NCBI RefSeq assembly: GCF_014174165.1
Contig: NZ_JABEQN010000001.1
Coordinates: 310,001-374,000, forward strand
Origin: Gluconacetobacter dulcium
GTDB lineage: Bacteria > Pseudomonadota > Alphaproteobacteria > Acetobacterales > Acetobacteraceae
Length of the DNA stretch: 64,000 nucleotides
Direction of reading: 5' to 3'
Below, in pieces: positions 1 through 64,000 of this stretch. The position numbers were made by a program, and so were the translations under genes. Position 1 is the first letter of the stretch, and the number at the start of each line of letters is the position of its first letter. The notes under the pieces are model-generated. The model saw only the letters and a program-made list of their open reading frames with translations, was not told the origin of the DNA and did not search any database.

Positions 1-15
1 ACGGCCACCCGGCCC

Positions 16-285
16 TCACGTATCCTGCCCGCCCCAGCGCCATCTCCATCCCCCTTCCGTCTTTGCCGCGCAGATCACCAGAAGCACGGCCAGAACGACG
101 AAATCGACGGGGATTTCGATAAAAACCATCCTGGTGGAATGAAAGATGAGAGAAAGCGCCGAAACGCCGGAAACAGCCGCGAGGCCCCCAAGCAGCACCA
201 CCCACCCCTGCCATGCGATCGGCAGGCCCGACCCGACCCCATAACGCTTCGCGGCAAACCACGGCTTTGACGGCGGGGCTGGCAT
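16..285 (-). CDS. Small two-helix membrane protein, unknown function
   Basis: An 89-residue protein that I do not recognise. Two hydrophobic stretches, about residues 26-47 and 57-73, would cross the inner membrane. A short basic N-terminus (KPWFAAKRYG) precedes them and a Trp/Arg/Gly-rich tail follows. A GAGGAG purine run lies about 10 nt upstream of the ATG. An overlapping frame opens closer to that run, but it encodes an Arg-rich product without family character, so I prefer this frame. Its 3' neighbour lies outside the window. No regulation is visible. Confidence 0.5.
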   Translation of the reverse strand: MPAPPSKPWFAAKRYGVGSGLPIAWQGWVVLLGGLAAVSGVSALSLIFHSTRMVFIEIPVDFVVLAVLLVICAAKTEGGWRWRWGGQDT

Positions 286-405
286 CCGGACATTCTCCTC
301 ATCTCGTCTCTGTCATGCAACGATCGAAGCACATATCCGCCGGTCATGACCAGCCTCGGGCAGCCGCATCAAAACGCCGCCGGACGCGCGGCCACCGTTT
401 ACAAC

Positions 406-1062
406 TCAGAGCCAGTGCAACGCGGCCAGATACGGCGCCGCGCCGCCGACACCCCGCACCGCCAGCATCCCGGCCAGCATCAGCATCACCGCCGCCACCA
501 GCCCGTCCAGCACGCGCCACGCGGCGGGCCGGGCAAAGACCGGGCGCAGCAGGCGCGCGCCGAATCCCAACCCGGTGAACCACAGCGCGCTGGCCGTCGC
601 CGCCCCCGCCACGAACAGCGGCCTGGCCGCGCCGGGCAGGCCGCCACCCACCGCCCCCATCAACAGCACGGTATCCAGATAGACATGCGGGTTCAGATAG
701 GTAAACGCCGCCGCCCGCCCCAGCGTACCGGCCAGACTATGCTGGCCTTCGCGCCCATCGGCCACCATGGCGACGGGCGCAAACGCGCGCCGCAGGGCAC
801 CCAGCCCGTACCACGCCAGAAACACAGCACCCCCCAACGACATGACCCAGATCAGCGCGGGCATCCGCTGCACGATCACGCCCATCCCCAGCACACCAGC
901 CGAGACCAGCACCATGTCGGACAGGGTACAGAACATCACCACCGGCATGACATGCCGGCGGAGCAGCCCCTGACGCAGGACGAACAGGTTCTGGGCGCCG
1001 ATGGCGACGATCAGGGCGGCCGCAAGGCCAAACCCGCTGGCAAAGCCGGAAGGAATCAACAT
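406..1062 (-). CDS. argO: LysE/ArgO-family basic amino acid exporter
   Basis: Inner-membrane exporter of the LysE/ArgO family, which removes excess arginine or lysine from the cytoplasm. The family signature IVAIGAQNLFVLRQG is near the N-terminus and about six hydrophobic helices follow, the usual topology. The frame stays open to an ATG at 1074, but the ATG at 1062 has a GGAAG ribosome-binding site at good spacing and gives the typical start just before the first helix, so I chose it. It diverges from an ArgP/LysG-type LysR gene, the classic regulator-exporter pairing. Substrate (arginine versus lysine) cannot be read from the sequence. Confidence 0.85.
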   Translation of the reverse strand: MLIPSGFASGFGLAAALIVAIGAQNLFVLRQGLLRRHVMPVVMFCTLSDMVLVSAGVLGMGVIVQRMPALIWVMSLGGAVFLAWYGLGALRRAFAPVAMVADGREGQHSLAGTLGRAAAFTYLNPHVYLDTVLLMGAVGGGLPGAARPLFVAGAATASALWFTGLGFGARLLRPVFARPAAWRVLDGLVAAVMLMLAGMLAVRGVGGAAPYLAALHWL

Positions 1063-1137
1063 GGCCGCTTCCATGCCGGGGCATCATCGCGTAATCCAGC
1101 TTAATTCCCTTCATCCGATTAAGCGAAACTAAATCCC
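1063..1137. promoter_or_regulatory. argO-argP divergent promoter region
   Basis: Only about 75 bp separate the two divergent starts, so both promoters and any ArgP-type binding site must lie here. The segment is richer in A/T (around GATTAAGCGAAACTAAAT, 1116-1135) than its surroundings. In LysG/ArgP systems the regulator binds such an intergenic site and activates the exporter when basic amino acids accumulate. I did not resolve a specific box. Confidence 0.4.
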
Positions 1138-2034
1138 ATGCTCGATTACGCCGCCCTCGCCGCCGTGGCCGCCGTCGCGCGCGAAGGCAGTTTCGAACGC
1201 GCGGCGACGGCGCTGGGCGTCACGGCCTCGGCGGTCTCGCAGCGCGTGCGCACGCTGGAAGACCGGCTGGGTGCCGTGCTGATCGTTCGTGGACAACCCT
1301 GCACCGCCACGGCGGTCGGTACCCGGCTGTGCGCCCATGTCGAACGGGTGCGCCTGCTGGAAGGCGAGATGGCCTCCGCCCTGCCGGGGCTGGCCAGCCA
1401 GATCGCCGAATCGGGGCCGCCGACGATCCGCGTCGCGGTCAATGCCGACAGCCTGGCCACCTGGTTCATTCCCGCCATCGCCGCCTTTGCCGGGCGCGGC
1501 GACCGGCTGGTCGATCTGGTCATAGCCGGCGAGGACCATACGGCCGAACGCCTGCGCTCGGGCGATGTCCTGGCCGCCGTGACCACCGACCACGCCCCCG
1601 TCCAGGGGTGCCGCACCGTGCCGCTGGGTGCCTTGCGCTATGCCGCAACGGCGTCACCCGCCTTCGTGGCGCAATGGTTCGCGGGCGGCGTCGATGCCCC
1701 ATCGCTGGCACGGGCACCGGTCCTGCGCTTCGACCGGCGGGACGATCTGCACGCCCGCTGGGCGCGCACCCTCTTCGGGCCGGAACCGGAAATGCCGACC
1801 CACTGGATTCCCTCCACCCACGGCTTCATAGACGCCGCGTTGGCGGGGATGGGCTGGTGCATGAACCCGATCCCGCTGGTCGCGTCACACCTGCGCACCG
1901 GTCGGCTGATCAGCCTGACACCGAATCACCATCTGGACGTACCGCTTTACTGGCAGCACGCCCGCATCGGCACCCGACTGCTGGACGCCCTGACGCGCGA
2001 CGTCGTCACGGCGGCAAAGAACGGCCTTCTCTGA
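1138..2034 (+). CDS. argP: LysR-family regulator, ArgP/LysG type
   Basis: A 298-residue LysR-type transcriptional regulator. The N-terminal winged helix-turn-helix (about residues 3-60, including GSFERAATALGVTASAVSQ) is followed by a periplasmic-binding-protein-like effector domain. The length matches the family. ArgP/LysG proteins sense lysine or arginine and activate an adjacent LysE/ArgO exporter gene. The exporter lies directly opposite with a 75-bp shared promoter region, which is the main reason for the specific call. Stand-alone transcription is likely, because the next gene downstream is on the other strand. Confidence 0.8.
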   Translation: MLDYAALAAVAAVAREGSFERAATALGVTASAVSQRVRTLEDRLGAVLIVRGQPCTATAVGTRLCAHVERVRLLEGEMASALPGLASQIAESGPPTIRVAVNADSLATWFIPAIAAFAGRGDRLVDLVIAGEDHTAERLRSGDVLAAVTTDHAPVQGCRTVPLGALRYAATASPAFVAQWFAGGVDAPSLARAPVLRFDRRDDLHARWARTLFGPEPEMPTHWIPSTHGFIDAALAGMGWCMNPIPLVASHLRTGRLISLTPNHHLDVPLYWQHARIGTRLLDALTRDVVTAAKNGLL

Positions 2035-2166
2035 ACTATTGTTTTTACGAACGTCCTCACCTGTCTGGCGGCACGCATTCAAACAGGGTCGGCGCCAGCA
2101 AGCGGGCTGAAACGCGCCACACCGGCGAAAGGGTCTACCGACGGTCCCGCCCGCGCGCCGCCCCTG

Positions 2167-3879
2167 TCAGGCGGCCGAACGCGATTCCCTGACCGGCGAA
2201 AGGGCCTTCAGAACCTGCGGTTTGTCGCGCGTCTCAAACCGGCTGATCAGCCGCATGAGTTCCTGCGATTCATGGCTCAGACTGCCGGCCGCAGCCGTCG
2301 CTTCCTCCACCATCGCCGCGTTCTGCTGGGTCACCTGATCCAGTTGCGTAACGGCTTCGTTGACCTGGGTCAGCCCCATCGCCTGCTCCTGGGTCGACTG
2401 CGCGATCTCCGAGACCAGCGCGTCGATCGCGGAAATCTTCGTCACCACGGCGTTCAGCGCAATTCCGGTCTGCTCGACCAGCTTCGCGCCCCGCGTCACC
2501 GCGCCGCCCGACCTGACGATCAGCGCCTTGATCTCGCTGGCCGCCTCCGCCGAACGCTGCGCCAGCGTCCGCACTTCCGACGCCACCACGGCAAAACCCC
2601 GGCCGGCCTCGCCGGCGCGCGCGGCCTCAACCCCGGCATTGAGCGCCAGCATGTTGGTCTGGAAGGCAATCTGGTCGATCATGCCGATGATCTGGCCGAT
2701 CTCCTGCGACGAGTTCTTGATTTCCCCCATCGCGACAATGGCCTCGCGCACCACCTCGCCGGACTTCGCGGCATCGGCCCGCACGTCCGAAGCCGAGGTC
2801 GAGGCCGCCCTGGCCCCTGCGGCACTGCGCGTCACCACACGGGTGATTTCCCCCAGGGTCGTCGCCGTCTGCTCCAGGTTGGCCGCCTGCATCTCGGTGC
2901 GCCGCGCCAGATCGTTCGAGGCCGAGGCGATCTCCTGCGCACCGTTGCCCACGCCGCCCGCCGAAGCCGAAATCGCCCCCATCGTGGCTTCCAGCGTCTC
3001 CATCGCGGCGTTGAAATCGCGGCGCAGCTTTTCGTAGGCAGGGTCGATCGGCTTCACCAGACGATGGCTGAGCGCATTGCTGGCCAACTTGTCCAGGCCA
3101 CCGGCAACCTCGTCCACCGCCTGGACACGGCTGGTCACATCGGTCGCGAACTTGACGACCTTGGCAACGCGCCCATGATGATCAAAAATCGGATTATACG
3201 AAGCCTGAAGCCAGACAACCTTGCCGTTCCTGCCAATCCGCTTGAACTCGGCCGCCACATACTCGCCGGCCTGCAATTTCCGCCACAAGGCCGCATAGTC
3301 CGGCGAACGGGCGAAATCCTCATCGACGAACATCCGATGATGCTGCCGCCGGATCTCGTCGAGCCTGTATCCCATGGAAGAGAGGAACGCATCGTTCGCG
3401 TTCAGAACCTCCCCGCCCGGCGTAAACTCGATCATCGCCTGAACGCGGGAAACCGCATCCATCTTGCCCTTGAAATCGGCCATCCGCATCGCCTCCTCGG
3501 TCGTGACCGCCGCGACTTTGACGACCTTGTAGGGCTTGCCGAGAATATTGCGCACAGGGTTGTAGGACGCCTGGATAAAGACCTCCGTCCCGCCCTTTCC
3601 AATACGCACATATTCACGGGCGTCGAATTCACCCTGGCGCAACTTGTCCCAGAACGCCTTGTATTCGGGGCTCCTGGCGTAAACGGGATCGACGAAAAGA
3701 CTGTGATGCCGCCCCCGGAGTTCGCCCAGCGGATAGCCCAGCGCCTTACGGAAATTCTCGTTCGCGGTCAGGATTCGGCCCGCAAGATCGAATTCGATAA
3801 TGGCCAGCGAACGATCAAGCGCGGCAAGCGTCGCTCGTGAATCCCCCAGCCGCCATTTCAGAAAGCCGAACATCCGCAT
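2167..3879 (-). CDS. Methyl-accepting chemotaxis protein, soluble, two PAS domains
   Basis: A 570-residue chemoreceptor. Two PAS domains in tandem (about residues 20-130 and 140-250) share the pattern HHxxFVDxxxARSPxY and the motif QASYNP, so they look like an internal duplication. A coiled signalling domain follows, with the hairpin tip [19 protein letters not shown], where Gly replaces the usual second Ala of [12 protein letters not shown]. No transmembrane helix is visible, so it should be cytoplasmic and sense an internal cue such as redox state or a PAS ligand. No C-terminal CheR-docking pentapeptide is seen. Start ATG could be 3879 or 3873. No che genes are adjacent. Confidence 0.88.
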
Positions 3880-4172
3880 TCATTCCTCAGCTCCGCCGAC
3901 CACCGGCCCGGACACGCCCCTGCGGAAAAATCACGCATCGCGGCGCAGCGGGATGATCGGTATATTTCACAGCCGAAACAGAACACCGAACAAACGACTA
4001 GCCGCTCCGTCGTCTTCTACGCGCGCTCTTATTCGGTAACCACGATTCACGGTATCCACTATTAGTATCAATACTCGCAGCACCTCGCAAGACCGTGATC
4101 GGCTTATCCGCTCTCCAGGCGCGGGCACCCCGCCTTAATGGGGGCCTCTCCGGCCGTCACCGAACGAAATCA
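3880..4172. other. Intergenic region upstream of the chemoreceptor
   Basis: About 345 bp separate the chemoreceptor start from the nuoM stop. I see no gene here: the short open frames have no family features. The chemoreceptor promoter must lie in this stretch, whose 3950-4070 part is relatively AT-rich. A GGC-CCCC / GGGG-GCC inverted repeat lies near 4125-4147. I could not assign -35/-10 boxes with confidence. Confidence 0.5.
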
Positions 4173-4198
4173 GGGCGCGGCGCATATACGCCACGCCC
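4173..4198 (-). terminator. Probable terminator downstream of nuoM
   Basis: An inverted repeat with 10-bp arms (GGGCGCGGCG / CGCCACGCCC, one G-U pair) and a 6-nt loop sits about 26 bp past the nuoM stop. On the minus strand it is followed by a short T-containing stretch rather than a strong T run, so it is a moderate Rho-independent candidate. Confidence 0.5.
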
Positions 4199-4224
4199 TG
4201 TTGCCCTCCCGAATGCGGGACGGG

Positions 4225-5733
4225 TCAGCGGGAAGCGAGATGCACCGGCGCAAGGGCCGCCTGGGCGGCCGGCGCCGAAACGGCATTGACCACCGCCGGA
4301 TCGAACACCCGCAGGAAACTGGTGGGGTGGATGCCCATCCACAGCGTGACCAGCGCGCAGGGCACCAGAACCGCCAGTTCCGGCCCGGTCAGGTCGCGCA
4401 GCATCGCCACCACGCCACGCCCTGGCGCGCCGAACATCACCCGACGATACAGCACCAGCATATAGACCGCACCCAGGATCATGCTGCTGCCCGCCAGGAA
4501 GGCGACCCAGAACGAGACATGGATGGCACCGACCATCACCAGCCACTCACCGACGAAGGCGCCGGTCCCCGGCAGGCCGATATTGGCCATCACGAACAGC
4601 ATGCCCAGCGTCGCCAGCACCGGCATCTTGTGCGCAACGCCCGAGAAGGCGTCGATCGAGCGCGTCTCCGCCCGCCAGGACACGGCGGCCACGCAGAAGA
4701 ACAGCGCGGTAATGATCACGCCGTGCGACAGCATCTGGAAGATCGCGCCGTCGATACCCTCCGGCGTCAGGGTGAACAGCCCGACCGCGATCACCCCCAT
4801 ATGCGAGAACGAGGAATAGGCGATCAGCCGCTTCATGTCCGTCTGCGCCAGGGCGATGATGGCGGCATAGATCACGGCGATCACCCCCAGTGTCAGCACA
4901 TAGGGCGCGAACATCCGGGCGGCATCGGGGAACATCAGCACGCCGAAACGCAGCAGCCCATACGCGCCGGCCTTGGACAGCACGCCCGAAAGCATGGCCG
5001 TCGTCGGCGTGGGCGCCTCGGTATAGGCATCGGGCAGCCACGCATGCAGCGGGAACAGCGGCAGCTTGACCCCGAAGGCCAGGATAAAGCCCAGCAACAG
5101 CCAGCACTGCATGGCCGGGGCGAAATTCGCATGCATCAGCACGGGGATGTCGGTGGTGCCGGTCATGGTCCACATCGCCAGCAGCGCCAGCAGCATGAAC
5201 AGCGACCCGCCGAAGGTGAACAGGAAGAACTGCATCGAGGCCCAGACCCGCTTCGGCCCGCCCCATATGCCGATCATCAGACTGCCCGGAATCAGCGTCG
5301 CTTCATAGAACACGTAGAAAAGAACCAGATCCAGCGCCGAAAACAGGCCGACCAGCGTGGTTTCCAGCAGCAGAAGCGCCACCATGTAGTCCCGCACCCG
5401 CGTCGTCACCAGCTTCCACCCGCCGATCACCGCCAGCGGCGTCAGAAAGGTGGAGAGCAGCACGAACAGCAGGCTGATCCCATCGACCCCGGTATGGTAC
5501 GACACGCCGAACGACGCGGCCCAATCCGCCTGCTGCACGAACTGAAAGCCCGGCACCCGCGGGTCGAACTCGGCCCAGATCACCACCGACAGCGCAAAGA
5601 CCAGCAGGCTGGTCCACAACGCCACCCATCGCGATGCGGTCTCGATCGCCTCGGAGGTGCCGCGCATCAGGAAGATGGCAAGCGCGCCGCCCAGCGGCAG
5701 ATACGTGACCAGGGAGAGCAGGATGGGATGCAC
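4225..5733 (-). CDS. nuoM: NADH-quinone oxidoreductase chain M homologue, standing alone
   Basis: A 502-residue integral membrane protein of the antiporter-like NuoM/ND4 family, part of the proton-pumping arm of respiratory complex I. Residues important in the family are present: Glu in LVLFYVFYEATLIP, Lys in FGVKLPLFPLHAW, Lys in SGVLSKAGAYG and Glu in TGAFVGEWLV. The length is normal, so it looks functional. The start is a GTG (5731-5733). It is unusual that neither nuoL nor nuoN flanks it. The next genes are mutL upstream and a chemoreceptor downstream, and a hairpin closes the unit. It may be a displaced operon member or an extra paralogue. Confidence 0.88.
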   Translation of the reverse strand: MHPILLSLVTYLPLGGALAIFLMRGTSEAIETASRWVALWTSLLVFALSVVIWAEFDPRVPGFQFVQQADWAASFGVSYHTGVDGISLLFVLLSTFLTPLAVIGGWKLVTTRVRDYMVALLLLETTLVGLFSALDLVLFYVFYEATLIPGSLMIGIWGGPKRVWASMQFFLFTFGGSLFMLLALLAMWTMTGTTDIPVLMHANFAPAMQCWLLLGFILAFGVKLPLFPLHAWLPDAYTEAPTPTTAMLSGVLSKAGAYGLLRFGVLMFPDAARMFAPYVLTLGVIAVIYAAIIALAQTDMKRLIAYSSFSHMGVIAVGLFTLTPEGIDGAIFQMLSHGVIITALFFCVAAVSWRAETRSIDAFSGVAHKMPVLATLGMLFVMANIGLPGTGAFVGEWLVMVGAIHVSFWVAFLAGSSMILGAVYMLVLYRRVMFGAPGRGVVAMLRDLTGPELAVLVPCALVTLWMGIHPTSFLRVFDPAVVNAVSAPAAQAALAPVHLASR

Positions 5734-5913
5734 GTCGGTCTCATCGTCCGTGAAAGATGGGGAAGCCTATCCCTGTTCCGGCAACGAGACCACCCGTGCG
5801 CCGCATCACGTTCTCCCGAGCAGCACCGGTTTTCCGCATTTTGGGCAACCGGGGCCACACGCTGACGTTGAAGCAGCCCCGCATTTTTCATCACGCGCCG
5901 TCGATCGCACCGG

Positions 5914-7800
5914 TTATCGCCGGCCGAACAGGGTCTCCAGATCCGCGCGACTCAGCTTCACCCAGGTCGGCCGCCCGTGCGAGCAGGTGCCGGCGCGCGG
6001 GGTGCGTTCCATGTCGCGCAGCAGCGCATCCATCTCCTCCCGCGTCAGGCTGCGCCCGGCCCGCACGCTGCCATGGCACGCCATGCGGGCCAGGATGGCA
6101 TCCAGCCGCCCATCCAGCGCCTGCACCTCGTCGGCATCGGCCAGATCGTCTTCGGCCATTTCCTCGGCCATGTCGCGCAGCAGGCCGGCCGGATCGTCGG
6201 TCCCCAGCAGCGCAGGCAACGCCCGCACCAGAACAGCATCCCCCCCGAACGGCTCGATCTCCACCCCCAGGGCCGACAGCGTGCCGGCACGGGCCAGCAC
6301 CGCCTCCGCCCCGCCACGCGGCAGCGTCACCACTTCGGGCAACAGCAGGCGCTGGGCACGCAGCGTACCGTCCAGATACTGGGCTCGCAGCCGTTCATGC
6401 GTCAGGCGCTCATGCGCGGCATGCTGGTCCACCAGCACCAGCGCCCCGTCGCCCGACACCGCGATCACATAGGTGCCCATCACCTGCGCCACCGCGGCCC
6501 CCAGCGGATAATCCACCGGATCGGCCAGAACGGCCCGCTCCTCTTCCACCGGCCCCGAACCGCCCCCCGGTCCCGGAGGCGCAACCGGCACCATGGGGTC
6601 CAGGACGCGCGCGGCCGGCCGATCCCCCAGATCGAGTCGCCCGCCGGAAAACGCCGCCGGACCAGGCGCCGCAAAGACCGGCGCCGCCGGGCGCGCGGGT
6701 GCGGGTGCGGGGTCGGATGGCGGATACCAGATCCGCGCCGGCCCCGCCATGCGCGACTGCAACAGCCCCGGCCGCACCCCGGCCACGCCGGCACCGCCGC
6801 CCAGCGCCCGGCCCAACGCCCCGATCACCAGCCCGCGCACCGCCGCCGGATCGGCAAAACGCAGTTCGGTCTTGGCCGGGTGGACGTTCACATCCACCAT
6901 GTCCGGCGGAATGGTCAGCGACAGCGCCACCACCGCATGCCGCCCATGCTCGATCACATGCCGATAGCCGACGCGCACCGCCGTCCGCAGCACCGGATCG
7001 ACCACCGGCCGGCCATTGACCAGCAGAATCTGCCCCGCCGCCGTCGCCCGATGCACCGACGGGCCACAGGCGAACCCGCTCAGCACCAGGTCGCCTTTCA
7101 CCCCCTCGACCGGCAGCATGCCGTCCGCACCCTCGGTCTCCAGAATGGCGGCGACCCGCTCCGCCATGTCCTGGCACGGCAGGTCGAACACCACCCGCTC
7201 GTCCAGTTGCAGGCGAAAGGCCACATGCGGCACCGACAGCGCCAGCCGCCGCACGGTAATATCGGCATGCCCGGCCTCGACGCGGGGACTCTTGAGGAAT
7301 TTGCGCCGGGCGGGCGTGGCGAAGAACATGTCCTCCACCACCACGCGGGTTCCCGCCGTGCCGGCGCAGGGCGCGGGCGTACCCACCAGCCCGCCTTCCA
7401 CCGTCAGCCGCCACGCGCTGTCGGCCCCATGCGGGCGCGAGGTCACCGAAAGCCGCGCCGCCGCCCCGATCGACGGCAGCGCCTCGCCCCGAAACCCCAG
7501 GGTTTCGATCCGCACCAGCGTCTCGTCACGCAGTTTCGAGGTGCAATGCCGCTCGACCGCCAGCATCAGGTCGTCGGGCGTCATGCCGCACCCATCATCG
7601 ACCACCTCGATCCGGTCGATCCCACCCTGTTCCAGCAGGATCGAAATCCGCCGCGCCCCGGAATCGATCGCGTTCTCGACCAGTTCCTTCAACGCGGCGG
7701 CGGGGCGTTCGATGACTTCGCCCGCCGCGATGCGGTTGACCACCTGTTCCGACAAACGCCGGATCACCGGTCGGGCGGGCAGGCTCGACGAATCACTCAT
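5914..7800 (-). CDS. mutL: DNA mismatch repair protein MutL
   Basis: A 628-residue MutL. The N-terminal GHKL ATPase domain has the motifs ELVENAIDSGA (Mg-ATP-binding Asn/Glu), DDGCGM and GFRGEALPSI. A Pro/Ala-rich linker (about residues 330-430) leads to the C-terminal dimerisation domain. That domain carries DQHAAHERLTHE, matching the DQHA-x2-E-x4-E nicking-endonuclease motif, and CSHGRPT, close to the conserved CPHGRP motif. So this is the nicking type of MutL, expected in bacteria lacking MutH. It acts with MutS after mismatch recognition. It stands alone between nuoM and bamF. Confidence 0.95.
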   Translation of the reverse strand: MSDSSSLPARPVIRRLSEQVVNRIAAGEVIERPAAALKELVENAIDSGARRISILLEQGGIDRIEVVDDGCGMTPDDLMLAVERHCTSKLRDETLVRIETLGFRGEALPSIGAAARLSVTSRPHGADSAWRLTVEGGLVGTPAPCAGTAGTRVVVEDMFFATPARRKFLKSPRVEAGHADITVRRLALSVPHVAFRLQLDERVVFDLPCQDMAERVAAILETEGADGMLPVEGVKGDLVLSGFACGPSVHRATAAGQILLVNGRPVVDPVLRTAVRVGYRHVIEHGRHAVVALSLTIPPDMVDVNVHPAKTELRFADPAAVRGLVIGALGRALGGGAGVAGVRPGLLQSRMAGPARIWYPPSDPAPAPARPAAPVFAAPGPAAFSGGRLDLGDRPAARVLDPMVPVAPPGPGGGSGPVEEERAVLADPVDYPLGAAVAQVMGTYVIAVSGDGALVLVDQHAAHERLTHERLRAQYLDGTLRAQRLLLPEVVTLPRGGAEAVLARAGTLSALGVEIEPFGGDAVLVRALPALLGTDDPAGLLRDMAEEMAEDDLADADEVQALDGRLDAILARMACHGSVRAGRSLTREEMDALLRDMERTPRAGTCSHGRPTWVKLSRADLETLFGRR

Positions 7801-7865
7801 GCGCGCAGGCTAGACCATCCGCCCCACGGGGGCGAAATCCTTTTCGGTGGAGGGAAACCAGAGCC

Positions 7866-7897
7866 AAAATAAAAAAAGGACCAGCCAAGGCCGGTCC
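7866..7897 (-). terminator. Rho-independent terminator after bamF
   Basis: On the minus strand a GC-rich hairpin (GGACCGGCC / GGCTGGTCC, one G-U pair, very short loop) is followed directly by a run of seven T and further T-rich sequence. It lies about 45 bp downstream of the bamF stop and would end the ileS-lspA-bamF transcript. Confidence 0.8.
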
Positions 7898-7942
7898 CCT
7901 TCCTCCATGCCGGCCGGCAACCCGGCCCGGCCATCCCTGGTT

Positions 7943-8470
7943 CTACTTGCTCGGGGCCTTGCTCTTGACGGTCGGCGTGGCGCCCTGGGTCGGGCTGTTG
8001 CCCAGCGCCGAATTCTGGCGCAGACGGCGGTTCTCGGCCTCGCCGTCCACCTCGCCGCCGGCTCCCCCGCCGTTCCAGAACATCAACTGGTTGATAAAGC
8101 CCTGCCCGGCCGGACCAAGCTCACCCTTGTCCGAACTGTCCGAGGCCGCGTCGGCCTCGTTCACCAGCGCGGCCTGGCCGGCGCTCGGCGCGCCATCGGC
8201 GCCCTGAAGCGCGACGTTGGGCGACAGGGTCTCGAGCGCCTGCAATCTCGGGCTCTCGTCCTGCGGGCGCGATGAGTCGCTGTGCGGAACCGCCAGTTCC
8301 TGCGTCGGCGGCATCGACAGCGGGGCGCGCGTCGTCACCGTATATTCGTCCGGCGAATCGCGTTCCAGGCCGAAGGCCCGATTGAGGTCCGAGCCGGAGC
8401 AACCGGCAAGAAGGACTCCGCCCGACAGCAGAAGTGCGAACGGAACCAGACGAGGGAATAGGGGCGCCAT
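7943..8470 (-). CDS. BamF-like outer-membrane lipoprotein (DUF3035)
   Basis: A 175-residue lipoprotein. The start at 8470 gives a classic signal peptide ending in the lipobox LLAGC. The frame extends further upstream, but that part would overlap lspA and precede the signal peptide. After the lipid-anchored Cys, the segment RAFGLERDSPDEYTVTTRAP and the following PLSMPP are hallmarks of the alphaproteobacterial DUF3035/BamF family, an accessory lipoprotein associated with the beta-barrel assembly machine. The rest is low-complexity and probably flexible. It follows lspA, whose product would process its own signal peptide. A strong terminator lies downstream. Confidence 0.75.
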   Translation of the reverse strand: MAPLFPRLVPFALLLSGGVLLAGCSGSDLNRAFGLERDSPDEYTVTTRAPLSMPPTQELAVPHSDSSRPQDESPRLQALETLSPNVALQGADGAPSAGQAALVNEADAASDSSDKGELGPAGQGFINQLMFWNGGGAGGEVDGEAENRRLRQNSALGNSPTQGATPTVKSKAPSK

Positions 8471-8480
8471 GCTTCGCTTT

Positions 8481-9017
8481 CTACCGCTCCTGCCCGGTTC
8501 CGGCAAGGCCACGCCGCTCGGTCAGGCTGTCGAACAATAAAATGGCAACGCCGCAATCGATCGCGGCATCCGCCAGATTGAACACATAGAAACTGTATCC
8601 ATACGCATGCAGGTGCACGAAATCGACCACCGCGCCGTAATGCAGCCGGTCGATCACATTGCCGATCGCCCCGCCCATGACCGCGCCAAGCCCCGCGGCC
8701 ACCCACGGGCGGCTGGTCCGCGCCAGCCAGATCGTCAGCACCAGCACCACCGCCAGCGCCACGACCGTAAAGACGACCCGCCCCATCCCCGCCATGCCAC
8801 CCAGCATGCCGAACGTGATGGCATGGTTCCACACCATGGTCAGGCTGAAGAACGGCAGCACGGGAACCGAAACCCGGTTCGGCAGGTCCAACCCGTACAG
8901 AATCCAGTACTTGCTCCCCTGATCCAGCAGCAGCACAAGCAGGAACAGCGCCGCGCCGATAACCCGGCAGCGCAGGGCCGGCCGAAAAGCGCCGCCCCCC
9001 AGCACGGCCTCACTCAT
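8481..9017 (-). CDS. lspA: Lipoprotein signal peptidase II
   Basis: A 178-residue inner-membrane aspartyl peptidase that removes signal peptides from lipid-modified prolipoproteins. About four transmembrane helices are visible. The two catalytic aspartates sit in GNVIDRLHYGAVVDF and FNLADAAID, and the upstream NHAITFG box corresponds to the family's NxGxAFG motif. The ATG at 9017 overlaps the ileS stop (ATGA), so translation is probably coupled. The conserved order ileS-lspA-bamF supports the call. A longer open frame upstream lies inside ileS and is not needed. Confidence 0.93.
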   Translation of the reverse strand: MSEAVLGGGAFRPALRCRVIGAALFLLVLLLDQGSKYWILYGLDLPNRVSVPVLPFFSLTMVWNHAITFGMLGGMAGMGRVVFTVVALAVVLVLTIWLARTSRPWVAAGLGAVMGGAIGNVIDRLHYGAVVDFVHLHAYGYSFYVFNLADAAIDCGVAILLFDSLTERRGLAGTGQER

Positions 9018-11905
9018 GCCCCGGCCCGCGCATCGACGACCGCGACGCAGCGCAGGCACAATTCAGGATGGGCAGCCTGGCTCCCCACCTCGTCCAGCAC
9101 CTTCCAGCAGCGGGCACATTTATGCCCCGACGCCGCGGAGATGACCGGCGCGCCATGGGCACCCACAGCCCCACCGTCGCGCTCATCGCCCTCACCGGCC
9201 AGGAAGATCGACGCCGCCCCCGGCTCCACCGTGATCGACGCCTGCGACACGATCGCCAGTTCGCACCAATCGATATCGGCGAAGCGTCCGGCCTCTTCCT
9301 CCGACAGTTTCAGTTCCAGCGCCGCCTGAAGCGACGACCCCACGATGCCGCCGCGCCGGGCCGCCTCGATTTCGGTCGTCACCACCCGGCGCACACCACG
9401 CAGCGTCATCCAGCGATCGGCCAGATCCGGGCGGATCCATTCCTCGGGCAGCGCGGGGAAGGATTGCAGATGCACACTCTCGGCCTCGCCGAAACGCGCG
9501 GTCCACGCCTCCTCGGCGGTAAAGACCAGCACCGGCGCCAGCCACGCGCACAGGCAGCGATGCAGTTGGTCCAGCACCGTACGGGCGGCCCGACGGCGCA
9601 GATTGTCCGCACCGTCGCAATAGATCGCATCCTTGCGCACGTCGAAATAGAACGCCGACAGGTCGGTGGCGCAGAACCCATGCACAGCGGCATAGACGCC
9701 GACCCATTCGTGCGTCTTCACCGCCCGGTCGATCTGCGCGCCCAGTTCGGTCAGCCGATGCAGCACCCACTGTTCCAGTTCGGGCATCTGCTCGTAGGGC
9801 ACACGCTCGGCGTCGGTGAACCCGTCCAGCGCGCCCAGCAGCCACCGCAGCGTGTTGCGCAGCCGGCGATAGAGTTCGCCCTGCTGTTTCAGGATCTCGC
9901 TGCCGATGCGCAGGTCTTCGTTGGTGTCTGAATTCATCACCCACAGGCGCAGGATATCCGCGCCCAGCGAGTCGTTCACGTCCTGCGGGGCCACCACATT
10001 GCCCAGCGACTTCGACATCTTGCGGCCCTGCTCGTCCAGCACGAAGCCGTTGGTCACCAGCGCGCGATAGGGCGCGATCCCGCGCGTGCCCACACTTTCC
10101 AGCAACGAGGACTGGAACCAGCCGCGATGCTGGTCGGACCCTTCCAGATACAGATCGGCCGGGAACGGCATGCCGTCACGCCCCAGCACGAAGGCATGGG
10201 TCGATCCGCTCTCGAACCACACATCGACGATGTCGAACACCTGCTCGTACTCGTCGGGGTTGCGGTCGTTGCCCAGGAACCGGCTGGCGGGCGCGCTGTA
10301 CCACACATCCGCGCCCTCGGTGCGGAAGGCGTCCACGATGCGCTGCATCACCACCGGGTCGCGCAACACCTCGCCGCTCCGCTTCTCGACGAACACCGCG
10401 ATCGGCACCCCCCACGCCCGCTGGCGGCTGATGCACCAGTCCGGGCGCCCGGCAACCATCGAAGTCAGGCGGTTGCGCGCCTGGGCGGGCACGAACGTCA
10501 CGTCTTCCAGCGCACGCAGGGCACGGGCGCGCAACTGGCCCTCGCCATCCATGCGGATGAACCATTGCGGCGTGGCGCGATAGATCACCGGCGCGCGCGA
10601 CCGCCAGGAATGCGGATAGGAATGCACCAGCGTCGCACGCGCAACCAGCCCGGCCGGCGCCTCGCCGGCATCGTTGGCCTTCTGCATCGCCTCCGTCAGC
10701 GCCACACAGACCGGCTCGGCCGCCTTGAAGACATGCCCGCCCGCGAACAGCGGCACCCAGTCGGCATAGCGCCCGTCATCCAGCACCAGTTCCGGCACCT
10801 CGATCCCGTTCGCCACCGTCAGCGCGAAATCGTCCTCGCCATGGGCCGGCGCCATATGGACCAGCCCGGTGCCCGCATCGGTGGTCACGAAATCGCCGCC
10901 CAGCAGCGGCACGTCGAAATCGTAGCCCTGCCCGCGCAGCGGATGGGCACAGATCGCCCCCGTCAGCGCCTCGCCCGGCATGGTGTAGAGCACGTAATGC
11001 TCGGTGATCCCGGCGGCGGCGCAGAACGGCGCGATCAGCGCCTCGGCCACCAGCAGGCGGGCGCCCGGCTCCAGCAACGCATTGTCGGTCACCCCGTCGA
11101 CGCGCAGCACCGCGTAGGTGATCTCCGGCCCGAAGGCGATGGCGCGGTTGCCGGGGATGGTCCAGGGCGTGGTCGTCCAGATCACGGCCGAAACATCTTG
11201 GAGCACCCCGGTCGGCGTCGGGTCGTGGATGAACGGAAACGCGACATGGATCGTGGTCGATTCATGGTCGCGATATTCGATTTCGGCCTCGGCGAGCGCC
11301 GTCTTCTCCACCGGGCTCCACATCACCGGGCGCAGCCCGCGATAGAGCAGCCCGTTCAGCAGAAAGCGGCCGATTTCCTCGGCGATCGTGGCTTCGGAGG
11401 AAAAATCCATCGTGGCATAGCGCTCGTCCCACTCGGCCTGCACACCCAGGCGGCGGAACTCGGCGGCCTGGATCTCGACCCATTTCGCGGCATAGGCCCG
11501 GCATTCGGCGCGGAACTGAAGGACCGGCACCGAATCCTTGTCGCGCCCGGACTTGCGATATTCCTCTTCGATCTTCCATTCGATCGGCAGGCCGTGGCAA
11601 TCCCAGCCGGGGCGGTAATGCACCGCGAAACCGGCCATCCGATGGGCGCGATTGACCACATCCTTCAGGATCTTGTTCAGCGCGTGGCCGATATGCAGGT
11701 TACCGTTCGCATAAGGCGGCCCGTCATGCAGCATGAAGGACGGCCGCCCCTCCGCCTGCGCGCGCAACTGCCCGTCCAGCCCGCTGGCCGCCCAGTGCGC
11801 CAGAATCTCCGGCTCCCGCGTCGGCAGGCTGCCCCGCATGGGGAAGCTGGTTTTCGGCAGGAATACCGTATCCCGATAGAGATCCTGTGACTTCGACTCG
11901 GTCAT
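9014..11905 (-). CDS. ileS: Isoleucyl-tRNA synthetase
   Basis: A 963-residue class I aminoacyl-tRNA synthetase that charges tRNA-Ile in the cytoplasm. Visible motifs are the HIGH box in GNLHIGHALNKIL, the KMSKS box (GRKMSKSLGN), an editing (CP1) insertion between them, and a C-terminal zinc-binding region with CARCWKV and CLRC. The start at 11905 (MTESKSQDLYRDTVFLPKT) fits the family; twelve codons further upstream are open but look non-coding. It is followed by lspA with a stop-start overlap. A gap of about 120 bp separates it from ribF, so it may have its own promoter there. Confidence 0.96.
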   Translation of the reverse strand: MTESKSQDLYRDTVFLPKTSFPMRGSLPTREPEILAHWAASGLDGQLRAQAEGRPSFMLHDGPPYANGNLHIGHALNKILKDVVNRAHRMAGFAVHYRPGWDCHGLPIEWKIEEEYRKSGRDKDSVPVLQFRAECRAYAAKWVEIQAAEFRRLGVQAEWDERYATMDFSSEATIAEEIGRFLLNGLLYRGLRPVMWSPVEKTALAEAEIEYRDHESTTIHVAFPFIHDPTPTGVLQDVSAVIWTTTPWTIPGNRAIAFGPEITYAVLRVDGVTDNALLEPGARLLVAEALIAPFCAAAGITEHYVLYTMPGEALTGAICAHPLRGQGYDFDVPLLGGDFVTTDAGTGLVHMAPAHGEDDFALTVANGIEVPELVLDDGRYADWVPLFAGGHVFKAAEPVCVALTEAMQKANDAGEAPAGLVARATLVHSYPHSWRSRAPVIYRATPQWFIRMDGEGQLRARALRALEDVTFVPAQARNRLTSMVAGRPDWCISRQRAWGVPIAVFVEKRSGEVLRDPVVMQRIVDAFRTEGADVWYSAPASRFLGNDRNPDEYEQVFDIVDVWFESGSTHAFVLGRDGMPFPADLYLEGSDQHRGWFQSSLLESVGTRGIAPYRALVTNGFVLDEQGRKMSKSLGNVVAPQDVNDSLGADILRLWVMNSDTNEDLRIGSEILKQQGELYRRLRNTLRWLLGALDGFTDAERVPYEQMPELEQWVLHRLTELGAQIDRAVKTHEWVGVYAAVHGFCATDLSAFYFDVRKDAIYCDGADNLRRRAARTVLDQLHRCLCAWLAPVLVFTAEEAWTARFGEAESVHLQSFPALPEEWIRPDLADRWMTLRGVRRVVTTEIEAARRGGIVGSSLQAALELKLSEEEAGRFADIDWCELAIVSQASITVEPGAASIFLAGEGDERDGGAVGAHGAPVISAASGHKCARCWKVLDEVGSQAAHPELCLRCVAVVDARAGA

Positions 11906-12024
11906 GACCCTGAATTTCTGGCTACTGGCGACAATGAACAACGATGCGACGGAAAGATTATTCCCCTCGCGGACCCAACCTTATGCGGAGCCGCACGCCA
12001 GATGGTCAAGCTTGGCAGGCCGTA

Positions 12025-12972
12025 TCACAGGCCCGTCCGCGTCAGCCGATCCAGATATGTCCGGGCGGTCGCCGCGTCCTCGGCGATCTGCGCCTTCAGC
12101 GCATCGAGCCCGTCAAAGCGCCGTTCGTCGCGCAACAGCGTATGCAGCGCGACAGACAGCGTCTGGCCGTACAGATCCCCCTCGAAATCCAGCAGATGGA
12201 CTTCCAGCCGGCTTTCCTGCCCGTCATCGATGGTCGGGCGCCGGCCGATATTGGCCACCCCCGGCCAGGCCTGCCCATCGGGCAGCCGCACCGTCACGGC
12301 ATACACACCCCGCGCGGGCTCCAGATGCCGGCCCAGCGGCACATTGGCTGTCGGAAAGCCCAGCAGGCGGCCGCGCTTGTCGCCATGCTGCACCACGCCC
12401 CGGATCGCCCAGGGCCGTCCCAGTTCCTCGGCCGCGCGCTCGGGATACCCGTCCTGCAACAGCCTGCGGATGCGCGTCGAGGAATAAGGCCCCCCCGCGT
12501 CGGCCAGCGCCGGCACAATGGTCATCCCGATCCCCAGTTCCTCGGCCCGCTCGGCCAGGAACGCGACATTACCGCCCCGACGATGGCCGAAGGCAAAATC
12601 GGTGCCGCAGGCCAGGTGCCGCAGGCCGAGTCCCTCATGCAGCACGTCCGTCACGAACTGCTCGGCGGTCATGGCGCTGAAGGCGGCATCGAAGGGAATC
12701 TGGAAAACGTGCCTCACACCCAGCGCCGAAAGGGCGGCCAGCCGCTCCTCGGCCAGGGTCAGGCGGAAAGGCGGGTCCTGCGGGCGGAACACTTCCCGCG
12801 GATGAGGCTCGAACGTCACCACCGCCAGCCCCAGATCGGGCCGCGCGGTATGCAGCGTGTGCAGCAGATGGGCATGGCCCAGATGCACCCCGTCGAAATT
12901 GCCCAGCGCCGCCGCCATGCCCCGCGCCGCGTCGGGGATATGCCGCCAGCCGGTATGCAGATGCGCCCTCAT
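12025..12972 (-). CDS. ribF: Bifunctional riboflavin kinase / FAD synthetase
   Basis: A 315-residue enzyme that phosphorylates riboflavin to FMN and adenylylates FMN to FAD. The N-terminal nucleotidyltransferase domain contains GNFDGVHLGH (about residues 27-36) and the later STRIRRLL motif. The C-terminal riboflavin kinase domain (about 190-310) includes GFPTANV and NIGRRPT. The start codon overlaps the mtnC stop (ATGA), so it is probably co-translated with the methionine salvage genes. Linking ribF to ileS is common in bacteria; the mtn linkage is less usual. Confidence 0.95.
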   Translation of the reverse strand: MRAHLHTGWRHIPDAARGMAAALGNFDGVHLGHAHLLHTLHTARPDLGLAVVTFEPHPREVFRPQDPPFRLTLAEERLAALSALGVRHVFQIPFDAAFSAMTAEQFVTDVLHEGLGLRHLACGTDFAFGHRRGGNVAFLAERAEELGIGMTIVPALADAGGPYSSTRIRRLLQDGYPERAAEELGRPWAIRGVVQHGDKRGRLLGFPTANVPLGRHLEPARGVYAVTVRLPDGQAWPGVANIGRRPTIDDGQESRLEVHLLDFEGDLYGQTLSVALHTLLRDERRFDGLDALKAQIAEDAATARTYLDRLTRTGL

Positions 12973-13694
12973 GGCGTGCCAGGCAAAGCAAACAGGCGCG
13001 CCACCTCATCCAGCGTGGCGGCCACCGGATGCCCCTCGCCGGGGCGGGTGCCATCCTCCGGCCGGGCAAGCTGGCAGGTCCGCAGCCCCGCCGCCGCCGC
13101 GGCATCCAGTTCGGCCACGATATCGGAGAGAAACAACGTGCGCCCCGCCTCCCATCCGGCCTCGGCCAGAATGGCGCGATAACTGTCCGCCTCGCGCTTG
13201 CCGCCGATCCGCAGGTCATAGAACCCGTCGAAGAGGCCGCGCACGTCGCCCTCGGTCGTATGGCCATAGATCAGGCGCTGCGCCGCCTCCGAGCCCGAAG
13301 AATAGACCGCCAGCCGCAGCCCGCCTTCATGCCAGCGCCGCAAGGCCGGCAGCACGTCGGGATACAGCGCCGCCTGCAAGGCACCGGTGCGGTAGCCTTC
13401 CGCCCATGCCAGCCCCTGCAACGCCTTCAGCGGCCCGATCTTCTCGTCCCGGTCCATCCAGTCATTCAACTGCGCCAGCGGCGCCACGCCGGGCGCCAGC
13501 CGGGCGATGTCGGCCACGGCGTCCCGCACGGCCGGCTCGTCGCCGCGCGTCGCCAGCAATTCGGGCAACGCCTTGCGGGCATAGGGGAAGAGAACCTGAT
13601 GCACGAAGGCGACCGGAATCGTCGTGCCTTCGATATCCAGCAGAACGGAGTCGATCCCCCCGTCCGCGTGCGTCGCCGCTTCGGCCACCGTCAT
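12969..13694 (-). CDS. mtnC: Enolase-phosphatase E1 of methionine salvage
   Basis: A 241-residue HAD-superfamily enzyme. It enolises 2,3-diketo-5-methylthiopentyl-1-phosphate and removes the phosphate, giving acireductone. The N-terminal HAD motif appears as LLDIEGTTIPVAFV, where the Asp and Glu are characteristic of MtnC. YSSGSEAAQ (motif II) and FLSDIVAELDAA (motif III) follow. The start at 13694 has a GAGGAG-like ribosome-binding site; upstream open codons overlap mtnD and are discarded. It lies between mtnD and ribF in one operon. Confidence 0.93.
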   Translation of the reverse strand: MTVAEAATHADGGIDSVLLDIEGTTIPVAFVHQVLFPYARKALPELLATRGDEPAVRDAVADIARLAPGVAPLAQLNDWMDRDEKIGPLKALQGLAWAEGYRTGALQAALYPDVLPALRRWHEGGLRLAVYSSGSEAAQRLIYGHTTEGDVRGLFDGFYDLRIGGKREADSYRAILAEAGWEAGRTLFLSDIVAELDAAAAAGLRTCQLARPEDGTRPGEGHPVAATLDEVARLFALPGTP

Positions 13695-13701
13695 CCGCTC
13701 C

Positions 13702-14241
13702 TCAGGCTGCTGGAAAGCGCCGGGCGATATCGTCGCCCGTATATTGGGCGATCCAGCCGGTCTTGTCGGTAAAGACCCGCAACGCCACCACATCGGGCTC
13801 CATCCCGGCATCGAACCAGTGCGGAATGCCCGCCGGCACCGAAATCAGGTCGCCCGCCACGCAATGCACGTCATAGACGCTGCCGCCGACATGCAGCACG
13901 AAATTGCCCCAGCCATGGACGAAGAAGCGGACCTCATCCTCGCTATGGATATGTTCCGAGAGGAATTTCGCGCGCAGTTCGGCCAGGTTCGGGGTCTGGG
14001 TGGTAATCCGCACCACATCGGCCGATCCCGCCCCGGTCTCCCCCATCAGTTCGTCCAGATAGGGGCGATAGGCGTCCAGCACGGCTTCGGGCGAGGCATC
14101 GGGCGGCGGCACCACCGGACTGTCCCAGCGTTCGAACCGCACACCGATCCCCCGCAGGGCCTGGGCAATCTCCGGCGCGCTGTCGGTCCGCGACACGACG
14201 CGGCCCGGATCGTCATCGCGATAGACGGTCAGGCGGCTCAT
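13702..14241 (-). CDS. mtnD: Acireductone dioxygenase
   Basis: A 179-residue cupin metalloenzyme that oxidises acireductone to the 2-keto acid precursor of methionine plus formate (Fe form). The metal-binding pattern is visible as HIHSEDEVRFFVHG (two His and one Glu), with a later His in the second cupin motif around VYDVHCVAGDLISVPAG and GIPHWFDAG. The start overlaps the mtnB stop (ATGA). The three consecutive genes mtnB-mtnD-mtnC cover three successive steps. The genes for the earlier steps (mtnA, mtnP or mtnN/mtnK) are not in this window. Confidence 0.94.
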   Translation of the reverse strand: MSRLTVYRDDDPGRVVSRTDSAPEIAQALRGIGVRFERWDSPVVPPPDASPEAVLDAYRPYLDELMGETGAGSADVVRITTQTPNLAELRAKFLSEHIHSEDEVRFFVHGWGNFVLHVGGSVYDVHCVAGDLISVPAGIPHWFDAGMEPDVVALRVFTDKTGWIAQYTGDDIARRFPAA

Positions 14242-14864
14242 CGGCGCAGCTTCCTCTTTTCCAGTTCGCAAGCCAGCAGAAACTCCAGCCCCTCCAGCCG
14301 GGCCAGAGCCACGTCCATGGTGGCGCCCCACACATAAACGCCATGGCCGCGAATGATGTATCCCGCCGGCATCCGCCCCAGCTCGGGCGCCACGACGGTG
14401 CACAGCCGTGCAATGTCCTGGTCATTGTCGAACACCGGCACACGCACGCTGGCGTCATGGGTGGTCTGCCCCTCGAACACCTTCTGGACCTCATAGTCCG
14501 CCAGGGTCAGGGCACCATCGGTCGTCGCCATCGACAGCACGGTCGAAGCGACGGAATGACCATGCAGCACCGCCCCGATGGCCGGGTCATGCGCGTAAAG
14601 CTGGCAATGCAGCAGGGTCTCGGCACTAGGCCGGTCGCCCGGATGCACGGCCTTGCCATCCATCCCGACCTCGATCACGCCCTCCTGCGTCAGGCAACCC
14701 TTGTGCCCGCCCGACCGCGTGATCGCAATCCGCCCGTCCGGCAGGCGGCGGCTGATATTGCCCGCCGTGGCCGGCACCCAGCCAAACCGGTCCATCCGCC
14801 GGCCGGCGGCGATGACATCCTGCACCGCGCCGGACCACAGATCCGTCGTCGTCATCTGGTCCAT
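14238..14864 (-). CDS. mtnB: Methylthioribulose-1-phosphate dehydratase
   Basis: A 208-residue class II aldolase-fold enzyme that dehydrates 5-methylthioribulose-1-phosphate to the diketo intermediate used by MtnC. The zinc-binding HGHSVAST is present, together with the family segment ATAGNISRRLPDG and a C-terminal IRGHGVYVWG with a further His. I chose the start MDQMTTTDLW at 14864; the frame is open further upstream but without family similarity. It is first in the mtnBDC-ribF run. About 40 bp separate it from tatA. Confidence 0.93.
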   Translation of the reverse strand: MDQMTTTDLWSGAVQDVIAAGRRMDRFGWVPATAGNISRRLPDGRIAITRSGGHKGCLTQEGVIEVGMDGKAVHPGDRPSAETLLHCQLYAHDPAIGAVLHGHSVASTVLSMATTDGALTLADYEVQKVFEGQTTHDASVRVPVFDNDQDIARLCTVVAPELGRMPAGYIIRGHGVYVWGATMDVALARLEGLEFLLACELEKRKLRR

Positions 14865-14904
14865 ATCGGAAAATGATCCTGAATCGTTCGCCCTGGCCGC
14901 AGCC

Positions 14905-15171
14905 TCAGGGGGTCGAGGAACCAGAGGGGCGACCGGATGCCGAGAAGCTGGCATCGCGCTGCGCTCCGGCCGCCGGCCCCGGCGGCGCGATATGCCCGCC
15001 CGGCCCCGGATTGCTGTTTTCCATGTTCTCGTCGTCGGCCATGTTCTTCTTGAACGATTTCACGCCGCGCGCGACATCGCCCATCAGCGTGCTGATCTTG
15101 CCGCCGCCGCCAAACAGAACCAGCACGACGGCCAGAACGATCAGCCAGTGCCAGATGCTCAAGCTACCCAT
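14905..15171 (-). CDS. tatA: Twin-arginine translocase subunit TatA
   Basis: An 88-residue TatA/E-type protein. A short N-terminus leads into one transmembrane helix ([20 protein letters not shown]), then the typical Phe-Gly-like hinge and an amphipathic helix ([19 protein letters not shown]). The tail is acidic and then Pro/Gly/Ala-rich. TatA oligomers form the passage for folded Tat substrates in the inner membrane. The ATG at 15171 gives the usual very short N-terminus. tatB and tatC are not adjacent, which is unlike many alphaproteobacteria where tatABC are together. Confidence 0.9.
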
Positions 15172-15314
15172 AACACACACCCTCGTTTCCGCGCCGTGGC
15201 GCCGTCGGCTTCCGGACCGACCCCGATCCGCCCGGACAATCCCGACATCACATGAATCCCGATAAGACATGGAACCGGGAAGCCCGCCATGCAAGCGCCC
15301 CGTCCCGCACCCGC

Positions 15315-15818
15315 TCAAGCGTCCGGCGACGGACGATCCGGCAGGTCGCGCGAGATGAACCCATATGTGGGATAGACGCTTTTACCCATGCTGTGAACCG
15401 GCTGCCACCAGACCCGCACCGCAGACCAGTCATTGGCCCGCGAGACATCGACCACCGGAATGCCCCGATCGATGCGCCCCGGCACCCAGTTCGCCTGATC
15501 GACCAGGATCGCGCGCGACCCACGCACCTGCCGCACGACCGACACATGCCCGTCCGGCAGCCGGCGGGTAGAGCGGAACACCAGCACCTCGCCCGGCGCA
15601 GGCACCTGCGTATGCGCATACGCCCCTTCCGACTGCCGCCACCAGCCGGCGGCGGCACCGCTCAACCGCAACCCGGTCACCGAACGCGCATAGGGCGCGC
15701 ACTGCACCGGCCCGTTCCAGCCACGACCGCTGCCACCGCTGCTGCCACCTCCACAGGCCGCCAGCGGCAACAGGCCGCACAGCATCAGCCAACGCACGCG
15801 CCTGGCGCGGCCCGTCAC
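15315..15818 (-). CDS. CHAP-domain lipoprotein, probable cell-wall amidase/peptidase
   Basis: A 167-residue protein with a lipoprotein signal ending in LPLAAC. A Gly/Ser linker leads to a CHAP-like domain whose candidate catalytic pair is Cys in VQCAPYARS and His in [10 protein letters not shown], with a downstream polar residue (DQANWVPG) as third member. CHAP proteins cleave peptidoglycan cross-links or amide bonds in the periplasm. The start codon overlaps the recX stop, so the two are co-transcribed, although no functional link is known to me. The catalytic assignment is by motif only. Confidence 0.7.
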
Positions 15819-16486
15819 GCCGATTTCATCCGGATAATCCGGTCCTCGGCTTCCTCGGGGTCCATATCCAGCGCCGCCTCGGCCGTCGCGCGACCAAACC
15901 CGGCCCGCGCCATGGCATCCAGCACCTTGCGGCGGCGCACCGTCGCCTCGTCGCCCGAAACCACGTCCTCGCCCCCCTCCCGCGCGGGGGCAAACGGCCC
16001 GGCACGGCGCCGACGCGCAAAGATCAGCGCCGCCGCCAGTTCCACGTCCTGTCCATCCTGCCCGCGCGCGCCCAGCGCGTCATCCAGCACGGCCCCAACC
16101 GTTTCCGCCTCGACCCCGCGCGCGGCCAGATGCGCCTGCACCGCCCGGCGCGACCGGCCGGAGCGTGTCAGCGACCGGGCACGCGACCCGGCAAAGGCCG
16201 CATCATCCACCGCACCCAGTTCCACCATGTCGGCCACCACCTGCGCGATCACCGCACCAAGCGGCGCCGTCCGGCTTTCCACCTCTTCCGACAGTTCGCC
16301 GCCCTCGACGGCCCGCCGCGCCCAGCGCTGCACGCGGCGCTCCAGCACCTGCGTCAACCCGGCGCGGGTCGTACCGAAACGGGCCAGATGCGCCAGCGCG
16401 GTCGCCCGCAACAGCGCACGATCCGGCACCGGTCCGACCGCCCGGCGCCCACCCGTCGTCGTTCCACGTACGGCCTGATCACTCAT
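15815..16486 (-). CDS. recX: Regulatory protein RecX
   Basis: A 223-residue helical-repeat protein of the RecX family, which binds RecA filaments and limits recombinase activity. Typical three-helix repeats occur, with RX-family features such as SRRAVQAHLAARGVE, ALIFARRRRAG and RRKVLDAMARAGFG near the C-terminus. The ATG at 16486 (MSDQAVRG) was chosen over an upstream open stretch without family character. RecX often follows recA, but recA is not in this window. The gene overlaps the following CHAP lipoprotein gene by ATGA. Confidence 0.85.
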   Translation of the reverse strand: MSDQAVRGTTTGGRRAVGPVPDRALLRATALAHLARFGTTRAGLTQVLERRVQRWARRAVEGGELSEEVESRTAPLGAVIAQVVADMVELGAVDDAAFAGSRARSLTRSGRSRRAVQAHLAARGVEAETVGAVLDDALGARGQDGQDVELAAALIFARRRRAGPFAPAREGGEDVVSGDEATVRRRKVLDAMARAGFGRATAEAALDMDPEEAEDRIIRMKSA

Positions 16487-16600
16487 GCACCCAGTATGCC
16501 ATAAAATGTCAGGAATCGCGACAGTTACGTCATACAATGCGGGCATCTCACACCCACGCCCCAGACATATAATCCGAGACTACATCCGCGGCACCGCCCA

Positions 16601-17314
16601 TCAGGTCGGGCGACCAAATGCCTTCAGATGCAATTGCTCGCCCTTGGCGCGGCCGCCCTCCACCATCGGGTCCAGCGCCATCACCCGCTGCCAGGCCCGC
16701 TCGGCCGCCTGCCAGTCGCCGCGCTGTTCCTCGATCGCCGACAGCAACCGCCACGCCACCGCGTCCTGCCCATCATGCTGGAGCGCAACACCCAGGTCGG
16801 CAATTGCTCCGGTCAGGTCGCGCGCCGCCAGCCGTGCCTGCGCCCGGTCGCGCCACAGGATCGCGATATCCGGCTGCAACACCAGCGCATCGTCCAGATC
16901 CTCGACCGCACTCAACGCCTTGCCCTCGGCCAGATGCGCCACGGCACCGCGTTGCAACAGGCGTGTGGTGGGAGAAAGCGCATGTCGCCGCGCCCGCTCC
17001 AGCCGGACTTCCAGATCCACCGCCGCCGCCCGGGAGGACGCTCGCGCCAGTTGCGCCGTCAGAACAGACAGGTCCGGAGTCGCAGACGGGCCGGGATGCC
17101 CCTCATCCCCCGCCCCAGCGGAAGCAGCCGGCGCCGGAGCAGCATGCCCGGCTGGCGCATCCGCCCACGCGGGCATGACGCAGCCCAGCCACAGCCATGC
17201 CGTCGCCAACGCGCGTACGCGCGAGAACCCACGCCAACCGCCCGGAATCCGGAGGCAGGCGCGGGTTTTCGCGTCACCCAAAAAGAACGGAACGGCCAAG
17301 GCCGCCCGCAACAT
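16601..17314 (-). CDS. Exported TPR-repeat protein
   Basis: A 237-residue protein. A signal peptide-like segment (ALATAWLWLGCVMPAWADA, about residues 35-53) precedes an Ala/Pro-rich linker. Tetratricopeptide-like helix pairs fill about residues 110-225 (for example KALSAVEDLDDALVLQP and DLTGAIADLGVALQ), which normally mediate protein-protein contacts. The first in-frame ATG directly abuts the rpmJ stop. A later GTG just before the hydrophobic segment would give a more ordinary signal peptide. It is probably co-transcribed with rpmJ. The partner is unknown. Confidence 0.75.
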   Translation of the reverse strand: MLRAALAVPFFLGDAKTRACLRIPGGWRGFSRVRALATAWLWLGCVMPAWADAPAGHAAPAPAASAGAGDEGHPGPSATPDLSVLTAQLARASSRAAAVDLEVRLERARRHALSPTTRLLQRGAVAHLAEGKALSAVEDLDDALVLQPDIAILWRDRAQARLAARDLTGAIADLGVALQHDGQDAVAWRLLSAIEEQRGDWQAAERAWQRVMALDPMVEGGRAKGEQLHLKAFGRPT

Positions 17315-17440
17315 TCAGCCCTGACGGGCCTTCATGCGGGGGTTCTTCTTGTTGATGACATAGACCTTGCCATGACGACGGACCACACGGCAGTCCTTGT
17401 CACGAACCTTGGCCGACTTCAGGCTGTTTCTGATCTTCAT
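17315..17440 (-). CDS. rpmJ: Ribosomal protein bL36
   Basis: A 41-residue basic protein starting [20 protein letters not shown] and ending RMKARQG. It matches the zinc-independent (C-minus) form of large-subunit protein bL36, because only one Cys remains of the four that bind zinc in the other form. The stop is immediately followed by the start of the TPR protein gene. The lone location, outside the ribosomal protein clusters, is usual for this long form. Confidence 0.95.
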
Positions 17441-17548
17441 GACCCGACCCTCACTGGCGGCGGTAAACCGCGAAGACGGGCCGAATACCGGTCGAGCGCC
17501 CCCGAGTCAACCATCCACCCCCGTTTTCGGCCCTTTCAGGCGGTATTT

Positions 17549-18481
17549 TCACCCCTCGACCGAGGCACCGAGCCCCGGTGGCCGAACATGCGGGGCCAGC
17601 AGGCGGAAATCCCCCGCGCGCGGCGAGCGCGCACGCCAGCCCAGCCCAATGGTGCGCCACGCCTGGCACCCCGTCACCGGCCGCACCACCACCGGATGGT
17701 CGCGCAGAATGCCCGACTCCACCGCCAGTTGCGGCAACAGCGCAATCCCCAGCCCATCCGCCACCATCTCGACCAGCGTATAGAGCGAGGTCACGACGAA
17801 TTCCTCCTCGCCCTCGGTGCTGGTCCATCCGCGGTCCTGCCGGCACAGCGCCAGGGTCTGATCGCGCAGGCAATGGCCGTCTTCCAGAAGGACCATCCGC
17901 TCGCCGGCAATACGCTCCACCGGAATCGCCTCCAGCGCCGTCAGCGGATGATTGGCCGGCAGCACCAGCATGAATTCATCCCGCCACAAGGGCAGCATTT
18001 CGGCCCCCTCGCATGGGCAGGGCATGGCCAGCAGCACCAGGTCCAGCCGGCCCAGGGCCAGCTTGTCCAGCACATTGCCGGTCAGGTCCTCGTTCACTGA
18101 CAGACGAATCTGCGGAAAATGCCGGCGCAGCCGCGCCACCAGCCCCGGCAGCACGAAAGGCCCGATGGTCGGAATCACCCCCAGCCGCAGCAGCCCGGTC
18201 ATCGGCGCGCGCGAGGCATCGGCCACGTCCTGCACGGCCTGTAGCGCCTCCAGCGCGAATCGCGCCCGCGCCGCCACCTCGTCGCCGATGGGGGTAAAGA
18301 CCACACGCTTGCCCACATTGCGATCCAGAAGCTGAATATCCAACTGCCGTTCCAGCGCCAGGATACCGGCCGAAAGCGTGGATTGCGTCACCGCGCAAGC
18401 CTGCGCCGCACGGCCGAAATGGCGCATCTCCGCCAACGTGATCAGATAGCGCAGTTGCTGGGCCGAAGGCAGGGGCGTCAT
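17549..18481 (-). CDS. oxyR: Peroxide sensor OxyR
   Basis: A 310-residue LysR-family activator. The N-terminal helix-turn-helix (about residues 8-65, FGRAAQACAVTQSTLSAGI) is followed by a regulatory domain with Cys204 and Cys213 in GHCLRDQTLALC. That is the exact nine-residue spacing of the disulfide-switch pair Cys199/Cys208 of E. coli OxyR. Oxidation by hydrogen peroxide should therefore turn it on. It diverges from ahpC with 132 bp between starts, so ahpC-ahpD is the expected target and autoregulation is likely. Confidence 0.92.
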   Translation of the reverse strand: MTPLPSAQQLRYLITLAEMRHFGRAAQACAVTQSTLSAGILALERQLDIQLLDRNVGKRVVFTPIGDEVAARARFALEALQAVQDVADASRAPMTGLLRLGVIPTIGPFVLPGLVARLRRHFPQIRLSVNEDLTGNVLDKLALGRLDLVLLAMPCPCEGAEMLPLWRDEFMLVLPANHPLTALEAIPVERIAGERMVLLEDGHCLRDQTLALCRQDRGWTSTEGEEEFVVTSLYTLVEMVADGLGIALLPQLAVESGILRDHPVVVRPVTGCQAWRTIGLGWRARSPRAGDFRLLAPHVRPPGLGASVEG

Positions 18482-18613
18482 CGACTCACTCGATCATCCG
18501 GATATAAATTATTCATTGGCATGATATCGCCTTCGGAGCCATAGATACAACCCATGCCGTGACCGCCTTCTGTGGCCACGGTCACGACCACCTAATGCAA
18601 GGGAGCAGAACCG
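18482..18613. promoter_or_regulatory. oxyR-ahpC divergent control region
   Basis: This 132-bp gap separates the divergent oxyR and ahpC starts. It contains a markedly AT-rich core (about 18500-18545, GGATATAAATTATTCATTGG) in otherwise GC-rich DNA. It is where an OxyR tetramer site and both promoters would be expected. I could not fit the full four-part ATAG-type OxyR motif by eye. A GGGAG ribosome-binding site precedes the ahpC ATG. Confidence 0.5.
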
Positions 18614-19156
18614 ATGCTGACAGTCGGCGATAAATTTCCGGAATTCGATCTGGCAGCCGTCCCCGGCGGCCCGGAAGGGCTGAAGGGCGATTTCGTCCAG
18701 ATTTCGGACAAGAGCGATGCGGGCAAGTGGAAGCTGGTCTTCTTCTGGCCGAAGGATTTCACGTTCGTCTGCCCGACCGAAATCGTGGCGTTCGGCAAGC
18801 TGGCCGGCGAATTCAAGGACCGTGACACCGTGGTCTACGGCGTCTCGATCGACAGCGAGTTCGTGCATCTGAACTGGCGCCTGCATCACGAAGACCTCAA
18901 GGGCCTTCAGATCCCGATGCTGGCCGACATCAAGCGCGAGCTGTCGACCGCCCTGGGCGTCCTGTCGCCGACGGCCGGCGTCGCCAACCGCGCGACCTTC
19001 CTGGTCGACCCGGAAGGCATCATCCGCCACGTCAGCGTCAACGACCTCTCGGTCGGCCGCAACCCGCAGGAAGTCCTGCGTATCCTGGACGCGCTGCAGA
19101 GCGACGAGCTGTGCCCGTGCAACTGGAAGCAGGGCGAAGCCTTCCTGAAGCCCTGA
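18614..19156 (+). CDS. ahpC: Alkyl hydroperoxide reductase AhpC (peroxiredoxin)
   Basis: A 180-residue 2-Cys peroxiredoxin that reduces hydrogen peroxide and organic hydroperoxides. The peroxidatic Cys53 is in FTFVCPTE. Two C-terminal cysteines lie in LCPCNWKQG (Cys167 and Cys169), the three-cysteine layout known from mycobacterial AhpC that is recycled by AhpD rather than AhpF. The ahpD gene follows 226 bp downstream, consistent with this pairing. Expression is probably driven by the divergent OxyR. Confidence 0.95.
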
Positions 19157-19174
19157 TCGCCTCCCGATCAGGAC

Positions 19175-19242
19175 GGTCCGGCCACCAGGCCGGACCACGC
19201 CGCCTGTCCGGGGCCGGACAGGCGGACGCGGGCTCCGCCCGC
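19175..19242 (+). repeat. Three consecutive perfect hairpins between ahpC and ahpD
   Basis: Three inverted repeats follow one another. They are GGTCCGGCC/GGCCGGACC (19175-19196, 4-nt loop), CGCCTGTCC/GGACAGGCG (19201-19224, 6-nt loop) and GCGGGC/GCCCGC (19228-19242, 3-nt loop). None is followed by a T run, so they are unlikely to be ordinary terminators. They may act as RNA processing or stabilising structures that set the AhpC:AhpD ratio, or as a partial attenuator. Confidence 0.65.
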
Positions 19243-19382
19243 CACGGGTGCCGGATCACCACACGGTGACGCCCGATAAACGACGACGGAAAACGCCCGT
19301 CTTCCTTTATTCATTCGCCGGAGCCTCCCCGCGACCGTCCGCATGGCCGGCCGGACGCCTCCGCCCAGCAGGTCACGCCGCC

Positions 19383-19925
19383 ATGTCGATCGAATCGCTC
19401 AAGGAACGCCTTCCCGATTACGCGAAGGATCTGAAGCTCAATCTCAGCTCCCTGGCCAACGACATCACCCTGACGCCGCAGCAACTGGCCGGAACCTTCG
19501 TGGCCTCCGCCCTCGCCGCGCGCAACGAGGACGTCACGCGCGCCATCGTGGCAGAATACAAATCGGTCCTCTCGCCCGAAGCCCTCGAAGCCGCCAAGGC
19601 CGCCGCCGCGATCATGGGCATGAACAACATCTATTACCGCTTCGTGCATATGGTCGAAGGCGACTACGCCAAGATGCCCGCGCGCCTGCGGATGAACGTC
19701 ATCGGCCGCCCCGGCATCGAAAAGCTGGATTTCGAACTGTGGTCGCTCGCCGTCTCGGCCATCAATGGCTGCGGCATGTGCGTCGAAAGCCACGAGCGGG
19801 TGGTGCGCGAGGGCGGCCTGTCCGCCGAACAGGTCCAGACGGCCGTCCGGGTCGCCGCCACGGTCCACGGAGTCGCCGTCACGCTCGATGGCGCCAAGGC
19901 CCTGGGCGAAGCCGGCGCGAACTGA
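19383..19925 (+). CDS. ahpD: Alkylhydroperoxidase AhpD
   Basis: A 180-residue carboxymuconolactone-decarboxylase-fold protein that regenerates AhpC. The catalytic set Glu118, Cys130, Cys133 and His137 is visible in [13 protein letters not shown] and GMCVESH. These positions match the residue numbering of the mycobacterial enzyme. The start ATG at 19383 ([13 protein letters not shown]) fits the family; a longer open frame upstream runs through the intergenic hairpins and is rejected. It is downstream of ahpC and closed by a strong terminator. Confidence 0.94.
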
Positions 19926-19934
19926 ATTTCCCCC

Positions 19935-19966
19935 GCCCGGCGCCCCACCGCGCCGGGCAGGTTTTT
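19935..19966 (+). terminator. Rho-independent terminator of ahpCD
   Basis: Perfect 9-bp arms (GCCCGGCGC / GCGCCGGGC) with a 6-nt loop are followed by AGG and five T. The element begins 10 bp after the ahpD stop. Confidence 0.85.
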
Positions 19967-20067
19967 CGCCGACCGTCATTTTTTTCCGTGTAGCCTGTTG
20001 CCAGAATCGCCGGGCTTTGTTAATTCGCCCTCCACACACGGACGTGGGGCACAAACCCCAAGCCGAT

Positions 20068-20144
<77 letters not shown>

Positions 20145-20213
20145 CCCTTTCCCAAATCATTATCGCTTTGGCCTGCGCCGCGGGTTTCCCGACGCCGGCA
20201 GGTAAACCGCACC

Positions 20214-21323
20214 CTATGGTGCGCGATAGGTCACGCGATAGATCGCACCGGCCAGGTCGTCGCTCACCAGCACGCTGCCATCCGCCAGCGGCTGCACATC
20301 CGCCGGGCGCCCCCAAGGCGTTTCATCGGCCTGAAACCCGTCCAGCAGCGGCGTGTAAGACGCCACCCCGCCCTCGGGGCCGAAACGCACCGCCATGACC
20401 CGATAGCCCGCCAGCCGGCTGCGGTTCCACGATCCATGTTCCGCGATCAGCACCGCTCCCCGATAGGATTGGGGAAACATGCCGCCACGATAGAACCGCA
20501 TCCCCAGCGCCGCGACATGCGCGCCCAGCTTCAGCACCGGCGGGGTGAAATCGCGGCAATCCTGCCCTCGCCCGAAAACCGGGTCCAGACTATCGCCCTG
20601 GTGGCACACCGGATACCCGAAGGACTCGCCAGGACGATCCAGCCGGTTCAGCTCGTCACTGGGCATATCATCCCCCAGCAGGTCGCGCCCGTTATCGGTA
20701 AACCACAGCGTCCCGGTGCCCGGCTGCCAGTCGAACCCCACACTATTGCGCAGTCCCCAGGCAATATCCTCGCGATCGGACCCATCCGGATTCATCCGCA
20801 TCAGCTTGCCGAAACGATGGCCGACATCGCAGATATTGCATGGCGCCCCGATCGGCACATACAGCTTGCCGTCCGGCCCGAAGGCGATGAATTTCCAGCC
20901 ATGGTCGCCCATCCGCCACGGCAGGTCCGTCACCGCGACCTCGGGCTTCGGCGGGTCGTCCAGATGGTCCTCGATCCCGCGCAGCACCACGATGTCGCGC
21001 ACGTCGGAAATATACAGGTCACCATGGCGGAACGCGACGCCCACCGGCATGGTCAACCCGCGCGCCACGATCCGAACCCGCGCCGCCCGTTCAGGCCCAC
21101 CCGTCACCGCATAGACCACGCCGCCGGTCATCGAGCCGACGAACAGCGTGCCCCGCGCCCCCACCGCCATTTCCCGCGCCGAAGGAACCTGGTCGGTATA
21201 GACCGAGACATGAAACCCCGCCGGCAGGCGCAGCCGCTCGATCGGCGGCGCGGCCCGCCCGACGGTCGGCGTCACCAGTACCAGCATGGCTCCCAGACAG
21301 GCGATCAGCCCCACTCGCGTCAT
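20214..21323 (-). CDS. Exported glucose/sorbosone dehydrogenase-family protein
   Basis: A 369-residue protein with an N-terminal signal peptide (cleavage likely after GRAA) and a six-bladed beta-propeller of the GSDH family (PQQ-dependent soluble aldose/sorbosone dehydrogenase fold). Family segments include MRMNPDGSDREDIAWGLRN and FTDNGRDLLGDD. It would act in the periplasm and oxidise a sugar or sugar aldehyde with PQQ, a common chemistry in acetic acid bacteria. Substrate and true PQQ use are not provable here, because many members are uncharacterised. It lies 20 bp behind the phosphatase gene, so the two are probably one transcript. Confidence 0.8.
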   Translation of the reverse strand: MTRVGLIACLGAMLVLVTPTVGRAAPPIERLRLPAGFHVSVYTDQVPSAREMAVGARGTLFVGSMTGGVVYAVTGGPERAARVRIVARGLTMPVGVAFRHGDLYISDVRDIVVLRGIEDHLDDPPKPEVAVTDLPWRMGDHGWKFIAFGPDGKLYVPIGAPCNICDVGHRFGKLMRMNPDGSDREDIAWGLRNSVGFDWQPGTGTLWFTDNGRDLLGDDMPSDELNRLDRPGESFGYPVCHQGDSLDPVFGRGQDCRDFTPPVLKLGAHVAALGMRFYRGGMFPQSYRGAVLIAEHGSWNRSRLAGYRVMAVRFGPEGGVASYTPLLDGFQADETPWGRPADVQPLADGSVLVSDDLAGAIYRVTYRAP

Positions 21324-21342
21324 CGCGCGCCTCCCTCGCCGG

Positions 21343-21822
21343 TCAGTCCCGCGTTGCGCGGGCCAGTTTCAGCGCCAGGGCTTCGGCTCCCTGCCGCACA
21401 TCGTCCCACGTCACGTCGAATGCCCGCGCCTCCCCGTAATACGGGTCGGCCACACCCTGCCCCTCACGCCCCGGCACATGATCCAGCAGCAGCGAAAGCT
21501 CCGCCGTCGCATCCATCGGCCTGCGACCGCGCAGGATCTTCAGATGCCCCGGATCGAGGGCCACGATATGGGTAAAAATCCGGTAATCGCCCGGACCGAC
21601 GATCCGCGCGCGATAATCGCCGATATCGAGCCCATGCCGTCGCGCCACCGCCTGCGCCCGCCGATCGGGCGCAGCACCTCGATGCCAGTCGCCGGTTCCG
21701 GCCGAATCGACCAGCACCTCCAGCCCATAACGACCGGCCGCGACCCGAAACGCGGCCTCCGCCAGCGGCGAACGGCAGATATTGCCCGTGCAGACAAACA
21801 AAACGGCGGGACGCAGGGACAT
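21343..21822 (-). CDS. Low-molecular-weight protein tyrosine phosphatase
   Basis: A 159-residue cytoplasmic phosphatase. The P-loop VCTGNICRSPLAE near the N-terminus provides the nucleophilic Cys and the Arg. The general-acid Asp is in DPYYGEARAFD near the C-terminus. Length and motif order are normal for LMW-PTP. No tyrosine kinase or exopolysaccharide gene is next to it, so a role in polysaccharide control is not supported by context. It is likely co-transcribed with the downstream dehydrogenase gene. Confidence 0.9.
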   Translation of the reverse strand: MSLRPAVLFVCTGNICRSPLAEAAFRVAAGRYGLEVLVDSAGTGDWHRGAAPDRRAQAVARRHGLDIGDYRARIVGPGDYRIFTHIVALDPGHLKILRGRRPMDATAELSLLLDHVPGREGQGVADPYYGEARAFDVTWDDVRQGAEALALKLARATRD

Positions 21823-21915
21823 CGCGCGGCTTCCATCATAGGCGGGCGTACCAGAGCGCCCTGCCGGTCATGATGAACAGGGATCTGCCGGCCTGTCGAG
21901 CCACCAGCCCGATTT

Positions 21916-22773
21916 TCAGGCGGCCGCCTCATAATCCAGGCCGATATCCAGCGCCCGCACCGTATGGGTCAGCCACCCGATCGAGAGGATATCCACCCCC
22001 GTCGCGGCGATCTCAGGCGCGCTATCGGGCGTAATCCCGCCCGAGGCCTCGGTCACGGCCCGCCCGTTCACCATCGCCACCGCCTCGCGCAACTGGTCGG
22101 GCGTCATGTTGTCCAGCAGGAACGCATCCGCTCCCCCCGCGCGCAGCGCCTGGGCCAACTGGTCGAGCGTATCCACTTCCAGTTCGATACTGACCAGATG
22201 CCCCGCCCGCGCCCGCGCCGCCGCCAGCGCATGCGCCACATCGCCGCCCGCCAGGGCAATGTGATTGTCCTTGATCAGGATCGCATCATCCAGGCGGAAA
22301 CGATGATTCGCCCCCCCACCAGCCCGCACGGCATATTTCTGGATCGCGCGCATCCCCGGCAGCGTCTTGCGCGTGCAGCACACGCGCGCCTTCGTGCCCG
22401 CGACGGCCCGCACGATCCCGGCGGTGGCGGTGGCAATCCCGCACAGATGCGACAGAAAATTCAGCGCCACCCGCTCGCCGCCCAGAATGGCCGGCGCCGG
22501 CCCGGTCACGCGCGCGATCCGCTCGCCTGGCGCCACCACGCTGCCATCCGGCCGCTCGATCTCGAAACGCACCGTTGGGTCCATCAGCGTAAAGGCCAGG
22601 CGGGCCATCGCCAGCCCCGCCACCACGCCGGGCTGGCGCGCCACCAGCGCCGTACGCAGCATCTGGCCGGGCAGGGCCAGCGCATCGGTGGTCAGGTCAC
22701 CACCGCAGCCGAGATCTTCCAGCAATCCCGCACGCACCAGCGGTTCCAGCATCAGGTCGGGCAAAGGGGTCAT
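21916..22773 (-). CDS. nadC: Nicotinate-nucleotide pyrophosphorylase (carboxylating)
   Basis: A 285-residue quinolinate phosphoribosyltransferase that converts quinolinate and PRPP to nicotinate mononucleotide. Family features are CTRKTLPGMRAIQKYAVRAGG, GANHRFRLDDAILIKDNH (substrate binding) and the C-terminal ASGGITPDS segment. The ATG at 22773 overlaps the nadB stop; upstream open codons lie within nadB. It is the last gene of a nadA-nadB-nadC operon that provides the complete de novo route from aspartate. Confidence 0.95.
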   Translation of the reverse strand: MTPLPDLMLEPLVRAGLLEDLGCGGDLTTDALALPGQMLRTALVARQPGVVAGLAMARLAFTLMDPTVRFEIERPDGSVVAPGERIARVTGPAPAILGGERVALNFLSHLCGIATATAGIVRAVAGTKARVCCTRKTLPGMRAIQKYAVRAGGGANHRFRLDDAILIKDNHIALAGGDVAHALAAARARAGHLVSIELEVDTLDQLAQALRAGGADAFLLDNMTPDQLREAVAMVNGRAVTEASGGITPDSAPEIAATGVDILSIGWLTHTVRALDIGLDYEAAA

Positions 22774-24311
22774 GGCACGGTCAATCCATCGGCAGGAGTG
22801 GAAACAGGCGCGCCGGACGACAGCGCATCCAGCATGCTCAACGTCCGCGCCAGCGTCAGGCGCGAATGCACGGCAGTCGCGGCGGTCAGCGGATAATCGG
22901 TGCGATAATGGCCACCCCGGCTTTCCCACCGCTCCAGTGCCGCCAGACACACCATCGCGCCCACCAGCGCACGATCGTCGGTGGCCACATGGGGCGCCAG
23001 CGCCCGCGCGGCACGCGCCAGCCCGGCCTCATCGCGCAGAATGCCGGCGGCACGGCCAAGGCAGGCATGCATGTCGGCCAGCCCTACCCCGTCCCCTTCA
23101 TCCGGCACCGGGTCACCGACCGGACCGGGCGCGGGCAACGACGCGGCCTCGAGATCCCGCGCCACGAACCCCGCGCAGACAAAGGCTTCCAGCAGCGAAT
23201 TGCTGGCCAGCCGATTGGCGCCATGCAACCCGGTCGATGCCGCCTCGCCGCATGCCCACAGGCCGGGCACCGTGCTGCGCCCGTTCAGATCGGTCTCGAT
23301 CCCGCCCATATGGTAATGTACCGCCGGCCGCACCGGCAGAGGCTGACGGTCGGGGTCCAGTCCCCGCGCCGCGCAGGCCCGCGCGATACCCGGAAAATGC
23401 CGCGCAAACGCCCCATGCGTCGCCGCCCGCGCATCCAGCAGCACCTGATGTCCGCCCGTCAGATGCGCCTGGATCGCCCGCGCCACCACGTCGCGCGGTG
23501 CAAGCTCGTCGGTAAAGCGCGCGCCGGTCTCGTCCACCAGAACCGCCCCGGCCCCCCGCACCGCCTCGCTGACCAGCGCCCGCGGCGCCCCCGCCGGCCC
23601 ATCGGCCAGCGCCGTGGGATGAAACTGGACGAACTCCATATCCCGCAACACCGCGCCAGCCCGCGCGGCGCAGGCCAGTCCCAGCCCCTGCCCGCCCACC
23701 GGGCTGGTCGTCGCGGGAAACAGCGCGCCCAGCCCGCCGGTGGCAATGACACAGGCACCGGTCGGCAGGGCCAGCATCACCCCACCGCGCACGATCTCCA
23801 CACCAGCCACCCGTCCGTCACGCACGATCAGCCGCCGCAGGCGCGCGCCCTCCATCACCGTAATGCGCGGCGTGGCCCGCACCCGCGCCACCAGCGCGCG
23901 CATGATCTCGGCCCCCGTCCCATCGCCCAGCGCATGGGCGATGCGGGCGCGGGAATGCGCGGCTTCCAGATGCAGGTCAGGCGTCCCGTCGGCACCCATA
24001 TCGAACACCACGCCCAGCGACCGCAGCCCCGCCACCGCATCCGGCCCGGCCCCGACAATCGCCGCGACCGCGTCGGCCACACACAGCCCGGCCCCCGCCG
24101 CCAGCGTGTCCGCCTCATGCAGGGAAACCGAATCATTGGCCCCGATCGCCGCCGCGATCCCGCCCTGGGCCAGCGCGCTGGCGGCATCCTGCCCCAGCGG
24201 CATCGGCGACAGCAGCACGCAGGGCCGGTCCATCAGCAGCGCGGTCGCCAGACCGGCCAGCCCGCCCCCGGCAATGACCGGCTGCCCGGCCAGGGCGGCG
24301 AAACCGGTCAC
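22770..24311 (-). CDS. nadB: L-aspartate oxidase
   Basis: A 513-residue flavoprotein that oxidises L-aspartate to iminoaspartate, the first step of de novo NAD synthesis. The N-terminal FAD-binding GGGLAGLATALLM is followed by the active-site loop SLHEADTLAAGAGL. Later family segments include MEFVQFHPTAL and YHMGGIETDLNGRST. The start is a GTG that overlaps the nadA stop (GTGA), so translation is coupled to nadA. The C-terminal helical domain is complete. Confidence 0.95.
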   Translation of the reverse strand: MTGFAALAGQPVIAGGGLAGLATALLMDRPCVLLSPMPLGQDAASALAQGGIAAAIGANDSVSLHEADTLAAGAGLCVADAVAAIVGAGPDAVAGLRSLGVVFDMGADGTPDLHLEAAHSRARIAHALGDGTGAEIMRALVARVRATPRITVMEGARLRRLIVRDGRVAGVEIVRGGVMLALPTGACVIATGGLGALFPATTSPVGGQGLGLACAARAGAVLRDMEFVQFHPTALADGPAGAPRALVSEAVRGAGAVLVDETGARFTDELAPRDVVARAIQAHLTGGHQVLLDARAATHGAFARHFPGIARACAARGLDPDRQPLPVRPAVHYHMGGIETDLNGRSTVPGLWACGEAASTGLHGANRLASNSLLEAFVCAGFVARDLEAASLPAPGPVGDPVPDEGDGVGLADMHACLGRAAGILRDEAGLARAARALAPHVATDDRALVGAMVCLAALERWESRGGHYRTDYPLTAATAVHSRLTLARTLSMLDALSSGAPVSTPADGLTVP

Positions 24312-25291
24312 GCCGCCAGCATCCGTTCAACCGCACGCCGCCCGCCCGCCACCAGATGCTCGGGGATCGTCACCTCATGGCTCATGGTCTCCAGCGCGTG
24401 GCGGATGGCCCGCAGCGTAATACGCTTCATGTGCGGGCACAGATTGCACGGCCGGACGAACTCCACGTCAGGATGCGTGGCGGCCAGATTGTCGCTCATG
24501 GAACATTCGGTCACCAGCAGCACCTTGCGATGCGCGCCGCTGGAGACGAAATCCGACATCGCCGCCGTCGAGCCCGAAAAATCGGCCTCCGCCACCACGG
24601 CGGGCGGACATTCCGGATGCGCCAGCACCGCCACGTCGGGATTGTCGGCGCGCCAAGCGCGGATTTCCTGCGGCGTGAAACGCTCATGCACCTCGCAATG
24701 ACCGCGCCAGGTGATGATCTCCACGCCGGTCTCGCGCTGCACGTTCTGCGCCAGGAACTCGTCGGGGATCATGATCACGCGCGGCACGCCCAGGCTTTCC
24801 ACGATCCGCCGCGCATTGGCCGAGGTGCAGCAGATATCGCTCTCCGCCTTCACCTCCGCCGTGCTGTTCACATAGGTCACGACCGGCACGCCCGGATGGG
24901 CGCGGCGCAGGGCGCGCACGTCCTCGGCCGTGATCGAATCGGCCAGCGAGCACCCGGCCTCCAGCGACGGCATCAGCACCGTGCGGTCGGGGTTCATCAG
25001 CTTGGCGGTCTCGGCCATGAAATGCACGCCGGCCATCACGATCACCTCGGCATCCAGCCCCTGCGCATCGCGCGCCAGCGCCAGACTGTCGCCCCGAATG
25101 TCGGCAATGCAGTGGAAGATTTCCGGCGTCTGGTAATTATGGGCCAGGATCACCGCATTGCGCCGACGCTTCAGCTCCAGGATCGCCGCGATATCGTCAG
25201 CGAACAGATCCCACTCCAGACGCGGGACGACACGGGCGACACGATCATAAAGCGCGTCAAGCTGAGACGGAGCGGCAAGGGTTTCGGACAT
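24308..25291 (-). CDS. nadA: Quinolinate synthase NadA
   Basis: A 327-residue 4Fe-4S enzyme that condenses iminoaspartate with dihydroxyacetone phosphate to quinolinate. Candidate cluster cysteines lie in SLEAGCSLAD, ESDICCTSANA and RPCNLCPHMKRITL. The family motif ILAHNYQTPEI is near the N-terminus. The ATG at 25291 is preceded by GGAG at 6-nt spacing; a GTG one codon earlier would sit too close to it. It heads the nadABC operon, and a palindromic probable operator lies about 20 bp upstream. Confidence 0.95.
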   Translation of the reverse strand: MSETLAAPSQLDALYDRVARVVPRLEWDLFADDIAAILELKRRRNAVILAHNYQTPEIFHCIADIRGDSLALARDAQGLDAEVIVMAGVHFMAETAKLMNPDRTVLMPSLEAGCSLADSITAEDVRALRRAHPGVPVVTYVNSTAEVKAESDICCTSANARRIVESLGVPRVIMIPDEFLAQNVQRETGVEIITWRGHCEVHERFTPQEIRAWRADNPDVAVLAHPECPPAVVAEADFSGSTAAMSDFVSSGAHRKVLLVTECSMSDNLAATHPDVEFVRPCNLCPHMKRITLRAIRHALETMSHEVTIPEHLVAGGRRAVERMLAA

Positions 25292-25309
25292 CACGGTCTC
25301 CTTCGACCT

Positions 25310-25330
25310 TTATACTCATGTTGAGCATAA
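25310..25330. promoter_or_regulatory. Palindromic operator candidate upstream of nadA
   Basis: An inverted repeat TTATACTCA-TGT-TGAGCATAA (eight of nine positions symmetric) lies about 20 bp upstream of the nadA start, close enough for a bound repressor to block the promoter. A gene for a Nudix-type NAD regulator lies just upstream, so it is the obvious candidate binder. No second copy was found within the window. Confidence 0.6.
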
Positions 25331-25548
25331 TAGGGCTAAATGGCGTCGCATTCGTGCTGTTCAACCCGCCGGCGGCCCACGTCAAGCCACGGCGGCACGC
25401 GGCCAGCCTCGCATCACGAAAAAAACGGCCCAGTTCCAGTTCATTGGTTAATGAAAACATATCCGTGAACATCGCCCACACAACCTGTCCGGAAATGCTC
25501 GGATGAGCAAGATCGGCCCGCCGCCGGCGCGTCATTGCGGACACGCTT

Positions 25549-26436
25549 TCACACGGCACGCGCCAGCGGCAGCTTGGACCCCGCGATCCGCCGCGCGCCG
25601 ATCACCTCGCGCCGGAAGCGGAACAGCCGCGCCGGCCGGCCCCGCGTATCCGGCGCCACCTCGCCCGTTTCCTCGATCAGCCCCTGCTGGGCCACCAGCC
25701 GGCGAAAATTCTGCTTGTGCATCGGCTGGCCGGCCACGGCTTCCACCGTGCGTTGCAGATGCAGCAGCGTGAAACTGTCGGGCATCAGTTCGTAGATCAC
25801 CGGCCGATAGCGGATCTTGGCCCGCAGGCGCGCCATCGCGGTGGCCAGCACCCGCCGCTCGTCCCGCGCCATGCCCATGCCGGGCAGCACCGCCTCTCCC
25901 GGCGGGGCGGATTCCGGCACCAGCCCGGCCTCCCACAGCAGTTCGTAGCGTTGCAGCACCAGTTCGTCGTCCCAGCCCAACCCTTCCAGCCCGAAGGTCA
26001 GGGCCACGCGCTGGCGCCGGGCCTCCTGCCTGGCGGCGGACGGGGCACGACCGGCCCATCCCTCCAGCAGCCCCGCAATGCGCACCACCAGGTCACGCCC
26101 TTCGGGCGCGGTCTGGTCCTCCCACGGGAAGTACTCGTACCAGCCGCGCCACCCACGCTCCCCCCGGCGGATGCGGGTCAGCGCCAGGTAGGAAATCATG
26201 ACCCGCCGCTCGTCAGGCCCGCCATCCACCGGCGCGTCGGCAAAGGTATAAAGCTGTTCGACATGCCCCAGCGCATGGCCGGTCTGGTGTTCAACCCACA
26301 GCCGCAGACCGGTCTGAAGCGACCGATGGCCGGCCTCCAGCGGTCCGGACGGCAGCAGGCGGCCACCGTCCAGCGTCAGCACCATCGGCCGGTCATCGCT
26401 GACCGCGATCAGCACCGCGATCAGTTCCGGCGGCAT
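25549..26436 (-). CDS. nadQ: Nudix-related NAD biosynthesis regulator (NadQ/NrtR type)
   Basis: A 295-residue two-domain protein. The N-terminal half (about 1-150) resembles a Nudix hydrolase fold, but I see no intact GX5EX7REUXEEXGU catalytic box, as expected for a regulator that only binds a nucleotide ligand. The C-terminal part (about 195-295) looks like the winged helix of NrtR/COG4111 proteins, with YELMPDSFTLLHLQRTVEAV, NFRRLV and a terminal RPARLFRFRRE. Such proteins repress NAD genes. It lies upstream of nadABC on the same strand, with the operator-like palindrome between them. The NadQ name rests on context plus this architecture. Confidence 0.75.
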   Translation of the reverse strand: MPPELIAVLIAVSDDRPMVLTLDGGRLLPSGPLEAGHRSLQTGLRLWVEHQTGHALGHVEQLYTFADAPVDGGPDERRVMISYLALTRIRRGERGWRGWYEYFPWEDQTAPEGRDLVVRIAGLLEGWAGRAPSAARQEARRQRVALTFGLEGLGWDDELVLQRYELLWEAGLVPESAPPGEAVLPGMGMARDERRVLATAMARLRAKIRYRPVIYELMPDSFTLLHLQRTVEAVAGQPMHKQNFRRLVAQQGLIEETGEVAPDTRGRPARLFRFRREVIGARRIAGSKLPLARAV

Positions 26437-26641
26437 GGTGCGTTTCCTTCAGAGGGCATAAGGCCGGGCCATATCATCCTCCCCCCTTCCGGAAAAGACT
26501 CCCTTGTCCTGATCGATAAGTTTATATGATTAAGTTGATGGCAGAGGTAATCGAATAGGGCGTGCGGCGTTTGCGATTGAACTGGCGATTGGAGCGTCAG
26601 AAACCGGAATCTCTGGCGAGACCGCGCAAGACGGCCTATCA

Positions 26642-27705
26642 CTACAGTTGCGCTTTCTGTTTGCTATGAGAGAGGCAGGCTGCAACCTGATGAGCGCGTC
26701 GAAAGAACGACCATCGGAGGATATGCCCGATGGAGGCGCGGCTTCGGGTCCTCTTCATGGCAAGACGGCGGATTTCCTGGATTGACCAGCGGATGAGCTG
26801 TCGCGTTAGTCCAACTGGCTTTTTTTGAGCGCCATGGCGTTGGCCTTGGACCGCACAGCGGCCATCATGGCGTAAGCCAGCATGACCAGCGAGACGTGAC
26901 GGTGCCAACCATGCCAGGATCGGGTCTCGTTGTGGTCGAGGCCGAATTCGTTCTTGGCGGTCTCGAAACCCTCTTCAATGCGCCAGCGCGTACCCTCGAC
27001 GCGCACCAGGGTCTCGAGCGGTGTTCCCTGAGGGCACCAGGTCGTGAAATACGCCAGGTCGCCATCGGAGGGATTGCGCCGGACCAGCAGCCCACGGGTC
27101 CATGTCCCGGTTGAGGTCTCTGAATATTCGGAGGCTTCGAGATCGGCCATCGGGCAATACAGCCAGTCATACAGCCGCTCGCCCTTGGTGCCGTGTCCGG
27201 CGGAACAGCGGACCCAGGCGGCGTCCGGCAGGGTGTCGACAATCTCGCGCGCCTCGCCGGCCCAGCAGACATCCGGCCGCCAGGAATGGAAGTGATGATT
27301 GGCATTCACGCCCAGAACATAGCTCCGGCCGGCACGGCGCAAAGCCATTTCCAACTCCCCGACGCCATAGACGCTGTCGCCGGCCACCCACCGGAACGGC
27401 ACATCGGCCGCAAGCGCCCGACCGATCATCACGGTGGCCAGAGACGGTTTGCTGGCAAACTGGACATCGTCCGGCACATGGGCCGCCGCCAAGCGCTCAG
27501 GCTTTTCCGTCCAGGCCTTCGGCAGATACAAAGCCCGGTCGAGAAATGCGTGCCCCATGGCGGAGACACAAGCCGTGAACACGCCAATCTGGCAATTCGT
27601 GATCTTGCCCGCGGACCCGTTATATTGCCGTCCTACCCCGCACGATGCAGTCCCCTTCTTGAGAAAACCGGTCTCGTCGACCACCAGCACCGCGTCGGTA
27701 TCCCC
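26642..27705 (-). mobile_element. Degenerate IS701-family transposase remnant
   Basis: Transposase-like sequence of the IS701 type with recognisable acidic catalytic residues: Asp in VLVVDETGFLKKG, Asp in VAGDSVYGVGE and Glu in WRIEEGFETAKNEF. The N-terminal 90-100 residues expected before this block are missing. Homology appears to begin at about 27705, and the frame then runs into unrelated sequence up to 27855. Near the 3' end the frame stops at 26806, but the adjacent frame continues with typical C-terminal sequence (LTRQLIRWSIQEIRRL, FFRRAHQVAA) to 26642. The shift falls at a run of seven A (minus strand, 26820-26826). No clear terminal inverted repeats or target duplication were found. 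Confidence 0.75.
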
Positions 27706-27710
27706 CTTTA

Positions 27711-28114
27711 CCCTGTATTCTCCGCTCGCATTCGCCATCGCAACATTGATCGTACTCTGGACAGGCTGACCAACCCTGCGCTGGCTGCTGCCCATGCCGC
27801 TCGGGCGCTCAACGATCATGCTGGCCTTGCGCTTCACACGCGATGGGCGCGTCACCCTGCATCGCGACCCGCGCCATGCCGGCTGGATCTTCGTCTATTT
27901 CACGAGCCTGTCTGTTCTCGCCACCGTCAGCCCGTTCGGTGGCCAACATCTTCTTTCCACCGCATCGACCGACCTGGCAACCATCCTGTTCGCCGTCGCG
28001 ATCCATGAGTGGGCCGGCCGCTGCCACCTCCCCTCACCAGCACGCCAAGAGAGAGAAAGAAAACCATTGCCCGACTTTACCCCACCCTCACGGACGAAAT
28101 TTCACCCCAGCTAA
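27711..28114 (+). pseudogene. C-terminal fragment of a membrane permease
   Basis: One plus-strand frame encodes hydrophobic segments (SPLAFAIATLIVLWTG, then WIFVYFTSLSVLATVSPFGG and LATILFAVAIHEWAG) with a basic connector (LALRFTRDGRVTL). This resembles the last helices of an amino-acid-permease-like transporter. The frame is broken by a TGA at 27767-27769, and its 5' end is lost where the IS701-type sequence begins. There is no start codon or ribosome-binding site. I infer that an insertion destroyed a transporter gene here. The family assignment is weak. Confidence 0.4.
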
Positions 28115-28122
28115 AATTCTGA

Positions 28123-28147
28123 TTGACAGTTTGAAGGAATACTTCAA
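28123..28147 (+). promoter_or_regulatory. Promoter element and palindromic operator before the XRE-cupin gene
   Basis: A consensus -35 hexamer TTGACA (28123-28128) is followed after 2 bp by a perfect inverted repeat TTGAAG-GAATA-CTTCAA (28131-28147). The repeat fills the space where a -10 spacer would be, so a bound protein would block RNA polymerase. The -10 box is not clear (AATCGT at 17-bp spacing, TATGAC further on). Autoregulation by the following gene's product is the simplest reading. Confidence 0.5.
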
Positions 28148-28170
28148 TCGTATGACGGAACGAACTGGGT

Positions 28171-28848
28171 ATGGTACGATTTGCGATGTCTCAACAGGGT
28201 TCACGCACCTCTCGACTAGCGCAGGCGGACGGCCTTGCCCCACTGGGGCAAAGGCTGCGTGCCGTCCGCCAGGAGCGTGGCCTGACCCTGAAAGATGTCG
28301 CCAGCGCAGCGGGTTTTTCCGTAGGCTTCATCTCGCAGGTGGAACGCGGCATCACCGTCCCGTCCCTGACATCCCTGCTCTCGATCGGCCAGGCTCTGGG
28401 CATCGACACCAACGATTTCTTTTCCAACTTCCGGCTGGAAAAGGATGCAGGCGAAGAACGTCACGAACGGTCGCTGGACCCATCGACCCATACAGCGGTT
28501 CGATACGAACGCCTGTCCGTTCCCTTCCAGGGAAATATCCTGCGCAGCGTGATCATCCATAAGCCGCCCGGCTTTCGCGACGCACCCGTCAGCCATGAGG
28601 GCGAGGAAATCTTCTTCGTGCTGGCCGGGGAAATCACCCTGGAAGTCGCCGGCCACCGCGCGATCCTTCGTACGGGCGATTCAGCGCATTTCCAGTCGAC
28701 GCACAAGCATTCGGTCTGGAACCATACCATGCAACCCGCCTCCGTCCTGCACACCTGCACGATGGATGTGTTCGCCGAAGATGGGCATGTCACGCCCGTC
28801 ACCGATGTCGTGGCAATAACCCGCTCCCGAAAACGGAGCGATGCATAG
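28171..28848 (+). CDS. XRE-family regulator with cupin sensor domain
   Basis: A 225-residue regulator. Its helix-turn-helix (about residues 25-80) contains LTLKDVASAAGFSVGFISQVERG. A C-terminal cupin barrel (about 135-205) includes FRDAPVSHEGEEIFFVLAGE and FQSTHKHSVWNH, which likely bind a small ligand. Such proteins usually repress or activate neighbouring catabolic genes in response to the substrate. It heads Cluster A, and a perfect palindrome lies in its own promoter. The ATG at 28171 is used; an in-frame ATG at 28186 is possible. No strong ribosome-binding site distinguishes them. Confidence 0.88.
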   Translation: MVRFAMSQQGSRTSRLAQADGLAPLGQRLRAVRQERGLTLKDVASAAGFSVGFISQVERGITVPSLTSLLSIGQALGIDTNDFFSNFRLEKDAGEERHERSLDPSTHTAVRYERLSVPFQGNILRSVIIHKPPGFRDAPVSHEGEEIFFVLAGEITLEVAGHRAILRTGDSAHFQSTHKHSVWNHTMQPASVLHTCTMDVFAEDGHVTPVTDVVAITRSRKRSDA

Positions 28849-28919
28849 TCATGGCACGCAAGTAACATCGCGACACTTTCCCAAAAAGGGACAGTGCAAA
28901 GGCTACATCAATAAACACA

Positions 28920-28943
28920 CCGGCCGGATCATCATCCGACCGG
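28920..28943 (+). promoter_or_regulatory. Inverted repeat in the leader of the GAF gene
   Basis: Arms CCGGCCGGAT and ATCCGACCGG (nine of ten pairs) with a 4-nt loop lie directly upstream of the ribosome-binding site of the GAF-protein gene. It could be an operator or an RNA hairpin that influences translation. There is no T run after it, so it is not a typical terminator of the regulator gene. Confidence 0.45.
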
Positions 28944-28956
28944 CGAGGGAAAGATC

Positions 28957-29433
28957 ATGTCCGAACAACTGGACGATATCTTCATTCCAGCAATGCAGAA
29001 CGGGTGCGAACAACCCGCGGGCATGTTTCATGCGCTGCACACGCTCGCGGACCAGACGGTGGGGGTCAAGCTGTTCACCATCACGGCCTATGATCTGGAA
29101 AAGGGCGTTTCCGAGCGCCGCTATACCAACATGCCCGATGCCTATCCCGTATCGGGCACCAAGCCGCTCAGCCCCGGAAAATGGTCCACCATCGTCCTTG
29201 AACGGCACGAGACGTTCGTGGCCAACACGATTTCGGAAATCGCCGAAGTCTTCAACGACCACGCCCTGATTCATTCGCTCGGCTGCGCCTCGGTCATCAA
29301 TGTTCCCGTCATCGTCGGCGGGCGGAATATCGGCAGCATCAACTGCCTGCACGAGGCCGGACATTACACGCCCTCGCGCGTTCAGGCGGCGCAGTTTCTC
29401 AAGGTTCCAGGCGCAGTCTGCCTCTTGTCATAA
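28957..29433 (+). CDS. GAF-domain protein of the hydantoinase cluster
   Basis: A 158-residue protein made of a single GAF domain. It shows typical segments such as MFHALHTLADQTVGVKLFT, a WSTIVLERHETFVANT stretch, and SLGCASVINVPVIVGGRNIG with GSINCLHEAGHYT. GAF domains bind small molecules. No output domain is attached, so it may act as a ligand-binding accessory or a partner of the XRE-cupin regulator. It is followed 24 bp later by the hydantoinase A gene, indicating one operon. The exact role is unknown. The C-terminus (AVCLLS) is short compared with many GAF proteins. Confidence 0.75.
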   Translation: MSEQLDDIFIPAMQNGCEQPAGMFHALHTLADQTVGVKLFTITAYDLEKGVSERRYTNMPDAYPVSGTKPLSPGKWSTIVLERHETFVANTISEIAEVFNDHALIHSLGCASVINVPVIVGGRNIGSINCLHEAGHYTPSRVQAAQFLKVPGAVCLLS

Positions 29434-29457
29434 CAATCTCGGTCAGGAGATCGGATT

Positions 29458-31545
29458 ATGTCACGAAAAACGATCCGCGTAACAACAGATGTCGGCGGAA
29501 CATTCACAGATCTGGTCTGTTTCGAAACCGATCACGCCACAGGCGAGTCGCATGTCCTGACGGCCAAATCGGATACGACGCCCCCGAACTTCGAGCAGGG
29601 GGTTCTGAACGTCATCGAAAAGGCCGGGATAACGGCCAGCACGATCGATTTTCTCGCCCACGGCACAACGGTGGTCATCAACGCACTGACCGAGCGCAAG
29701 GGCGCGAAGGTCGGCCTGATCAGCACCGAGGGCTTTCGAGACATCCTGGAAATCGCCCGAGGAAACCGACCCGATTTCTTCAACCTCAATTACCGCAAGC
29801 CGCCGCCGTTCGTGCCCCGCCACCTGCGCGCGGAACTGCCGGGCCGACTGTCCTACAAAGGCGAGGAATCCACGCCCCTCGATATGGCCGCGCTGCCCTC
29901 CATCATCGACATGTTTCGTGCCGAAGGCGTGCAGGCCATCGCGGTCTGCTTCCTGCACTCGTACACCAATCCATCGCATGAACAGGCCGTAACAGCCGAA
30001 ATCCGTCGTCTGTGGCCCGAGGTTTCCGTCGTCGCCTCCCACCAGATCACCCGCGAATGGCGGGAGTATGAACGGACGAACACGACCGTCCTGTCGGCCT
30101 ATGTCCAACCGGTGGCCGAACGCTACCTGTCGCGCCTGCGCAGCGGCCTGAGCGATCGCGGCTTTGCCGGAAACCTTTTCATCATGCAGTCGAATTGCGG
30201 GGTCGATTCCGTCGACTCCACCGCGGCGACCCCGATCACGATGGTCGAATCCGGCCCCGCCTCCGGCTTCTGGGGCGCCGCCGAACTGGGGCGCATGATC
30301 GGCGAGCCGAACGTGCTGGCGCTCGATATCGGCGGCACCACGGCCAAATGCTCGCTGATCGAGAATGGCCAGGTCCGGATCATGACCGATTACTGGATCG
30401 AACGGGACCGGACCTCCGCCGGCTATCCGATCATGGTGCCGGTCGTCGACCTGGTGGAAATCGGCAACGGTGGCGGGTCCATCGCCTGGGTCGATGAATT
30501 CGCCAAACTCCATGTCGGTCCCAAATCCGCCGGGGCCAGTCCCGGTCCCGCCGCGTACGGACGCGGCGGCACCGACGCGACGACGACCGATGCGAATCTC
30601 TGGCTGGGCCGCATCAACCGCGATTATTTCTGCGGCGGGTCGGTGAAGGCCGACATGGAGGCGGCCGAACGCGCACTGGAGGCGCTCGGCGCGAAGATCG
30701 GCATCTCCACCACCGACGTGGCGCGCGGCATCATCCGCATTGCCAATAACAACATGACCAATGCGCTGAAGCTGATTTCGCTGAACCGGGGTTTCGACCC
30801 GCGCGACTTCACACTGGTCGCCTTCGGCGGCGGCGGCGCGATGCACGCGGTCGCACTGGGCATGGAACTCGGCGTACGCAAGGTCGTCATCCCCGCCAGC
30901 GCGTCCGTGTTCTCGGCCTGGGGCATGATGATGTCCGACCTCCGGCACGATTATTTCGTGACACGCCTGATGGACATGGCCGAGGGTGCCGAAAGCGCGA
31001 TCGCCACCCTGTTCGCCGAAATCGAGGCTGCCGCCACCGAACGCTTCGTCCAGGAAAGCGTGCCGGCCGAGAGCATCCGCTTCATCCGCTACGTCAAACT
31101 GCGTTACCAGAACCAGGAACATACAACCGAGGTGCCGATCCCCGCCGGAGACCTCGCCGCCGGACATCTGGCGGACATCCTGGCGGCCTTCCACCAGACC
31201 TACGAACGCGAATACACCTACCGCCTGGATGCGCCCGTCGAGATGGTCGGCGTGCATCTGGTGGCCTCGGCCGCTGTCGGCAAGCTGAACATGAAGGAAA
31301 GGCCCAGCGGCCCGCCCGACGCCGACGGTGCCCTCAAGGGCCGCCGACAGGTGGATTACGCGCAGGACGGCCTGCACGAGGCGGCGATCTATAACGGCGA
31401 CCGCCTTGCCCCCGGCATGCGTTTCCAGGGCCCCGCCATCGTCGAGGACAGCGGTACCACCATCGTAATCCATCCCGGCAACACGGTGTCCGTCGACGGA
31501 TACGGCAATCTTCATATCCTTCTCGTTTCCGGAGAAGCCGCATGA
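29458..31545 (+). CDS. hyuA: ATP-dependent hydantoinase/oxoprolinase, subunit A
   Basis: A 695-residue HyuA-type protein. The actin-like ATPase fold shows the N-terminal phosphate loop DVGGTFTDLV (about residues 11-20) and the second ALDIGGTTAKCSL (about 288-300). The family segment AFGGGGAMHAVALGMELG is present (about 460-475). With a B subunit, these enzymes use ATP to open cyclic amides such as N-methylhydantoin, 5-oxoproline or caprolactam; others carboxylate ketones. An AGGAGA ribosome-binding site precedes the ATG. The stop overlaps the hyuB start (ATGA). The substrate cannot be named from sequence; see the cluster finding. Confidence 0.9.
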   Translation: MSRKTIRVTTDVGGTFTDLVCFETDHATGESHVLTAKSDTTPPNFEQGVLNVIEKAGITASTIDFLAHGTTVVINALTERKGAKVGLISTEGFRDILEIARGNRPDFFNLNYRKPPPFVPRHLRAELPGRLSYKGEESTPLDMAALPSIIDMFRAEGVQAIAVCFLHSYTNPSHEQAVTAEIRRLWPEVSVVASHQITREWREYERTNTTVLSAYVQPVAERYLSRLRSGLSDRGFAGNLFIMQSNCGVDSVDSTAATPITMVESGPASGFWGAAELGRMIGEPNVLALDIGGTTAKCSLIENGQVRIMTDYWIERDRTSAGYPIMVPVVDLVEIGNGGGSIAWVDEFAKLHVGPKSAGASPGPAAYGRGGTDATTTDANLWLGRINRDYFCGGSVKADMEAAERALEALGAKIGISTTDVARGIIRIANNNMTNALKLISLNRGFDPRDFTLVAFGGGGAMHAVALGMELGVRKVVIPASASVFSAWGMMMSDLRHDYFVTRLMDMAEGAESAIATLFAEIEAAATERFVQESVPAESIRFIRYVKLRYQNQEHTTEVPIPAGDLAAGHLADILAAFHQTYEREYTYRLDAPVEMVGVHLVASAAVGKLNMKERPSGPPDADGALKGRRQVDYAQDGLHEAAIYNGDRLAPGMRFQGPAIVEDSGTTIVIHPGNTVSVDGYGNLHILLVSGEAA

Positions 31546-33209
31546 GCGACAGCACGGGCCAGGCCGGCCACGACCCGATCACGCTGGAGATCATCCAGAA
31601 CTCGCTCCAGGCCGTGGCGGACGAGATGTTCGCCACCATGCGCAAGACGGCGATGAGTTCGATCATCTATGAAGTTCTCGACATGGGAACGGGCATCCTG
31701 GATGCACGGGGCCGCATCGCCTCTTCGGGCGCGGGCATCCCCTCGTTCGTGGGCGTGCTGGACAAGGCCGTTCAGGTCCTGCTGGCCAAGTTCCCGCAGG
31801 AGACGATCCAGCCGGGCGACGTCTTCATCACCAACGACCCCTATTATGGCGGCGTGACCCACCTGAACGACCTGGTGGTCGCCATGCCGGTCTTCGCGGA
31901 AGGGCGCCTCATCGCCTGGACCGCGAACATCGCCCATAATTCCGATGTCGGTGGCATGGCACCCGGCTCCCTTTCGGTCCAGGCAACCGAAATCTTCCAG
32001 GAAGGTCTTCGCCTGCCCGCCATCCGCCTGATCGATGCCGGCGAGGCAAACGAGTCGGTCTTCGCGATCCTGCGCTGCAACTCGCGAATGCCCAATTTTC
32101 TGGAAGGCGACCTCTGGGCCGCCATCGCCGCCGTGCGGATCGGCGCCCGCCGCCTGACGGAACTGGCGACGAAATACGGCGTCGCGACGTTCGAAACAGC
32201 GATGGAAGGGTTCATGACCTTCGGCGAGAAGGTCACGCTCTCCACCCTCGCCTCCCTGCCCCACGGCACCTTCGCACTGGACGAGGAGCAGGATGACGGC
32301 CGCGTCTACAACGTGAAGGTCACCATCTCGCCCACCGAATTCGTCGTCGACCTGCGTAACAACCCCGATCAGGATGTCGGACCCACCAATACCAGCCGCG
32401 ACGGCGCCATGATCTGCGCGCAGATGATGCTCAAGGCGCTGTGCGACCCTCAGTCCCCCGCCAATGACGGCACCTTCCGGCCGATCCGCCTGCTGACGCG
32501 CGAAGGCTCGGTCTTCCATGCGCGCGAACCCGCCGCGATCGGCTTTTATTTCGAAACCGAAGTGCGCGTCTTCGACCTCATCTGGCGCTGCCTGGCGCAA
32601 CACATGCCCGAGCGTCTGGGGGCCGGGCATTTCGCCACGATCGGCGGTACGTTCATCGGCGGCATCCACCCCGATACGGGCCGGCAATACACCATCATCG
32701 AACCGCAGATCGGCGGCTGGGGCGGGCGCGAGGGCCATGACGGCAACAGCGCCCTGTTCTCGGGCTTCCACGGCGAAACCTACAATTGTCCCGCCGAGAT
32801 TTCCGAGGCCCGCAACGGCCTGCATATCGGCCGGATGGCACTGCATACCGGGCCGGGCGGCGAGGGCCAGTGGTGCGGCGGGCGCGGCATCGTCATCGAC
32901 TACGGCGTGCGCCAGGACAATTCCTTCCTGACGATCGGCTATACGCGCTCGCGCATCATGCCGTGGTCCCTCAAGGATGGGCATGAGGGAACGGGCAACT
33001 ATGCGCTGATCCTGCGCCGCGACGGCACGCAGGAACGCCATGCCTTCGTCTCCGGCCTGCGCGTGGACAAAGGCGACGTGATCCGCATCGTCACCGGCAC
33101 CGGTGGCGGCTATGGCAACCCAGCCCTGCGCGACCCCGCCCTGGTGGCACGGGACGTGAAGAACGGCCTGATCACCGCCGAACACGCGCAACGCATCTAC
33201 ACGACCTGA
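31542..33209 (+). CDS. hyuB: Hydantoinase/oxoprolinase subunit B, first copy
   Basis: A 555-residue HyuB-type subunit translationally coupled to hyuA. Conserved family segments are EMFATMRKTAMSSIIYE, SSGAGIPSFVGVLDKAV, TNDPYYGGVTHLNDLVV and, towards the C-terminus, QIGGWGGREGHDGNSA and TYNCPAEISEARN. It should contribute the ring-opening site of the A/B complex in the cytoplasm. The length is normal. A 103-bp gap follows before the M24 peptidase gene. A second, clearly paralogous B gene lies after the peptidase. Confidence 0.9.
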   Translation: MSDSTGQAGHDPITLEIIQNSLQAVADEMFATMRKTAMSSIIYEVLDMGTGILDARGRIASSGAGIPSFVGVLDKAVQVLLAKFPQETIQPGDVFITNDPYYGGVTHLNDLVVAMPVFAEGRLIAWTANIAHNSDVGGMAPGSLSVQATEIFQEGLRLPAIRLIDAGEANESVFAILRCNSRMPNFLEGDLWAAIAAVRIGARRLTELATKYGVATFETAMEGFMTFGEKVTLSTLASLPHGTFALDEEQDDGRVYNVKVTISPTEFVVDLRNNPDQDVGPTNTSRDGAMICAQMMLKALCDPQSPANDGTFRPIRLLTREGSVFHAREPAAIGFYFETEVRVFDLIWRCLAQHMPERLGAGHFATIGGTFIGGIHPDTGRQYTIIEPQIGGWGGREGHDGNSALFSGFHGETYNCPAEISEARNGLHIGRMALHTGPGGEGQWCGGRGIVIDYGVRQDNSFLTIGYTRSRIMPWSLKDGHEGTGNYALILRRDGTQERHAFVSGLRVDKGDVIRIVTGTGGGYGNPALRDPALVARDVKNGLITAEHAQRIYTT

Positions 33210-33312
33210 CCACCGCCGGCACGCCGGCACCAGAAACCAACGATCTCCTTTTTCCTGCCAGTGTGAATGGACAGGTCCGGATGGCAGCCGGACGGCCAAA
33301 AGGTGGGTGACC

Positions 33313-34446
33313 ATGCAATATATTACGATAAAGCAACGACTTGCGCGCCTCAGGCATCGCATGACGGATGACGGCGTGGACCTGCTGGTCCTGGGTCCGG
33401 GCACCTATGTCGAATGGCTGCTTGGCTTCCATCCCTATCCAGACGAGCGCCTGTCGCTGCTGCTGGTCGGGCGGCAGCAGGCCATGTTCGTCATGCCGGC
33501 ACTCAACGCAGCGGACACGCAGGCGCGCAGCGATCTTCCCCTCGCCACCTGGACCGATGCGCAGGGACCGGCGCAGGCCCTGCAAACGGCCCTGGCGGCG
33601 ACCTGCCCACCCGAGGTGCCGCTCCGCGTCGGCCTCGACGAGGCCATGCGCACCGATTTCGCCCTGGCCGTGCTCGACCGGCTGCCTGGTGCCAACGTGG
33701 TGATGGCCCGCGATGTCGCCGGCGCGGCGCGGATGCTGAAGGACGAGGAGGAATACAGGCTCCTCAAGGAGAATGCGGCGATCGCCGACCGTGCCATGCT
33801 GCACGCCCTGGCAACCATGCGTCCGGGCATGACCGAGGCGGAAGTGGCCGAAGGCATAGCCGGCGCCTTCGCCGCGGAAGGCGCGAAGGTCAAGTTCGCC
33901 GTCGTTGCCACCGGCCCGAACGGTGCCCTGCCCCACCACCATACGGGTGCCGCCGTGCTGTCGCCGGGCGATGCCGTCGTCATCGATATCGGCGCTCGCC
34001 GCGATGGCTATTGCAGCGACATCACCCGCATGGCCGTGCTGGAGCACGAGCCGGAAGGCTACGCGGAGATCCACGCGATCGTAGAGGCCGCCGTGCAGGC
34101 GGCGCTGAAGGCCGCGCGCCCCGGCGCCACGGCATCCTCGGTCGACCGTGCCGCGCGCGGGGTGATCGAACAGGCGGGCTACGGGCCGTATTTCGTCCAC
34201 CGTACCGGCCATGGCCTGGGCATGGAAGGGCACGAGGCCCCCTTCATCACCGAAACATCCGAAACAATTCTCGAAGCCGGCATGGTGTTTTCCATCGAGC
34301 CTGGAATCTATCTGCCAGGCCGTTTCGGCATCCGCCTGGAGGAAATCGTCTTCCTGCGCGATGACGGGCCGGAAATCCTCTCCGACCTGCCTCGCACCCT
34401 TTCCGTGATCCCGCCCCACGGCCAGGACCAGACCGATGACCGCTGA
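33313..34446 (+). CDS. M24-family metallopeptidase (Xaa-Pro dipeptidase/creatinase fold)
   Basis: A 377-residue pita-bread-fold protein. All five expected metal ligands are visible: Asp in VVIDIGARRDG, Asp in CSDITRM, His in HRTGHGLGMEGHE, Glu in SIEPGIYLPG and Glu in RLEEIVFL. This favours a two-metal peptidase (aminopeptidase P or prolidase type) over creatinase, which lacks the metal site. The ATG at 33313 has AGGTGG at good spacing; a GTG two codons earlier is less likely. It overlaps the second hyuB by 11 bp, so it belongs to the operon and probably hydrolyses the ring-opened product. Confidence 0.88.
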   Translation: MQYITIKQRLARLRHRMTDDGVDLLVLGPGTYVEWLLGFHPYPDERLSLLLVGRQQAMFVMPALNAADTQARSDLPLATWTDAQGPAQALQTALAATCPPEVPLRVGLDEAMRTDFALAVLDRLPGANVVMARDVAGAARMLKDEEEYRLLKENAAIADRAMLHALATMRPGMTEAEVAEGIAGAFAAEGAKVKFAVVATGPNGALPHHHTGAAVLSPGDAVVIDIGARRDGYCSDITRMAVLEHEPEGYAEIHAIVEAAVQAALKAARPGATASSVDRAARGVIEQAGYGPYFVHRTGHGLGMEGHEAPFITETSETILEAGMVFSIEPGIYLPGRFGIRLEEIVFLRDDGPEILSDLPRTLSVIPPHGQDQTDDR

Positions 34447-36004
34447 CACGATCACGCGCACCGTCATCCAGTCCGTCATCGCCTCCGCGGCCGAGGAGAT
34501 GTTCGCCATCCTGAAGAAGACGGCAATGAGTCCCGTCATCTACGAGGTGCTGGATGTCGGCACCGGCATCACCGATGCCGACGGCAATCTTCTCAGTTCC
34601 GGCGCAGGCATTCCCACCTTCGTCGGTGTCCTGGACAAGAGCGTGAAATGGATTCTGTCCGTCCATCCGCGCGACAGCCTGCGCGAAGGCGACATGTTCG
34701 TGACGAACGACCCCTATCACGGCGGCGTCACGCATCTGAACGATGTCGTCGTGGCGCTGCCGGTGTTCGCCGACGGGCAGTTGATCGCCTGGACCGCCTC
34801 CATCGCCCACTGGAACGATATCGGCGGCCTGGTCATCGGGTCCATGTCGACCGACGCGACCGAGATCTTCCAGGAAGGTCTGCGCCTTCCCGCCGTGCGC
34901 CTGTGCGCGGCGGGAAGGCAGTTGGATGCGGTGTTCGACATCATCGCGGCCAACAGCCGCCTGCCCGATTTCGTCCGGGGCGACCTGTGGGCCCAGATCG
35001 CCGCGTCCCGCCTGGCCGCGCGCAGGCTGGTCGACATGGTCGGCCTGTATGGGCAGGCAGCCTATCGCGACGCCGTCGACCATCTGTTCGCGGAAGGGGA
35101 AGCCCGCGTCCGGTCCGGCCTGGCCGCACTTCCCCACGGCACGTTCTCGCTGACCGAGACCCGCGATGACGGCACCCCCTGGTCGGTCACCGTCACGATC
35201 ACCGCCGAGCGGATGACCGTCGACCTGCGCGATGCACCGGACCAGCGTGCGGCCCCGTACAACACCACGCGCGACGGCGCGGTCATCGCCGCGCAGATGA
35301 TCCTGAAGGCCCTGGCCGACCCGACGCCCGCCGCCAACGCGGGCTCGTTCCGGCCACTGGAGGTCCTCACGCGCCCCGGCACGATCTTCCACGCGGACGG
35401 CACCGCCCCGCATGGCTATTATTTCGAGATCCGGATCGGGCTGTACGACCTGCTGTGGCACTGCATCGCGCAGGCCATGCCCGATCGCCTGCCCGCGGGT
35501 CATTTCAGTTCGATCTGCGGCACCGTCGTCGCCGGACTCCACCCGGATACCGGCCGGCGTTTCACAATGGTGGAACCGCAGATGGGAGGATGGGGAGCGA
35601 CCGCGGAACGGGAAGGCGAAACCGCGCTCTATTCCGCATGCCATGGCGAGACATTCAACTGTCCCGCCGAAATTGTCGAAAGCCGCTACGGCCTCGATGT
35701 CCTCTACCGCCGCCTGAACCCGGCCCCGGCATCCACCGGACGGCATCCCGGCGGCCAGGGGCTGTCGATGTGCTACGGCGTCCGGGCAAAAGCCATCCTG
35801 TCGGCAGGCTATAGCCGAACGCGCCAGCCGGCATGGGGATCGGCCGGCGGGGGGCCGGGCGGCACGAACCGCCTCGCCATCACACACGCCGACGGCCGCA
35901 CGGAAAACCACGCCTTCGTGTCCGGCCTGTCGCTCCAGCCCGGCGACAGGATCGAAATCGGCACGGCGAACGGCGGGGCATGGGGAGCCGGCGCGGGCGG
36001 CTGA
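34436..36004 (+). CDS. Hydantoinase/oxoprolinase subunit B, second copy
   Basis: A 522-residue HyuB paralogue of the first copy. Parallel segments are EMFAILKKTAMSPVIYE, SSGAGIPTFVGVLDKSV, TNDPYHGGVTHLNDVVV and FNCPAEIVESRYG. The N-terminus is about 15 residues shorter and the C-terminus ends in a Gly/Ala-rich tail (GTANGGAWGAGAGG). No second A subunit is present, so both B proteins may share the single HyuA, or this one may have a different specificity. It overlaps the M24 gene. The TonB receptor gene follows after about 60 bp. Confidence 0.87.
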   Translation: MTADTITRTVIQSVIASAAEEMFAILKKTAMSPVIYEVLDVGTGITDADGNLLSSGAGIPTFVGVLDKSVKWILSVHPRDSLREGDMFVTNDPYHGGVTHLNDVVVALPVFADGQLIAWTASIAHWNDIGGLVIGSMSTDATEIFQEGLRLPAVRLCAAGRQLDAVFDIIAANSRLPDFVRGDLWAQIAASRLAARRLVDMVGLYGQAAYRDAVDHLFAEGEARVRSGLAALPHGTFSLTETRDDGTPWSVTVTITAERMTVDLRDAPDQRAAPYNTTRDGAVIAAQMILKALADPTPAANAGSFRPLEVLTRPGTIFHADGTAPHGYYFEIRIGLYDLLWHCIAQAMPDRLPAGHFSSICGTVVAGLHPDTGRRFTMVEPQMGGWGATAEREGETALYSACHGETFNCPAEIVESRYGLDVLYRRLNPAPASTGRHPGGQGLSMCYGVRAKAILSAGYSRTRQPAWGSAGGGPGGTNRLAITHADGRTENHAFVSGLSLQPGDRIEIGTANGGAWGAGAGG

Positions 36005-36064
36005 CCGCGCCAGGACACAACAACACACCGCGTCACGACATCACGCGGATATCAGGTGGAAATC

Positions 36065-38428
36065 ATGAGAAAGCACATATCGAAAAAGCAGGTCATTCTG
36101 GCGTCCGTCTTCTCGCTCGGGCTGATGCCCGCGGGCGTGGAAAACGCATTCGCCGCGGTCGACACCGCCAGCGACCCCCCGACCAAGCGACAGGGGCAGA
36201 CCGGCAAGCCTGCCGCTACCCCGACGGCAAAGGCGAAGGCAGACAGCACCCAGGCCGCCGTGGCGGCACCCATGGCGGCGCCGGCACAGCCGGCCGCTCC
36301 GCAGTCCGAAGCCATCGTCGTCACCGGCCTGTCGCGCCAGCAGAAACTGCAATCCGCCCCCGTTTCGGCCACCGTCTTCACGGCGACCAATATCAAGGAT
36401 GCGCATATTCAAGGTGTGAGCGACTTCATCGCCCTGACCCCGAACGTCTCCATCACCCAGGCGCAGCAGGCCGGCGTGTCCTTCATCACCATTCGCGGCA
36501 TCACCCAGGTCCGCAACGGCCAGAGCCCGGTCGCGGTGATCGTGGACGGCGTGCAGCAGATGGATTCCCGCCAGTTCACGCAGGATCTCTACGATGTCGG
36601 CCAGATCGAGGTGCTGCGCGGCCCGCAGGGCGACCTGTGGGGGCGCAACGCCATCGGCGGCGCCATCGTCATCAATACGCGCCAGCCGACGAACACGTTC
36701 TACGCCCATGCCGACGCCCAGTTCGGCAATGGCGCCGATTACCGGGGCAAGATTTCCTTCGCCGGCCCGATCGTGAAAGACCGCCTGTTCTACGATGTCA
36801 ATTTCAGCGAACACTCCTTCGGCGGCCTGCTGGAAAACGTCTACCTCAACAAGACCGTCGATCGCTCCAACGAATATACCGGCCGTGGCCACATCAAGGC
36901 CGTCATCACCGACGACCTGACCGCCGACTTCCGCGTCGGTTTCGACGAAACACAGGGCGGCGCCAACAACTATCACTACCAATCCGCAAAATACGACCCG
37001 AGCCGCCCCTGCTTCCTGGACCCGACGGACCCGTTCGGCGGCCCCGCGCCGGATGCGAACAGGGTCAGCCGCACCTTCTGCGCGAACAACCGGGGCGACA
37101 ACCAGCGCGACATCCGCAATGCGTCGTTCCGCCTGGTCTATACGCAGCCCTTCGCGACCTTCTCCAACACGCTGGGCTGGGTGAAGATCAACGAATATAT
37201 CGGCACGGACCAGTTCCCCTACACCGCAACGCGCGGTTCGGGCTATGACGGCACGCAGACCCAGTGGGCACAGAATACCTCGTGGGAAGACGAATTCCGC
37301 GTCACGTCACGCTCCGATCGCCGTTTCCGCTGGATGGGCGGCGGCTATTTCCTCGACACGCGCGACTATCTGGCCTCCACCACCGGGGCGGACACCGGCA
37401 AAGGCATCGCCCGTATCAGCACCTCGCCGCTTTACGGATACGCGCCCAACCAAACGCTGACCTATTTCGGCAACTCGGACCACAACCAGGACTTCGCGCT
37501 GTTCGGCCATCTGTCCTATGATATCCTCAAGAACCTGACAGCGGAATTCGGCTACCGGTACGATTGGAATTCTCTGAACCAGTATGTGAATCCTGAAAGC
37601 AGCGGCGGCGTGCCCGCCGGCTGCACCATGTCGGGCGGGTCCTGCCGGCGCACGCGCTGGTTCAAGCAGGGGCAGCCCAAGGGCACGCTGACCTATCACG
37701 TCAACCCGAACCTGACCTTCTTCGTCGATTACGGCATCGGTTTCCGCAGCGGGCAGTTCAACCAGAACGGCACGGCGGAAGCCGCGCACCTGCCGGGCGT
37801 CTACAATACCGTAAAGCCCGAGGTGGCGAACACGGTCGAAGCCGGCTTCAAGAGCCAGTGGTTCCATAATCGCCTGACTCTGAACGGCTCCTTCTTCGAC
37901 ACGCGCGACCGCAACTCGTTCTACTTCCTGTTCGTCGGCTCGGTCGGCGCGCAGATCCTCGTCAACATCAACAAGATCCACCTGACGGGCGGCGAACTGG
38001 AGGCGAAATACGCCATCCTTCCCGGCCTGGATGTGTTCGCCAACGGCGGCTACACCCACAGCTCGATCACCAAATACACGTTCGACCGCGCCGACCAGGG
38101 CAACTGGGCACCCTATATTCCCGAATTCACCGCCAATATCGGCGTGCAGTATCACCATGCCTTCAACCGCTGGCTCGGCTTCTTCGGCCGCTTCGATGTC
38201 GAGGCCAAGGGCAAGCAGTATTGGGACCCGGAAAACGCGACACCGCGCAACGCCTTCAATCTCTATAACCTGCAGGTCGGCGTCGAAAGCCCCAACCGGA
38301 AATGGTCCGCCACTTTCTATGTCAACAACCTGACCGACACCCGCTACAACGCCGAGTACGTCTCCGGCGGCTTCGCCCAGCCGGCCGAGCCCCGCATGCT
38401 GGGGGGCGAGATCCAGTACACCTACTGA
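36065..38428 (+). CDS. TonB-dependent outer-membrane receptor of Cluster A
   Basis: A 787-residue TonB-dependent transporter. After a signal peptide ending near ENAFAA comes an Ala/Pro/Lys-rich linker and a TonB-box-like EAIVVTG. The plug domain shows VAVIVDGVQ, QIEVLRGPQGDLWGRNAIGGAI and VINTRQP. The beta-barrel ends with LGGEIQYTY, whose last residue is aromatic as usual. The ATG at 36065 is preceded by AGGTGGA; an upstream in-frame GTG is less likely. It lies in the hydantoinase operon and should import the substrate or a precursor across the outer membrane. A very strong hairpin follows. Confidence 0.92.
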   Translation: MRKHISKKQVILASVFSLGLMPAGVENAFAAVDTASDPPTKRQGQTGKPAATPTAKAKADSTQAAVAAPMAAPAQPAAPQSEAIVVTGLSRQQKLQSAPVSATVFTATNIKDAHIQGVSDFIALTPNVSITQAQQAGVSFITIRGITQVRNGQSPVAVIVDGVQQMDSRQFTQDLYDVGQIEVLRGPQGDLWGRNAIGGAIVINTRQPTNTFYAHADAQFGNGADYRGKISFAGPIVKDRLFYDVNFSEHSFGGLLENVYLNKTVDRSNEYTGRGHIKAVITDDLTADFRVGFDETQGGANNYHYQSAKYDPSRPCFLDPTDPFGGPAPDANRVSRTFCANNRGDNQRDIRNASFRLVYTQPFATFSNTLGWVKINEYIGTDQFPYTATRGSGYDGTQTQWAQNTSWEDEFRVTSRSDRRFRWMGGGYFLDTRDYLASTTGADTGKGIARISTSPLYGYAPNQTLTYFGNSDHNQDFALFGHLSYDILKNLTAEFGYRYDWNSLNQYVNPESSGGVPAGCTMSGGSCRRTRWFKQGQPKGTLTYHVNPNLTFFVDYGIGFRSGQFNQNGTAEAAHLPGVYNTVKPEVANTVEAGFKSQWFHNRLTLNGSFFDTRDRNSFYFLFVGSVGAQILVNINKIHLTGGELEAKYAILPGLDVFANGGYTHSSITKYTFDRADQGNWAPYIPEFTANIGVQYHHAFNRWLGFFGRFDVEAKGKQYWDPENATPRNAFNLYNLQVGVESPNRKWSATFYVNNLTDTRYNAEYVSGGFAQPAEPRMLGGEIQYTY

Positions 38429-38436
38429 TCGTCCAC

Positions 38437-38469
38437 GGGGAGCCGTGCGGCCTCACCGCACGGCTCCCC
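38437..38469 (+). terminator. Strong hairpin after the TonB receptor gene
   Basis: Perfect 14-bp arms (GGGGAGCCGTGCGG / CCGCACGGCTCCCC) with a 5-nt loop start 8 bp past the stop. Only CTTTC follows instead of a long T run, so it may terminate partially or protect the upstream mRNA, with some read-through into the permease gene. Confidence 0.65.
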
Positions 38470-38534
38470 GGCTTTCGATGCTGTCTGGCAGGCCGACCTT
38501 TCAAACAGCCTCTTTCTTCATGCAGGAGACGCGC

Positions 38535-39800
38535 ATGCACGCGACGCACGACGAACATACCGCCAACGCCGTGCCCGAGGCCGAACGCGGCTCGGCATGG
38601 CGGATCTTCTTCATCGTCGCGGGTACGCAATGCGGCCTGCCCGGCTTCGTCCTCTCCGCGCGCATCCTCTCGGCCCTCGGCCTTCATGACGGCATCGCCG
38701 CGATCATCGCCAGCGCCCTGATGACGGCGCTGCTGGCCGCCTTCACCTCCTGGCTCGGCGCCGCCACGGGCATGAGCCTCTCCCTTCTGAGCACACGCAT
38801 CTTCGGCCCTTACGGCGCCGTCATTGTCCGAACGGTCATCGGCGTCTCGCTGGTCGGATGGTTCGGGGCCACCATCGGGCTGCTGGGCAGCACGGCCGCG
38901 CCCGCACTCAGCGAGCAGTTCCATCTGCACATCTCCCCGCATCTGGTCTCGGCCCTCGCCGGCATCGGCATCGTCATCGGCACCTGCATGGGGGCGCGTG
39001 GTCTCGAACGGATCGGCCAGATCGTCATTCCCGTCGTGGCACTCGGGCTGATCGCCGGCATCGCGCGAACATGGCATGCCCTGCCGGCCGCCGCCCTGCA
39101 CGGCGGCACCCACGCCCTGACCTTCGGAGGGGCCGTCTCGGCGATGATCGGCTCCTACGTCGTCGGCATCATCATCCAGCCCGATTACAGCCGCTTCGTG
39201 CGGTCGCCGAATGCCGCCGCCGGCGCCGTCGTGGCCGCGCTGGCGCTGGCCTATCCGGTCATCATGATCGCATCGGGCATCCCCTCCCTGGCTCTGGGGC
39301 GGCCCGACCTCGTCTCCGCCCTCGTCGCGCTGGGCTTCGGCATCCCCGCGCTGCTGGTGCTGGTTCTCAGCGCGTGGATCGACGCCTCGGCCTGCCTGTA
39401 TTCGGGCAGCCTCGCCCTGGCAAACCTGCTCCAGGGCCGCCGCCTGTGGCCCTATGTGCTCGGCAGCGGCATCATCGGTGGCATTCTGGAACTTGGGGGC
39501 CTGACCGATGCCTATGTGCGCTTCCTGCTCCTGCTCGGCATCGTCCTGCCCCCGATCGCCGCCATCCTGATCGTGGACACCCTGATCGGCCTCCCGGCCA
39601 ATGCCGGGCGGCCGGCGGCGGGCAGGCAGCATGTCGCGATCCTGGCCTGGATATGCGGCGGCATCGCCGGCGCCCTGTCCGAATGCGGCATGACGAGCCT
39701 GACGGCCATTCCCACCTTCGACGGGCTGCTGGTCTCGGCCTGCATCATGACGGTCGCCAGCCTCTACGGGCGTCTCACCGCATCCGATCCGGCCATTTGA
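38535..39800 (+). CDS. NCS1-type cytosine/purine/hydantoin permease
   Basis: A 421-residue inner-membrane transporter with about twelve hydrophobic helices. It resembles the CodB branch of the NCS1 family, for example in SYVVGIIIQPDYSRFVRSPN and a first helix region with FIVAGTQCGLPGFVLSARI. NCS1 proteins import nucleobases, allantoin or hydantoins by cation symport. The ATG at 38535 has AGGAG at 6-nt spacing; further upstream ATGs lack this. It is the last gene of Cluster A, after a hairpin, and fits as the inner-membrane importer for the ring compound opened by HyuAB. Confidence 0.85.
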   Translation: MHATHDEHTANAVPEAERGSAWRIFFIVAGTQCGLPGFVLSARILSALGLHDGIAAIIASALMTALLAAFTSWLGAATGMSLSLLSTRIFGPYGAVIVRTVIGVSLVGWFGATIGLLGSTAAPALSEQFHLHISPHLVSALAGIGIVIGTCMGARGLERIGQIVIPVVALGLIAGIARTWHALPAAALHGGTHALTFGGAVSAMIGSYVVGIIIQPDYSRFVRSPNAAAGAVVAALALAYPVIMIASGIPSLALGRPDLVSALVALGFGIPALLVLVLSAWIDASACLYSGSLALANLLQGRRLWPYVLGSGIIGGILELGGLTDAYVRFLLLLGIVLPPIAAILIVDTLIGLPANAGRPAAGRQHVAILAWICGGIAGALSECGMTSLTAIPTFDGLLVSACIMTVASLYGRLTASDPAI

Positions 39801-39881
39801 CCGCACGGCATCCCGCCCCCTTGGACGTCCGGAGGACAAAGGCCTATCGTCGGCAGGCAGACGAAACCGCGCCACGGAATA

Positions 39882-42800
39882 ATGCCGCCGACCACCCCTC
39901 CGACCACCGACCCGCTGGCCGGGTTCACCCAGGCGACCCGCGCATGGTTCACCACCGCGTTCGCGTCGCCCACACCGGTACAGGCCGCAGCCTGGGCCGC
40001 CATCGGTGCCGGCGAGAACGCACTGGTCATCGCGCCCACCGGCTCCGGCAAGACCCTGGCCGCCTTCCTGCACGCGATCGACCGCCTGTTCCGCGAACGC
40101 GAACCAGACGCCACCAACACCCCGCCGGACACGAAGCCGGCCACACGCATCCTCTATATCTCGCCGATCAAGGCGCTCGGCGCCGACGTGCAGCGCAACC
40201 TCCGCCTCCCGCTCCACGGCGTCGAGGCGGAACGCACGCGGCGCGGCGACCCACCGGTCGCCCTCACGGTCGGCATGCGCACCGGCGACACACCGGCGAC
40301 CGAACGCGCCGCCCTGCTGCGCCGCCCGCCCGACATCCTCATTACCACCCCGGAATCGCTCTATTTGATGCTCACGTCGAAAGCACGCGAGACATTACGG
40401 GGCGTGCAGGCGGTCATCCTCGACGAGGTCCACGCCGTGGCCGCCACCAAACGTGGCGCACACCTGGCCCTGAGCCTGGAACGGCTGGACGGCCTGCTGC
40501 CCACACCCGCGCAGCGGATCGGCCTGTCCGCGACCGTACGCCCGGCCGACCGGGTGGCGCAGTTCCTGGGCGGCGCCCACCCGGTCACCATCGTCAATCC
40601 CCCCGCCAGCCGCCGGCTCGACCTCACGATCGTGGTGCCGGTCGAGGACATGAGCAACCTCGCGGCCGCCGGCCAGCCCGGCGACGGGGACCGCAGCACA
40701 CGGGCCGGCTCCATCTGGCCACATGTCGAGGCCAGCATTCTCGAAAGGGTCCTGAGCCAGAGCGCGACGATCGTCTTCACCAATTCACGCGGCCTGGCCG
40801 AAAAGCTCACGGCCCGCCTCAACGACCTCTACGCCGAACGCGTTACGCAAGACGCGCCGGACACCGGGCCACCCGTCCATTACGCCTCGGTCACCGGCAG
40901 CACGGAGAAGCGCACAACGGGCGCACCGCCGCTGATCGCGCGCGCGCACCACGGCTCGGTCTCCAAGGACCAGCGCCGCGAGATCGAAACCGCCCTCAAA
41001 TCCGGCGACCTGCGCTGCGTCGTCGCAACATCGAGCCTGGAACTGGGCATCGACATGGGGCTGGTCGATCTGGTGATCCAGGTCGCCGCCCCACCCTCGG
41101 TGGCCAGCGGCCTGCAACGGGTCGGCCGCGCCGGCCACCAGGTCGGCGGCGCCTCGGCGGGTCTGGTCTACCCCCGCACCCGACGCGATCTGGTCGATGC
41201 GACAGTCACGGTCACCGCCATGCGCGCCGGCCGCATCGAGGCGATCGACCCACCCCGCAACCCGCTCGATATCCTGGCCCAGCAGACGGTGGCGGCCGTC
41301 GCCGTCGCGCCGCTCCAGGTCGAGGACTGGTACGCAACGGTGCGCCGCGCGGCCCCGTTCGCCACCCTCCCCCGCAGCGCGTTCGACGCCACGCTGGACA
41401 TGCTGGCCGGCCGCTACCCCTCCGACGATTTCGCCAATTTCCGCCCCCGCCTGGTCTGGAACCGCGAAACCGGGCTCCTGACCCCACGCCCAGGCGCCCT
41501 GCACCTTGCCGTCACCAGCGGCAGCACCATCCCCGACCGGGGCAGTTTCACGGTCGTCCTGCCCGAAGGCGAGGAACGCGCCGGCTCACGCCGCGTCGGC
41601 GAACTCGACGAGGAAATGGTCTACGAATCCCGGGTCAACGACATCATCACCCTGGGCACCACCTCCTGGCGCATCGAGCAGATCACCAACGACCAGGTCA
41701 TCGTAACGCCCGCACCGGGCCGCTCCGCCCGCCTGCCGTTCTGGCACGGCGACGGCCTACGGCGCCCCGCCGAACTGGGCGAAGCGATCGGCGCCTTCCT
41801 GGCCACACTCGATGCCGACACGCGCGACAAGGCCGAAGCCCGCCTGCGGGCATCCGGCCTCGACACGCACGCCACCACCAACCTCCTGGCGCTGCTCGAC
41901 GCCCAGCGCACGGCAACCGGGTTCCTGCCGACCGACCGCACCCTGGTGGTCGAACGCTGCCGCGACGAAACCGGCGACTGGCGGGTCATCCTGCACAGCC
42001 CCTACGGCCGCCGCGTGCACGACCCATGGGCACTGGCCATCGCGGCGCGGGTGCGCCGCCGGTTCGGCATCGACCCGTCGGTGGTGGCCAGCGACGACGG
42101 CATCGTCGCCCGCCTGCCCGACACCGCCGGACAGGTACCGGGCGCGGACCTCTTCCTCTTCGACCCGGAAAAACTCCGTGGCATCGTCACCGACGCCGTG
42201 GACGGCTCGGCCCTGTTCGCCGCCCGCTTCCGCGAATGCGCCGCCCGCGCGCTGCTGCTGCCACGCCGCACCCCCGGCCACCGCTCCCCCCTGTGGCAAC
42301 AGCGGCTGCGCGCCGGCCAGTTGCTGGAAATCGTGCGCGACCATCCCGATTTCCCGATCCTGATCGAAACGGCCCGCGAATGCCTGCGCGACGTGTACGA
42401 CCTCGCCGCCCTCGACAGCCTGGCCCGCCGCCTCGCCGACGGCACAGTCCAGATCGTCGAGGTCACCACCGAGATCCCCTCGCCCTTCGCGGCCGATCTG
42501 CTGTTCGGCTACGTCGCGGAATTCATGTATGCGACGGACGCACCGATCGCCGAACGCCGCGCCTCGGTCCTGTCGCTGGATAGCGGCCTGCTGGCCGACC
42601 TTCTCGGCGAAGTCGATCTCGGCTCCCTGCTCGATCCCTCGATCACCGAGCAGGTCGAACGGGAATTGCAGCGCCTGACCCCAGCCTACCGCGCAAAGGG
42701 GCAGGAAGGCGTTGCCGACCTGCTGCGCGAACTTGGCCCGTTATCGGCACAGGAGGTCGCGCAACGCCTCGCGGAAGGCGACACGGAAGGCAACGCCGAA

Positions 42801-44585
42801 ACCAGCCTCGCCGCCCTCGCCGCCGACCACCGCATCATCGCCATAACGATCGCCGGCCAACCACGCTGGGCCGCCATCGAGGACGCCGCCCGCCTGCGCG
42901 ACGCGCTGGGGGTCACCCTCCCGCCCAACCTGCCCGACATCTTCCTCGCGCCCACCGCCGATCCACTCCGCGACCTGATCGCCCGCCATGCCCGCACCCA
43001 TGGCCCCTTCACGACGCACGCGCTCGCCCTCCGGTTCGGCCTCGGCGTCTCGGTCGCCGACGCGGCGCTGGACCGGCTGCGCGACCAGGGCAAACTGCTC
43101 AAGGGCAATTTCGGCGTCGAACGCCGGCTGGAAACACAAGACGAAACCCCACCCACCCCCAACCCGCTGGCAACCCATGAGTGGGTCGCCGATGACGTAT
43201 TCAAGCGCCTGCGCCTGCGCGCCCTGCACGCCGCGCGCGCGGCAACCCGCCCGGCGGGGCAGGATGCCTATACCCGCCTGCTGCTGGAACGCCACGCCCT
43301 GGCCACCGCCCCCGCCGGCCAGCACCCGCTCGCCGGCATCGACGGCGTCGCCAGGGTCATCGAGCAACTGGCCGGCGTCCCCCTGCCGGCCGCGTTGTGG
43401 GAGAACCAGATCCTGCGCGCCCGCATCGCCGACTACACCCCTGCGATGCTGGACGAACTGCTCAGCCACGGCACCGTCCTGTGGTGCGGCCATGCGACTC
43501 CCGGCAATGAGGACGGGCTGGTGTCCCTGCACCCAAGCGATTTCGCCGCCGAAACCCTGCCGCCTCCACCGGATGCCGACCGCATGGCGGCTCTCTCGCC
43601 GCTCCAGCGCGCCATCCTCGCCATTCTCGCCGATGGCGGCGCCTATTTCGCCCGCCAACTCGCCGCACTGGCCCCCGCCCGGCTGGCGGCGGAGCCGGAC
43701 AGCGACTGGGCCAGCAACCCGATCCTGACGGCATCCGAACTCGATACGGCGTTATGGGAACTCGCCTGGACCGGCCACGTCACCACCGATAGCTGGTCGC
43801 CGCTGCGCGCCCGTTCCGGCACCCGCGCGACCCACCGCCCCCGCCCCATCCAGCGATCGCGGCCCCACCGGGCCCTGCACGGCGCCGCCTTCGCCCGCCC
43901 ATCGGGCGCCGCCCCCACCCTGTCGGGCCGCTGGTCGCTGCTGCCCCGCGAAGCCGTCACCGACACCGCCCGCGCGCTCGCCTTGGCCGAGTGCCTTCTC
44001 GACCGCTACGGCATCGTCACCCGCGGCGCCACCATCGCGGAAGCGGTGCCCGGCGGCTTCCCCGCCCTCCAGCCGATTTTCCGCAGTATGGAAGATGCCG
44101 GCCAGATCCTGCGCGGCCGCTTCGTCGAAGGGCTGGGCGCCACGCAGTTCGCCGAACGCGCAACCATCGACCGCCTGCGCACGCATGCCGAGCACCCCAC
44201 CACCGCTCCGCGCGCCATCGCGCTGTCGGCGGCCGACCCCGCCAATCCGTTCGGCACCGTCCTGCCCTGGCCGCCGCACCCGTCCACGACCCGTCCGACG
44301 CGCCGACCCGGCGCCTTCGTCGTCATCGCCGGCGATCGCCTGGCCTTCTACCTCACCCAGGGCGGCCGCACCCTGCTGACCTATCTCGATCCGGACGACC
44401 CCGCCCACACGGACCGGCTCACCACCGCCCTGTCCGCCCTCGCCGCCGCGCTGAAGCGCGAAAAGCACCTCATGTTCACGCTTGAGACGGTCAATGACCA
44501 CCCCGTGCAGACAACGTCCCTCGACGCCGCCCTGCGCGCCCACGGCTTCTCGATGATGCCGAAAGGCCTCGGCTGGCATCCATAA
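39882..44585 (+). CDS. lhr: Long Lhr-type superfamily II helicase
   Basis: A 1567-residue ATP-dependent helicase of the Lhr family. Helicase motifs are in order: Q-motif region SPTPVQAAAWAAI, Walker A APTGSGKTLAA (about residue 51), DEVH in ILDEVHAVAATKRG (about 180), GLSATVRP (about 213) and QRVGRAGHQVGGAS (about 411). The Lhr-core winged-helix domain and a long C-terminal extension follow. Lhr proteins act in DNA repair; full-length ones are near 1500 residues, so this is complete. It appears to be a single-gene unit behind the permease. No Lhr-associated exonuclease or ligase gene is adjacent. Confidence 0.92.
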   Translation: MPPTTPPTTDPLAGFTQATRAWFTTAFASPTPVQAAAWAAIGAGENALVIAPTGSGKTLAAFLHAIDRLFREREPDATNTPPDTKPATRILYISPIKALGADVQRNLRLPLHGVEAERTRRGDPPVALTVGMRTGDTPATERAALLRRPPDILITTPESLYLMLTSKARETLRGVQAVILDEVHAVAATKRGAHLALSLERLDGLLPTPAQRIGLSATVRPADRVAQFLGGAHPVTIVNPPASRRLDLTIVVPVEDMSNLAAAGQPGDGDRSTRAGSIWPHVEASILERVLSQSATIVFTNSRGLAEKLTARLNDLYAERVTQDAPDTGPPVHYASVTGSTEKRTTGAPPLIARAHHGSVSKDQRREIETALKSGDLRCVVATSSLELGIDMGLVDLVIQVAAPPSVASGLQRVGRAGHQVGGASAGLVYPRTRRDLVDATVTVTAMRAGRIEAIDPPRNPLDILAQQTVAAVAVAPLQVEDWYATVRRAAPFATLPRSAFDATLDMLAGRYPSDDFANFRPRLVWNRETGLLTPRPGALHLAVTSGSTIPDRGSFTVVLPEGEERAGSRRVGELDEEMVYESRVNDIITLGTTSWRIEQITNDQVIVTPAPGRSARLPFWHGDGLRRPAELGEAIGAFLATLDADTRDKAEARLRASGLDTHATTNLLALLDAQRTATGFLPTDRTLVVERCRDETGDWRVILHSPYGRRVHDPWALAIAARVRRRFGIDPSVVASDDGIVARLPDTAGQVPGADLFLFDPEKLRGIVTDAVDGSALFAARFRECAARALLLPRRTPGHRSPLWQQRLRAGQLLEIVRDHPDFPILIETARECLRDVYDLAALDSLARRLADGTVQIVEVTTEIPSPFAADLLFGYVAEFMYATDAPIAERRASVLSLDSGLLADLLGEVDLGSLLDPSITEQVERELQRLTPAYRAKGQEGVADLLRELGPLSAQEVAQRLAEGDTEGNAETSLAALAADHRIIAITIAGQPRWAAIEDAARLRDALGVTLPPNLPDIFLAPTADPLRDLIARHARTHGPFTTHALALRFGLGVSVADAALDRLRDQGKLLKGNFGVERRLETQDETPPTPNPLATHEWVADDVFKRLRLRALHAARAATRPAGQDAYTRLLLERHALATAPAGQHPLAGIDGVARVIEQLAGVPLPAALWENQILRARIADYTPAMLDELLSHGTVLWCGHATPGNEDGLVSLHPSDFAAETLPPPPDADRMAALSPLQRAILAILADGGAYFARQLAALAPARLAAEPDSDWASNPILTASELDTALWELAWTGHVTTDSWSPLRARSGTRATHRPRPIQRSRPHRALHGAAFARPSGAAPTLSGRWSLLPREAVTDTARALALAECLLDRYGIVTRGATIAEAVPGGFPALQPIFRSMEDAGQILRGRFVEGLGATQFAERATIDRLRTHAEHPTTAPRAIALSAADPANPFGTVLPWPPHPSTTRPTRRPGAFVVIAGDRLAFYLTQGGRTLLTYLDPDDPAHTDRLTTALSALAAALKREKHLMFTLETVNDHPVQTTSLDAALRAHGFSMMPKGLGWHP

Positions 44586-44814
44586 CGCGGCACATTCCAA
44601 GCCCGATTTCAGGCCCCCAACAGGCGCGGCTATCGACGCAGAGAGGAATACAATGCGCATCGAGAGGTCGAGGGTGAAGATCGTTCGATATCGGGATGCG
44701 CCACATCAGGCTCGCCGGCAAACAATCGAGCAATGGCGGAACAGAAAGCGGGCAGATCGTCCGGCCGGCGGGGTGCGACCAGCTTGCGGCCCCCCACCAC
44801 CGCCCCACCGACCC

Positions 44815-45080
44815 GGCGCGCACCTTCGCATCCGTGCTCCGGTCCGGCGCCAGCTTCGCGGACTCGATCTCGAACATGTCGCTCAATGCCACCATCCGCA
44901 CGAAATCGGCGGCGGAGGGGCTGACGCCGATCGGTGCATTGATCCCGGACTGCTCGCTAACCGATTGCGCATACAGCCCGCCACCACCCGAAAGCGCGAC
45001 GAGAAGCGTAGCGTCACGCGAAAGCGCCAAAGCGCCACACACAATCCTGTTTTCAAAAATCCTATACACCAGTTTGTGAG
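44815..45080 (-). pseudogene. Remnant of a DUF4142 exported protein gene
   Basis: A minus-strand frame encodes a signal-like stretch (DATLLVALSGGGGLYAQ), then VSEQSGINAPIGVSPSAADF and RMVALSDMFEIESAKLA. This is the N-terminal part of the DUF4142 family of small exported helical proteins. Similarity stops after TDAKVRA (about 44815). What follows is unrelated in the same frame, although another frame stays open (KLVAPRRPDDLPAF) towards 44640. The gene thus looks truncated by deletion or recombination. The rest of the 720-bp gap between lhr and poxB (44586-45307) holds no gene I can support. Confidence 0.6.
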
Positions 45081-45307
45081 AATCCGTTCTCACCCTGCCT
45101 TGCCCGTCAAAGGTTTTGGAAGGTTCCCTCTCCCGGCGCATTCTCAAACGGTTCTCCATGAATTTTCCTTTCAGGAAAAACAGAAAGACACCGCGTGCCC
45201 GAAAATGTCAGAAACCCGGCCAACGTCATCCGCCAGCCGGGTATCCCAAAAATTGCTGTCTCACAGGCTCCGGTCACAGGCCGCGCCCTCTGCCCGGACA
45301 ATCCGTC

Positions 45308-47044
45308 TCAGCGTTTGAGCAGATTGGTCTTGGCGAGATCGAGGATTTCATCCCCGCGCCCGTTCATGATCGCCCGCAGGATATAGAGGCTGAATCCCTT
45401 CACCTGCTCGGCCTTGATCGTCGGCGGCAGGGAAAGTTCCTGCGTGGCAGTCACCACGTCCAGCAGCGCCGGCCCGTCATGCGCCATGATTTCGGCCACA
45501 GCCCCCGGCAGATCGCCCGGATCTTCCACCCGCATGGCATGGATGCCCATGGCCCGCGCCATCGCCGCGAAATCCGGATTCTTCAGGTCGACCCCGACAT
45601 CGACAAACCCCGCCGCCTTCATCTCCAACGCCACGAAACCCAGCACGCCATTATTGAATATAACAATTTTCACCGGAAGCTTCTGCTGCGTCAGCGTGAT
45701 CAGGTCCCCCATCAGCATGGTAAAGCCGCCATCGCCCGACAACGACACGACCTGCCGCCCCGGCTGCGCAGCCTGGATACCGATCGCATGCGCCATGGCA
45801 TTGGCCATGGACCCATGCACCCACGACCCGACCAGACGGCGCCTGCCATTCATCTTGAGGTAACGGGCGGCCCAGATGGTCGGCGTGCCGACATCCGCCG
45901 TAAACACCGCATCGTCCGACGCCGCCTCGCTGACCAGTTTCGCGAGATACTGGGGATGGATCGGCCTCCGCCCCGGCGTACCGACCGCCAGATCGTCCAG
46001 CCCCTCGCGGGCCTTGGCATAAAGGCCCAGGCTGGTGTCCAGATGCGTCCGGTCCGCCTTCACCGTCAGCTTCGGCAGCAGCGCGGCGATCGTCGTCCCC
46101 ACATCTCCGACCAGCCCCAGATCCAGCTTGCAGCGCCGCCCCAGATTCTCCGGCCGGATATCCACCTGCACGATCCGGACATCCGTAGGCAGAAACTGCT
46201 TGTACGGAAAATCGGTCCCAAGCATCAGCAGCAGGTCACATCCCTGCATCGCGGCATAACCCGACGAAAACCCGATAAAGCCCGTCATGCCGACATCATA
46301 GGGATTGTCGTATTCAACCCACTCCTTGCCACCGAGGGCATGTACGGTCGGGCTCTTCAGCGCCTCCGCCAGTTGCATGAGCGGCCCATGCGCCCCGGCA
46401 CATCCCCGCCCGCAGAACAGGGTAATACGCGCGGCACCGTTCAGCATCTCCGCCAGCGCATCCAGTTCGGCCTCCGCCGGCAGCACGCGCGGCTGCGGCG
46501 GCAGCAACGCCCGCCGCGCGGCCGGCGCGCGCGCCGGCGCCGGCCGCAGCGCGACATCTCCCGGTATCACCACCACCGCCACGCCGCGCTGCCCCACGGC
46601 GGCCCGAATGGCATTTTCCAGCACATAGGGAAGCTGCGCGGGGTCGGAGACGAGTTCGCAATAATGGCTGCATTCGCGAAACAAGTTCTGCGGATGCGTT
46701 TCCTGGAAATACCCCCCGCCGATCTCGGCCGACGGAATCTGCGCCGCAATAGCCAGCACCGGCGTCCGGCTGCGATGCGCGTCGAACAGGCCGTTGATCA
46801 GATGCAGATTTCCCGGCCCGCACGACCCCGCGCAGACGGCCAGCCCGTTCGTCACCTGCGCTTCGCCGGCGGCCGCGAACGCCGCGACCTCCTCATGGCG
46901 CACATGCACCCACTCGATCGCGGGCCGCAGACGCAATGCCTCGGTCAGGCCATTGAGACTATCGCCAACAATGCCGTAAATCCGGCTTACACCGGCTTCG
47001 ACAAGCGTATCGGCAATCAGGTCGGCAACAGTGCTGGAAGGCAT
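45308..47044 (-). CDS. poxB: Thiamine-pyrophosphate enzyme, pyruvate oxidase/PoxB-like
   Basis: A 578-residue ThDP-dependent enzyme. The N-terminal Pyr domain has [16 protein letters not shown] and the catalytic Glu in [13 protein letters not shown]. The central domain binds a nucleotide (probably FAD). The C-terminal PP domain has [15 protein letters not shown] and FNNGVLGF, the GDG-NN ThDP-binding motif. The closest functional match is quinone-dependent pyruvate dehydrogenase, which oxidises pyruvate to acetate and CO2 at the membrane. The start at 47044 ([18 protein letters not shown]) fits the family. It is a single-gene unit. Acetolactate-synthase-like alternatives are less likely but not excluded. 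Confidence 0.85.
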
Positions 47045-47259
47045 CCAATTTCTCCAGAAATAGGGCGTACGGGTCAGAAGGAAGGTCGAACCATCCCCAC
47101 GCAGCGCCACCCCTCACCCCCGGTCAGCGCACCAACACATGAACGGAACGCCATTGTCCCGGTTCCCTCATCCTGCCCCGGCACCCGCCCCGTTCTGCCG
47201 GCATGACGACGGAATCCGGCCTTTCCCAACCGGTCTCCATCCGTCTGCCGGCCCGGCCA

Positions 47260-48168
47260 TCACGCCATGATCGCACGATTGATCAAAGCGATCTGGTCAG
47301 TGCAGAGCGCGGCCAGGCGCTTCGCGTCGTTACCCGGAGAAACCCCGGGCGGAACGATCACCTGCACGGGAAAGACGCATTCCACATCCAGTGGACGGAT
47401 CGTCAATTGCTCACGATGCGCAAACGCGGTCACCACATCCACCACCGCCACGCCCAGCCCGTTCTGGACCATGGCACAGGCGCAGGCACTGTTCTGGGTT
47501 TCGACGAATGATGTCGCTTCCAGCCCGTTCTGGCTGAAATATTCCCCGATCGGATTGCCCAGGGCGAATTGCTGCGAAAAGAAGATCAACCGGTGCCGCA
47601 CCAGATCCTTCACCCTGATCCGCCTTGCCCGCGTCAGCGGATGTCCATGCGGTGCCACCACGGCGGCATGAATCATCAGCGTGCGGTCGATCGTCACACT
47701 GCCCGTCCCCTGCACCGGCAGGGCGAAGCCGATATCCGCGCCATTGCTGCCGACCATATGATGCACGTCCAGCGAACTGAGCACTGACAGCGAGAAGCGC
47801 AGTTCCGGCCGCACGGCAATCCAGGACGGCAACGCACCGGGCAGCAGATGGGTACCGATCGCCGGCATGGCGGCAATCCGGATCTGCACCCCCTTTGCAT
47901 GCCGCAGCCCGTTCAGCGTCACGTCCACATTGCGCATGGCGCCGAACAGGCCCTTCAGGTCCGCCATCAGCACATGGGCCGCATCGGTCGGCGCCAGCCG
48001 GCGGCGCGCGCGGTCGAACAGCGCAGTGCCGGTCTCGGCCTCCAGATGCCGGATCAGCTTGGTGATCGCAGGCTGCGACAGATGCATCATCCGCGCCGCC
48101 GCGCTGACCGACCCGGTCTGGCACACGGCCATGAAAGCACGAAGCTGGTGGAAACGTTGGGGCGTCAT
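47260..48168 (-). CDS. LysR-family regulator of Cluster B
   Basis: A 302-residue LysR-type regulator. The helix-turn-helix is at about residues 5-62 (GSVSAAARMMHLSQPAITKLI) and a substrate-binding domain follows, with the usual segment NGLGVAVVDVVTAF. The start at 48168 (MTPQRFHQLRAF) was chosen by family comparison; the upstream open stretch is AT-rich and probably promoter. It diverges from the TonB receptor gene with about 138 bp between starts, so Cluster B (receptor, FAD oxidoreductase, multicopper oxidase) is its likely target. Sequence features resemble activators such as CbbR/GalR-type LysR proteins, but the ligand is unknown. Confidence 0.88.
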   Translation of the reverse strand: MTPQRFHQLRAFMAVCQTGSVSAAARMMHLSQPAITKLIRHLEAETGTALFDRARRRLAPTDAAHVLMADLKGLFGAMRNVDVTLNGLRHAKGVQIRIAAMPAIGTHLLPGALPSWIAVRPELRFSLSVLSSLDVHHMVGSNGADIGFALPVQGTGSVTIDRTLMIHAAVVAPHGHPLTRARRIRVKDLVRHRLIFFSQQFALGNPIGEYFSQNGLEATSFVETQNSACACAMVQNGLGVAVVDVVTAFAHREQLTIRPLDVECVFPVQVIVPPGVSPGNDAKRLAALCTDQIALINRAIMA

Positions 48169-48306
48169 CGACTTCGCTACCTGTAGATATGAAAAGGCAA
48201 ACAAAAAGAATTTGTAGTTATCATGACAGAGCCGTAACAGACAAATCAGAAATTCCCTCGTTTCCGTAACGAAGGCCATATTTCAGCACGCGGAGATCCA
48301 GAGACC
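48169..48306. promoter_or_regulatory. LysR-TonB receptor divergent promoter region
   Basis: This 138-bp gap is AT-rich (about 48175-48260) compared with its neighbours and must contain the promoters of both divergent genes. A LysR-type T-N11-A site is expected, but I could not single one out. Confidence 0.4.
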
Positions 48307-50880
48307 ATGTCTGTTCGGTCGTCCACTCGGGCAAAGCTTCTATTGTCCGCTTTCTTTTCGTTTTCGATGATCTCGTCCGTTTCCGCGGCACCCGGAAAGA
48401 ACGCCGAGGCCGACCCGGACAGGACCGGCAACGGCAACGGCAGTCGCCACAATGTCGGCAGGCCGATGCCGAAGCCCGCGCCATCGGCATCGGCATCGGC
48501 ATCGGCGCATAGTGTCAGCACCACGCCCCGCGGCATCCGTCCCCCGGCCGCCGCCGAACTCCCGCCCCCCCAGGAAGCCATCATCGTCACCGGCACCCAT
48601 GCCGGAAACCGTCGGGTCTATGATTCCGTCAGCCCTATTTCCGTCATCTCGTCCCAGTCTCTCAAGCAGACGGGCCAGGTCAATCTGATCGACGCCATCG
48701 TCAGGCTGGACCCGTCGATCACGGCACAACAGGTCGGCAAGGGGGGCGCCAGCCTGGCCTCGACCCTCCGGATGCGCGGCCTGAGCCCCAACGAGGTCCT
48801 GGTGCTGGTCGACGGAAAGCGGCGCCATACCACCGCCACCATCAGCACCTCCTCCGGCCCGGAAAAAGGCTCAAGCGGCGTCGACATCAACATGATTCCC
48901 ACCAACGCCGTCGACCATATCGAGGTGTTGCGTGACGGCGCGGCCGCCATGTACGGGTCCGACGCGATTGCCGGCGTCATCAATATCGTTCTCAAGAAAA
49001 GGGCCACCGGTTTCTCAGCCAGCGCCCAGACGGGAGCGAACGCCTATAACGGCGACGGCTGGCAGACCCAGATCAATCTCGGCTACGGCCTGACATTCGG
49101 CAATACCGGTTATTTCCGCATCGACGGCCAGTACACGCACGCCGATCACATGGTCCCCCCGACCTACGATGTCGGCGCAAAGACCTATCATTTTCCGCCA
49201 TCCAGCAACCACATCACCAGCACGCCCGAGGAAACGCGCGGCAACATCGCCCTGTCCTTCGGCGCCGATCTCACCGAAGGCATCCAGGGATACGGCAATA
49301 TTCTCTACACCCATCGCCACAACGAAGCGTACGAGAACTACCGCTACCCCAACGCCCTGCCGGGTCTCTACCCCTACGGCTACTCCCCGGTCGAGACGAA
49401 TGACGAGAACGACTATTCGGCCACCCTGGGCCTGAAGGGCCACAATCTCTTCGGCTGGACATGGGATCTCAGCACCACCTATGGCGCCGACAACAGCCGC
49501 ATCGGCACCATCAATACTGCCAACGTGGACCTCTACCAGCATACCGGCTCCACCCCCACGAGCATGATGGATACCAAGTACAATCTTGCACAATGGACCA
49601 ATAATTTCGACGTCAAGAAAGATTTCAACATCGCGCATACGGTTCCCGTCACCGTAGCGGCCGGCGCGGAACACCGGCTCGAAACCTATCAGCTATGGGC
49701 AGGCGACGTCGCATCCTACGAACGCGGCGGCGCACAGGGTTACGGCGGTCTCATGCCTTCGAATGCAGGCAAATGGAGCCGCGATATCTGGGCCGCCTAT
49801 CTCGATGGCGATTTCCACTTCACGAAGAAATGGGAAGTCGATTTCGCCGGCCGGTTCGAACATTATACCGACGGATCGGGCAACACCGAGACGGGAAAAG
49901 TCTCCACGCGCTATAACTTCAGCAGAAGAATCGCCATTCGCGGCACCTTCAGCAACGGCTTCGAAGCCCCCTCCCTGCTGCAGGAGCATTTCAGTTCCAC
50001 CAATACATCGGTGACCAGCGCCTCGGCGCTGCTGTCTCCCAACAGCCCCGGCGGCAGGTATCTCGGCGGCCAGGCCCTCAAGCCCGAGCGCTCCACCAGC
50101 GCGGAAGGCGGCATCGTCATCGAGCCGATCGACCGGCTGCATGTTTCAGCCGATGTCTACCAGATCAATATTCGCGACCGTATCTATGTCGGTGGCTCCA
50201 CCTACGGGCAGACGGCGGCTCAGGCAATCACCCTCTCGGGCGCGGAACTGCCGACGACCGTCTCCCCGCAGCAGGTCAGTGCGCTTTACTTCGCCAATGT
50301 CGGCAGCACCAGAACCCAGGGCCTGGATATCCGCTCCGATTATTCATACGTCTCCCGGCGCTTCGGAACCTTCACCCCCTCCCTGTCTCTCAGCCTCACC
50401 CGTACCCGTCTCCAGCACATCAACACCGATGCCAACGGCACCCCCTACCTGAACGAACAGACATCGGCCTTTCTGACCACCACGTCGCCCCGCAGCAAGA
50501 TCATCCTCCAGTTGCACTGGACCTATCACAACTGGGACGCCACGATCCGGCAGACCCGGTATGGCGAAACGTCCGATATGCTGACCTACCAGGACCAGAC
50601 GCCCGCCGGCGCCACCTGCAAGGGGCAGCCCCTGGCCTATTCGAATGTCTGCTGGTCCAAATTCACCAATACGCCGGCATGGCTGACCGATCTCGAAGTC
50701 GGCTACCGCCCGCTTCCCGATCTGCATATCGCCTTCGGTGCAAACAATATCTTCAATGTCCGGCCCAGAAAGGTACCGCTGGACGTCAATTACCGCGGCG
50801 CCAGCCCCTACGACCTGAACGCCTCGGGGATTTCCTTCACCGGCGGCTACTACTACGGCCGCATCGACCTGACGCTTTAA
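48307..50880 (+). CDS. TonB-dependent outer-membrane receptor of Cluster B
   Basis: An 857-residue TonB-dependent transporter. A signal peptide (LLLSAFFSFSMISSVSAA) is followed by a Pro/Ser/Ala-rich linker containing SASASASA, then the TonB-box-like EAIIVTGTHAG. The plug domain shows VLVLVDGKRRHTTATI and IEVLRDGAAAMYGSDAIAGV with INIVLKK. The long barrel ends YYYGRIDLTL. The DGAAAMYGSDAIAGVIN plug signature is common in receptors for non-siderophore substrates, so an organic nutrient is as likely as iron. It is followed after 40 bp by the FAD oxidoreductase gene. Confidence 0.92.
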   Translation: MSVRSSTRAKLLLSAFFSFSMISSVSAAPGKNAEADPDRTGNGNGSRHNVGRPMPKPAPSASASASAHSVSTTPRGIRPPAAAELPPPQEAIIVTGTHAGNRRVYDSVSPISVISSQSLKQTGQVNLIDAIVRLDPSITAQQVGKGGASLASTLRMRGLSPNEVLVLVDGKRRHTTATISTSSGPEKGSSGVDINMIPTNAVDHIEVLRDGAAAMYGSDAIAGVINIVLKKRATGFSASAQTGANAYNGDGWQTQINLGYGLTFGNTGYFRIDGQYTHADHMVPPTYDVGAKTYHFPPSSNHITSTPEETRGNIALSFGADLTEGIQGYGNILYTHRHNEAYENYRYPNALPGLYPYGYSPVETNDENDYSATLGLKGHNLFGWTWDLSTTYGADNSRIGTINTANVDLYQHTGSTPTSMMDTKYNLAQWTNNFDVKKDFNIAHTVPVTVAAGAEHRLETYQLWAGDVASYERGGAQGYGGLMPSNAGKWSRDIWAAYLDGDFHFTKKWEVDFAGRFEHYTDGSGNTETGKVSTRYNFSRRIAIRGTFSNGFEAPSLLQEHFSSTNTSVTSASALLSPNSPGGRYLGGQALKPERSTSAEGGIVIEPIDRLHVSADVYQINIRDRIYVGGSTYGQTAAQAITLSGAELPTTVSPQQVSALYFANVGSTRTQGLDIRSDYSYVSRRFGTFTPSLSLSLTRTRLQHINTDANGTPYLNEQTSAFLTTTSPRSKIILQLHWTYHNWDATIRQTRYGETSDMLTYQDQTPAGATCKGQPLAYSNVCWSKFTNTPAWLTDLEVGYRPLPDLHIAFGANNIFNVRPRKVPLDVNYRGASPYDLNASGISFTGGYYYGRIDLTL
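48483..48506 (+). repeat. ATCGGC hexanucleotide repeat (four copies)
   Basis: Four tandem copies of ATCGGC lie in the linker region of the TonB receptor gene and encode alternating Ser-Ala. Gain or loss of a unit would keep the frame, so it would change only the linker length. Confidence 0.7.
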
Positions 50881-50920
50881 AAAAACACGAATATAAAACA
50901 GACGTTCAGAAGGAAACGAT

Positions 50921-52795
50921 ATGGGAAACGGCAGCAGTGAGGATCGCCGTCTGGGCATGGGGGGTGGCACCACGCGGCGAGACTTCCTGAACGGCAGATC
51001 CCGCCCGGTGGGGGGCTGCCCGGTCGCGGGGCACGATCCCGGTGGCATCGACGATTTTTCCGGTTATGGCGGCGTCGGAGATTATGCCGGCGCCAACGGC
51101 AACACATTGCCGGTGCTGACGGCGGCACACCGCGTGCGCGATGGATTGCACGCCGCCCTGTCCGCCGCCCCGCTCCCTGGCGAGGAAGTCGAATCCTACG
51201 ACCTGGTGATCGTCGGCAGCGGCCTGACCGGCCTGATGGCGGCAAAGGAATATCAGGCACGGACCGGCGGCACCCGGCGCTGCCTGATCCTCGACAACCA
51301 CCCGATCTTCGGCGGCGAAGCCCGGCAGAACGAATTCATGGTCGAAGGCACCCGCCTGCTCGGGCCGCAGGGATCGAACGATTTCCTGGCCCCGAAACCC
51401 GATGCCGACACGCCGATCGGCACCCTGTTTCGCGAATGCGGCATCCCTTACGATTTCGCCGTGCAGAACTGGGACGCATCGCTGAAGAAACTGCGCTTCT
51501 CTTTCGACAATTATTCAAACATGGACGGCTTCAACGAAAAACAGGTCGATGTCGCCTATCGTTTCCAGACCAGGGACGGCGCCCGACATCCCTACTGGGC
51601 CGAAAATATCTGGCAGGACGATCTGGCGCGCACCCCCTTCCCGCCCGAAGTCCGGCAGAGCCTCCTGCGCTGGCGACGGGGCGAGGGCACCGTCCACGCC
51701 GACGATCCAAAGGCCCTCGATCAGGTCGATTACCGCACCTATCTGGAAAAGATGTGCGGCTACCGGCCCGAAGTGACGGCATTCCACCAGCCGGTCGTGG
51801 GCCTGCTGGGCGGCGTCAGCGCCGATGCGATCTCCGCACGCTACGGCATGCATCTGGTCTCGCATTCCAATCGCCTGACCTACTCCTTCCCCGGTGGCAA
51901 CGCGCTGCTGGGGCGTTATCTTGCCGGCCAGCTGATCCCGGGCCTGTTCCCCGGCGGCATGTCGTTCTCCGCCATGCAATGGGGCCGCATCGACCCGACC
52001 CGGCTGGATGCGGACGGTCCGGTCCGCATCCGTCAGAACGCCACGGTGGTTTCGGTCAGCCATCGCGGCGGCGACCCGGCATCGGGCATCGTCGACGTGG
52101 CCTATGCCCGCGCCGGCTGCACACGCCACGTCCGCGCGCGCGCCGTCATCATGGCAACAGGCGGCTGGATCACCAAGCATGTGGTACGCGACCTGCCGGC
52201 CGATATCCGCGCCGCCTACGACCGGTTCTGCTACGCGCCCGCCCTGGTGGCAAACGTGGCGCTCAGGAACTGGCGTTTCCTCTACCGGCTGAATGCAACG
52301 GCGGCCCGCTGGATGGATGACGGCACGATGTTCGGCTTCTGCGCCAATATCCGCCAGTCGATCGTCACGCCGGACTATGATCCGCCGCTGCACCCAGACC
52401 GGCCGGCGCTGCTGACCTTCTATATGGGCCTCTACACGCCCGGCCTGAGCGCATGGGAACAGGGCGCGCGCGGCCGGATGCGCCTGCTGTCGACCAGCTA
52501 CGCGGAATACGAGCGCATCATCCGGGCCCAGATGGCGGCGATGTTCGCCGATGCCGGGTTCGACCCGGCACGTGACATCGACGGCATCATCCTCAATCGC
52601 TGGGGCCACGCCCGGGTCATCCAGACACCGGGTTTCTATTACGGTCTTGGCGGTCAGCCTCCGGGGCGCGAAATCGTAGCGCGCGGCTTCGGCCGCATCG
52701 CCATCGCCCATGCCGAACTCAACGGCGCACAGAACTATACCGGCGCCTTCCAGCACGGAATCCGCGCCGGCCGGGAGGTCGCATCATGGCAGTGA
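50921..52795 (+). CDS. FAD-dependent oxidoreductase, spermidine dehydrogenase-like
   Basis: A 624-residue flavoprotein. The dinucleotide-binding motif DLVIVGSGLTGLMAAKEY is at about residue 93, followed by LILDNHPIFGGEARQNEF. These are typical of the periplasmic NAD(P)/FAD oxidoreductases related to spermidine dehydrogenase. The N-terminus has a Tat-like TTRRDFLNG, and DFSGYGGVGDYAGANGNT is a family segment. Between them, however, the stretch expected to be the hydrophobic core of a Tat signal is RSRPVGGCPVAGHDPGGIDD, which is not hydrophobic. Export is therefore doubtful. It overlaps the multicopper oxidase gene by 10 bp. Substrate unknown; an amine is a reasonable guess. Confidence 0.8.
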   Translation: MGNGSSEDRRLGMGGGTTRRDFLNGRSRPVGGCPVAGHDPGGIDDFSGYGGVGDYAGANGNTLPVLTAAHRVRDGLHAALSAAPLPGEEVESYDLVIVGSGLTGLMAAKEYQARTGGTRRCLILDNHPIFGGEARQNEFMVEGTRLLGPQGSNDFLAPKPDADTPIGTLFRECGIPYDFAVQNWDASLKKLRFSFDNYSNMDGFNEKQVDVAYRFQTRDGARHPYWAENIWQDDLARTPFPPEVRQSLLRWRRGEGTVHADDPKALDQVDYRTYLEKMCGYRPEVTAFHQPVVGLLGGVSADAISARYGMHLVSHSNRLTYSFPGGNALLGRYLAGQLIPGLFPGGMSFSAMQWGRIDPTRLDADGPVRIRQNATVVSVSHRGGDPASGIVDVAYARAGCTRHVRARAVIMATGGWITKHVVRDLPADIRAAYDRFCYAPALVANVALRNWRFLYRLNATAARWMDDGTMFGFCANIRQSIVTPDYDPPLHPDRPALLTFYMGLYTPGLSAWEQGARGRMRLLSTSYAEYERIIRAQMAAMFADAGFDPARDIDGIILNRWGHARVIQTPGFYYGLGGQPPGREIVARGFGRIAIAHAELNGAQNYTGAFQHGIRAGREVASWQ

Positions 52796-54177
52796 ATGAG
52801 ATTCCCCCCGTCACGCGGCGCCAGGCGCTGCTGGCTGGCGGTGCGGCGGGGCTTCTCCTGCGTCCGGGCACCAGCCACGCCGCACCGTCCCCCGCTTCGC
52901 TCCCCGTCCGCCCCACCACGCTGCACATCGCTCCCACCACGGTCGAACTGGCACCGGGCATCACCCGGCGGGTGCTGGCCTATAACGGCCAGGTCCCAGG
53001 TCCGGTACTGCGCCTGCCCGAAGGCCGGCCGGCCTGGATTCGCGTGACGAACGGCAGCGACGCACCGGAACTGGTCCATTGGCACGGCCTGGATGTCGGC
53101 GCCGTGCCCGACGGCGCGACCGAGGAAGGCTCGTCGATCATCCAGCCGGGCGGCACGCTGGACTACCGCTTCGTGCCCCCCCGCTCCGGCACGCGCTGGT
53201 ATCATACGCACACCATGGCGATGATGGATTTCTCACGCGCCCTGTATAGCGGCCAGTTCGGCTTCCTGATCGTCGAACCGCGCCGCGATCCCGGCCGTTA
53301 CGACCGCGAAGTGCTGCTGGCAGCCCATCACTGGGATGCCGACCTGCCCGATATGCCCCGGTCGCCCGAAGAATGCGCCACGCCGCGCTACCGCTACGCC
53401 ACCTTCAACGGCCGGTTGATGCAGGCGGCCGAGCCGATACGCGTGCGGCAGGGCGAGCGGGTGCTGTTCCGCTTCCTCAATGCCAGCGCGACCGAGACCG
53501 TTTCCCTGGCCCTGCCGGGCCACGCCTTCACCGTGGTCGCACTGGACGGCAATCCGGTCGCCAATCCCGCGCCGGTATCGGTCATCACACTGGGCGTCGC
53601 CGAGCGGGTGGATGCCATTGTCCATATGAACCGCCCGGGCTGCTGGGTGCTGGGCCCGACCGACCCCATACAGCAGACCACCGGCCTCGGACGGGTCATC
53701 GAATACGCCGGCAGAAGCGGATCACCCGTCTGGACCCCACCCCCGGCGTCCGACTGGGATTACGCCCTGTTCGGCGGCACCGCCGCCCCCCCGGTCGAAG
53801 AGCTGCGTCTGGACGGCATCTTCCCGATGCTGTTCGAACGGCGGCCGATGCCGGACGGAATGGAGGGCTGGACGATCAACGGCCGCTCCTATGCCGACCT
53901 TCCGCCACTCCATGTCCGCGCGGGCGGGCGCTATCTGTTTCGCTGGATCAATCTCAGCGGCTGCGCGCATCCGCTCCACCTGCACCGGCATAACTTCACC
54001 GTCCTGCGTCATGGCATGCGCCGGATCGGCCCGATCGAGAAGGACACCGTCCAGATCGGACGTTTCGATACGATCGACGCCCTGTTCACCGCAGACAACC
54101 CTGGGGACACGCTGTTCCACTGCCATCACCAGATGCACATGGACTACGGATTCATGCAGATGCTCCGCTACACCTGA
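52786..54177 (+). CDS. Exported multicopper oxidase
   Basis: A 463-residue laccase-like multicopper oxidase. A Tat signal (VTRRQALLAGGAAGLLL, ending near TSHA) directs it folded to the periplasm. Four copper motifs are present: HWHGLDV (about 98), WYHTHTMA (about 138), HPLHLHRHNF (about 395) and HCHHQMHMDYGF (about 445). In the last motif the position equivalent to the axial Met of CueO is Phe, which in laccases goes with a higher redox potential. It is co-transcribed with the flavoprotein and receptor. It could oxidise a phenol or metal ion, or serve as the oxygen-reducing partner of the flavoenzyme. Confidence 0.9.
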   Translation: MAVNEIPPVTRRQALLAGGAAGLLLRPGTSHAAPSPASLPVRPTTLHIAPTTVELAPGITRRVLAYNGQVPGPVLRLPEGRPAWIRVTNGSDAPELVHWHGLDVGAVPDGATEEGSSIIQPGGTLDYRFVPPRSGTRWYHTHTMAMMDFSRALYSGQFGFLIVEPRRDPGRYDREVLLAAHHWDADLPDMPRSPEECATPRYRYATFNGRLMQAAEPIRVRQGERVLFRFLNASATETVSLALPGHAFTVVALDGNPVANPAPVSVITLGVAERVDAIVHMNRPGCWVLGPTDPIQQTTGLGRVIEYAGRSGSPVWTPPPASDWDYALFGGTAAPPVEELRLDGIFPMLFERRPMPDGMEGWTINGRSYADLPPLHVRAGGRYLFRWINLSGCAHPLHLHRHNFTVLRHGMRRIGPIEKDTVQIGRFDTIDALFTADNPGDTLFHCHHQMHMDYGFMQMLRYT

Positions 54178-54193
54178 CCTCCGGGAAGGCGCT

Positions 54194-54211
54194 CCGGGCC
54201 GACCGGCCCGG
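54194..54211 (+). terminator. Terminator hairpin of Cluster B
   Basis: Arms CCGGGCC / GGCCCGG with a 4-nt loop, followed by CTCTTTC, lie 17 bp after the multicopper oxidase stop and just before the convergent small gene. It could serve both strands. Confidence 0.6.
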
Positions 54212-54216
54212 CTCTT

Positions 54217-54474
54217 TCAGGACGGAGATTTCGCCTTGCTCTGCCGGGGCTTCTTTTTCCCCGCCGGCTCGAACATCGCCCGACAGCGCGGCGACAACTG
54301 ATCGATCTTCTTTTTCATGCAGGCGGTTATCTTGTCTTCGTTGGGAATGGCGAAGGTGCACAGCTTGATCGCATCTCCGCGACAGGCTGCGCTCTGCTCC
54401 TCCCGCGACGCCGCATGTGCCGTGCTCACGAAGAGCGCGGGGATGGCAAACAAGGCAAATGCAGAAACTCTCAA
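54217..54474 (-). CDS. Small exported cysteine-containing protein
   Basis: An 85-residue protein if translation starts at a TTG (54472-54474), which is preceded by GGGGAG at good spacing. That start gives a clean signal peptide (RVSAFALFAIPALFVSTAHA). The open frame continues upstream to 54582, but that part is Arg-rich and unlike a signal. The mature part has four Cys in a regular pattern (AACRGDAIKLC, ITACMKKKIDQLSPRC) and a Lys-rich tail. Similar short proteins with this helical Cys pattern are widespread in alphaproteobacteria, without known function to my knowledge. Periplasmic location is inferred. Confidence 0.65.
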   Translation of the reverse strand: MRVSAFALFAIPALFVSTAHAASREEQSAACRGDAIKLCTFAIPNEDKITACMKKKIDQLSPRCRAMFEPAGKKKPRQSKAKSPS

Positions 54475-54760
54475 GGCGACTTCTCCCCAAAAGCCGGAGG
54501 ATCGACGAAGGGCGCCCCGAAAGGTACGGTTCAACGAGGCATGCCAACGCGAAATGCGGCGGATATCCTTCCGATAACGCATTCAACCATCAAGAGTTCT
54601 CTGCCGGGCCGTTCCCATCGGGCATGCGCTGGTTCGTGATCCCACCAGGCGCTTTCGCGCCGCATCCGGATCATGTTCCGACCGTTCCGCCATGCTCCAT
54701 TTGCCTTGCAGGCCGCCTTCCAGTCATAATTCATGACAGTTTCAGAACGGGAGCGGAGCA

Positions 54761-56011
54761 TTGGGTGTGGCGACTGCCGGACCGGGCCGGATCATGCTGG
54801 TGGCAGGGGCCTGCATCGGCAATTTTCTCGAATTCTACAGCTTCCTGGCCTACGCCTATTTCGCGCCGATGATCGGGGATGCCTTCTTTCCGGACAGCAG
54901 CGGCCTCAATGGCCTGCTGCGGACGATGCTGGTGTTCGCCGCCGGCTTCGTCGCCCGTCCGGTCGGGGCCATCGCCATAGGCCGCTACGCCGCCCGCCAT
55001 GGGCGGCAGCGGGCAATGATGCTGTCCTTCATTCTGATGGCACTCGGACTGGCCCTGCTCGCCCTGACGCCGCCCGCACGAGTTATCGGGCCGTGGGCGC
55101 CACTCCTGATCCTGCTGGCCCGCGTCGTGCAGGGTTTTTCGGAAGGTGGTGAAATCGGGCCGGTCACGGCACTGCTGTTCGATGCCGCACCACCCGGCCA
55201 GGGCGGCCTGTACGGCTCGCTGCAATATCTGACGCAACTGCTCGGCTCGCTCGCGGCCGTCACCGTCGGGCTGGTGCTGTCACTGGTCCTGACACACGAC
55301 CAGCTTTACGACTGGGGCTGGCGCATCCCCTTCGTTTTGGGCCTGGTCATCATCCCGGCGGGCTCCGCCCTGCGCTGGATCGCGACCGCCGTGCCGCACA
55401 CCCCCTCGCCCGTCGGCGGCGCCCGTCCACCCGCATTGGCGGTGACGCTGATCGCGCTGACGGTCGCCGGCGGCACCATCTCCACCTATCTGCGCCATTT
55501 CGGGGTCAGCTACGCCATCTCCGTGCTGCATCTGTCGCCGCGTGTCGGCATGCTGGCCAACGTGGCAGGCATGCTGGCCGGACTGGCAACGGTGCCTCTG
55601 GGCTGGTGGATGGCGCAGCGGTCGCACCACCTGCGCGGCACGATCGGCGCGCTGATGGTGCTGACGGGCGTGTTGAGCGTGCCTCTCTACCGCTTCGCCA
55701 TCACCCAGCCGGGCCTGCCCAGCCAGTTGCTGCTGAACTGCGTCCTTTTCGCCCTTTCGAGCCTGACGCTGGTTCCACTATGGCAGGCCATGCTGGAGTC
55801 CCTGCCATCCGCCAGCCGGGTCCTGCTGTTCGGCTTCATCTATTCCACCACGGTGTCGTTGTTCGGCGGCTTCACGCCCTCCCTGGTCACATGGCTGATC
55901 CAGCATACCGGCGACGCGACGATGGCCGGATACCTGATGGCCCTTGCCTATGGCGTACAGGCGGCGGCGTGGTACGGGCTGAGCCGCTTCGACAACCAGC
56001 ACCACGCCTGA
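54761..56011 (+). CDS. MHS-type major facilitator transporter
   Basis: A 416-residue, twelve-helix transporter of the metabolite:H+ symporter branch of the MFS. The family features are the first helix with GNFLEFYSFLAYAYFAP, the ARPVGAIAIGRYAARHGRQ loop motif and RVVQGFSEGGEIGP. Substrates of this branch are organic acids, betaines or amino acids. No ATG is available at the right place. A TTG at 54761 (or a GTG at 54767) with an upstream GGAGCGGAG run is the likely start. The M20 amidohydrolase gene begins 13 bp after its stop, so the two form an operon. Confidence 0.88.
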   Translation: MGVATAGPGRIMLVAGACIGNFLEFYSFLAYAYFAPMIGDAFFPDSSGLNGLLRTMLVFAAGFVARPVGAIAIGRYAARHGRQRAMMLSFILMALGLALLALTPPARVIGPWAPLLILLARVVQGFSEGGEIGPVTALLFDAAPPGQGGLYGSLQYLTQLLGSLAAVTVGLVLSLVLTHDQLYDWGWRIPFVLGLVIIPAGSALRWIATAVPHTPSPVGGARPPALAVTLIALTVAGGTISTYLRHFGVSYAISVLHLSPRVGMLANVAGMLAGLATVPLGWWMAQRSHHLRGTIGALMVLTGVLSVPLYRFAITQPGLPSQLLLNCVLFALSSLTLVPLWQAMLESLPSASRVLLFGFIYSTTVSLFGGFTPSLVTWLIQHTGDATMAGYLMALAYGVQAAAWYGLSRFDNQHHA

Positions 56012-56023
56012 CCGGGGGCCGCC

Positions 56024-57427
56024 ATGCACGCCAATACCGACCGCCTGTGGGACCTGGTGGATACCCATGCACCCGCGGCAGCCGCGCTGGCCGACGCCGT
56101 ATGGGCCGTTCCAGAGTTGAATTTCGCCGAGATCCGCTCCTGCGCCCTGCATGCCCGGGCGCTGCACGCCGCCGGCTTTCGCGTCACTCCCGGCATCGCC
56201 GGGCTTCCTACCGCCCTGCTGGGCGAGGCCGGAATCGACGGCCCGGTCATCGCCTTCCTGGGCGAATATGACGCCCTGCCGGGCCTGAGCCAGCAGGCCG
56301 ACGCAACCACGCATCATCCCCTGCCGGGCGACGGAAACGGCCATGGCTGCGGCCATAACCTGCTGGGCGCGGCATCGCTGCTGGCCGCAACGGCGCTGAA
56401 GGACTGGCTGGCCGAAACAGGCCTCCCCGGCCAGGTGCGCTATTACGGCTGCCCGGCCGAGGAAGGAGGCGCCGGCAAGGGCATCATGGTGCGCGCCGGC
56501 AGCTTCGCGGGGGTCGATGCGGCCATCACCTGGCACCCGGGGTCGTTCGCCATGGTGTTCCCCCCCACCTCGCTGGCCAGCCAGAGGGTGGATTTCACCT
56601 TCACCGGTCGATCGGCCCACGCCGCCGCCGCTCCGCACCTGGGCCGCTCGGCGCTGGACGCGGCCGAATTGATGAATATCGGGGTCAATTACCTGCGCGA
56701 GCACATGCCGCCGACCGCGCGGGTTCATTACGCATATCTGGATACGGGCGGAAACGCCCCCAACGTCGTGCCGGCACGGGCGGTGGTGGCCTATTCCATC
56801 CGCGCCGCCGACCTGCCTGAGATGCTGGCCCTGGCCGCGCGTGTCCGCACGATCGCCGAGGGCGCCGCCATGATGACGGACACCACGGTCACATGCACGG
56901 TGGTCAGCGGCATGGCCAACTTGTTGGGCAATCAGCCGCTGGAGGAAGCGATGCAGATCCAGTTCGAACGGCTGGGTCCGCCTCCGTTCACCACGGCCGA
57001 TCGCGCCTACGCCGAGACCATGCGCGCAACGCTCGATGCACAGCAGATCGCCACGGTCTTCCGGGCGCTGAACCTGCCCGTCAAACCCGACATGGCGCTA
57101 TGCGACACGGTCATTCCCTACGTCCCGGATCGCGGTCGGTCGATGATGGGCTCGACCGACGTGGGCGATGTCAGCTGGGTCGTGCCGACGGTGCAGGCCC
57201 TCGGCGCGACCAGCGCCGTCGGCACGCCGCTGCATTCCTGGCAGATGACGGCACAGGGCTGTTCGACACTGGCGCATACCGGCATGGTCCATGTCGCCAA
57301 GGCCATGGCGGCAACCGGCGCGGAACTGATACGCAACATGGCCCTCCTGGACCGTGTCCGGGCAGCGCACGCAGGCCAGGTCGCACAACAGCCCTATATC
57401 AGCCCGATGCCGTCACCTGCCGCCTGA
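56024..57427 (+). CDS. M20-family amidohydrolase (AbgB/HipO type)
   Basis: A 467-residue metal-dependent amidase of the M20 peptidase family, similar to aminobenzoyl-glutamate hydrolase subunit B. Visible features are FLGEYDALPGL, the metal-binding GHGCGHNLLGA (about residue 106), the catalytic Glu region GCPAEEGGAGKG and ITWHPGSF. A dimerisation domain follows (FTGRSAHAAAAPHLGRSALD). It cleaves an amide bond in N-acylated or conjugated amino acids in the cytoplasm. It is paired with the MHS transporter, and its 3' end overlaps the convergent Lrp-type gene by 15 bp. The real substrate is not known. Confidence 0.88.
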   Translation: MHANTDRLWDLVDTHAPAAAALADAVWAVPELNFAEIRSCALHARALHAAGFRVTPGIAGLPTALLGEAGIDGPVIAFLGEYDALPGLSQQADATTHHPLPGDGNGHGCGHNLLGAASLLAATALKDWLAETGLPGQVRYYGCPAEEGGAGKGIMVRAGSFAGVDAAITWHPGSFAMVFPPTSLASQRVDFTFTGRSAHAAAAPHLGRSALDAAELMNIGVNYLREHMPPTARVHYAYLDTGGNAPNVVPARAVVAYSIRAADLPEMLALAARVRTIAEGAAMMTDTTVTCTVVSGMANLLGNQPLEEAMQIQFERLGPPPFTTADRAYAETMRATLDAQQIATVFRALNLPVKPDMALCDTVIPYVPDRGRSMMGSTDVGDVSWVVPTVQALGATSAVGTPLHSWQMTAQGCSTLAHTGMVHVAKAMAATGAELIRNMALLDRVRAAHAGQVAQQPYISPMPSPAA

Positions 57428-57901
57428 CGATCCCGGCTCGGGCTCGCCTCCCCGCCGCCGGAACCGCGTGGAAAGGATGATCGCCGAGGTCGTGCGCTCC
57501 ACCCCGTCGAGCATGCCGATCCGGTCGATCACCCGGTTGATGGTTTCGGTCGCGCCCGCCCCCACGACGGCGATCATGTCCACCATGCCGCTGACGGCAT
57601 GCAGTTCGCGAATTTCGCGGATCGGGCGCAGCGCGGCCTCGACCGAGGCGGCATGCCGGGGCGTGATCGTGATCATCACATGCGCCCGCACTGCATCCGC
57701 GTCATGGGCGGGGGTCACCGTCGTATAGCCGGCGATCACCCCGGCCCGCTCCATCCGCTCGATCCGGCTCTGCACCGTGGTGCGCGACAGGCCGACACGG
57801 CGCGCGAGCGCCACGGTCGACATCCGCGCATTGCCCTCCAGCAGGGCCAGCAGGGTTCTGTCCGTCTCGTCCGGTTGCATAATGCCGATCATATCCGACA
57901 T
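57413..57901 (-). CDS. Lrp/AsnC-family regulator
   Basis: A protein of about 160 residues with an N-terminal helix-turn-helix (DRTLLALLEGNARMSTVALA, then RRVGLSRTTVQSRIERME) and a C-terminal RAM/AsnC effector domain (VMITITPRHAASVEAALR). Starts at 57901 or 57880 are both possible; longer upstream sequence lacks family similarity. Lrp-type proteins bind amino acids and control their metabolism. It diverges from the lysine-dehydrogenase-like gene with about 100 bp between them, and converges on the amidohydrolase gene with a 15-bp overlap. Both neighbours are likely targets. Confidence 0.88.
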   Translation of the reverse strand: MSDMIGIMQPDETDRTLLALLEGNARMSTVALARRVGLSRTTVQSRIERMERAGVIAGYTTVTPAHDADAVRAHVMITITPRHAASVEAALRPIREIRELHAVSGMVDMIAVVGAGATETINRVIDRIGMLDGVERTTSAIILSTRFRRRGGEPEPGSSGGR

Positions 57902-58003
57902 TTCGCCGAAAGAAAGCCCCAATCGCACGTCACGCTGTCCATTGTGTCCGGCCCCGTTCCTTCGTTCCATTTCCGTATCGCATCAGCATCAGGAACGATT
58001 GGC

Positions 58004-59095
58004 ATGAAGAAGATACTCGTTGTCGGCGCAGGCAAGATCGGTTCGACGATCGCGGACTTCCTGGATGCGACCGGCGACTACGCCGTCACGCTGATCGACC
58101 GCGACCAGCCGGGCCTCGATCGCGCCGATGTCGGCCCCCAGGTCCGCAAGGTCCGGGTCGATATCGCCAGGGACGGCGCCCTCGCACCGCTGATGGAGGG
58201 CCATTACGCCGTCCTCTCCGCCGCCCCCTATCACCTGACGACGATCATCGCCACCGCCGCTGCCACGGCCGGCATCCATTATCTCGACCTGACGGAAGAT
58301 GTCGCCAGCACCCGCGCGGTCCGCGCGCTGGCCGAGGGCGCGCAATCCACCTTCATCCCGCAATGCGGCCTCGCCCCCGGCTTCGTCTCCATCGTCGCCC
58401 ACGACATCGCCCAGCGTTTCGAAAAGCTGGACACGATCCACCTGCGCGTCGGCGCGCTGCCGGAATTTCCCTCCAACGCGCTGGGCTACAACCTCACCTG
58501 GAGCACCGACGGCGTCATCAACGAATATATCGAGCCCTGCGAGGCCATCGTCGGCGGCGAACGCCACATGGTACCGGCCCTGGAAGGGCTGGAGACGCTG
58601 GGGGTCGACGGCGTGACCTACGAAGCCTTCAACACCTCCGGCGGCCTAGGCTCCCTGTGCGAGACCTATGCGGGCGCGGTGCGCGAACTGAACTACCGCA
58701 CCATCCGCTACCCCGGCCACGCCCAGGCCATGAAGATGCTGCTGCGCGACCTGCGCCTGGCGGAAAGGCGCGACATCTTCAAGGATATCCTGGAATACGC
58801 GCTCCCCGTCACGCAACAGGACATCGTGCTGGTCTTCGTCACCGTCTCCGGCTGGCGCGAGGGGCGGCTGACCCAGGAAAGCTTCGTCCGCCGCATCTAT
58901 GGCGAGACGGTCAACGGCCGCCCGCGCACGGCAATCCAGATCACCACCGCCGGCGCGATCTGCGCGGTGCTGGACCTGTTGAAAGACGGCCACCTCCCGG
59001 CACGGGGCATCGTCCGGCAGGAAGACATCGCGCTGCCCGCCTTCCTCGAAAACCGCTTCGGCCGCGTCTATCAGGGCCGCCGCCACACCGCCTGA
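58004..59095 (+). CDS. Saccharopine dehydrogenase-family enzyme, lysine 6-dehydrogenase-like
   Basis: A 363-residue oxidoreductase. The N-terminal Rossmann fold begins with ILVVGAGKIGSTIADFL and the catalytic/dimerisation domain of the saccharopine dehydrogenase family follows (HYLDLTEDVA, PQCGLAPGFVSIVAHD). Length and lack of extra domains suit lysine 6-dehydrogenase or a related imine-forming amino acid dehydrogenase. Carboxynorspermidine or saccharopine synthase are alternatives. The ATG at 58004 has AGGA upstream; the longer open frame before it overlaps the Lrp gene. Divergent Lrp control suggests induction by an amino acid such as lysine. Confidence 0.82.
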   Translation: MKKILVVGAGKIGSTIADFLDATGDYAVTLIDRDQPGLDRADVGPQVRKVRVDIARDGALAPLMEGHYAVLSAAPYHLTTIIATAAATAGIHYLDLTEDVASTRAVRALAEGAQSTFIPQCGLAPGFVSIVAHDIAQRFEKLDTIHLRVGALPEFPSNALGYNLTWSTDGVINEYIEPCEAIVGGERHMVPALEGLETLGVDGVTYEAFNTSGGLGSLCETYAGAVRELNYRTIRYPGHAQAMKMLLRDLRLAERRDIFKDILEYALPVTQQDIVLVFVTVSGWREGRLTQESFVRRIYGETVNGRPRTAIQITTAGAICAVLDLLKDGHLPARGIVRQEDIALPAFLENRFGRVYQGRRHTA

Positions 59096-59369
59096 ACGCT
59101 CCCCCAAACGCGCCTCGGCATGCGCCCGCTGCGCAACGGCGGACGCATGCCAAATATGACCCGGTTCTCGGCAGACCACGAGCCTCACCCGCCTCTCTCA
59201 CCCGAGGCGGAATGCGAGAAATGCGGGTCAACGATTCAAGCCTCCGGCGTCCTCCTGATGCTATTGTTCGAAATCAACAATAAATATAGGCGTCACCATC
59301 CTGGAACGCGAAGATCATATACCAAAGCCTGTTGACACGGCCCGTATAGAGGCAGGCGGACAGCATCCG

Positions 59370-59915
59370 TCATCCGGGGATCACGGCCCAGCCTCTCAGT
59401 TGCAGGTTGGCCAACGTCACCATGGCGGATAGATCGACCTGGACCCCGTCGGCGACGGCGTCCCGTGCAATCTTCTGGCCCGCCAGAGCGTAGCTGCACA
59501 CCTCGATCGAGACCCCCGCTTTGCGCAGCGCGCGCAGCAGCGCGGTATTGGGGTTGTCCCGACCGAAACGCGCCCGGTATTCCCCATCGGCGAGGATAGA
59601 CGGTGTAGCCGCCCCATAGACGATCGCCACAACGTCGCCGGTCTTGGGATGTATCCTGTCAGCCGCGAGCAGGTTCATGAACCGAGCGATCCGCTCCAGT
59701 GCGGGATTGATCTGCGCTGGATCGGGCGCGGCCCGCGCCGTGTCGAACGCCACCCGGTACCGCAACGACGGATCGGGACGGTTAGCAGAGCCATCGGCGG
59801 CATGAACGGCGCCATAGGCCGGGACGGCGTCCCCACCCGTCCGCGCATGGGCAACCCCGCCCCAACCGCTCAGGAGCGACAGGGAAGCGAGGATCAGGCG
59901 GGTAGCGTTGCTCAT
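59370..59915 (-). CDS. Exported DsrE-like protein
   Basis: A 181-residue protein with a signal peptide (LILASLSLLSGWGGVAHA). The mature part has a DsrE/DsrF-like fold, with VAIVYGAATPSILADGEY, NTALLRALRKAGVSIEVCSYALAG and AMVTLANLQLRGWAVIPG. A conserved-type Cys in EVCSYAL matches the reactive Cys of the family. Unlike the classic cytoplasmic sulfur-relay DsrE, this one should be periplasmic. The ATG at 59915 has AAAGGTG upstream, which decides the start over ATGs further 5'. No sulfur-metabolism neighbours are present. The 274-bp gap before it (59096-59369) holds only a CCGCCTC/GAGGCGG hairpin at 59189-59210. Confidence 0.75.
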   Translation of the reverse strand: MSNATRLILASLSLLSGWGGVAHARTGGDAVPAYGAVHAADGSANRPDPSLRYRVAFDTARAAPDPAQINPALERIARFMNLLAADRIHPKTGDVVAIVYGAATPSILADGEYRARFGRDNPNTALLRALRKAGVSIEVCSYALAGQKIARDAVADGVQVDLSAMVTLANLQLRGWAVIPG

Positions 59916-60269
59916 AAAATCACCTTTCATGGGCCGTCTGGTTGTCACGCGGAGTCGCATTTTCCGGCGGCATCTGTTCCCGCGCATTCAACTCTCGTCG
60001 TCACCATGCCGGCCCCGCTATTCTGCGAGGCGATTATATAGCATTTCTGGTGACGTTCCTGAATCCCCTCTTGAGCCTCGCGGGCAAGCGTGCAGGACTG
60101 CGCGGAAACGCCCACACTTACAGAACCGCGTCGTCCCAGGGAATGATCACGCCGCCGGTCGCCGCGATCACATCGCACATGGCGAATGACAACAGCGGAT
60201 TTCCGTTTAATCCGCTCCGACACTGGGGAATGGCAGTGCACAGCCCCCCGCGATCGGGCAAAGGTTTTT
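59916..60269. other. Intergenic region without a recognisable gene
   Basis: About 354 bp between the DsrE-like gene start and the MFS transporter stop. The left part must hold the DsrE promoter. At 60195-60215 there is a perfect 7-bp inverted repeat (GCGGATT / AATCCGC, 7-nt loop) about 55 bp past the MFS stop that could terminate the minus-strand transcript, although the T run is poor. Short frames here show no family similarity. Confidence 0.45.
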
Positions 60270-61559
60270 CTACTCCCCCCCAGCCGGCAGCGGAACCCGC
60301 GTCGGCGCCCGGCCGATTCCCAGCGCCATCAGCGCCGCCAGCAGTCCCGCGCAGCCGGCCAGCACCAGCATGTCGCGATAATTTCCCTGCGCCTGCCGCA
60401 GCAATCCGGCCAACGACGCGGCGCAGGCCGCGCCGATCTGGTGCCCGAACACCACCCAACCGAACACCACGGGCGCCGCGCGCTCGCCAAATGCCGAAGT
60501 GGCCAGACGCAGTGTCGGCGGCACGGTCGCAATCCAGTCCAGCCCATAGAAAATGCCGAAAACCGTCAGGCTGTCCGGTGAGAAATCGCAGAACGGCAAA
60601 GCGACCAGCGACACCCCCCGCAGCCCGTAATAGGAAAACAGCAGCCAGCGCGCATCCATCCGGTCGGTCAGCCAGCCGGACAGGGTAGTGCCGAACAGGT
60701 CGCACAACCCCATCATGGCCAGATAGCCCGCCGCCGGCACCTCGCCGATCCCATGATCGGCACAGATGGCGATGAAATGCGTACCGATCAGGCCATTGGT
60801 GGTAAACCCGCACACAAAAAAGGTCAGGAACAGAAACCAGAAATCGCGTTTCACCACCGCATCGCGCAACGCCCCCACTGCGATGCGCAACGGATGCCGA
60901 TCAGGCGGCGGCGGCGGAACATAATCCGGCGGTGCCCCATGCGGCAGAAGCCCCAGCCGCTCGGGATGCTCCGGCAGGCACAGCGCAACCACCGGCACCA
61001 GCACCAGACAGCCGATGGAGACGGCCAGCACCGGCGCCCGCCAGCCGTGATCATGCGCCAAGGCCGCCAGCGCCGGCAGGAAGAACAGCGATCCGGTCGC
61101 CGTGCTGGCTGCCAGCAGCCCCATCACGGTGCCGCGCCGAGCCACGAACCAGCGATTCACCACCGTTGCCCCCAGCACCATCGCCACCGCCCCGGTACCC
61201 AGCCCGGTCAGCACCCCCCAGGTAATGAAAAACTGCCAGGGCTGCGTCATGAACAGGGACAGAAAACTGGCCCCGCCGATCAGCAGCAGCGCACCGACCA
61301 ACGTGCGGCGTATCCCCACCGCCTGCATCAACGCCGCCGAAAACGGGCCGACGAAGCCGTAGAGAAAGATGCCGAACGCCGCGGTGGCCGAGATCCCGGC
61401 CCTGCTCCAGCCCAGTTCCATCTGCAACGGCATCATCAGCACGCCCGGCGTCGCACGCACGCCAGCCGAAACCAGAAGCGACAGGAACGTCAGCCCGACC
61501 ACCACCGCATATACGCGCGCGGGCCGGGAAAGCTTGCGAGGGACTGGGATCACGCTCAT
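60270..61559 (-). CDS. Major facilitator transporter (oxalate/monocarboxylate type)
   Basis: A 429-residue transporter with about twelve helices. Segments such as GVLMMPLQMELGWSRAGIS, GLGTGAVAMVLGATVVNRWF and ARRGTVMGLLAASTATGS resemble the oxalate/formate antiporter and monocarboxylate transporter branch of the MFS. It sits in the inner membrane. It diverges from a TetR-family gene, and palindromes near its start suggest it is repressed by that protein and induced by its ligand, as for an efflux pump. Export versus uptake cannot be decided from sequence. Confidence 0.88.
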   Translation of the reverse strand: MSVIPVPRKLSRPARVYAVVVGLTFLSLLVSAGVRATPGVLMMPLQMELGWSRAGISATAAFGIFLYGFVGPFSAALMQAVGIRRTLVGALLLIGGASFLSLFMTQPWQFFITWGVLTGLGTGAVAMVLGATVVNRWFVARRGTVMGLLAASTATGSLFFLPALAALAHDHGWRAPVLAVSIGCLVLVPVVALCLPEHPERLGLLPHGAPPDYVPPPPPDRHPLRIAVGALRDAVVKRDFWFLFLTFFVCGFTTNGLIGTHFIAICADHGIGEVPAAGYLAMMGLCDLFGTTLSGWLTDRMDARWLLFSYYGLRGVSLVALPFCDFSPDSLTVFGIFYGLDWIATVPPTLRLATSAFGERAAPVVFGWVVFGHQIGAACAASLAGLLRQAQGNYRDMLVLAGCAGLLAALMALGIGRAPTRVPLPAGGE

Positions 61560-61562
61560 ATC

Positions 61563-61576
61563 ACTGATCGGTCAGT
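61563..61576. promoter_or_regulatory. Second palindromic operator candidate, at the MFS gene start
   Basis: ACTGATCGGTCAGT, with 5-bp arms ACTGA/TCAGT, lies only 4 bp upstream of the MFS transporter start codon. It shares the core GATCGGT with the palindrome at 61662-61673. It overlaps where the transporter's ribosome-binding site should be, so a bound TetR protein could block it. Confidence 0.45.
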
Positions 61577-61661
61577 TCTGCTGCTGTTGCCAAAGCCCCG
61601 CGCGCCCGTCCACGCATCCTCGGCGCTTCGGCAGCAGCCTCCAGGGCCACGCCACGTTAGG

Positions 61662-61673
61662 TACCGATCGGTA
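61662..61673. promoter_or_regulatory. TetR-type palindromic operator candidate
   Basis: A perfect 12-bp palindrome TACCGATCGGTA lies in the 137-bp space between the divergent MFS and tetR genes, 24 bp before the tetR start. Short palindromes of this kind are typical TetR-family binding sites. Confidence 0.6.
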
Positions 61674-61696
61674 ACATCGTCAAGCGGGTTTCGCGC

Positions 61697-62290
61697 ATGT
61701 CCACTCCCCCATCCCCTTCCCGACGCCCCACCGCCGCCGACCGGATCCGCCAGTCGGCGCGCGACCTGTTCTACCGGCAGGGGATAAGGGCCGTCGGCGT
61801 GGAGGAGATCGTGCAGAATGCCGGCGTCACCAAACCGTCGCTCTACCGCGCCTTTCACTCCAAGGACGGCTTGGCCACCGTCTTTCTCACCGACTACCAG
61901 CATTGTTTCTGGGACCGGATCGCCCTCGTCCGCGCCGCTCACCCCGAAGACCCGCACGCCCAGATCCTGGCCTATTTCGACGGGCTGGCAGAGCGTTCCG
62001 CCGCTCCCGACTATCGTGGCTGCGCGCTCACCAACGCCATTCTCGACTATCCCGACCGCACGCACCCGGTACGGCAGGAAGCCGCGCGCCTGAAGCATGA
62101 GGTACGCGACTGGCTGGTCGAACGCGCCCACCAGATGGGGGCCACCGATCCCGAGCGGCTTGCCGACGGTCTGATCCTGCTGATGGAAGGCGCCTATGTC
62201 GTGGGTCAGGCTTTCCCGCCGCCAGGCCCGGCGGCGCGGGTGGGCGACTGCGCCCGCCTGCTGATCGAGGCACAGTGCGGGCCGCGATAA
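61697..62290 (+). CDS. TetR-family transcriptional regulator
   Basis: A 197-residue TetR-type repressor. The N-terminal helix-turn-helix (about residues 13-60) shows RIRQSARDLFYRQGIRAVGV and the recognition part GVTKPSLYRAFHSKDGL. The C-terminal ligand domain contains YRGCALTNAILDYPD, seen in many regulators of this class. The gene diverges from the MFS transporter gene and is expected to repress it and itself through the palindromes between them. A perfect 9-bp hairpin overlaps its stop. Confidence 0.9.
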   Translation: MSTPPSPSRRPTAADRIRQSARDLFYRQGIRAVGVEEIVQNAGVTKPSLYRAFHSKDGLATVFLTDYQHCFWDRIALVRAAHPEDPHAQILAYFDGLAERSAAPDYRGCALTNAILDYPDRTHPVRQEAARLKHEVRDWLVERAHQMGATDPERLADGLILLMEGAYVVGQAFPPPGPAARVGDCARLLIEAQCGPR

Positions 62291-62303
62291 CCGGGCGGCC
62301 CGC
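62277..62303. terminator. Hairpin between convergent tetR and a small gene
   Basis: GCGGGCCGC / GCGGCCCGC, perfect 9-bp arms with a 9-nt loop, includes the tetR stop region and ends 6 bp before the stop of the convergent small gene. There is no T run on either side, so it is only a candidate bidirectional terminator. Confidence 0.45.
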
Positions 62304-62309
62304 CATCCT

Positions 62310-62495
62310 CTATCTGCGGCTCAGGTCACACAGGGCATCGATCTTGTCGGCCAGCGCGGCAATCCCCTCACGCAGGGCCTGGGGCGTCTGCGGCATAGAC
62401 TGCGCCCGACTGTTCAACTGCTCCACATCCGACTGGATTTCGGACAGAAGAATGCTGATTTCCGAAAAATGCTCACGTTCGTCATACCGCCGCAT
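62310..62495 (-). CDS. Small helical protein, unknown function
   Basis: A 61-residue protein that I do not recognise. It looks almost entirely alpha-helical and amphipathic (FSEISILLSEIQSDVEQLNS, LREGIAALADKIDALCDL), possibly forming a short coiled coil. An AGGA ribosome-binding site lies about 9 nt before the ATG. There is no signal peptide or membrane helix. It converges on tetR. The heptad-like pattern and ribosome-binding site are the reasons for accepting it. Confidence 0.5.
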   Translation of the reverse strand: MRRYDEREHFSEISILLSEIQSDVEQLNSRAQSMPQTPQALREGIAALADKIDALCDLSRR

Positions 62496-62660
62496 GCCTG
62501 ATATCCTTCGTCCGGCTCGGGAAAAGCCATCCTACGCAAAAGAGCGCGACCTGACGATCTCCGGATTTCCCTTCACGCAACGATCGAACATCTCGGGCGC
62601 GGCCGGAAGAACCATCCACCGCGACCGCCCCATGCGGAACAATCGCGGCGGTCACGGCGG

Positions 62661-63269
62661 TCAGTCCTGCTTTTCGAAGGCACCGGCAATACGCAGGGCC
62701 ACTTCGTCGCTGACATAGGGCACATATTTGCTCACGCCGAAATCGCTGCGCTTGATGGTGCCGGTGGCCTCGAATCCGGTGGTATATTTCTTGTCGATCG
62801 GGTTCATGCCGGCACCGATGAAATGCACTTTCAGCGTCTCGGGCTTCGTCACGCCATGGAGCGTCAGGTCCCCGCTCACCACGGCATCGCTCTTGCCGGC
62901 CAGTTTCACGCTGGTCGAAACGAAGGTGGCATCGGGGAATTTACCGGCATCGAACCACTCCGCCCCCTTCAACTCGCCAGTCAGCACGTCACTGGTGGTC
63001 TGCACCGAGGCGATGGGGATCGTCACCGACAGGCTGGACGCGGCCGGATTCTTCACATTCAGTTCCAGCGTGCCGGAGACGTTGGAAAACATGCCCGCGT
63101 AGTGGGTGAAGCCGAAATGCAGCACCGAGAAACCGACCTGCGTATGACCGGGCTCGACTGCATAATGCCCCGCCTGCACCTCGGCCGGGCTGGTCGCGGC
63201 CTGGGCAGCGAGGGGAAGGCTGGCGGCAAGGGCCAGAACGGCAAAAAGCGAAGAGGCGCTACGCGTCAT
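62661..63269 (-). CDS. YceI-family exported lipid-binding protein
   Basis: A 202-residue periplasmic protein. A signal peptide (SLFAVLALAASLPLAAQA) is followed by a YceI lipocalin-like barrel. Family segments are YAVEPGHTQVGFSVLHFG, FDAGKFPDATFVSTSVK, GDLTLHGVTKP and FGVSKYVPYVSDEVAL. YceI proteins bind isoprenoid or other hydrophobic ligands. The start at 63269 (MTRSASSLF) gives the clean signal peptide; upstream frame is discarded. The protein stands alone, so its physiological partner is not indicated by context. Confidence 0.9.
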   Translation of the reverse strand: MTRSASSLFAVLALAASLPLAAQAATSPAEVQAGHYAVEPGHTQVGFSVLHFGFTHYAGMFSNVSGTLELNVKNPAASSLSVTIPIASVQTTSDVLTGELKGAEWFDAGKFPDATFVSTSVKLAGKSDAVVSGDLTLHGVTKPETLKVHFIGAGMNPIDKKYTTGFEATGTIKRSDFGVSKYVPYVSDEVALRIAGAFEKQD

Positions 63270-63439
63270 GGGAACGAACTCCGAAATCTGAACAAATCCA
63301 CACCGAACGCCCAGGCCACACCGGCCCGAACCATCCCGCTCCATCCAGACATAACGGATGTCCCCCAATCCAATGATAAAAATGCCGGAAACAGATCGTT
63401 TCCACATTTTGCACCGCCCCCCACCCCGTGGCACGCCCC

Positions 63440-64000
63440 GCCCGTTCGGTTATCGAGCCGATCTGCCGCGAACTGGCGATCGCCCCATCCTCCTATCATG
63501 AACATGCCGCGCGTAAGGCAGACCCCACGAGGCGGCCTGCCCGTGCCCGGCGTGATGACGAACTGAAGGATGAGATCAAGCGGGTATATGAGGCCAGTTC
63601 AAAGCTCTGCGGGACGCGCAAAGTCTGGCATCAGATGCGCCGTGAAGGGATCCAGGTAGCCAAATGCACCGTGGAGCGCCTGATGCGCGCCATGGGTCTG
63701 GCCGGCATTCGGCGAGGGAGGAAGACGGTCACGACCATCAGCAATCCCAAGACCCCATGCCCGCAGGACAAGGTGAACCGCGCATTCCGTGTGAGCCGGC
63801 CGAATGCCCTGTGGGTGGTCGATTTCACCTACGTCCACACGTGGAGCGGCTTCGTCTACGTCGCCTTCGTGATCGATGCCTATGCCCGGCGCATCGTCGG
63901 CTGGAAGGTCAGCACCTCGGCCACTGCCGGCTTCGTGCTCGACGCCCTGGAGCAGGCGATCCATGCGCGCAGGCCCAGCCCCGAGGATGGTTTGATCCAC
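63440..64000 (+). mobile_element. IS3-family transposase fragment, cut by the window end
   Basis: The plus-strand frame from about 63440 encodes RSVIEPICRELAIAPSSYHE, then KLCGTRKVWHQMRREGIQVA, the zinc-ribbon-like helical region, and NALWVVDFTYVHTWSGFVYV with the first catalytic Asp. This is OrfB of an IS3-type element (the subgroup with RRDDELKDEI-like sequence). The usual beginning of OrfB and the whole OrfA are absent upstream, so the 5' end is truncated. The coding sequence continues past position 64000. The second Asp and Glu of the DDE triad lie outside the window. No terminal repeat is visible. Confidence 0.85.

Follow-up and report, generated by a model that had tools for sequence, protein, structure and literature searches.

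A HyuAB-centred gene set of Gluconacetobacter dulcium and its possible role in the catabolism of proline-containing cyclic dipeptides

A 64,000-nucleotide stretch of the Gluconacetobacter dulcium genome (contig NZ_JABEQN010000001.1, positions 310,001 to 374,000; hereafter the window) was found to carry eight genes that centre on a HyuA/HyuB pair and that, judging from sequence, may well serve the inducible catabolism of cyclic dipeptides that contain proline (2,5-diketopiperazines), either cyclo(Xaa-Pro) or cyclo(Xaa-hydroxyproline), our belief in this reading being about evenly balanced. In the route that we infer, a TonB-dependent receptor would carry the ring over the outer membrane and an NCS1 permease over the inner, HyuA would activate one ring amide with ATP, the metal site of HyuB1 or HyuB2 would hydrolyse the activated amide to give a linear Xaa-Pro dipeptide, and an M24 enzyme would cleave this dipeptide into two amino acids. 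Rings containing proline are favoured because M24 peptidases and cyclophilins are linked to related HyuAB genes, a prolidase-type amidohydrolase occurs in three loci and a gene that passes the 4-hydroxyproline epimerase cut-off neighbours another.

Layout, recurrence and regulation of the gene set

The preliminary description had placed eight genes on one strand in this part of the window, and open reading frames together with Pfam matches over cut-off for each gene confirmed this arrangement (Table 1). The HyuA and HyuB1 genes overlap by 4 bases and the M24 and HyuB2 genes by 11 bases, and the M24 gene starts at either GTG 33307 or ATG 33313. The match of the flanking IS701-family transposase spans positions 79-363 of the 363 in the NF033540 profile, and the presence of this gene beside the cluster bears on horizontal gain.

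Table 1. Features of the cluster and its flank, in window coordinates
Feature	Position	Strand	Basis or remark
IS701-family transposase, cluster flank	26806..27855	-	NCBIfam NF033540, 339 bits, over cut-off
Palindrome TTGAAGgaataCTTCAA, predicted operator of the XRE-cupin regulator	28131..28147	+	Directly after TTGACA at 28123-28128
XRE-family regulator with C-terminal cupin domain	28171..28848	+	Pfam HTH_31/HTH_3 and Cupin_2 over cut-off
Small GAF-domain protein	28957..29433	+	GAF_2 and GAF over cut-off
HyuA, ATP-binding subunit of predicted ATP-dependent cyclic-amide hydrolase	29458..31545	+	Three HyuA Pfam domains over cut-off
HyuB1, metal-dependent hydrolytic subunit	31542..33209	+	PF02538, 504 bits; D-H-D-H tetrad intact
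M24 metallopeptidase, Xaa-Pro dipeptidase/aminopeptidase kind	33307..34446	+	Peptidase_M24, 205.8 bits, and Creatinase_N
HyuB2, second metal-dependent B subunit	34436..36004	+	PF02538, 477 bits; tetrad intact
TonB-dependent outer-membrane receptor	ORF 36056-38428, likely ATG 36065	+	Plug and barrel domains over cut-off
GC hairpin, 15 bp, possible attenuator or terminator	38436..38470	+	Between TonB and NCS1 genes
NCS1-family (CodB-like) inner-membrane permease	ORF 38445-39800, likely start 38520 or 38535	+	PF02133 over cut-off

Gene neighbourhoods were compared between 36 loci of the window's HyuA clade and 68 loci of other HyuA branches (controls). The clade loci, taken from the window, plasmid matches, the best 80 loci of a genome scan and whole-genome samples, plus L112, which entered through a HyuB2 search, are not a random sample, and their counts are not independent, in that they include near kin (L003/L010, L117/L118, L120/L121 and L128-L130). 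Two of the 36, L020 and L025, in which HyuA is split over frames, were left out of the HyuA tree. L111 is not among the 36, since its HyuA belongs to a different branch; the controls include L131 and L132, and short loci duplicating longer ones, as well as L013-L015 from a family search, were left out of the counts. Gene labels are best phmmer matches (E ≤ 1e-5) to a few queries, with selected ones scanned against Pfam/NCBIfam, and are not exhaustive, the M20 gene of the window itself (56024) having been missed. Control loci were also shorter on average (18.2 versus 21.0 kb), and, apart from M24, the queries for peptidases and isomerases came from clade loci, which favours the clade.

L004 and L017 share the core order regulator-GAF-HyuA-HyuB1-M24-HyuB2 with the window, as do L018 and L113 except that a racemase gene precedes M24. 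L004, L017 and L113 harbour a peptide-type ABC transporter instead of the TonB and NCS1 genes of the window. The TonB-NCS1 pair itself recurs adjoining HyuAB in other genomes.

The XRE-cupin gene was present in 14/36 clade loci compared to 3/68 controls, and the GAF gene in 16/36 compared to 1/68. The pattern TTNNAG-N5-CTNNAA matches the window twice, at the palindrome (28131) and at 29735, against 0.09 matches expected, and the palindrome was found near the XRE gene in exact form in seven of the 14 XRE-bearing clade loci and as a near-match in four more, with none in the other three. The XRE-cupin protein would bind the palindrome before its own gene and repress until an effector occupies the cupin, and the GAF protein may serve as a ligand sensor or allosteric partner.

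Chance and transposition might instead have placed an ordinary HyuAB beside an M24 peptidase, a TonB receptor and a permease unrelated to it. This would accord with the adjoining IS701 transposase, and with the patchy distribution of relatives in the family, which were found in 5 of 200 genomes for HyuB2 (E ≤ 1e-100), in 2 for TonB (E ≤ 1e-150) and in 2 for NCS1 (E ≤ 1e-60), own genome included. We consider such an assembly highly improbable, however, given that genes overlap, that the core order is kept in four other loci, that the palindrome is conserved and that each linkage recurs across genomes.

Ring-opening and dipeptide-cleaving enzymes

The three-domain architecture of HyuA and the HyuB domain, each over curated cut-offs, place these proteins in the hydantoinase/oxoprolinase superfamily, and HyuAB is predicted to be an ATP-dependent ring-opening enzyme. 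HyuA falls in a supported clade of the HyuA tree, and its best solved relatives are 7hk5 (N-methylhydantoinase) and 6yra_A, the latter deposited as a 5-oxoprolinase and identified as the caprolactamase CapA in a passage of PMC8453981. Both HyuB1 and HyuB2 retain the Asp-His-Asp-His metal tetrad (D41, H99, D102 and H124 of CapB), reported as essential in the caprolactamase in the same source (PMC8453981, in part). The occurrence of two B subunits, earlier thought unusual, is not so in itself, as HyuB2 belongs to a clade of six sequences (support 100/99). That HyuB2 is a dead subunit was rejected, because the tetrad is intact in all six members and no B subunit besides the member itself was found in the L112 stretch.

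Neither a caprolactam/lactam hydrolase nor an acetophenone carboxylase was indicated by the NCBIfam equivalog models. The former name was rejected since HyuA scored 531.9 bits with the CapA model, and HyuB1 and HyuB2 scored 220.8 and 189.4 bits with the CapB model, against a cut-off of 1000 bits each; the acetophenone carboxylase gamma subunit model gave 304.8 bits against 1500. A caprolactam-pocket residue also differs, with Leu38 of CapB aligning with the Glu of YEVLD. These results bear on the proposition that the substrate of HyuAB is 5-oxoproline or a dipeptide with an N-terminal pyroglutamyl residue, for example pGlu-Pro, which would be opened to Glu or to a Glu-Xaa that is split by M24. 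The superfamily is common to 5-oxoprolinase and caprolactamase, and pGlu-Pro would also account for a prolidase and a prolyl isomerase; nonetheless, the low caprolactamase scores, the altered pocket residue and the fact that neither a peptidase nor a TonB receptor nor a second B subunit is needed for free 5-oxoproline render this route improbable.

Cleavage of a linear Xaa-Pro dipeptide, as predicted for the opened proline-containing ring, would fall to the M24 enzyme. Its residues D227, D238, H302, E331 and E345, which we take to be the five M24 metal ligands (D, D, H, E, E), were invariant in a seven-sequence alignment, bearing out the intact two-metal site noted earlier. The M24 family also includes non-peptidases. 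The nearest solved chains were dipeptidases and Xaa-Pro aminopeptidases, with 202.7 bits for a dipeptidase compared to 47.6 for creatinase and 54.8 for ectoine hydrolase; the score with the Xaa-Pro dipeptidase PepQ equivalog (NF040821) was 174.6 bits, below its cut-off of 630. M24 genes were found in 13/36 clade loci and 0/68 controls, on the HyuA strand and within 2.7 kb in 12 of the 13, the remaining one (L029) being 8.7 kb off on the opposite strand.

Alternatively, the substrates might be 5-substituted hydantoins, which HyuAB would convert to N-carbamoyl amino acids at the expense of ATP; cutting the C-N bond of these products, usually the task of an M20 carbamoylase, would then fall to the M24 enzyme, acting in the manner of creatinase or ectoine hydrolase. 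The annotation of the best solved HyuA relative as N-methylhydantoinase is in line with hydantoin use, as are the Asp/Glu/hydantoin-racemase-family genes in 13/36 clade loci compared to 1/68 controls (the L003 copy confirmed as PF01177), M20 enzymes in L007, in L115 and, beside a TonB-NCS1 pair, in L111, and the hydantoin permease Mhp1 of the NCS1 family. We nevertheless judge hydantoin use unlikely: the eight genes lack an M20 carbamoylase, M20 was not enriched (2/36 clade loci, 2/68 controls), the M24 enzyme is nearest to dipeptidases and far from creatinase and ectoine hydrolase, and the peptide-type ABC systems and cyclophilins would be unexpected. M20 enzymes were equally dropped as evidence for dipeptides, because the family includes N-carbamoylases and is as frequent in the controls. 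The range of candidate substrates considered previously has accordingly narrowed, with cyclic dipeptides, especially proline-containing ones, fitting best, and with the hydantoin route missing its expected M20 and the caprolactamase models far below cut-off.

Proline-linked neighbours and transport

Opening of cyclo(Xaa-Pro) would leave a cis Xaa-Pro bond, and prolidases prefer the trans bond. A cyclophilin-type peptidyl-prolyl isomerase gene lay on the HyuA strand near TonB-HyuAB in 5/36 clade loci and 0/68 controls; all five belong to one supported HyuA subclade, which is not that of the window, and no cyclophilin was found among the window's eight genes. The whole words trans, isomer and cyclic are absent from a prolidase review, and an open-access search that combined prolidase and cyclophilin with further terms yielded no paper.

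A prolidase-type amidohydrolase, non-homologous to M24, follows HyuB in L128-L130, directly and with 407 amino acids in L129 and L130, and as a 267-amino-acid frame in L128, according to Pfam. Of these, the L129 protein was chosen for further scans; it scored 225 bits with the Xaa-Pro dipeptidase model NF051886, below the 500 cut-off, and its best PDB matches were 3mkv and 3feq/3n2c, the latter pair deposited as prolidase (PMC10699109, in part). Such amidohydrolases were not enriched overall (4/36 clade loci, 3/68 controls). As for other peptidases, L023 and L119 each encode a membrane dipeptidase of the M19 family, and L021 and L118 an aminopeptidase-P-like M24. Proline-racemase-family genes occurred in 4/36 clade loci compared to 1/68 controls, that of L022 passing the 4-hydroxyproline epimerase cut-off (500 versus 442 bits).

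Several further candidates were set aside. M17 peptidases were weak as evidence, the L006 gene being 5.4 kb off on the opposite strand and the L121 gene 7.1 kb off beside LptF/LptG. A histidine link was treated as chance, in that hut-like genes adjoin the L120 cluster (genome G915) and none were found with the same queries in the L121 stretch of its congener G840. Guanine-deaminase-kind amidohydrolase genes flank L010 and L018, the latter passing the guanine deaminase cut-off, but a purine/allantoin link was dropped as this query was not enriched (2/36 clade loci, 5/68 controls).

Family-5 binding proteins, which carry many kinds of ligand, were encoded in 13/36 clade loci compared to 4/68 controls; SBP_bac_5 was confirmed in L003, L004 and L009, and an L003 ATPase carries an oligopeptide/dipeptide transporter domain. 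The earlier suggestion of a catabolic set around HyuAB with a dipeptide-like opened product is thus supported by unrelated dipeptidase families, peptide-type ABC transporters and TonB-NCS1 pairs linked to HyuAB elsewhere. Slightly more tentatively than for the window itself, we propose that the window and its relatives could represent a dedicated proline-cyclic-dipeptide catabolic system in several bacterial groups, in which HyuAB opens the ring, the importers are interchangeable (TonB and NCS1, peptide-type ABC or sugar-type ABC), as are the Xaa-Pro dipeptidases (M24, amidohydrolase-type and possibly M19), and one branch employs a cyclophilin to convert the cis product before cleavage.

The TonB receptor needs explaining, since cyclic dipeptides are small enough to pass through porins. 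Its likely ATG is followed by a stretch resembling a signal peptide, and it contains the TonB-box-like motif EAIVVTG; a 61% relative adjoins another HyuAB pair in genome G056. Such receptors, previously regarded as unusual in this setting, are not so in themselves, as they occur in 10/36 clade loci (1/68 controls), with NCS1 genes in 7/36 (0/68). Siderophores are the classical cargo of TonB receptors and include some fungal diketopiperazines, so that the receptor might import the iron complex of a carrier such as rhodotorulic acid, the ring of which HyuAB would open for catabolism or salvage. The receptor scores 178.5 bits with the TonB-siderophore receptor model TIGR01783, but this lies below the 223.5-bit cut-off, the eight genes lack a ferric reductase or siderophore ABC importer, only 10 of the 36 clade loci have a TonB gene, and NCS1 permeases are not known to import siderophores; we regard an iron carrier as very improbable indeed.

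NCS1 membership of the permease was evident (PF02133, 48.1 versus a 23.5 cut-off), and it scored 125.3 bits with the CodB model (cut-off 326) and 72.4 with TIGR00800 (cut-off 353.1). Among solved chains at E ≤ 0.001, CodB (7qoa) was the sole relative, and these chains and models gave no closer relationship to Mhp1 than to CodB. By sequence, the permease is therefore CodB-like rather than Mhp1-like, and its designation as a hydantoin/allantoin-type permease was not supported. The 71 nucleotides at 38425-38495 fold at -42.1 kcal/mol (z -4.64), with 0/200 shuffles as stable; the listed GTG start of NCS1 (38445) lies inside the hairpin, and the match to a G056 protein begins at residue 28. A single transcript through NCS1 is not certain because of this strong hairpin, which may uncouple the permease from the rest.

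Comparison with known systems

ATP-dependent hydantoin utilisation involves hyuA-hyuB-hyuC with the racemase hyuE and the NCS1 permease Mhp1/HyuP. The window is alike in its HyuA, HyuB and NCS1-family permease, and an Asp/Glu/hydantoin-family racemase accompanies 13/36 clade loci, whereas it differs in that M24 replaces the M20 carbamoylase HyuC, the permease is CodB-like, and a second HyuB, a TonB receptor, an XRE-cupin regulator and a GAF protein are added. A classical hydantoin operon was not recovered, no M20 (HyuC) gene being among the eight, while an M20 gene lies 16 kb away (56024-57427). The plasmid locus of Qingshengfaniella (L004) agrees with the window in its core genes and their order, the ABC genes being set between the regulator and GAF, but where the window has TonB and NCS1 it relies on this ABC system and its family-5 binding protein. 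CapAB of Pseudomonas jessenii, as described in part of PMC8453981, shares the two HyuA/HyuB-type subunits and the tetrad in B, yet the window proteins fall far below the equivalog cut-offs and differ at one pocket residue.

The authors of the caprolactam pathway raised the possibility, in one passage, that hydrolases of cyclic dipeptides are encoded by some of the genes annotated as 5-oxoprolinase (PMC6061476); among open-access titles and abstract beginnings, no paper was found tying a HyuAB gene to a cyclic dipeptide substrate. If true, our reading would account for 5-oxoprolinase-kind genes beside dipeptidases, predict that a prolyl isomerase takes part in the catabolism of small molecules, and provide a marker operon for finding further such systems. 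The ring opening to a linear dipeptide proposed here resembles microbial cyclic dipeptide cleavage as treated in PMC3852281 (2013), passages of which describe cyclic dipeptides as abundant and as resistant to the peptidases tried, report no degradation of cyclo(L-Pro-L-Tyr) by any of the strains examined, and call the enzymes hydrolysing such rings unclear. The window makes the question of cyclic dipeptide hydrolase genes testable, and would, if our reading holds, name a gene for the first step of that breakdown.

Gene content and recurrence of the core

Pfam searches confirmed the eight-gene arrangement recognised in the preliminary description, with every gene in place and in its predicted family. 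There are overlaps of 4 bases between HyuA and HyuB1 and of 11 between M24 and HyuB2, and no PF02538 match other than the two B subunits was found in the genome. The cluster is flanked upstream by an IS701 transposase and, on the other strand, nadABC-like genes with an NrtR-type regulator, and downstream by an Lhr helicase. Only profile positions 79-363 were matched by the transposase, which may thus lack an N-terminal part or begin elsewhere.

Features in the window and in related loci (L, HyuA-bearing loci of other genomes or plasmids)
Feature	Location	Strand	Remarks
Eight co-directional genes	28171-39800	+	XRE-cupin, GAF, HyuA, HyuB1, M24, HyuB2, TonB receptor, NCS1 permease
Palindrome TTGAAGgaataCTTCAA	28131-28147		TTNNAG-N5-CTNNAA; just before XRE-cupin gene
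Further palindrome match	29735		inside HyuA
TonB-NCS1 hairpin	38436-38470		15-bp GC
IS701-family transposase	26806-27855		
Possible second catabolic cluster	47260-59095		LysR regulator (-), TonB receptor, FAD oxidoreductase, multicopper oxidase, MFS transporter, M20 peptidase, saccharopine-dehydrogenase-like protein
HyuA-like frame, 528 aa	L119:16897-18480		N-terminal HyuA domain and part of middle one; S-Me-THD gene adjoining
Prolidase-type amidohydrolase frame	L128:3353-4156		267 aa
LuxR-type regulators (~900 aa, GerE C-terminus)	L021:7131-9815; L120:4557-7253; L024:8799-11525		beside HyuAB
A1 protease/avidin-family proteins	L022:17038-19020; L028:9387-11373; L021:18364-19221		
Hut-like set	L120:4-4506		urocanase (cut by stretch end), aromatic amino acid lyase, amidohydrolase, N-formylglutamate amidohydrolase

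The window's HyuA was 62-77% identical to the 20 best plasmid matches listed, and part of these neighbourhoods shared its genes by annotation, the record of Rhizobium grahamii BG7 (L010) being unannotated. HyuB1 and DppC of the latter each seem split across two frames, which appears to reflect sequencing error or decay. The order XRE-cupin, ABC transporter, GAF, HyuA, HyuB, M24, HyuB2 was found in Qingshengfaniella (L004), and regulator, racemase, ABC, M24, HyuA, HyuB, HyuB in Thermus (L009); Roseateles (L003) has the racemase and M24 without a second HyuB, and M24 is absent from L006-L008. HyuA-HyuB1-M24-HyuB2 is common to L017, L018 and L113, with a racemase preceding M24 in the last two. 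Domain scans assigned the binding proteins of L003, L004 and L009 to SBP_bac_5 and the L003 racemase to the Asp/Glu/hydantoin racemases (PF01177). In a HyuA tree, the window's protein fell in a set of 11 (support 100/99), nested in a clade of 34 (100/99). On sequence comparison, the gene core is a module.

Gene content was compared between 36 clade loci and 68 controls from other HyuA branches, the latter somewhat shorter and gene labels non-exhaustive in both; counts are given in place of Fisher p values, which treat related loci, such as these, as independent. M24 was found in 13 clade loci and no control, 12 of the 13 copies lying on HyuA's strand within 2.7 kb and the other (L029) 8.7 kb away on the opposite strand. 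Clade and control counts were 16/36 and 1/68 for GAF, 14/36 and 3/68 for XRE-cupin, 13/36 and 4/68 for family-5 binding proteins, 10/36 and 1/68 for TonB, 7/36 and 0/68 for NCS1, and 4/36 and 1/68 for the proline-racemase family. With peptidase and isomerase queries drawn from the clade itself (M24 excepted), cyclophilin occurred in 5/36 and 0/68, those five loci belonging to one subclade outside which the window lies, M19 in 2/36 and 0/68, and M17 in 2/36 (neither near HyuA) and 0/68. No enrichment was seen for M20 (2/36, 2/68), prolidase-type amidohydrolases (4/36, 3/68) or guanine-deaminase-like genes (2/36, 5/68).

HyuAB has neighbours bearing a pepsin-type (A1) aspartic protease domain, an avidin-family domain or both on three contigs, two from Pseudomonas and one from Sphingomonadales; in L022 the two domains are fused in one 661-aa protein. 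Relatives were detected by phmmer only in two family f194 genomes (L117, L118). The hut-like set of L120 adjoins its TonB-HyuAB-NCS1-cyclophilin cluster, and was not found in the fetched stretch of the congener L121.

Predicted ring opening and a possible link to proline

HyuB1 and HyuB2 share 53% identity, and both retain the D-H-D-H metal tetrad in an alignment to caprolactamase, where mutation is reported to have shown it essential (PMC8453981). A HyuB2 clade (100/99) unites the window with L004, L017, L018, L113 and L112, the last from the window's own family. Since the L112 stretch fetched yielded a HyuB2-type protein as its only B subunit next to HyuA, HyuB2 can probably serve without a second B subunit, and the pair would most simply represent two specificities for one activating subunit. 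M24 residues D227, D238, H302, E331 and E345, which we take to be the metal ligands, are invariant across seven homologues, including the 25%-identical Thermus protein.

Two loci without M24, L129 and L130, carry an amidohydrolase directly after HyuB. Among solved structures the L129 protein best matches 3mkv and 3feq/3n2c, of which 3feq/3n2c was deposited as prolidase; 3N2C is named prolidase Sgx9260c in PMC10699109, which cites a paper whose title describes two novel prolidases. The corresponding frame of L128 may be broken, being short relative to the 407 aa of L129 and L130. A cyclophilin directly follows NCS1 in L120 and L121 and directly precedes TonB in L128-L130 (L128 by phmmer only). 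Cyclic dipeptides contain cis amide bonds, hence an opened cyclo(Xaa-Pro) is a cis Xaa-Pro dipeptide, and prolidases act on the trans form; a prolyl isomerase between ring opening and dipeptide cleavage would therefore make sense. L022 encodes, approximately 6 kb before HyuA, a protein that exceeds the curated cut-off for 4-hydroxyproline epimerase, and DHDPS-family and FAD-oxidase genes adjoin it. In L006 a trans-3-hydroxyproline-dehydratase-like gene, below cut-off, directly follows HyuB. Amidohydrolase, cyclophilin and hydroxyproline genes would all fit cyclo(Xaa-Pro) or cyclo(Xaa-Hyp).

It had been proposed that a cyclic amide enters through the TonB receptor and NCS1 permease and is opened by HyuAB, with M24 cleaving a dipeptide-like product. 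This seems right in kind, and the range of substrates narrows to proline-containing cyclic dipeptides, an assignment for and against which we consider the case evenly balanced. Counting against it, M24 scored 174.6 bits with the PepQ equivalog, below the cut-off of 630 bits, and it is not evident why a molecule of ~200 Da would require a TonB receptor. The frequency of racemases in the relatives (Asp/Glu racemase in 13/36 clade loci and 1/68 controls) still lends weight to a hydantoin as substrate. The link to proline may reach past the clade, given that in a control from another HyuA branch, Phytoactinopolyspora (L071), genes for a prolidase-type amidohydrolase and a proline-racemase-family protein lie near HyuAB.

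Cyclic dipeptides were reported to be uncleaved by the peptidases tested and by two recombinant D-hydantoinases, some were degraded by three hydantoin- or dihydropyrimidine-cleaving strains, and the enzymes responsible were left unclear (PMC3852281). It has been suggested that some genes annotated as 5-oxoprolinases could encode lactamases or cyclic dipeptide hydrolases (PMC6061476). Among the open-access papers searched, none joining hydantoinase, Xaa-Pro and operon was found, and the titles and abstract openings of the four with both diketopiperazine and hydantoinase described no such system.

Putative operator and regulators

Close to the regulator, the palindrome pattern recurs without mismatch in 7 of the 14 XRE-bearing clade loci and with one or two mismatches in four more, and it was not found there in L007, L009 and L020; 0.09 to 0.17 matches per window are expected by chance. 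Two copies, 46-50 bases apart, occur in L003, L004, L010 and L018, and hybrid sites in L003 and L010 (TTGAAG with CTAAAA) bridge the half-site of the window and the more frequent TTTTAG/CTAAAA. Scanning for promoters revealed no sigma-70-like site at the predicted operator. The clade loci with LuxR-type regulators lack an XRE-cupin gene, which suggests that regulators of two unrelated types are used across the clade.

Transport genes and comparison with related operons

HyuB2 matches (E<=1e-100) were present in five of 200 family genomes, own included, and the cluster thus looks horizontally gained. Besides its own genome, only G056 of the 200 matched both TonB (E<=1e-150) and NCS1 (E<=1e-60); this pair, 61% and 51% identical to the window's, adjoins a different HyuAB pair and an M20 peptidase. 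TonB and NCS1 both flank HyuAB in L119, L120, L121, L128 and L129, are less regularly ordered in L024, and TonB occurs without NCS1 in L028, L030 and L130. The hairpin between the two genes covers the first listed NCS1 start codon and may tune or end transcription; L111 has no comparably strong counterpart (z -1.15).

By gene content, the window's distinguishing feature is transport, a TonB receptor and NCS1 permease standing in place of the relatives' ABC systems, and among the loci compared only the window has the complete HyuA-HyuB-M24-HyuB-TonB-NCS1 set. The cluster is a new variant of the HyuAB catabolic operons, and not a new class of system.
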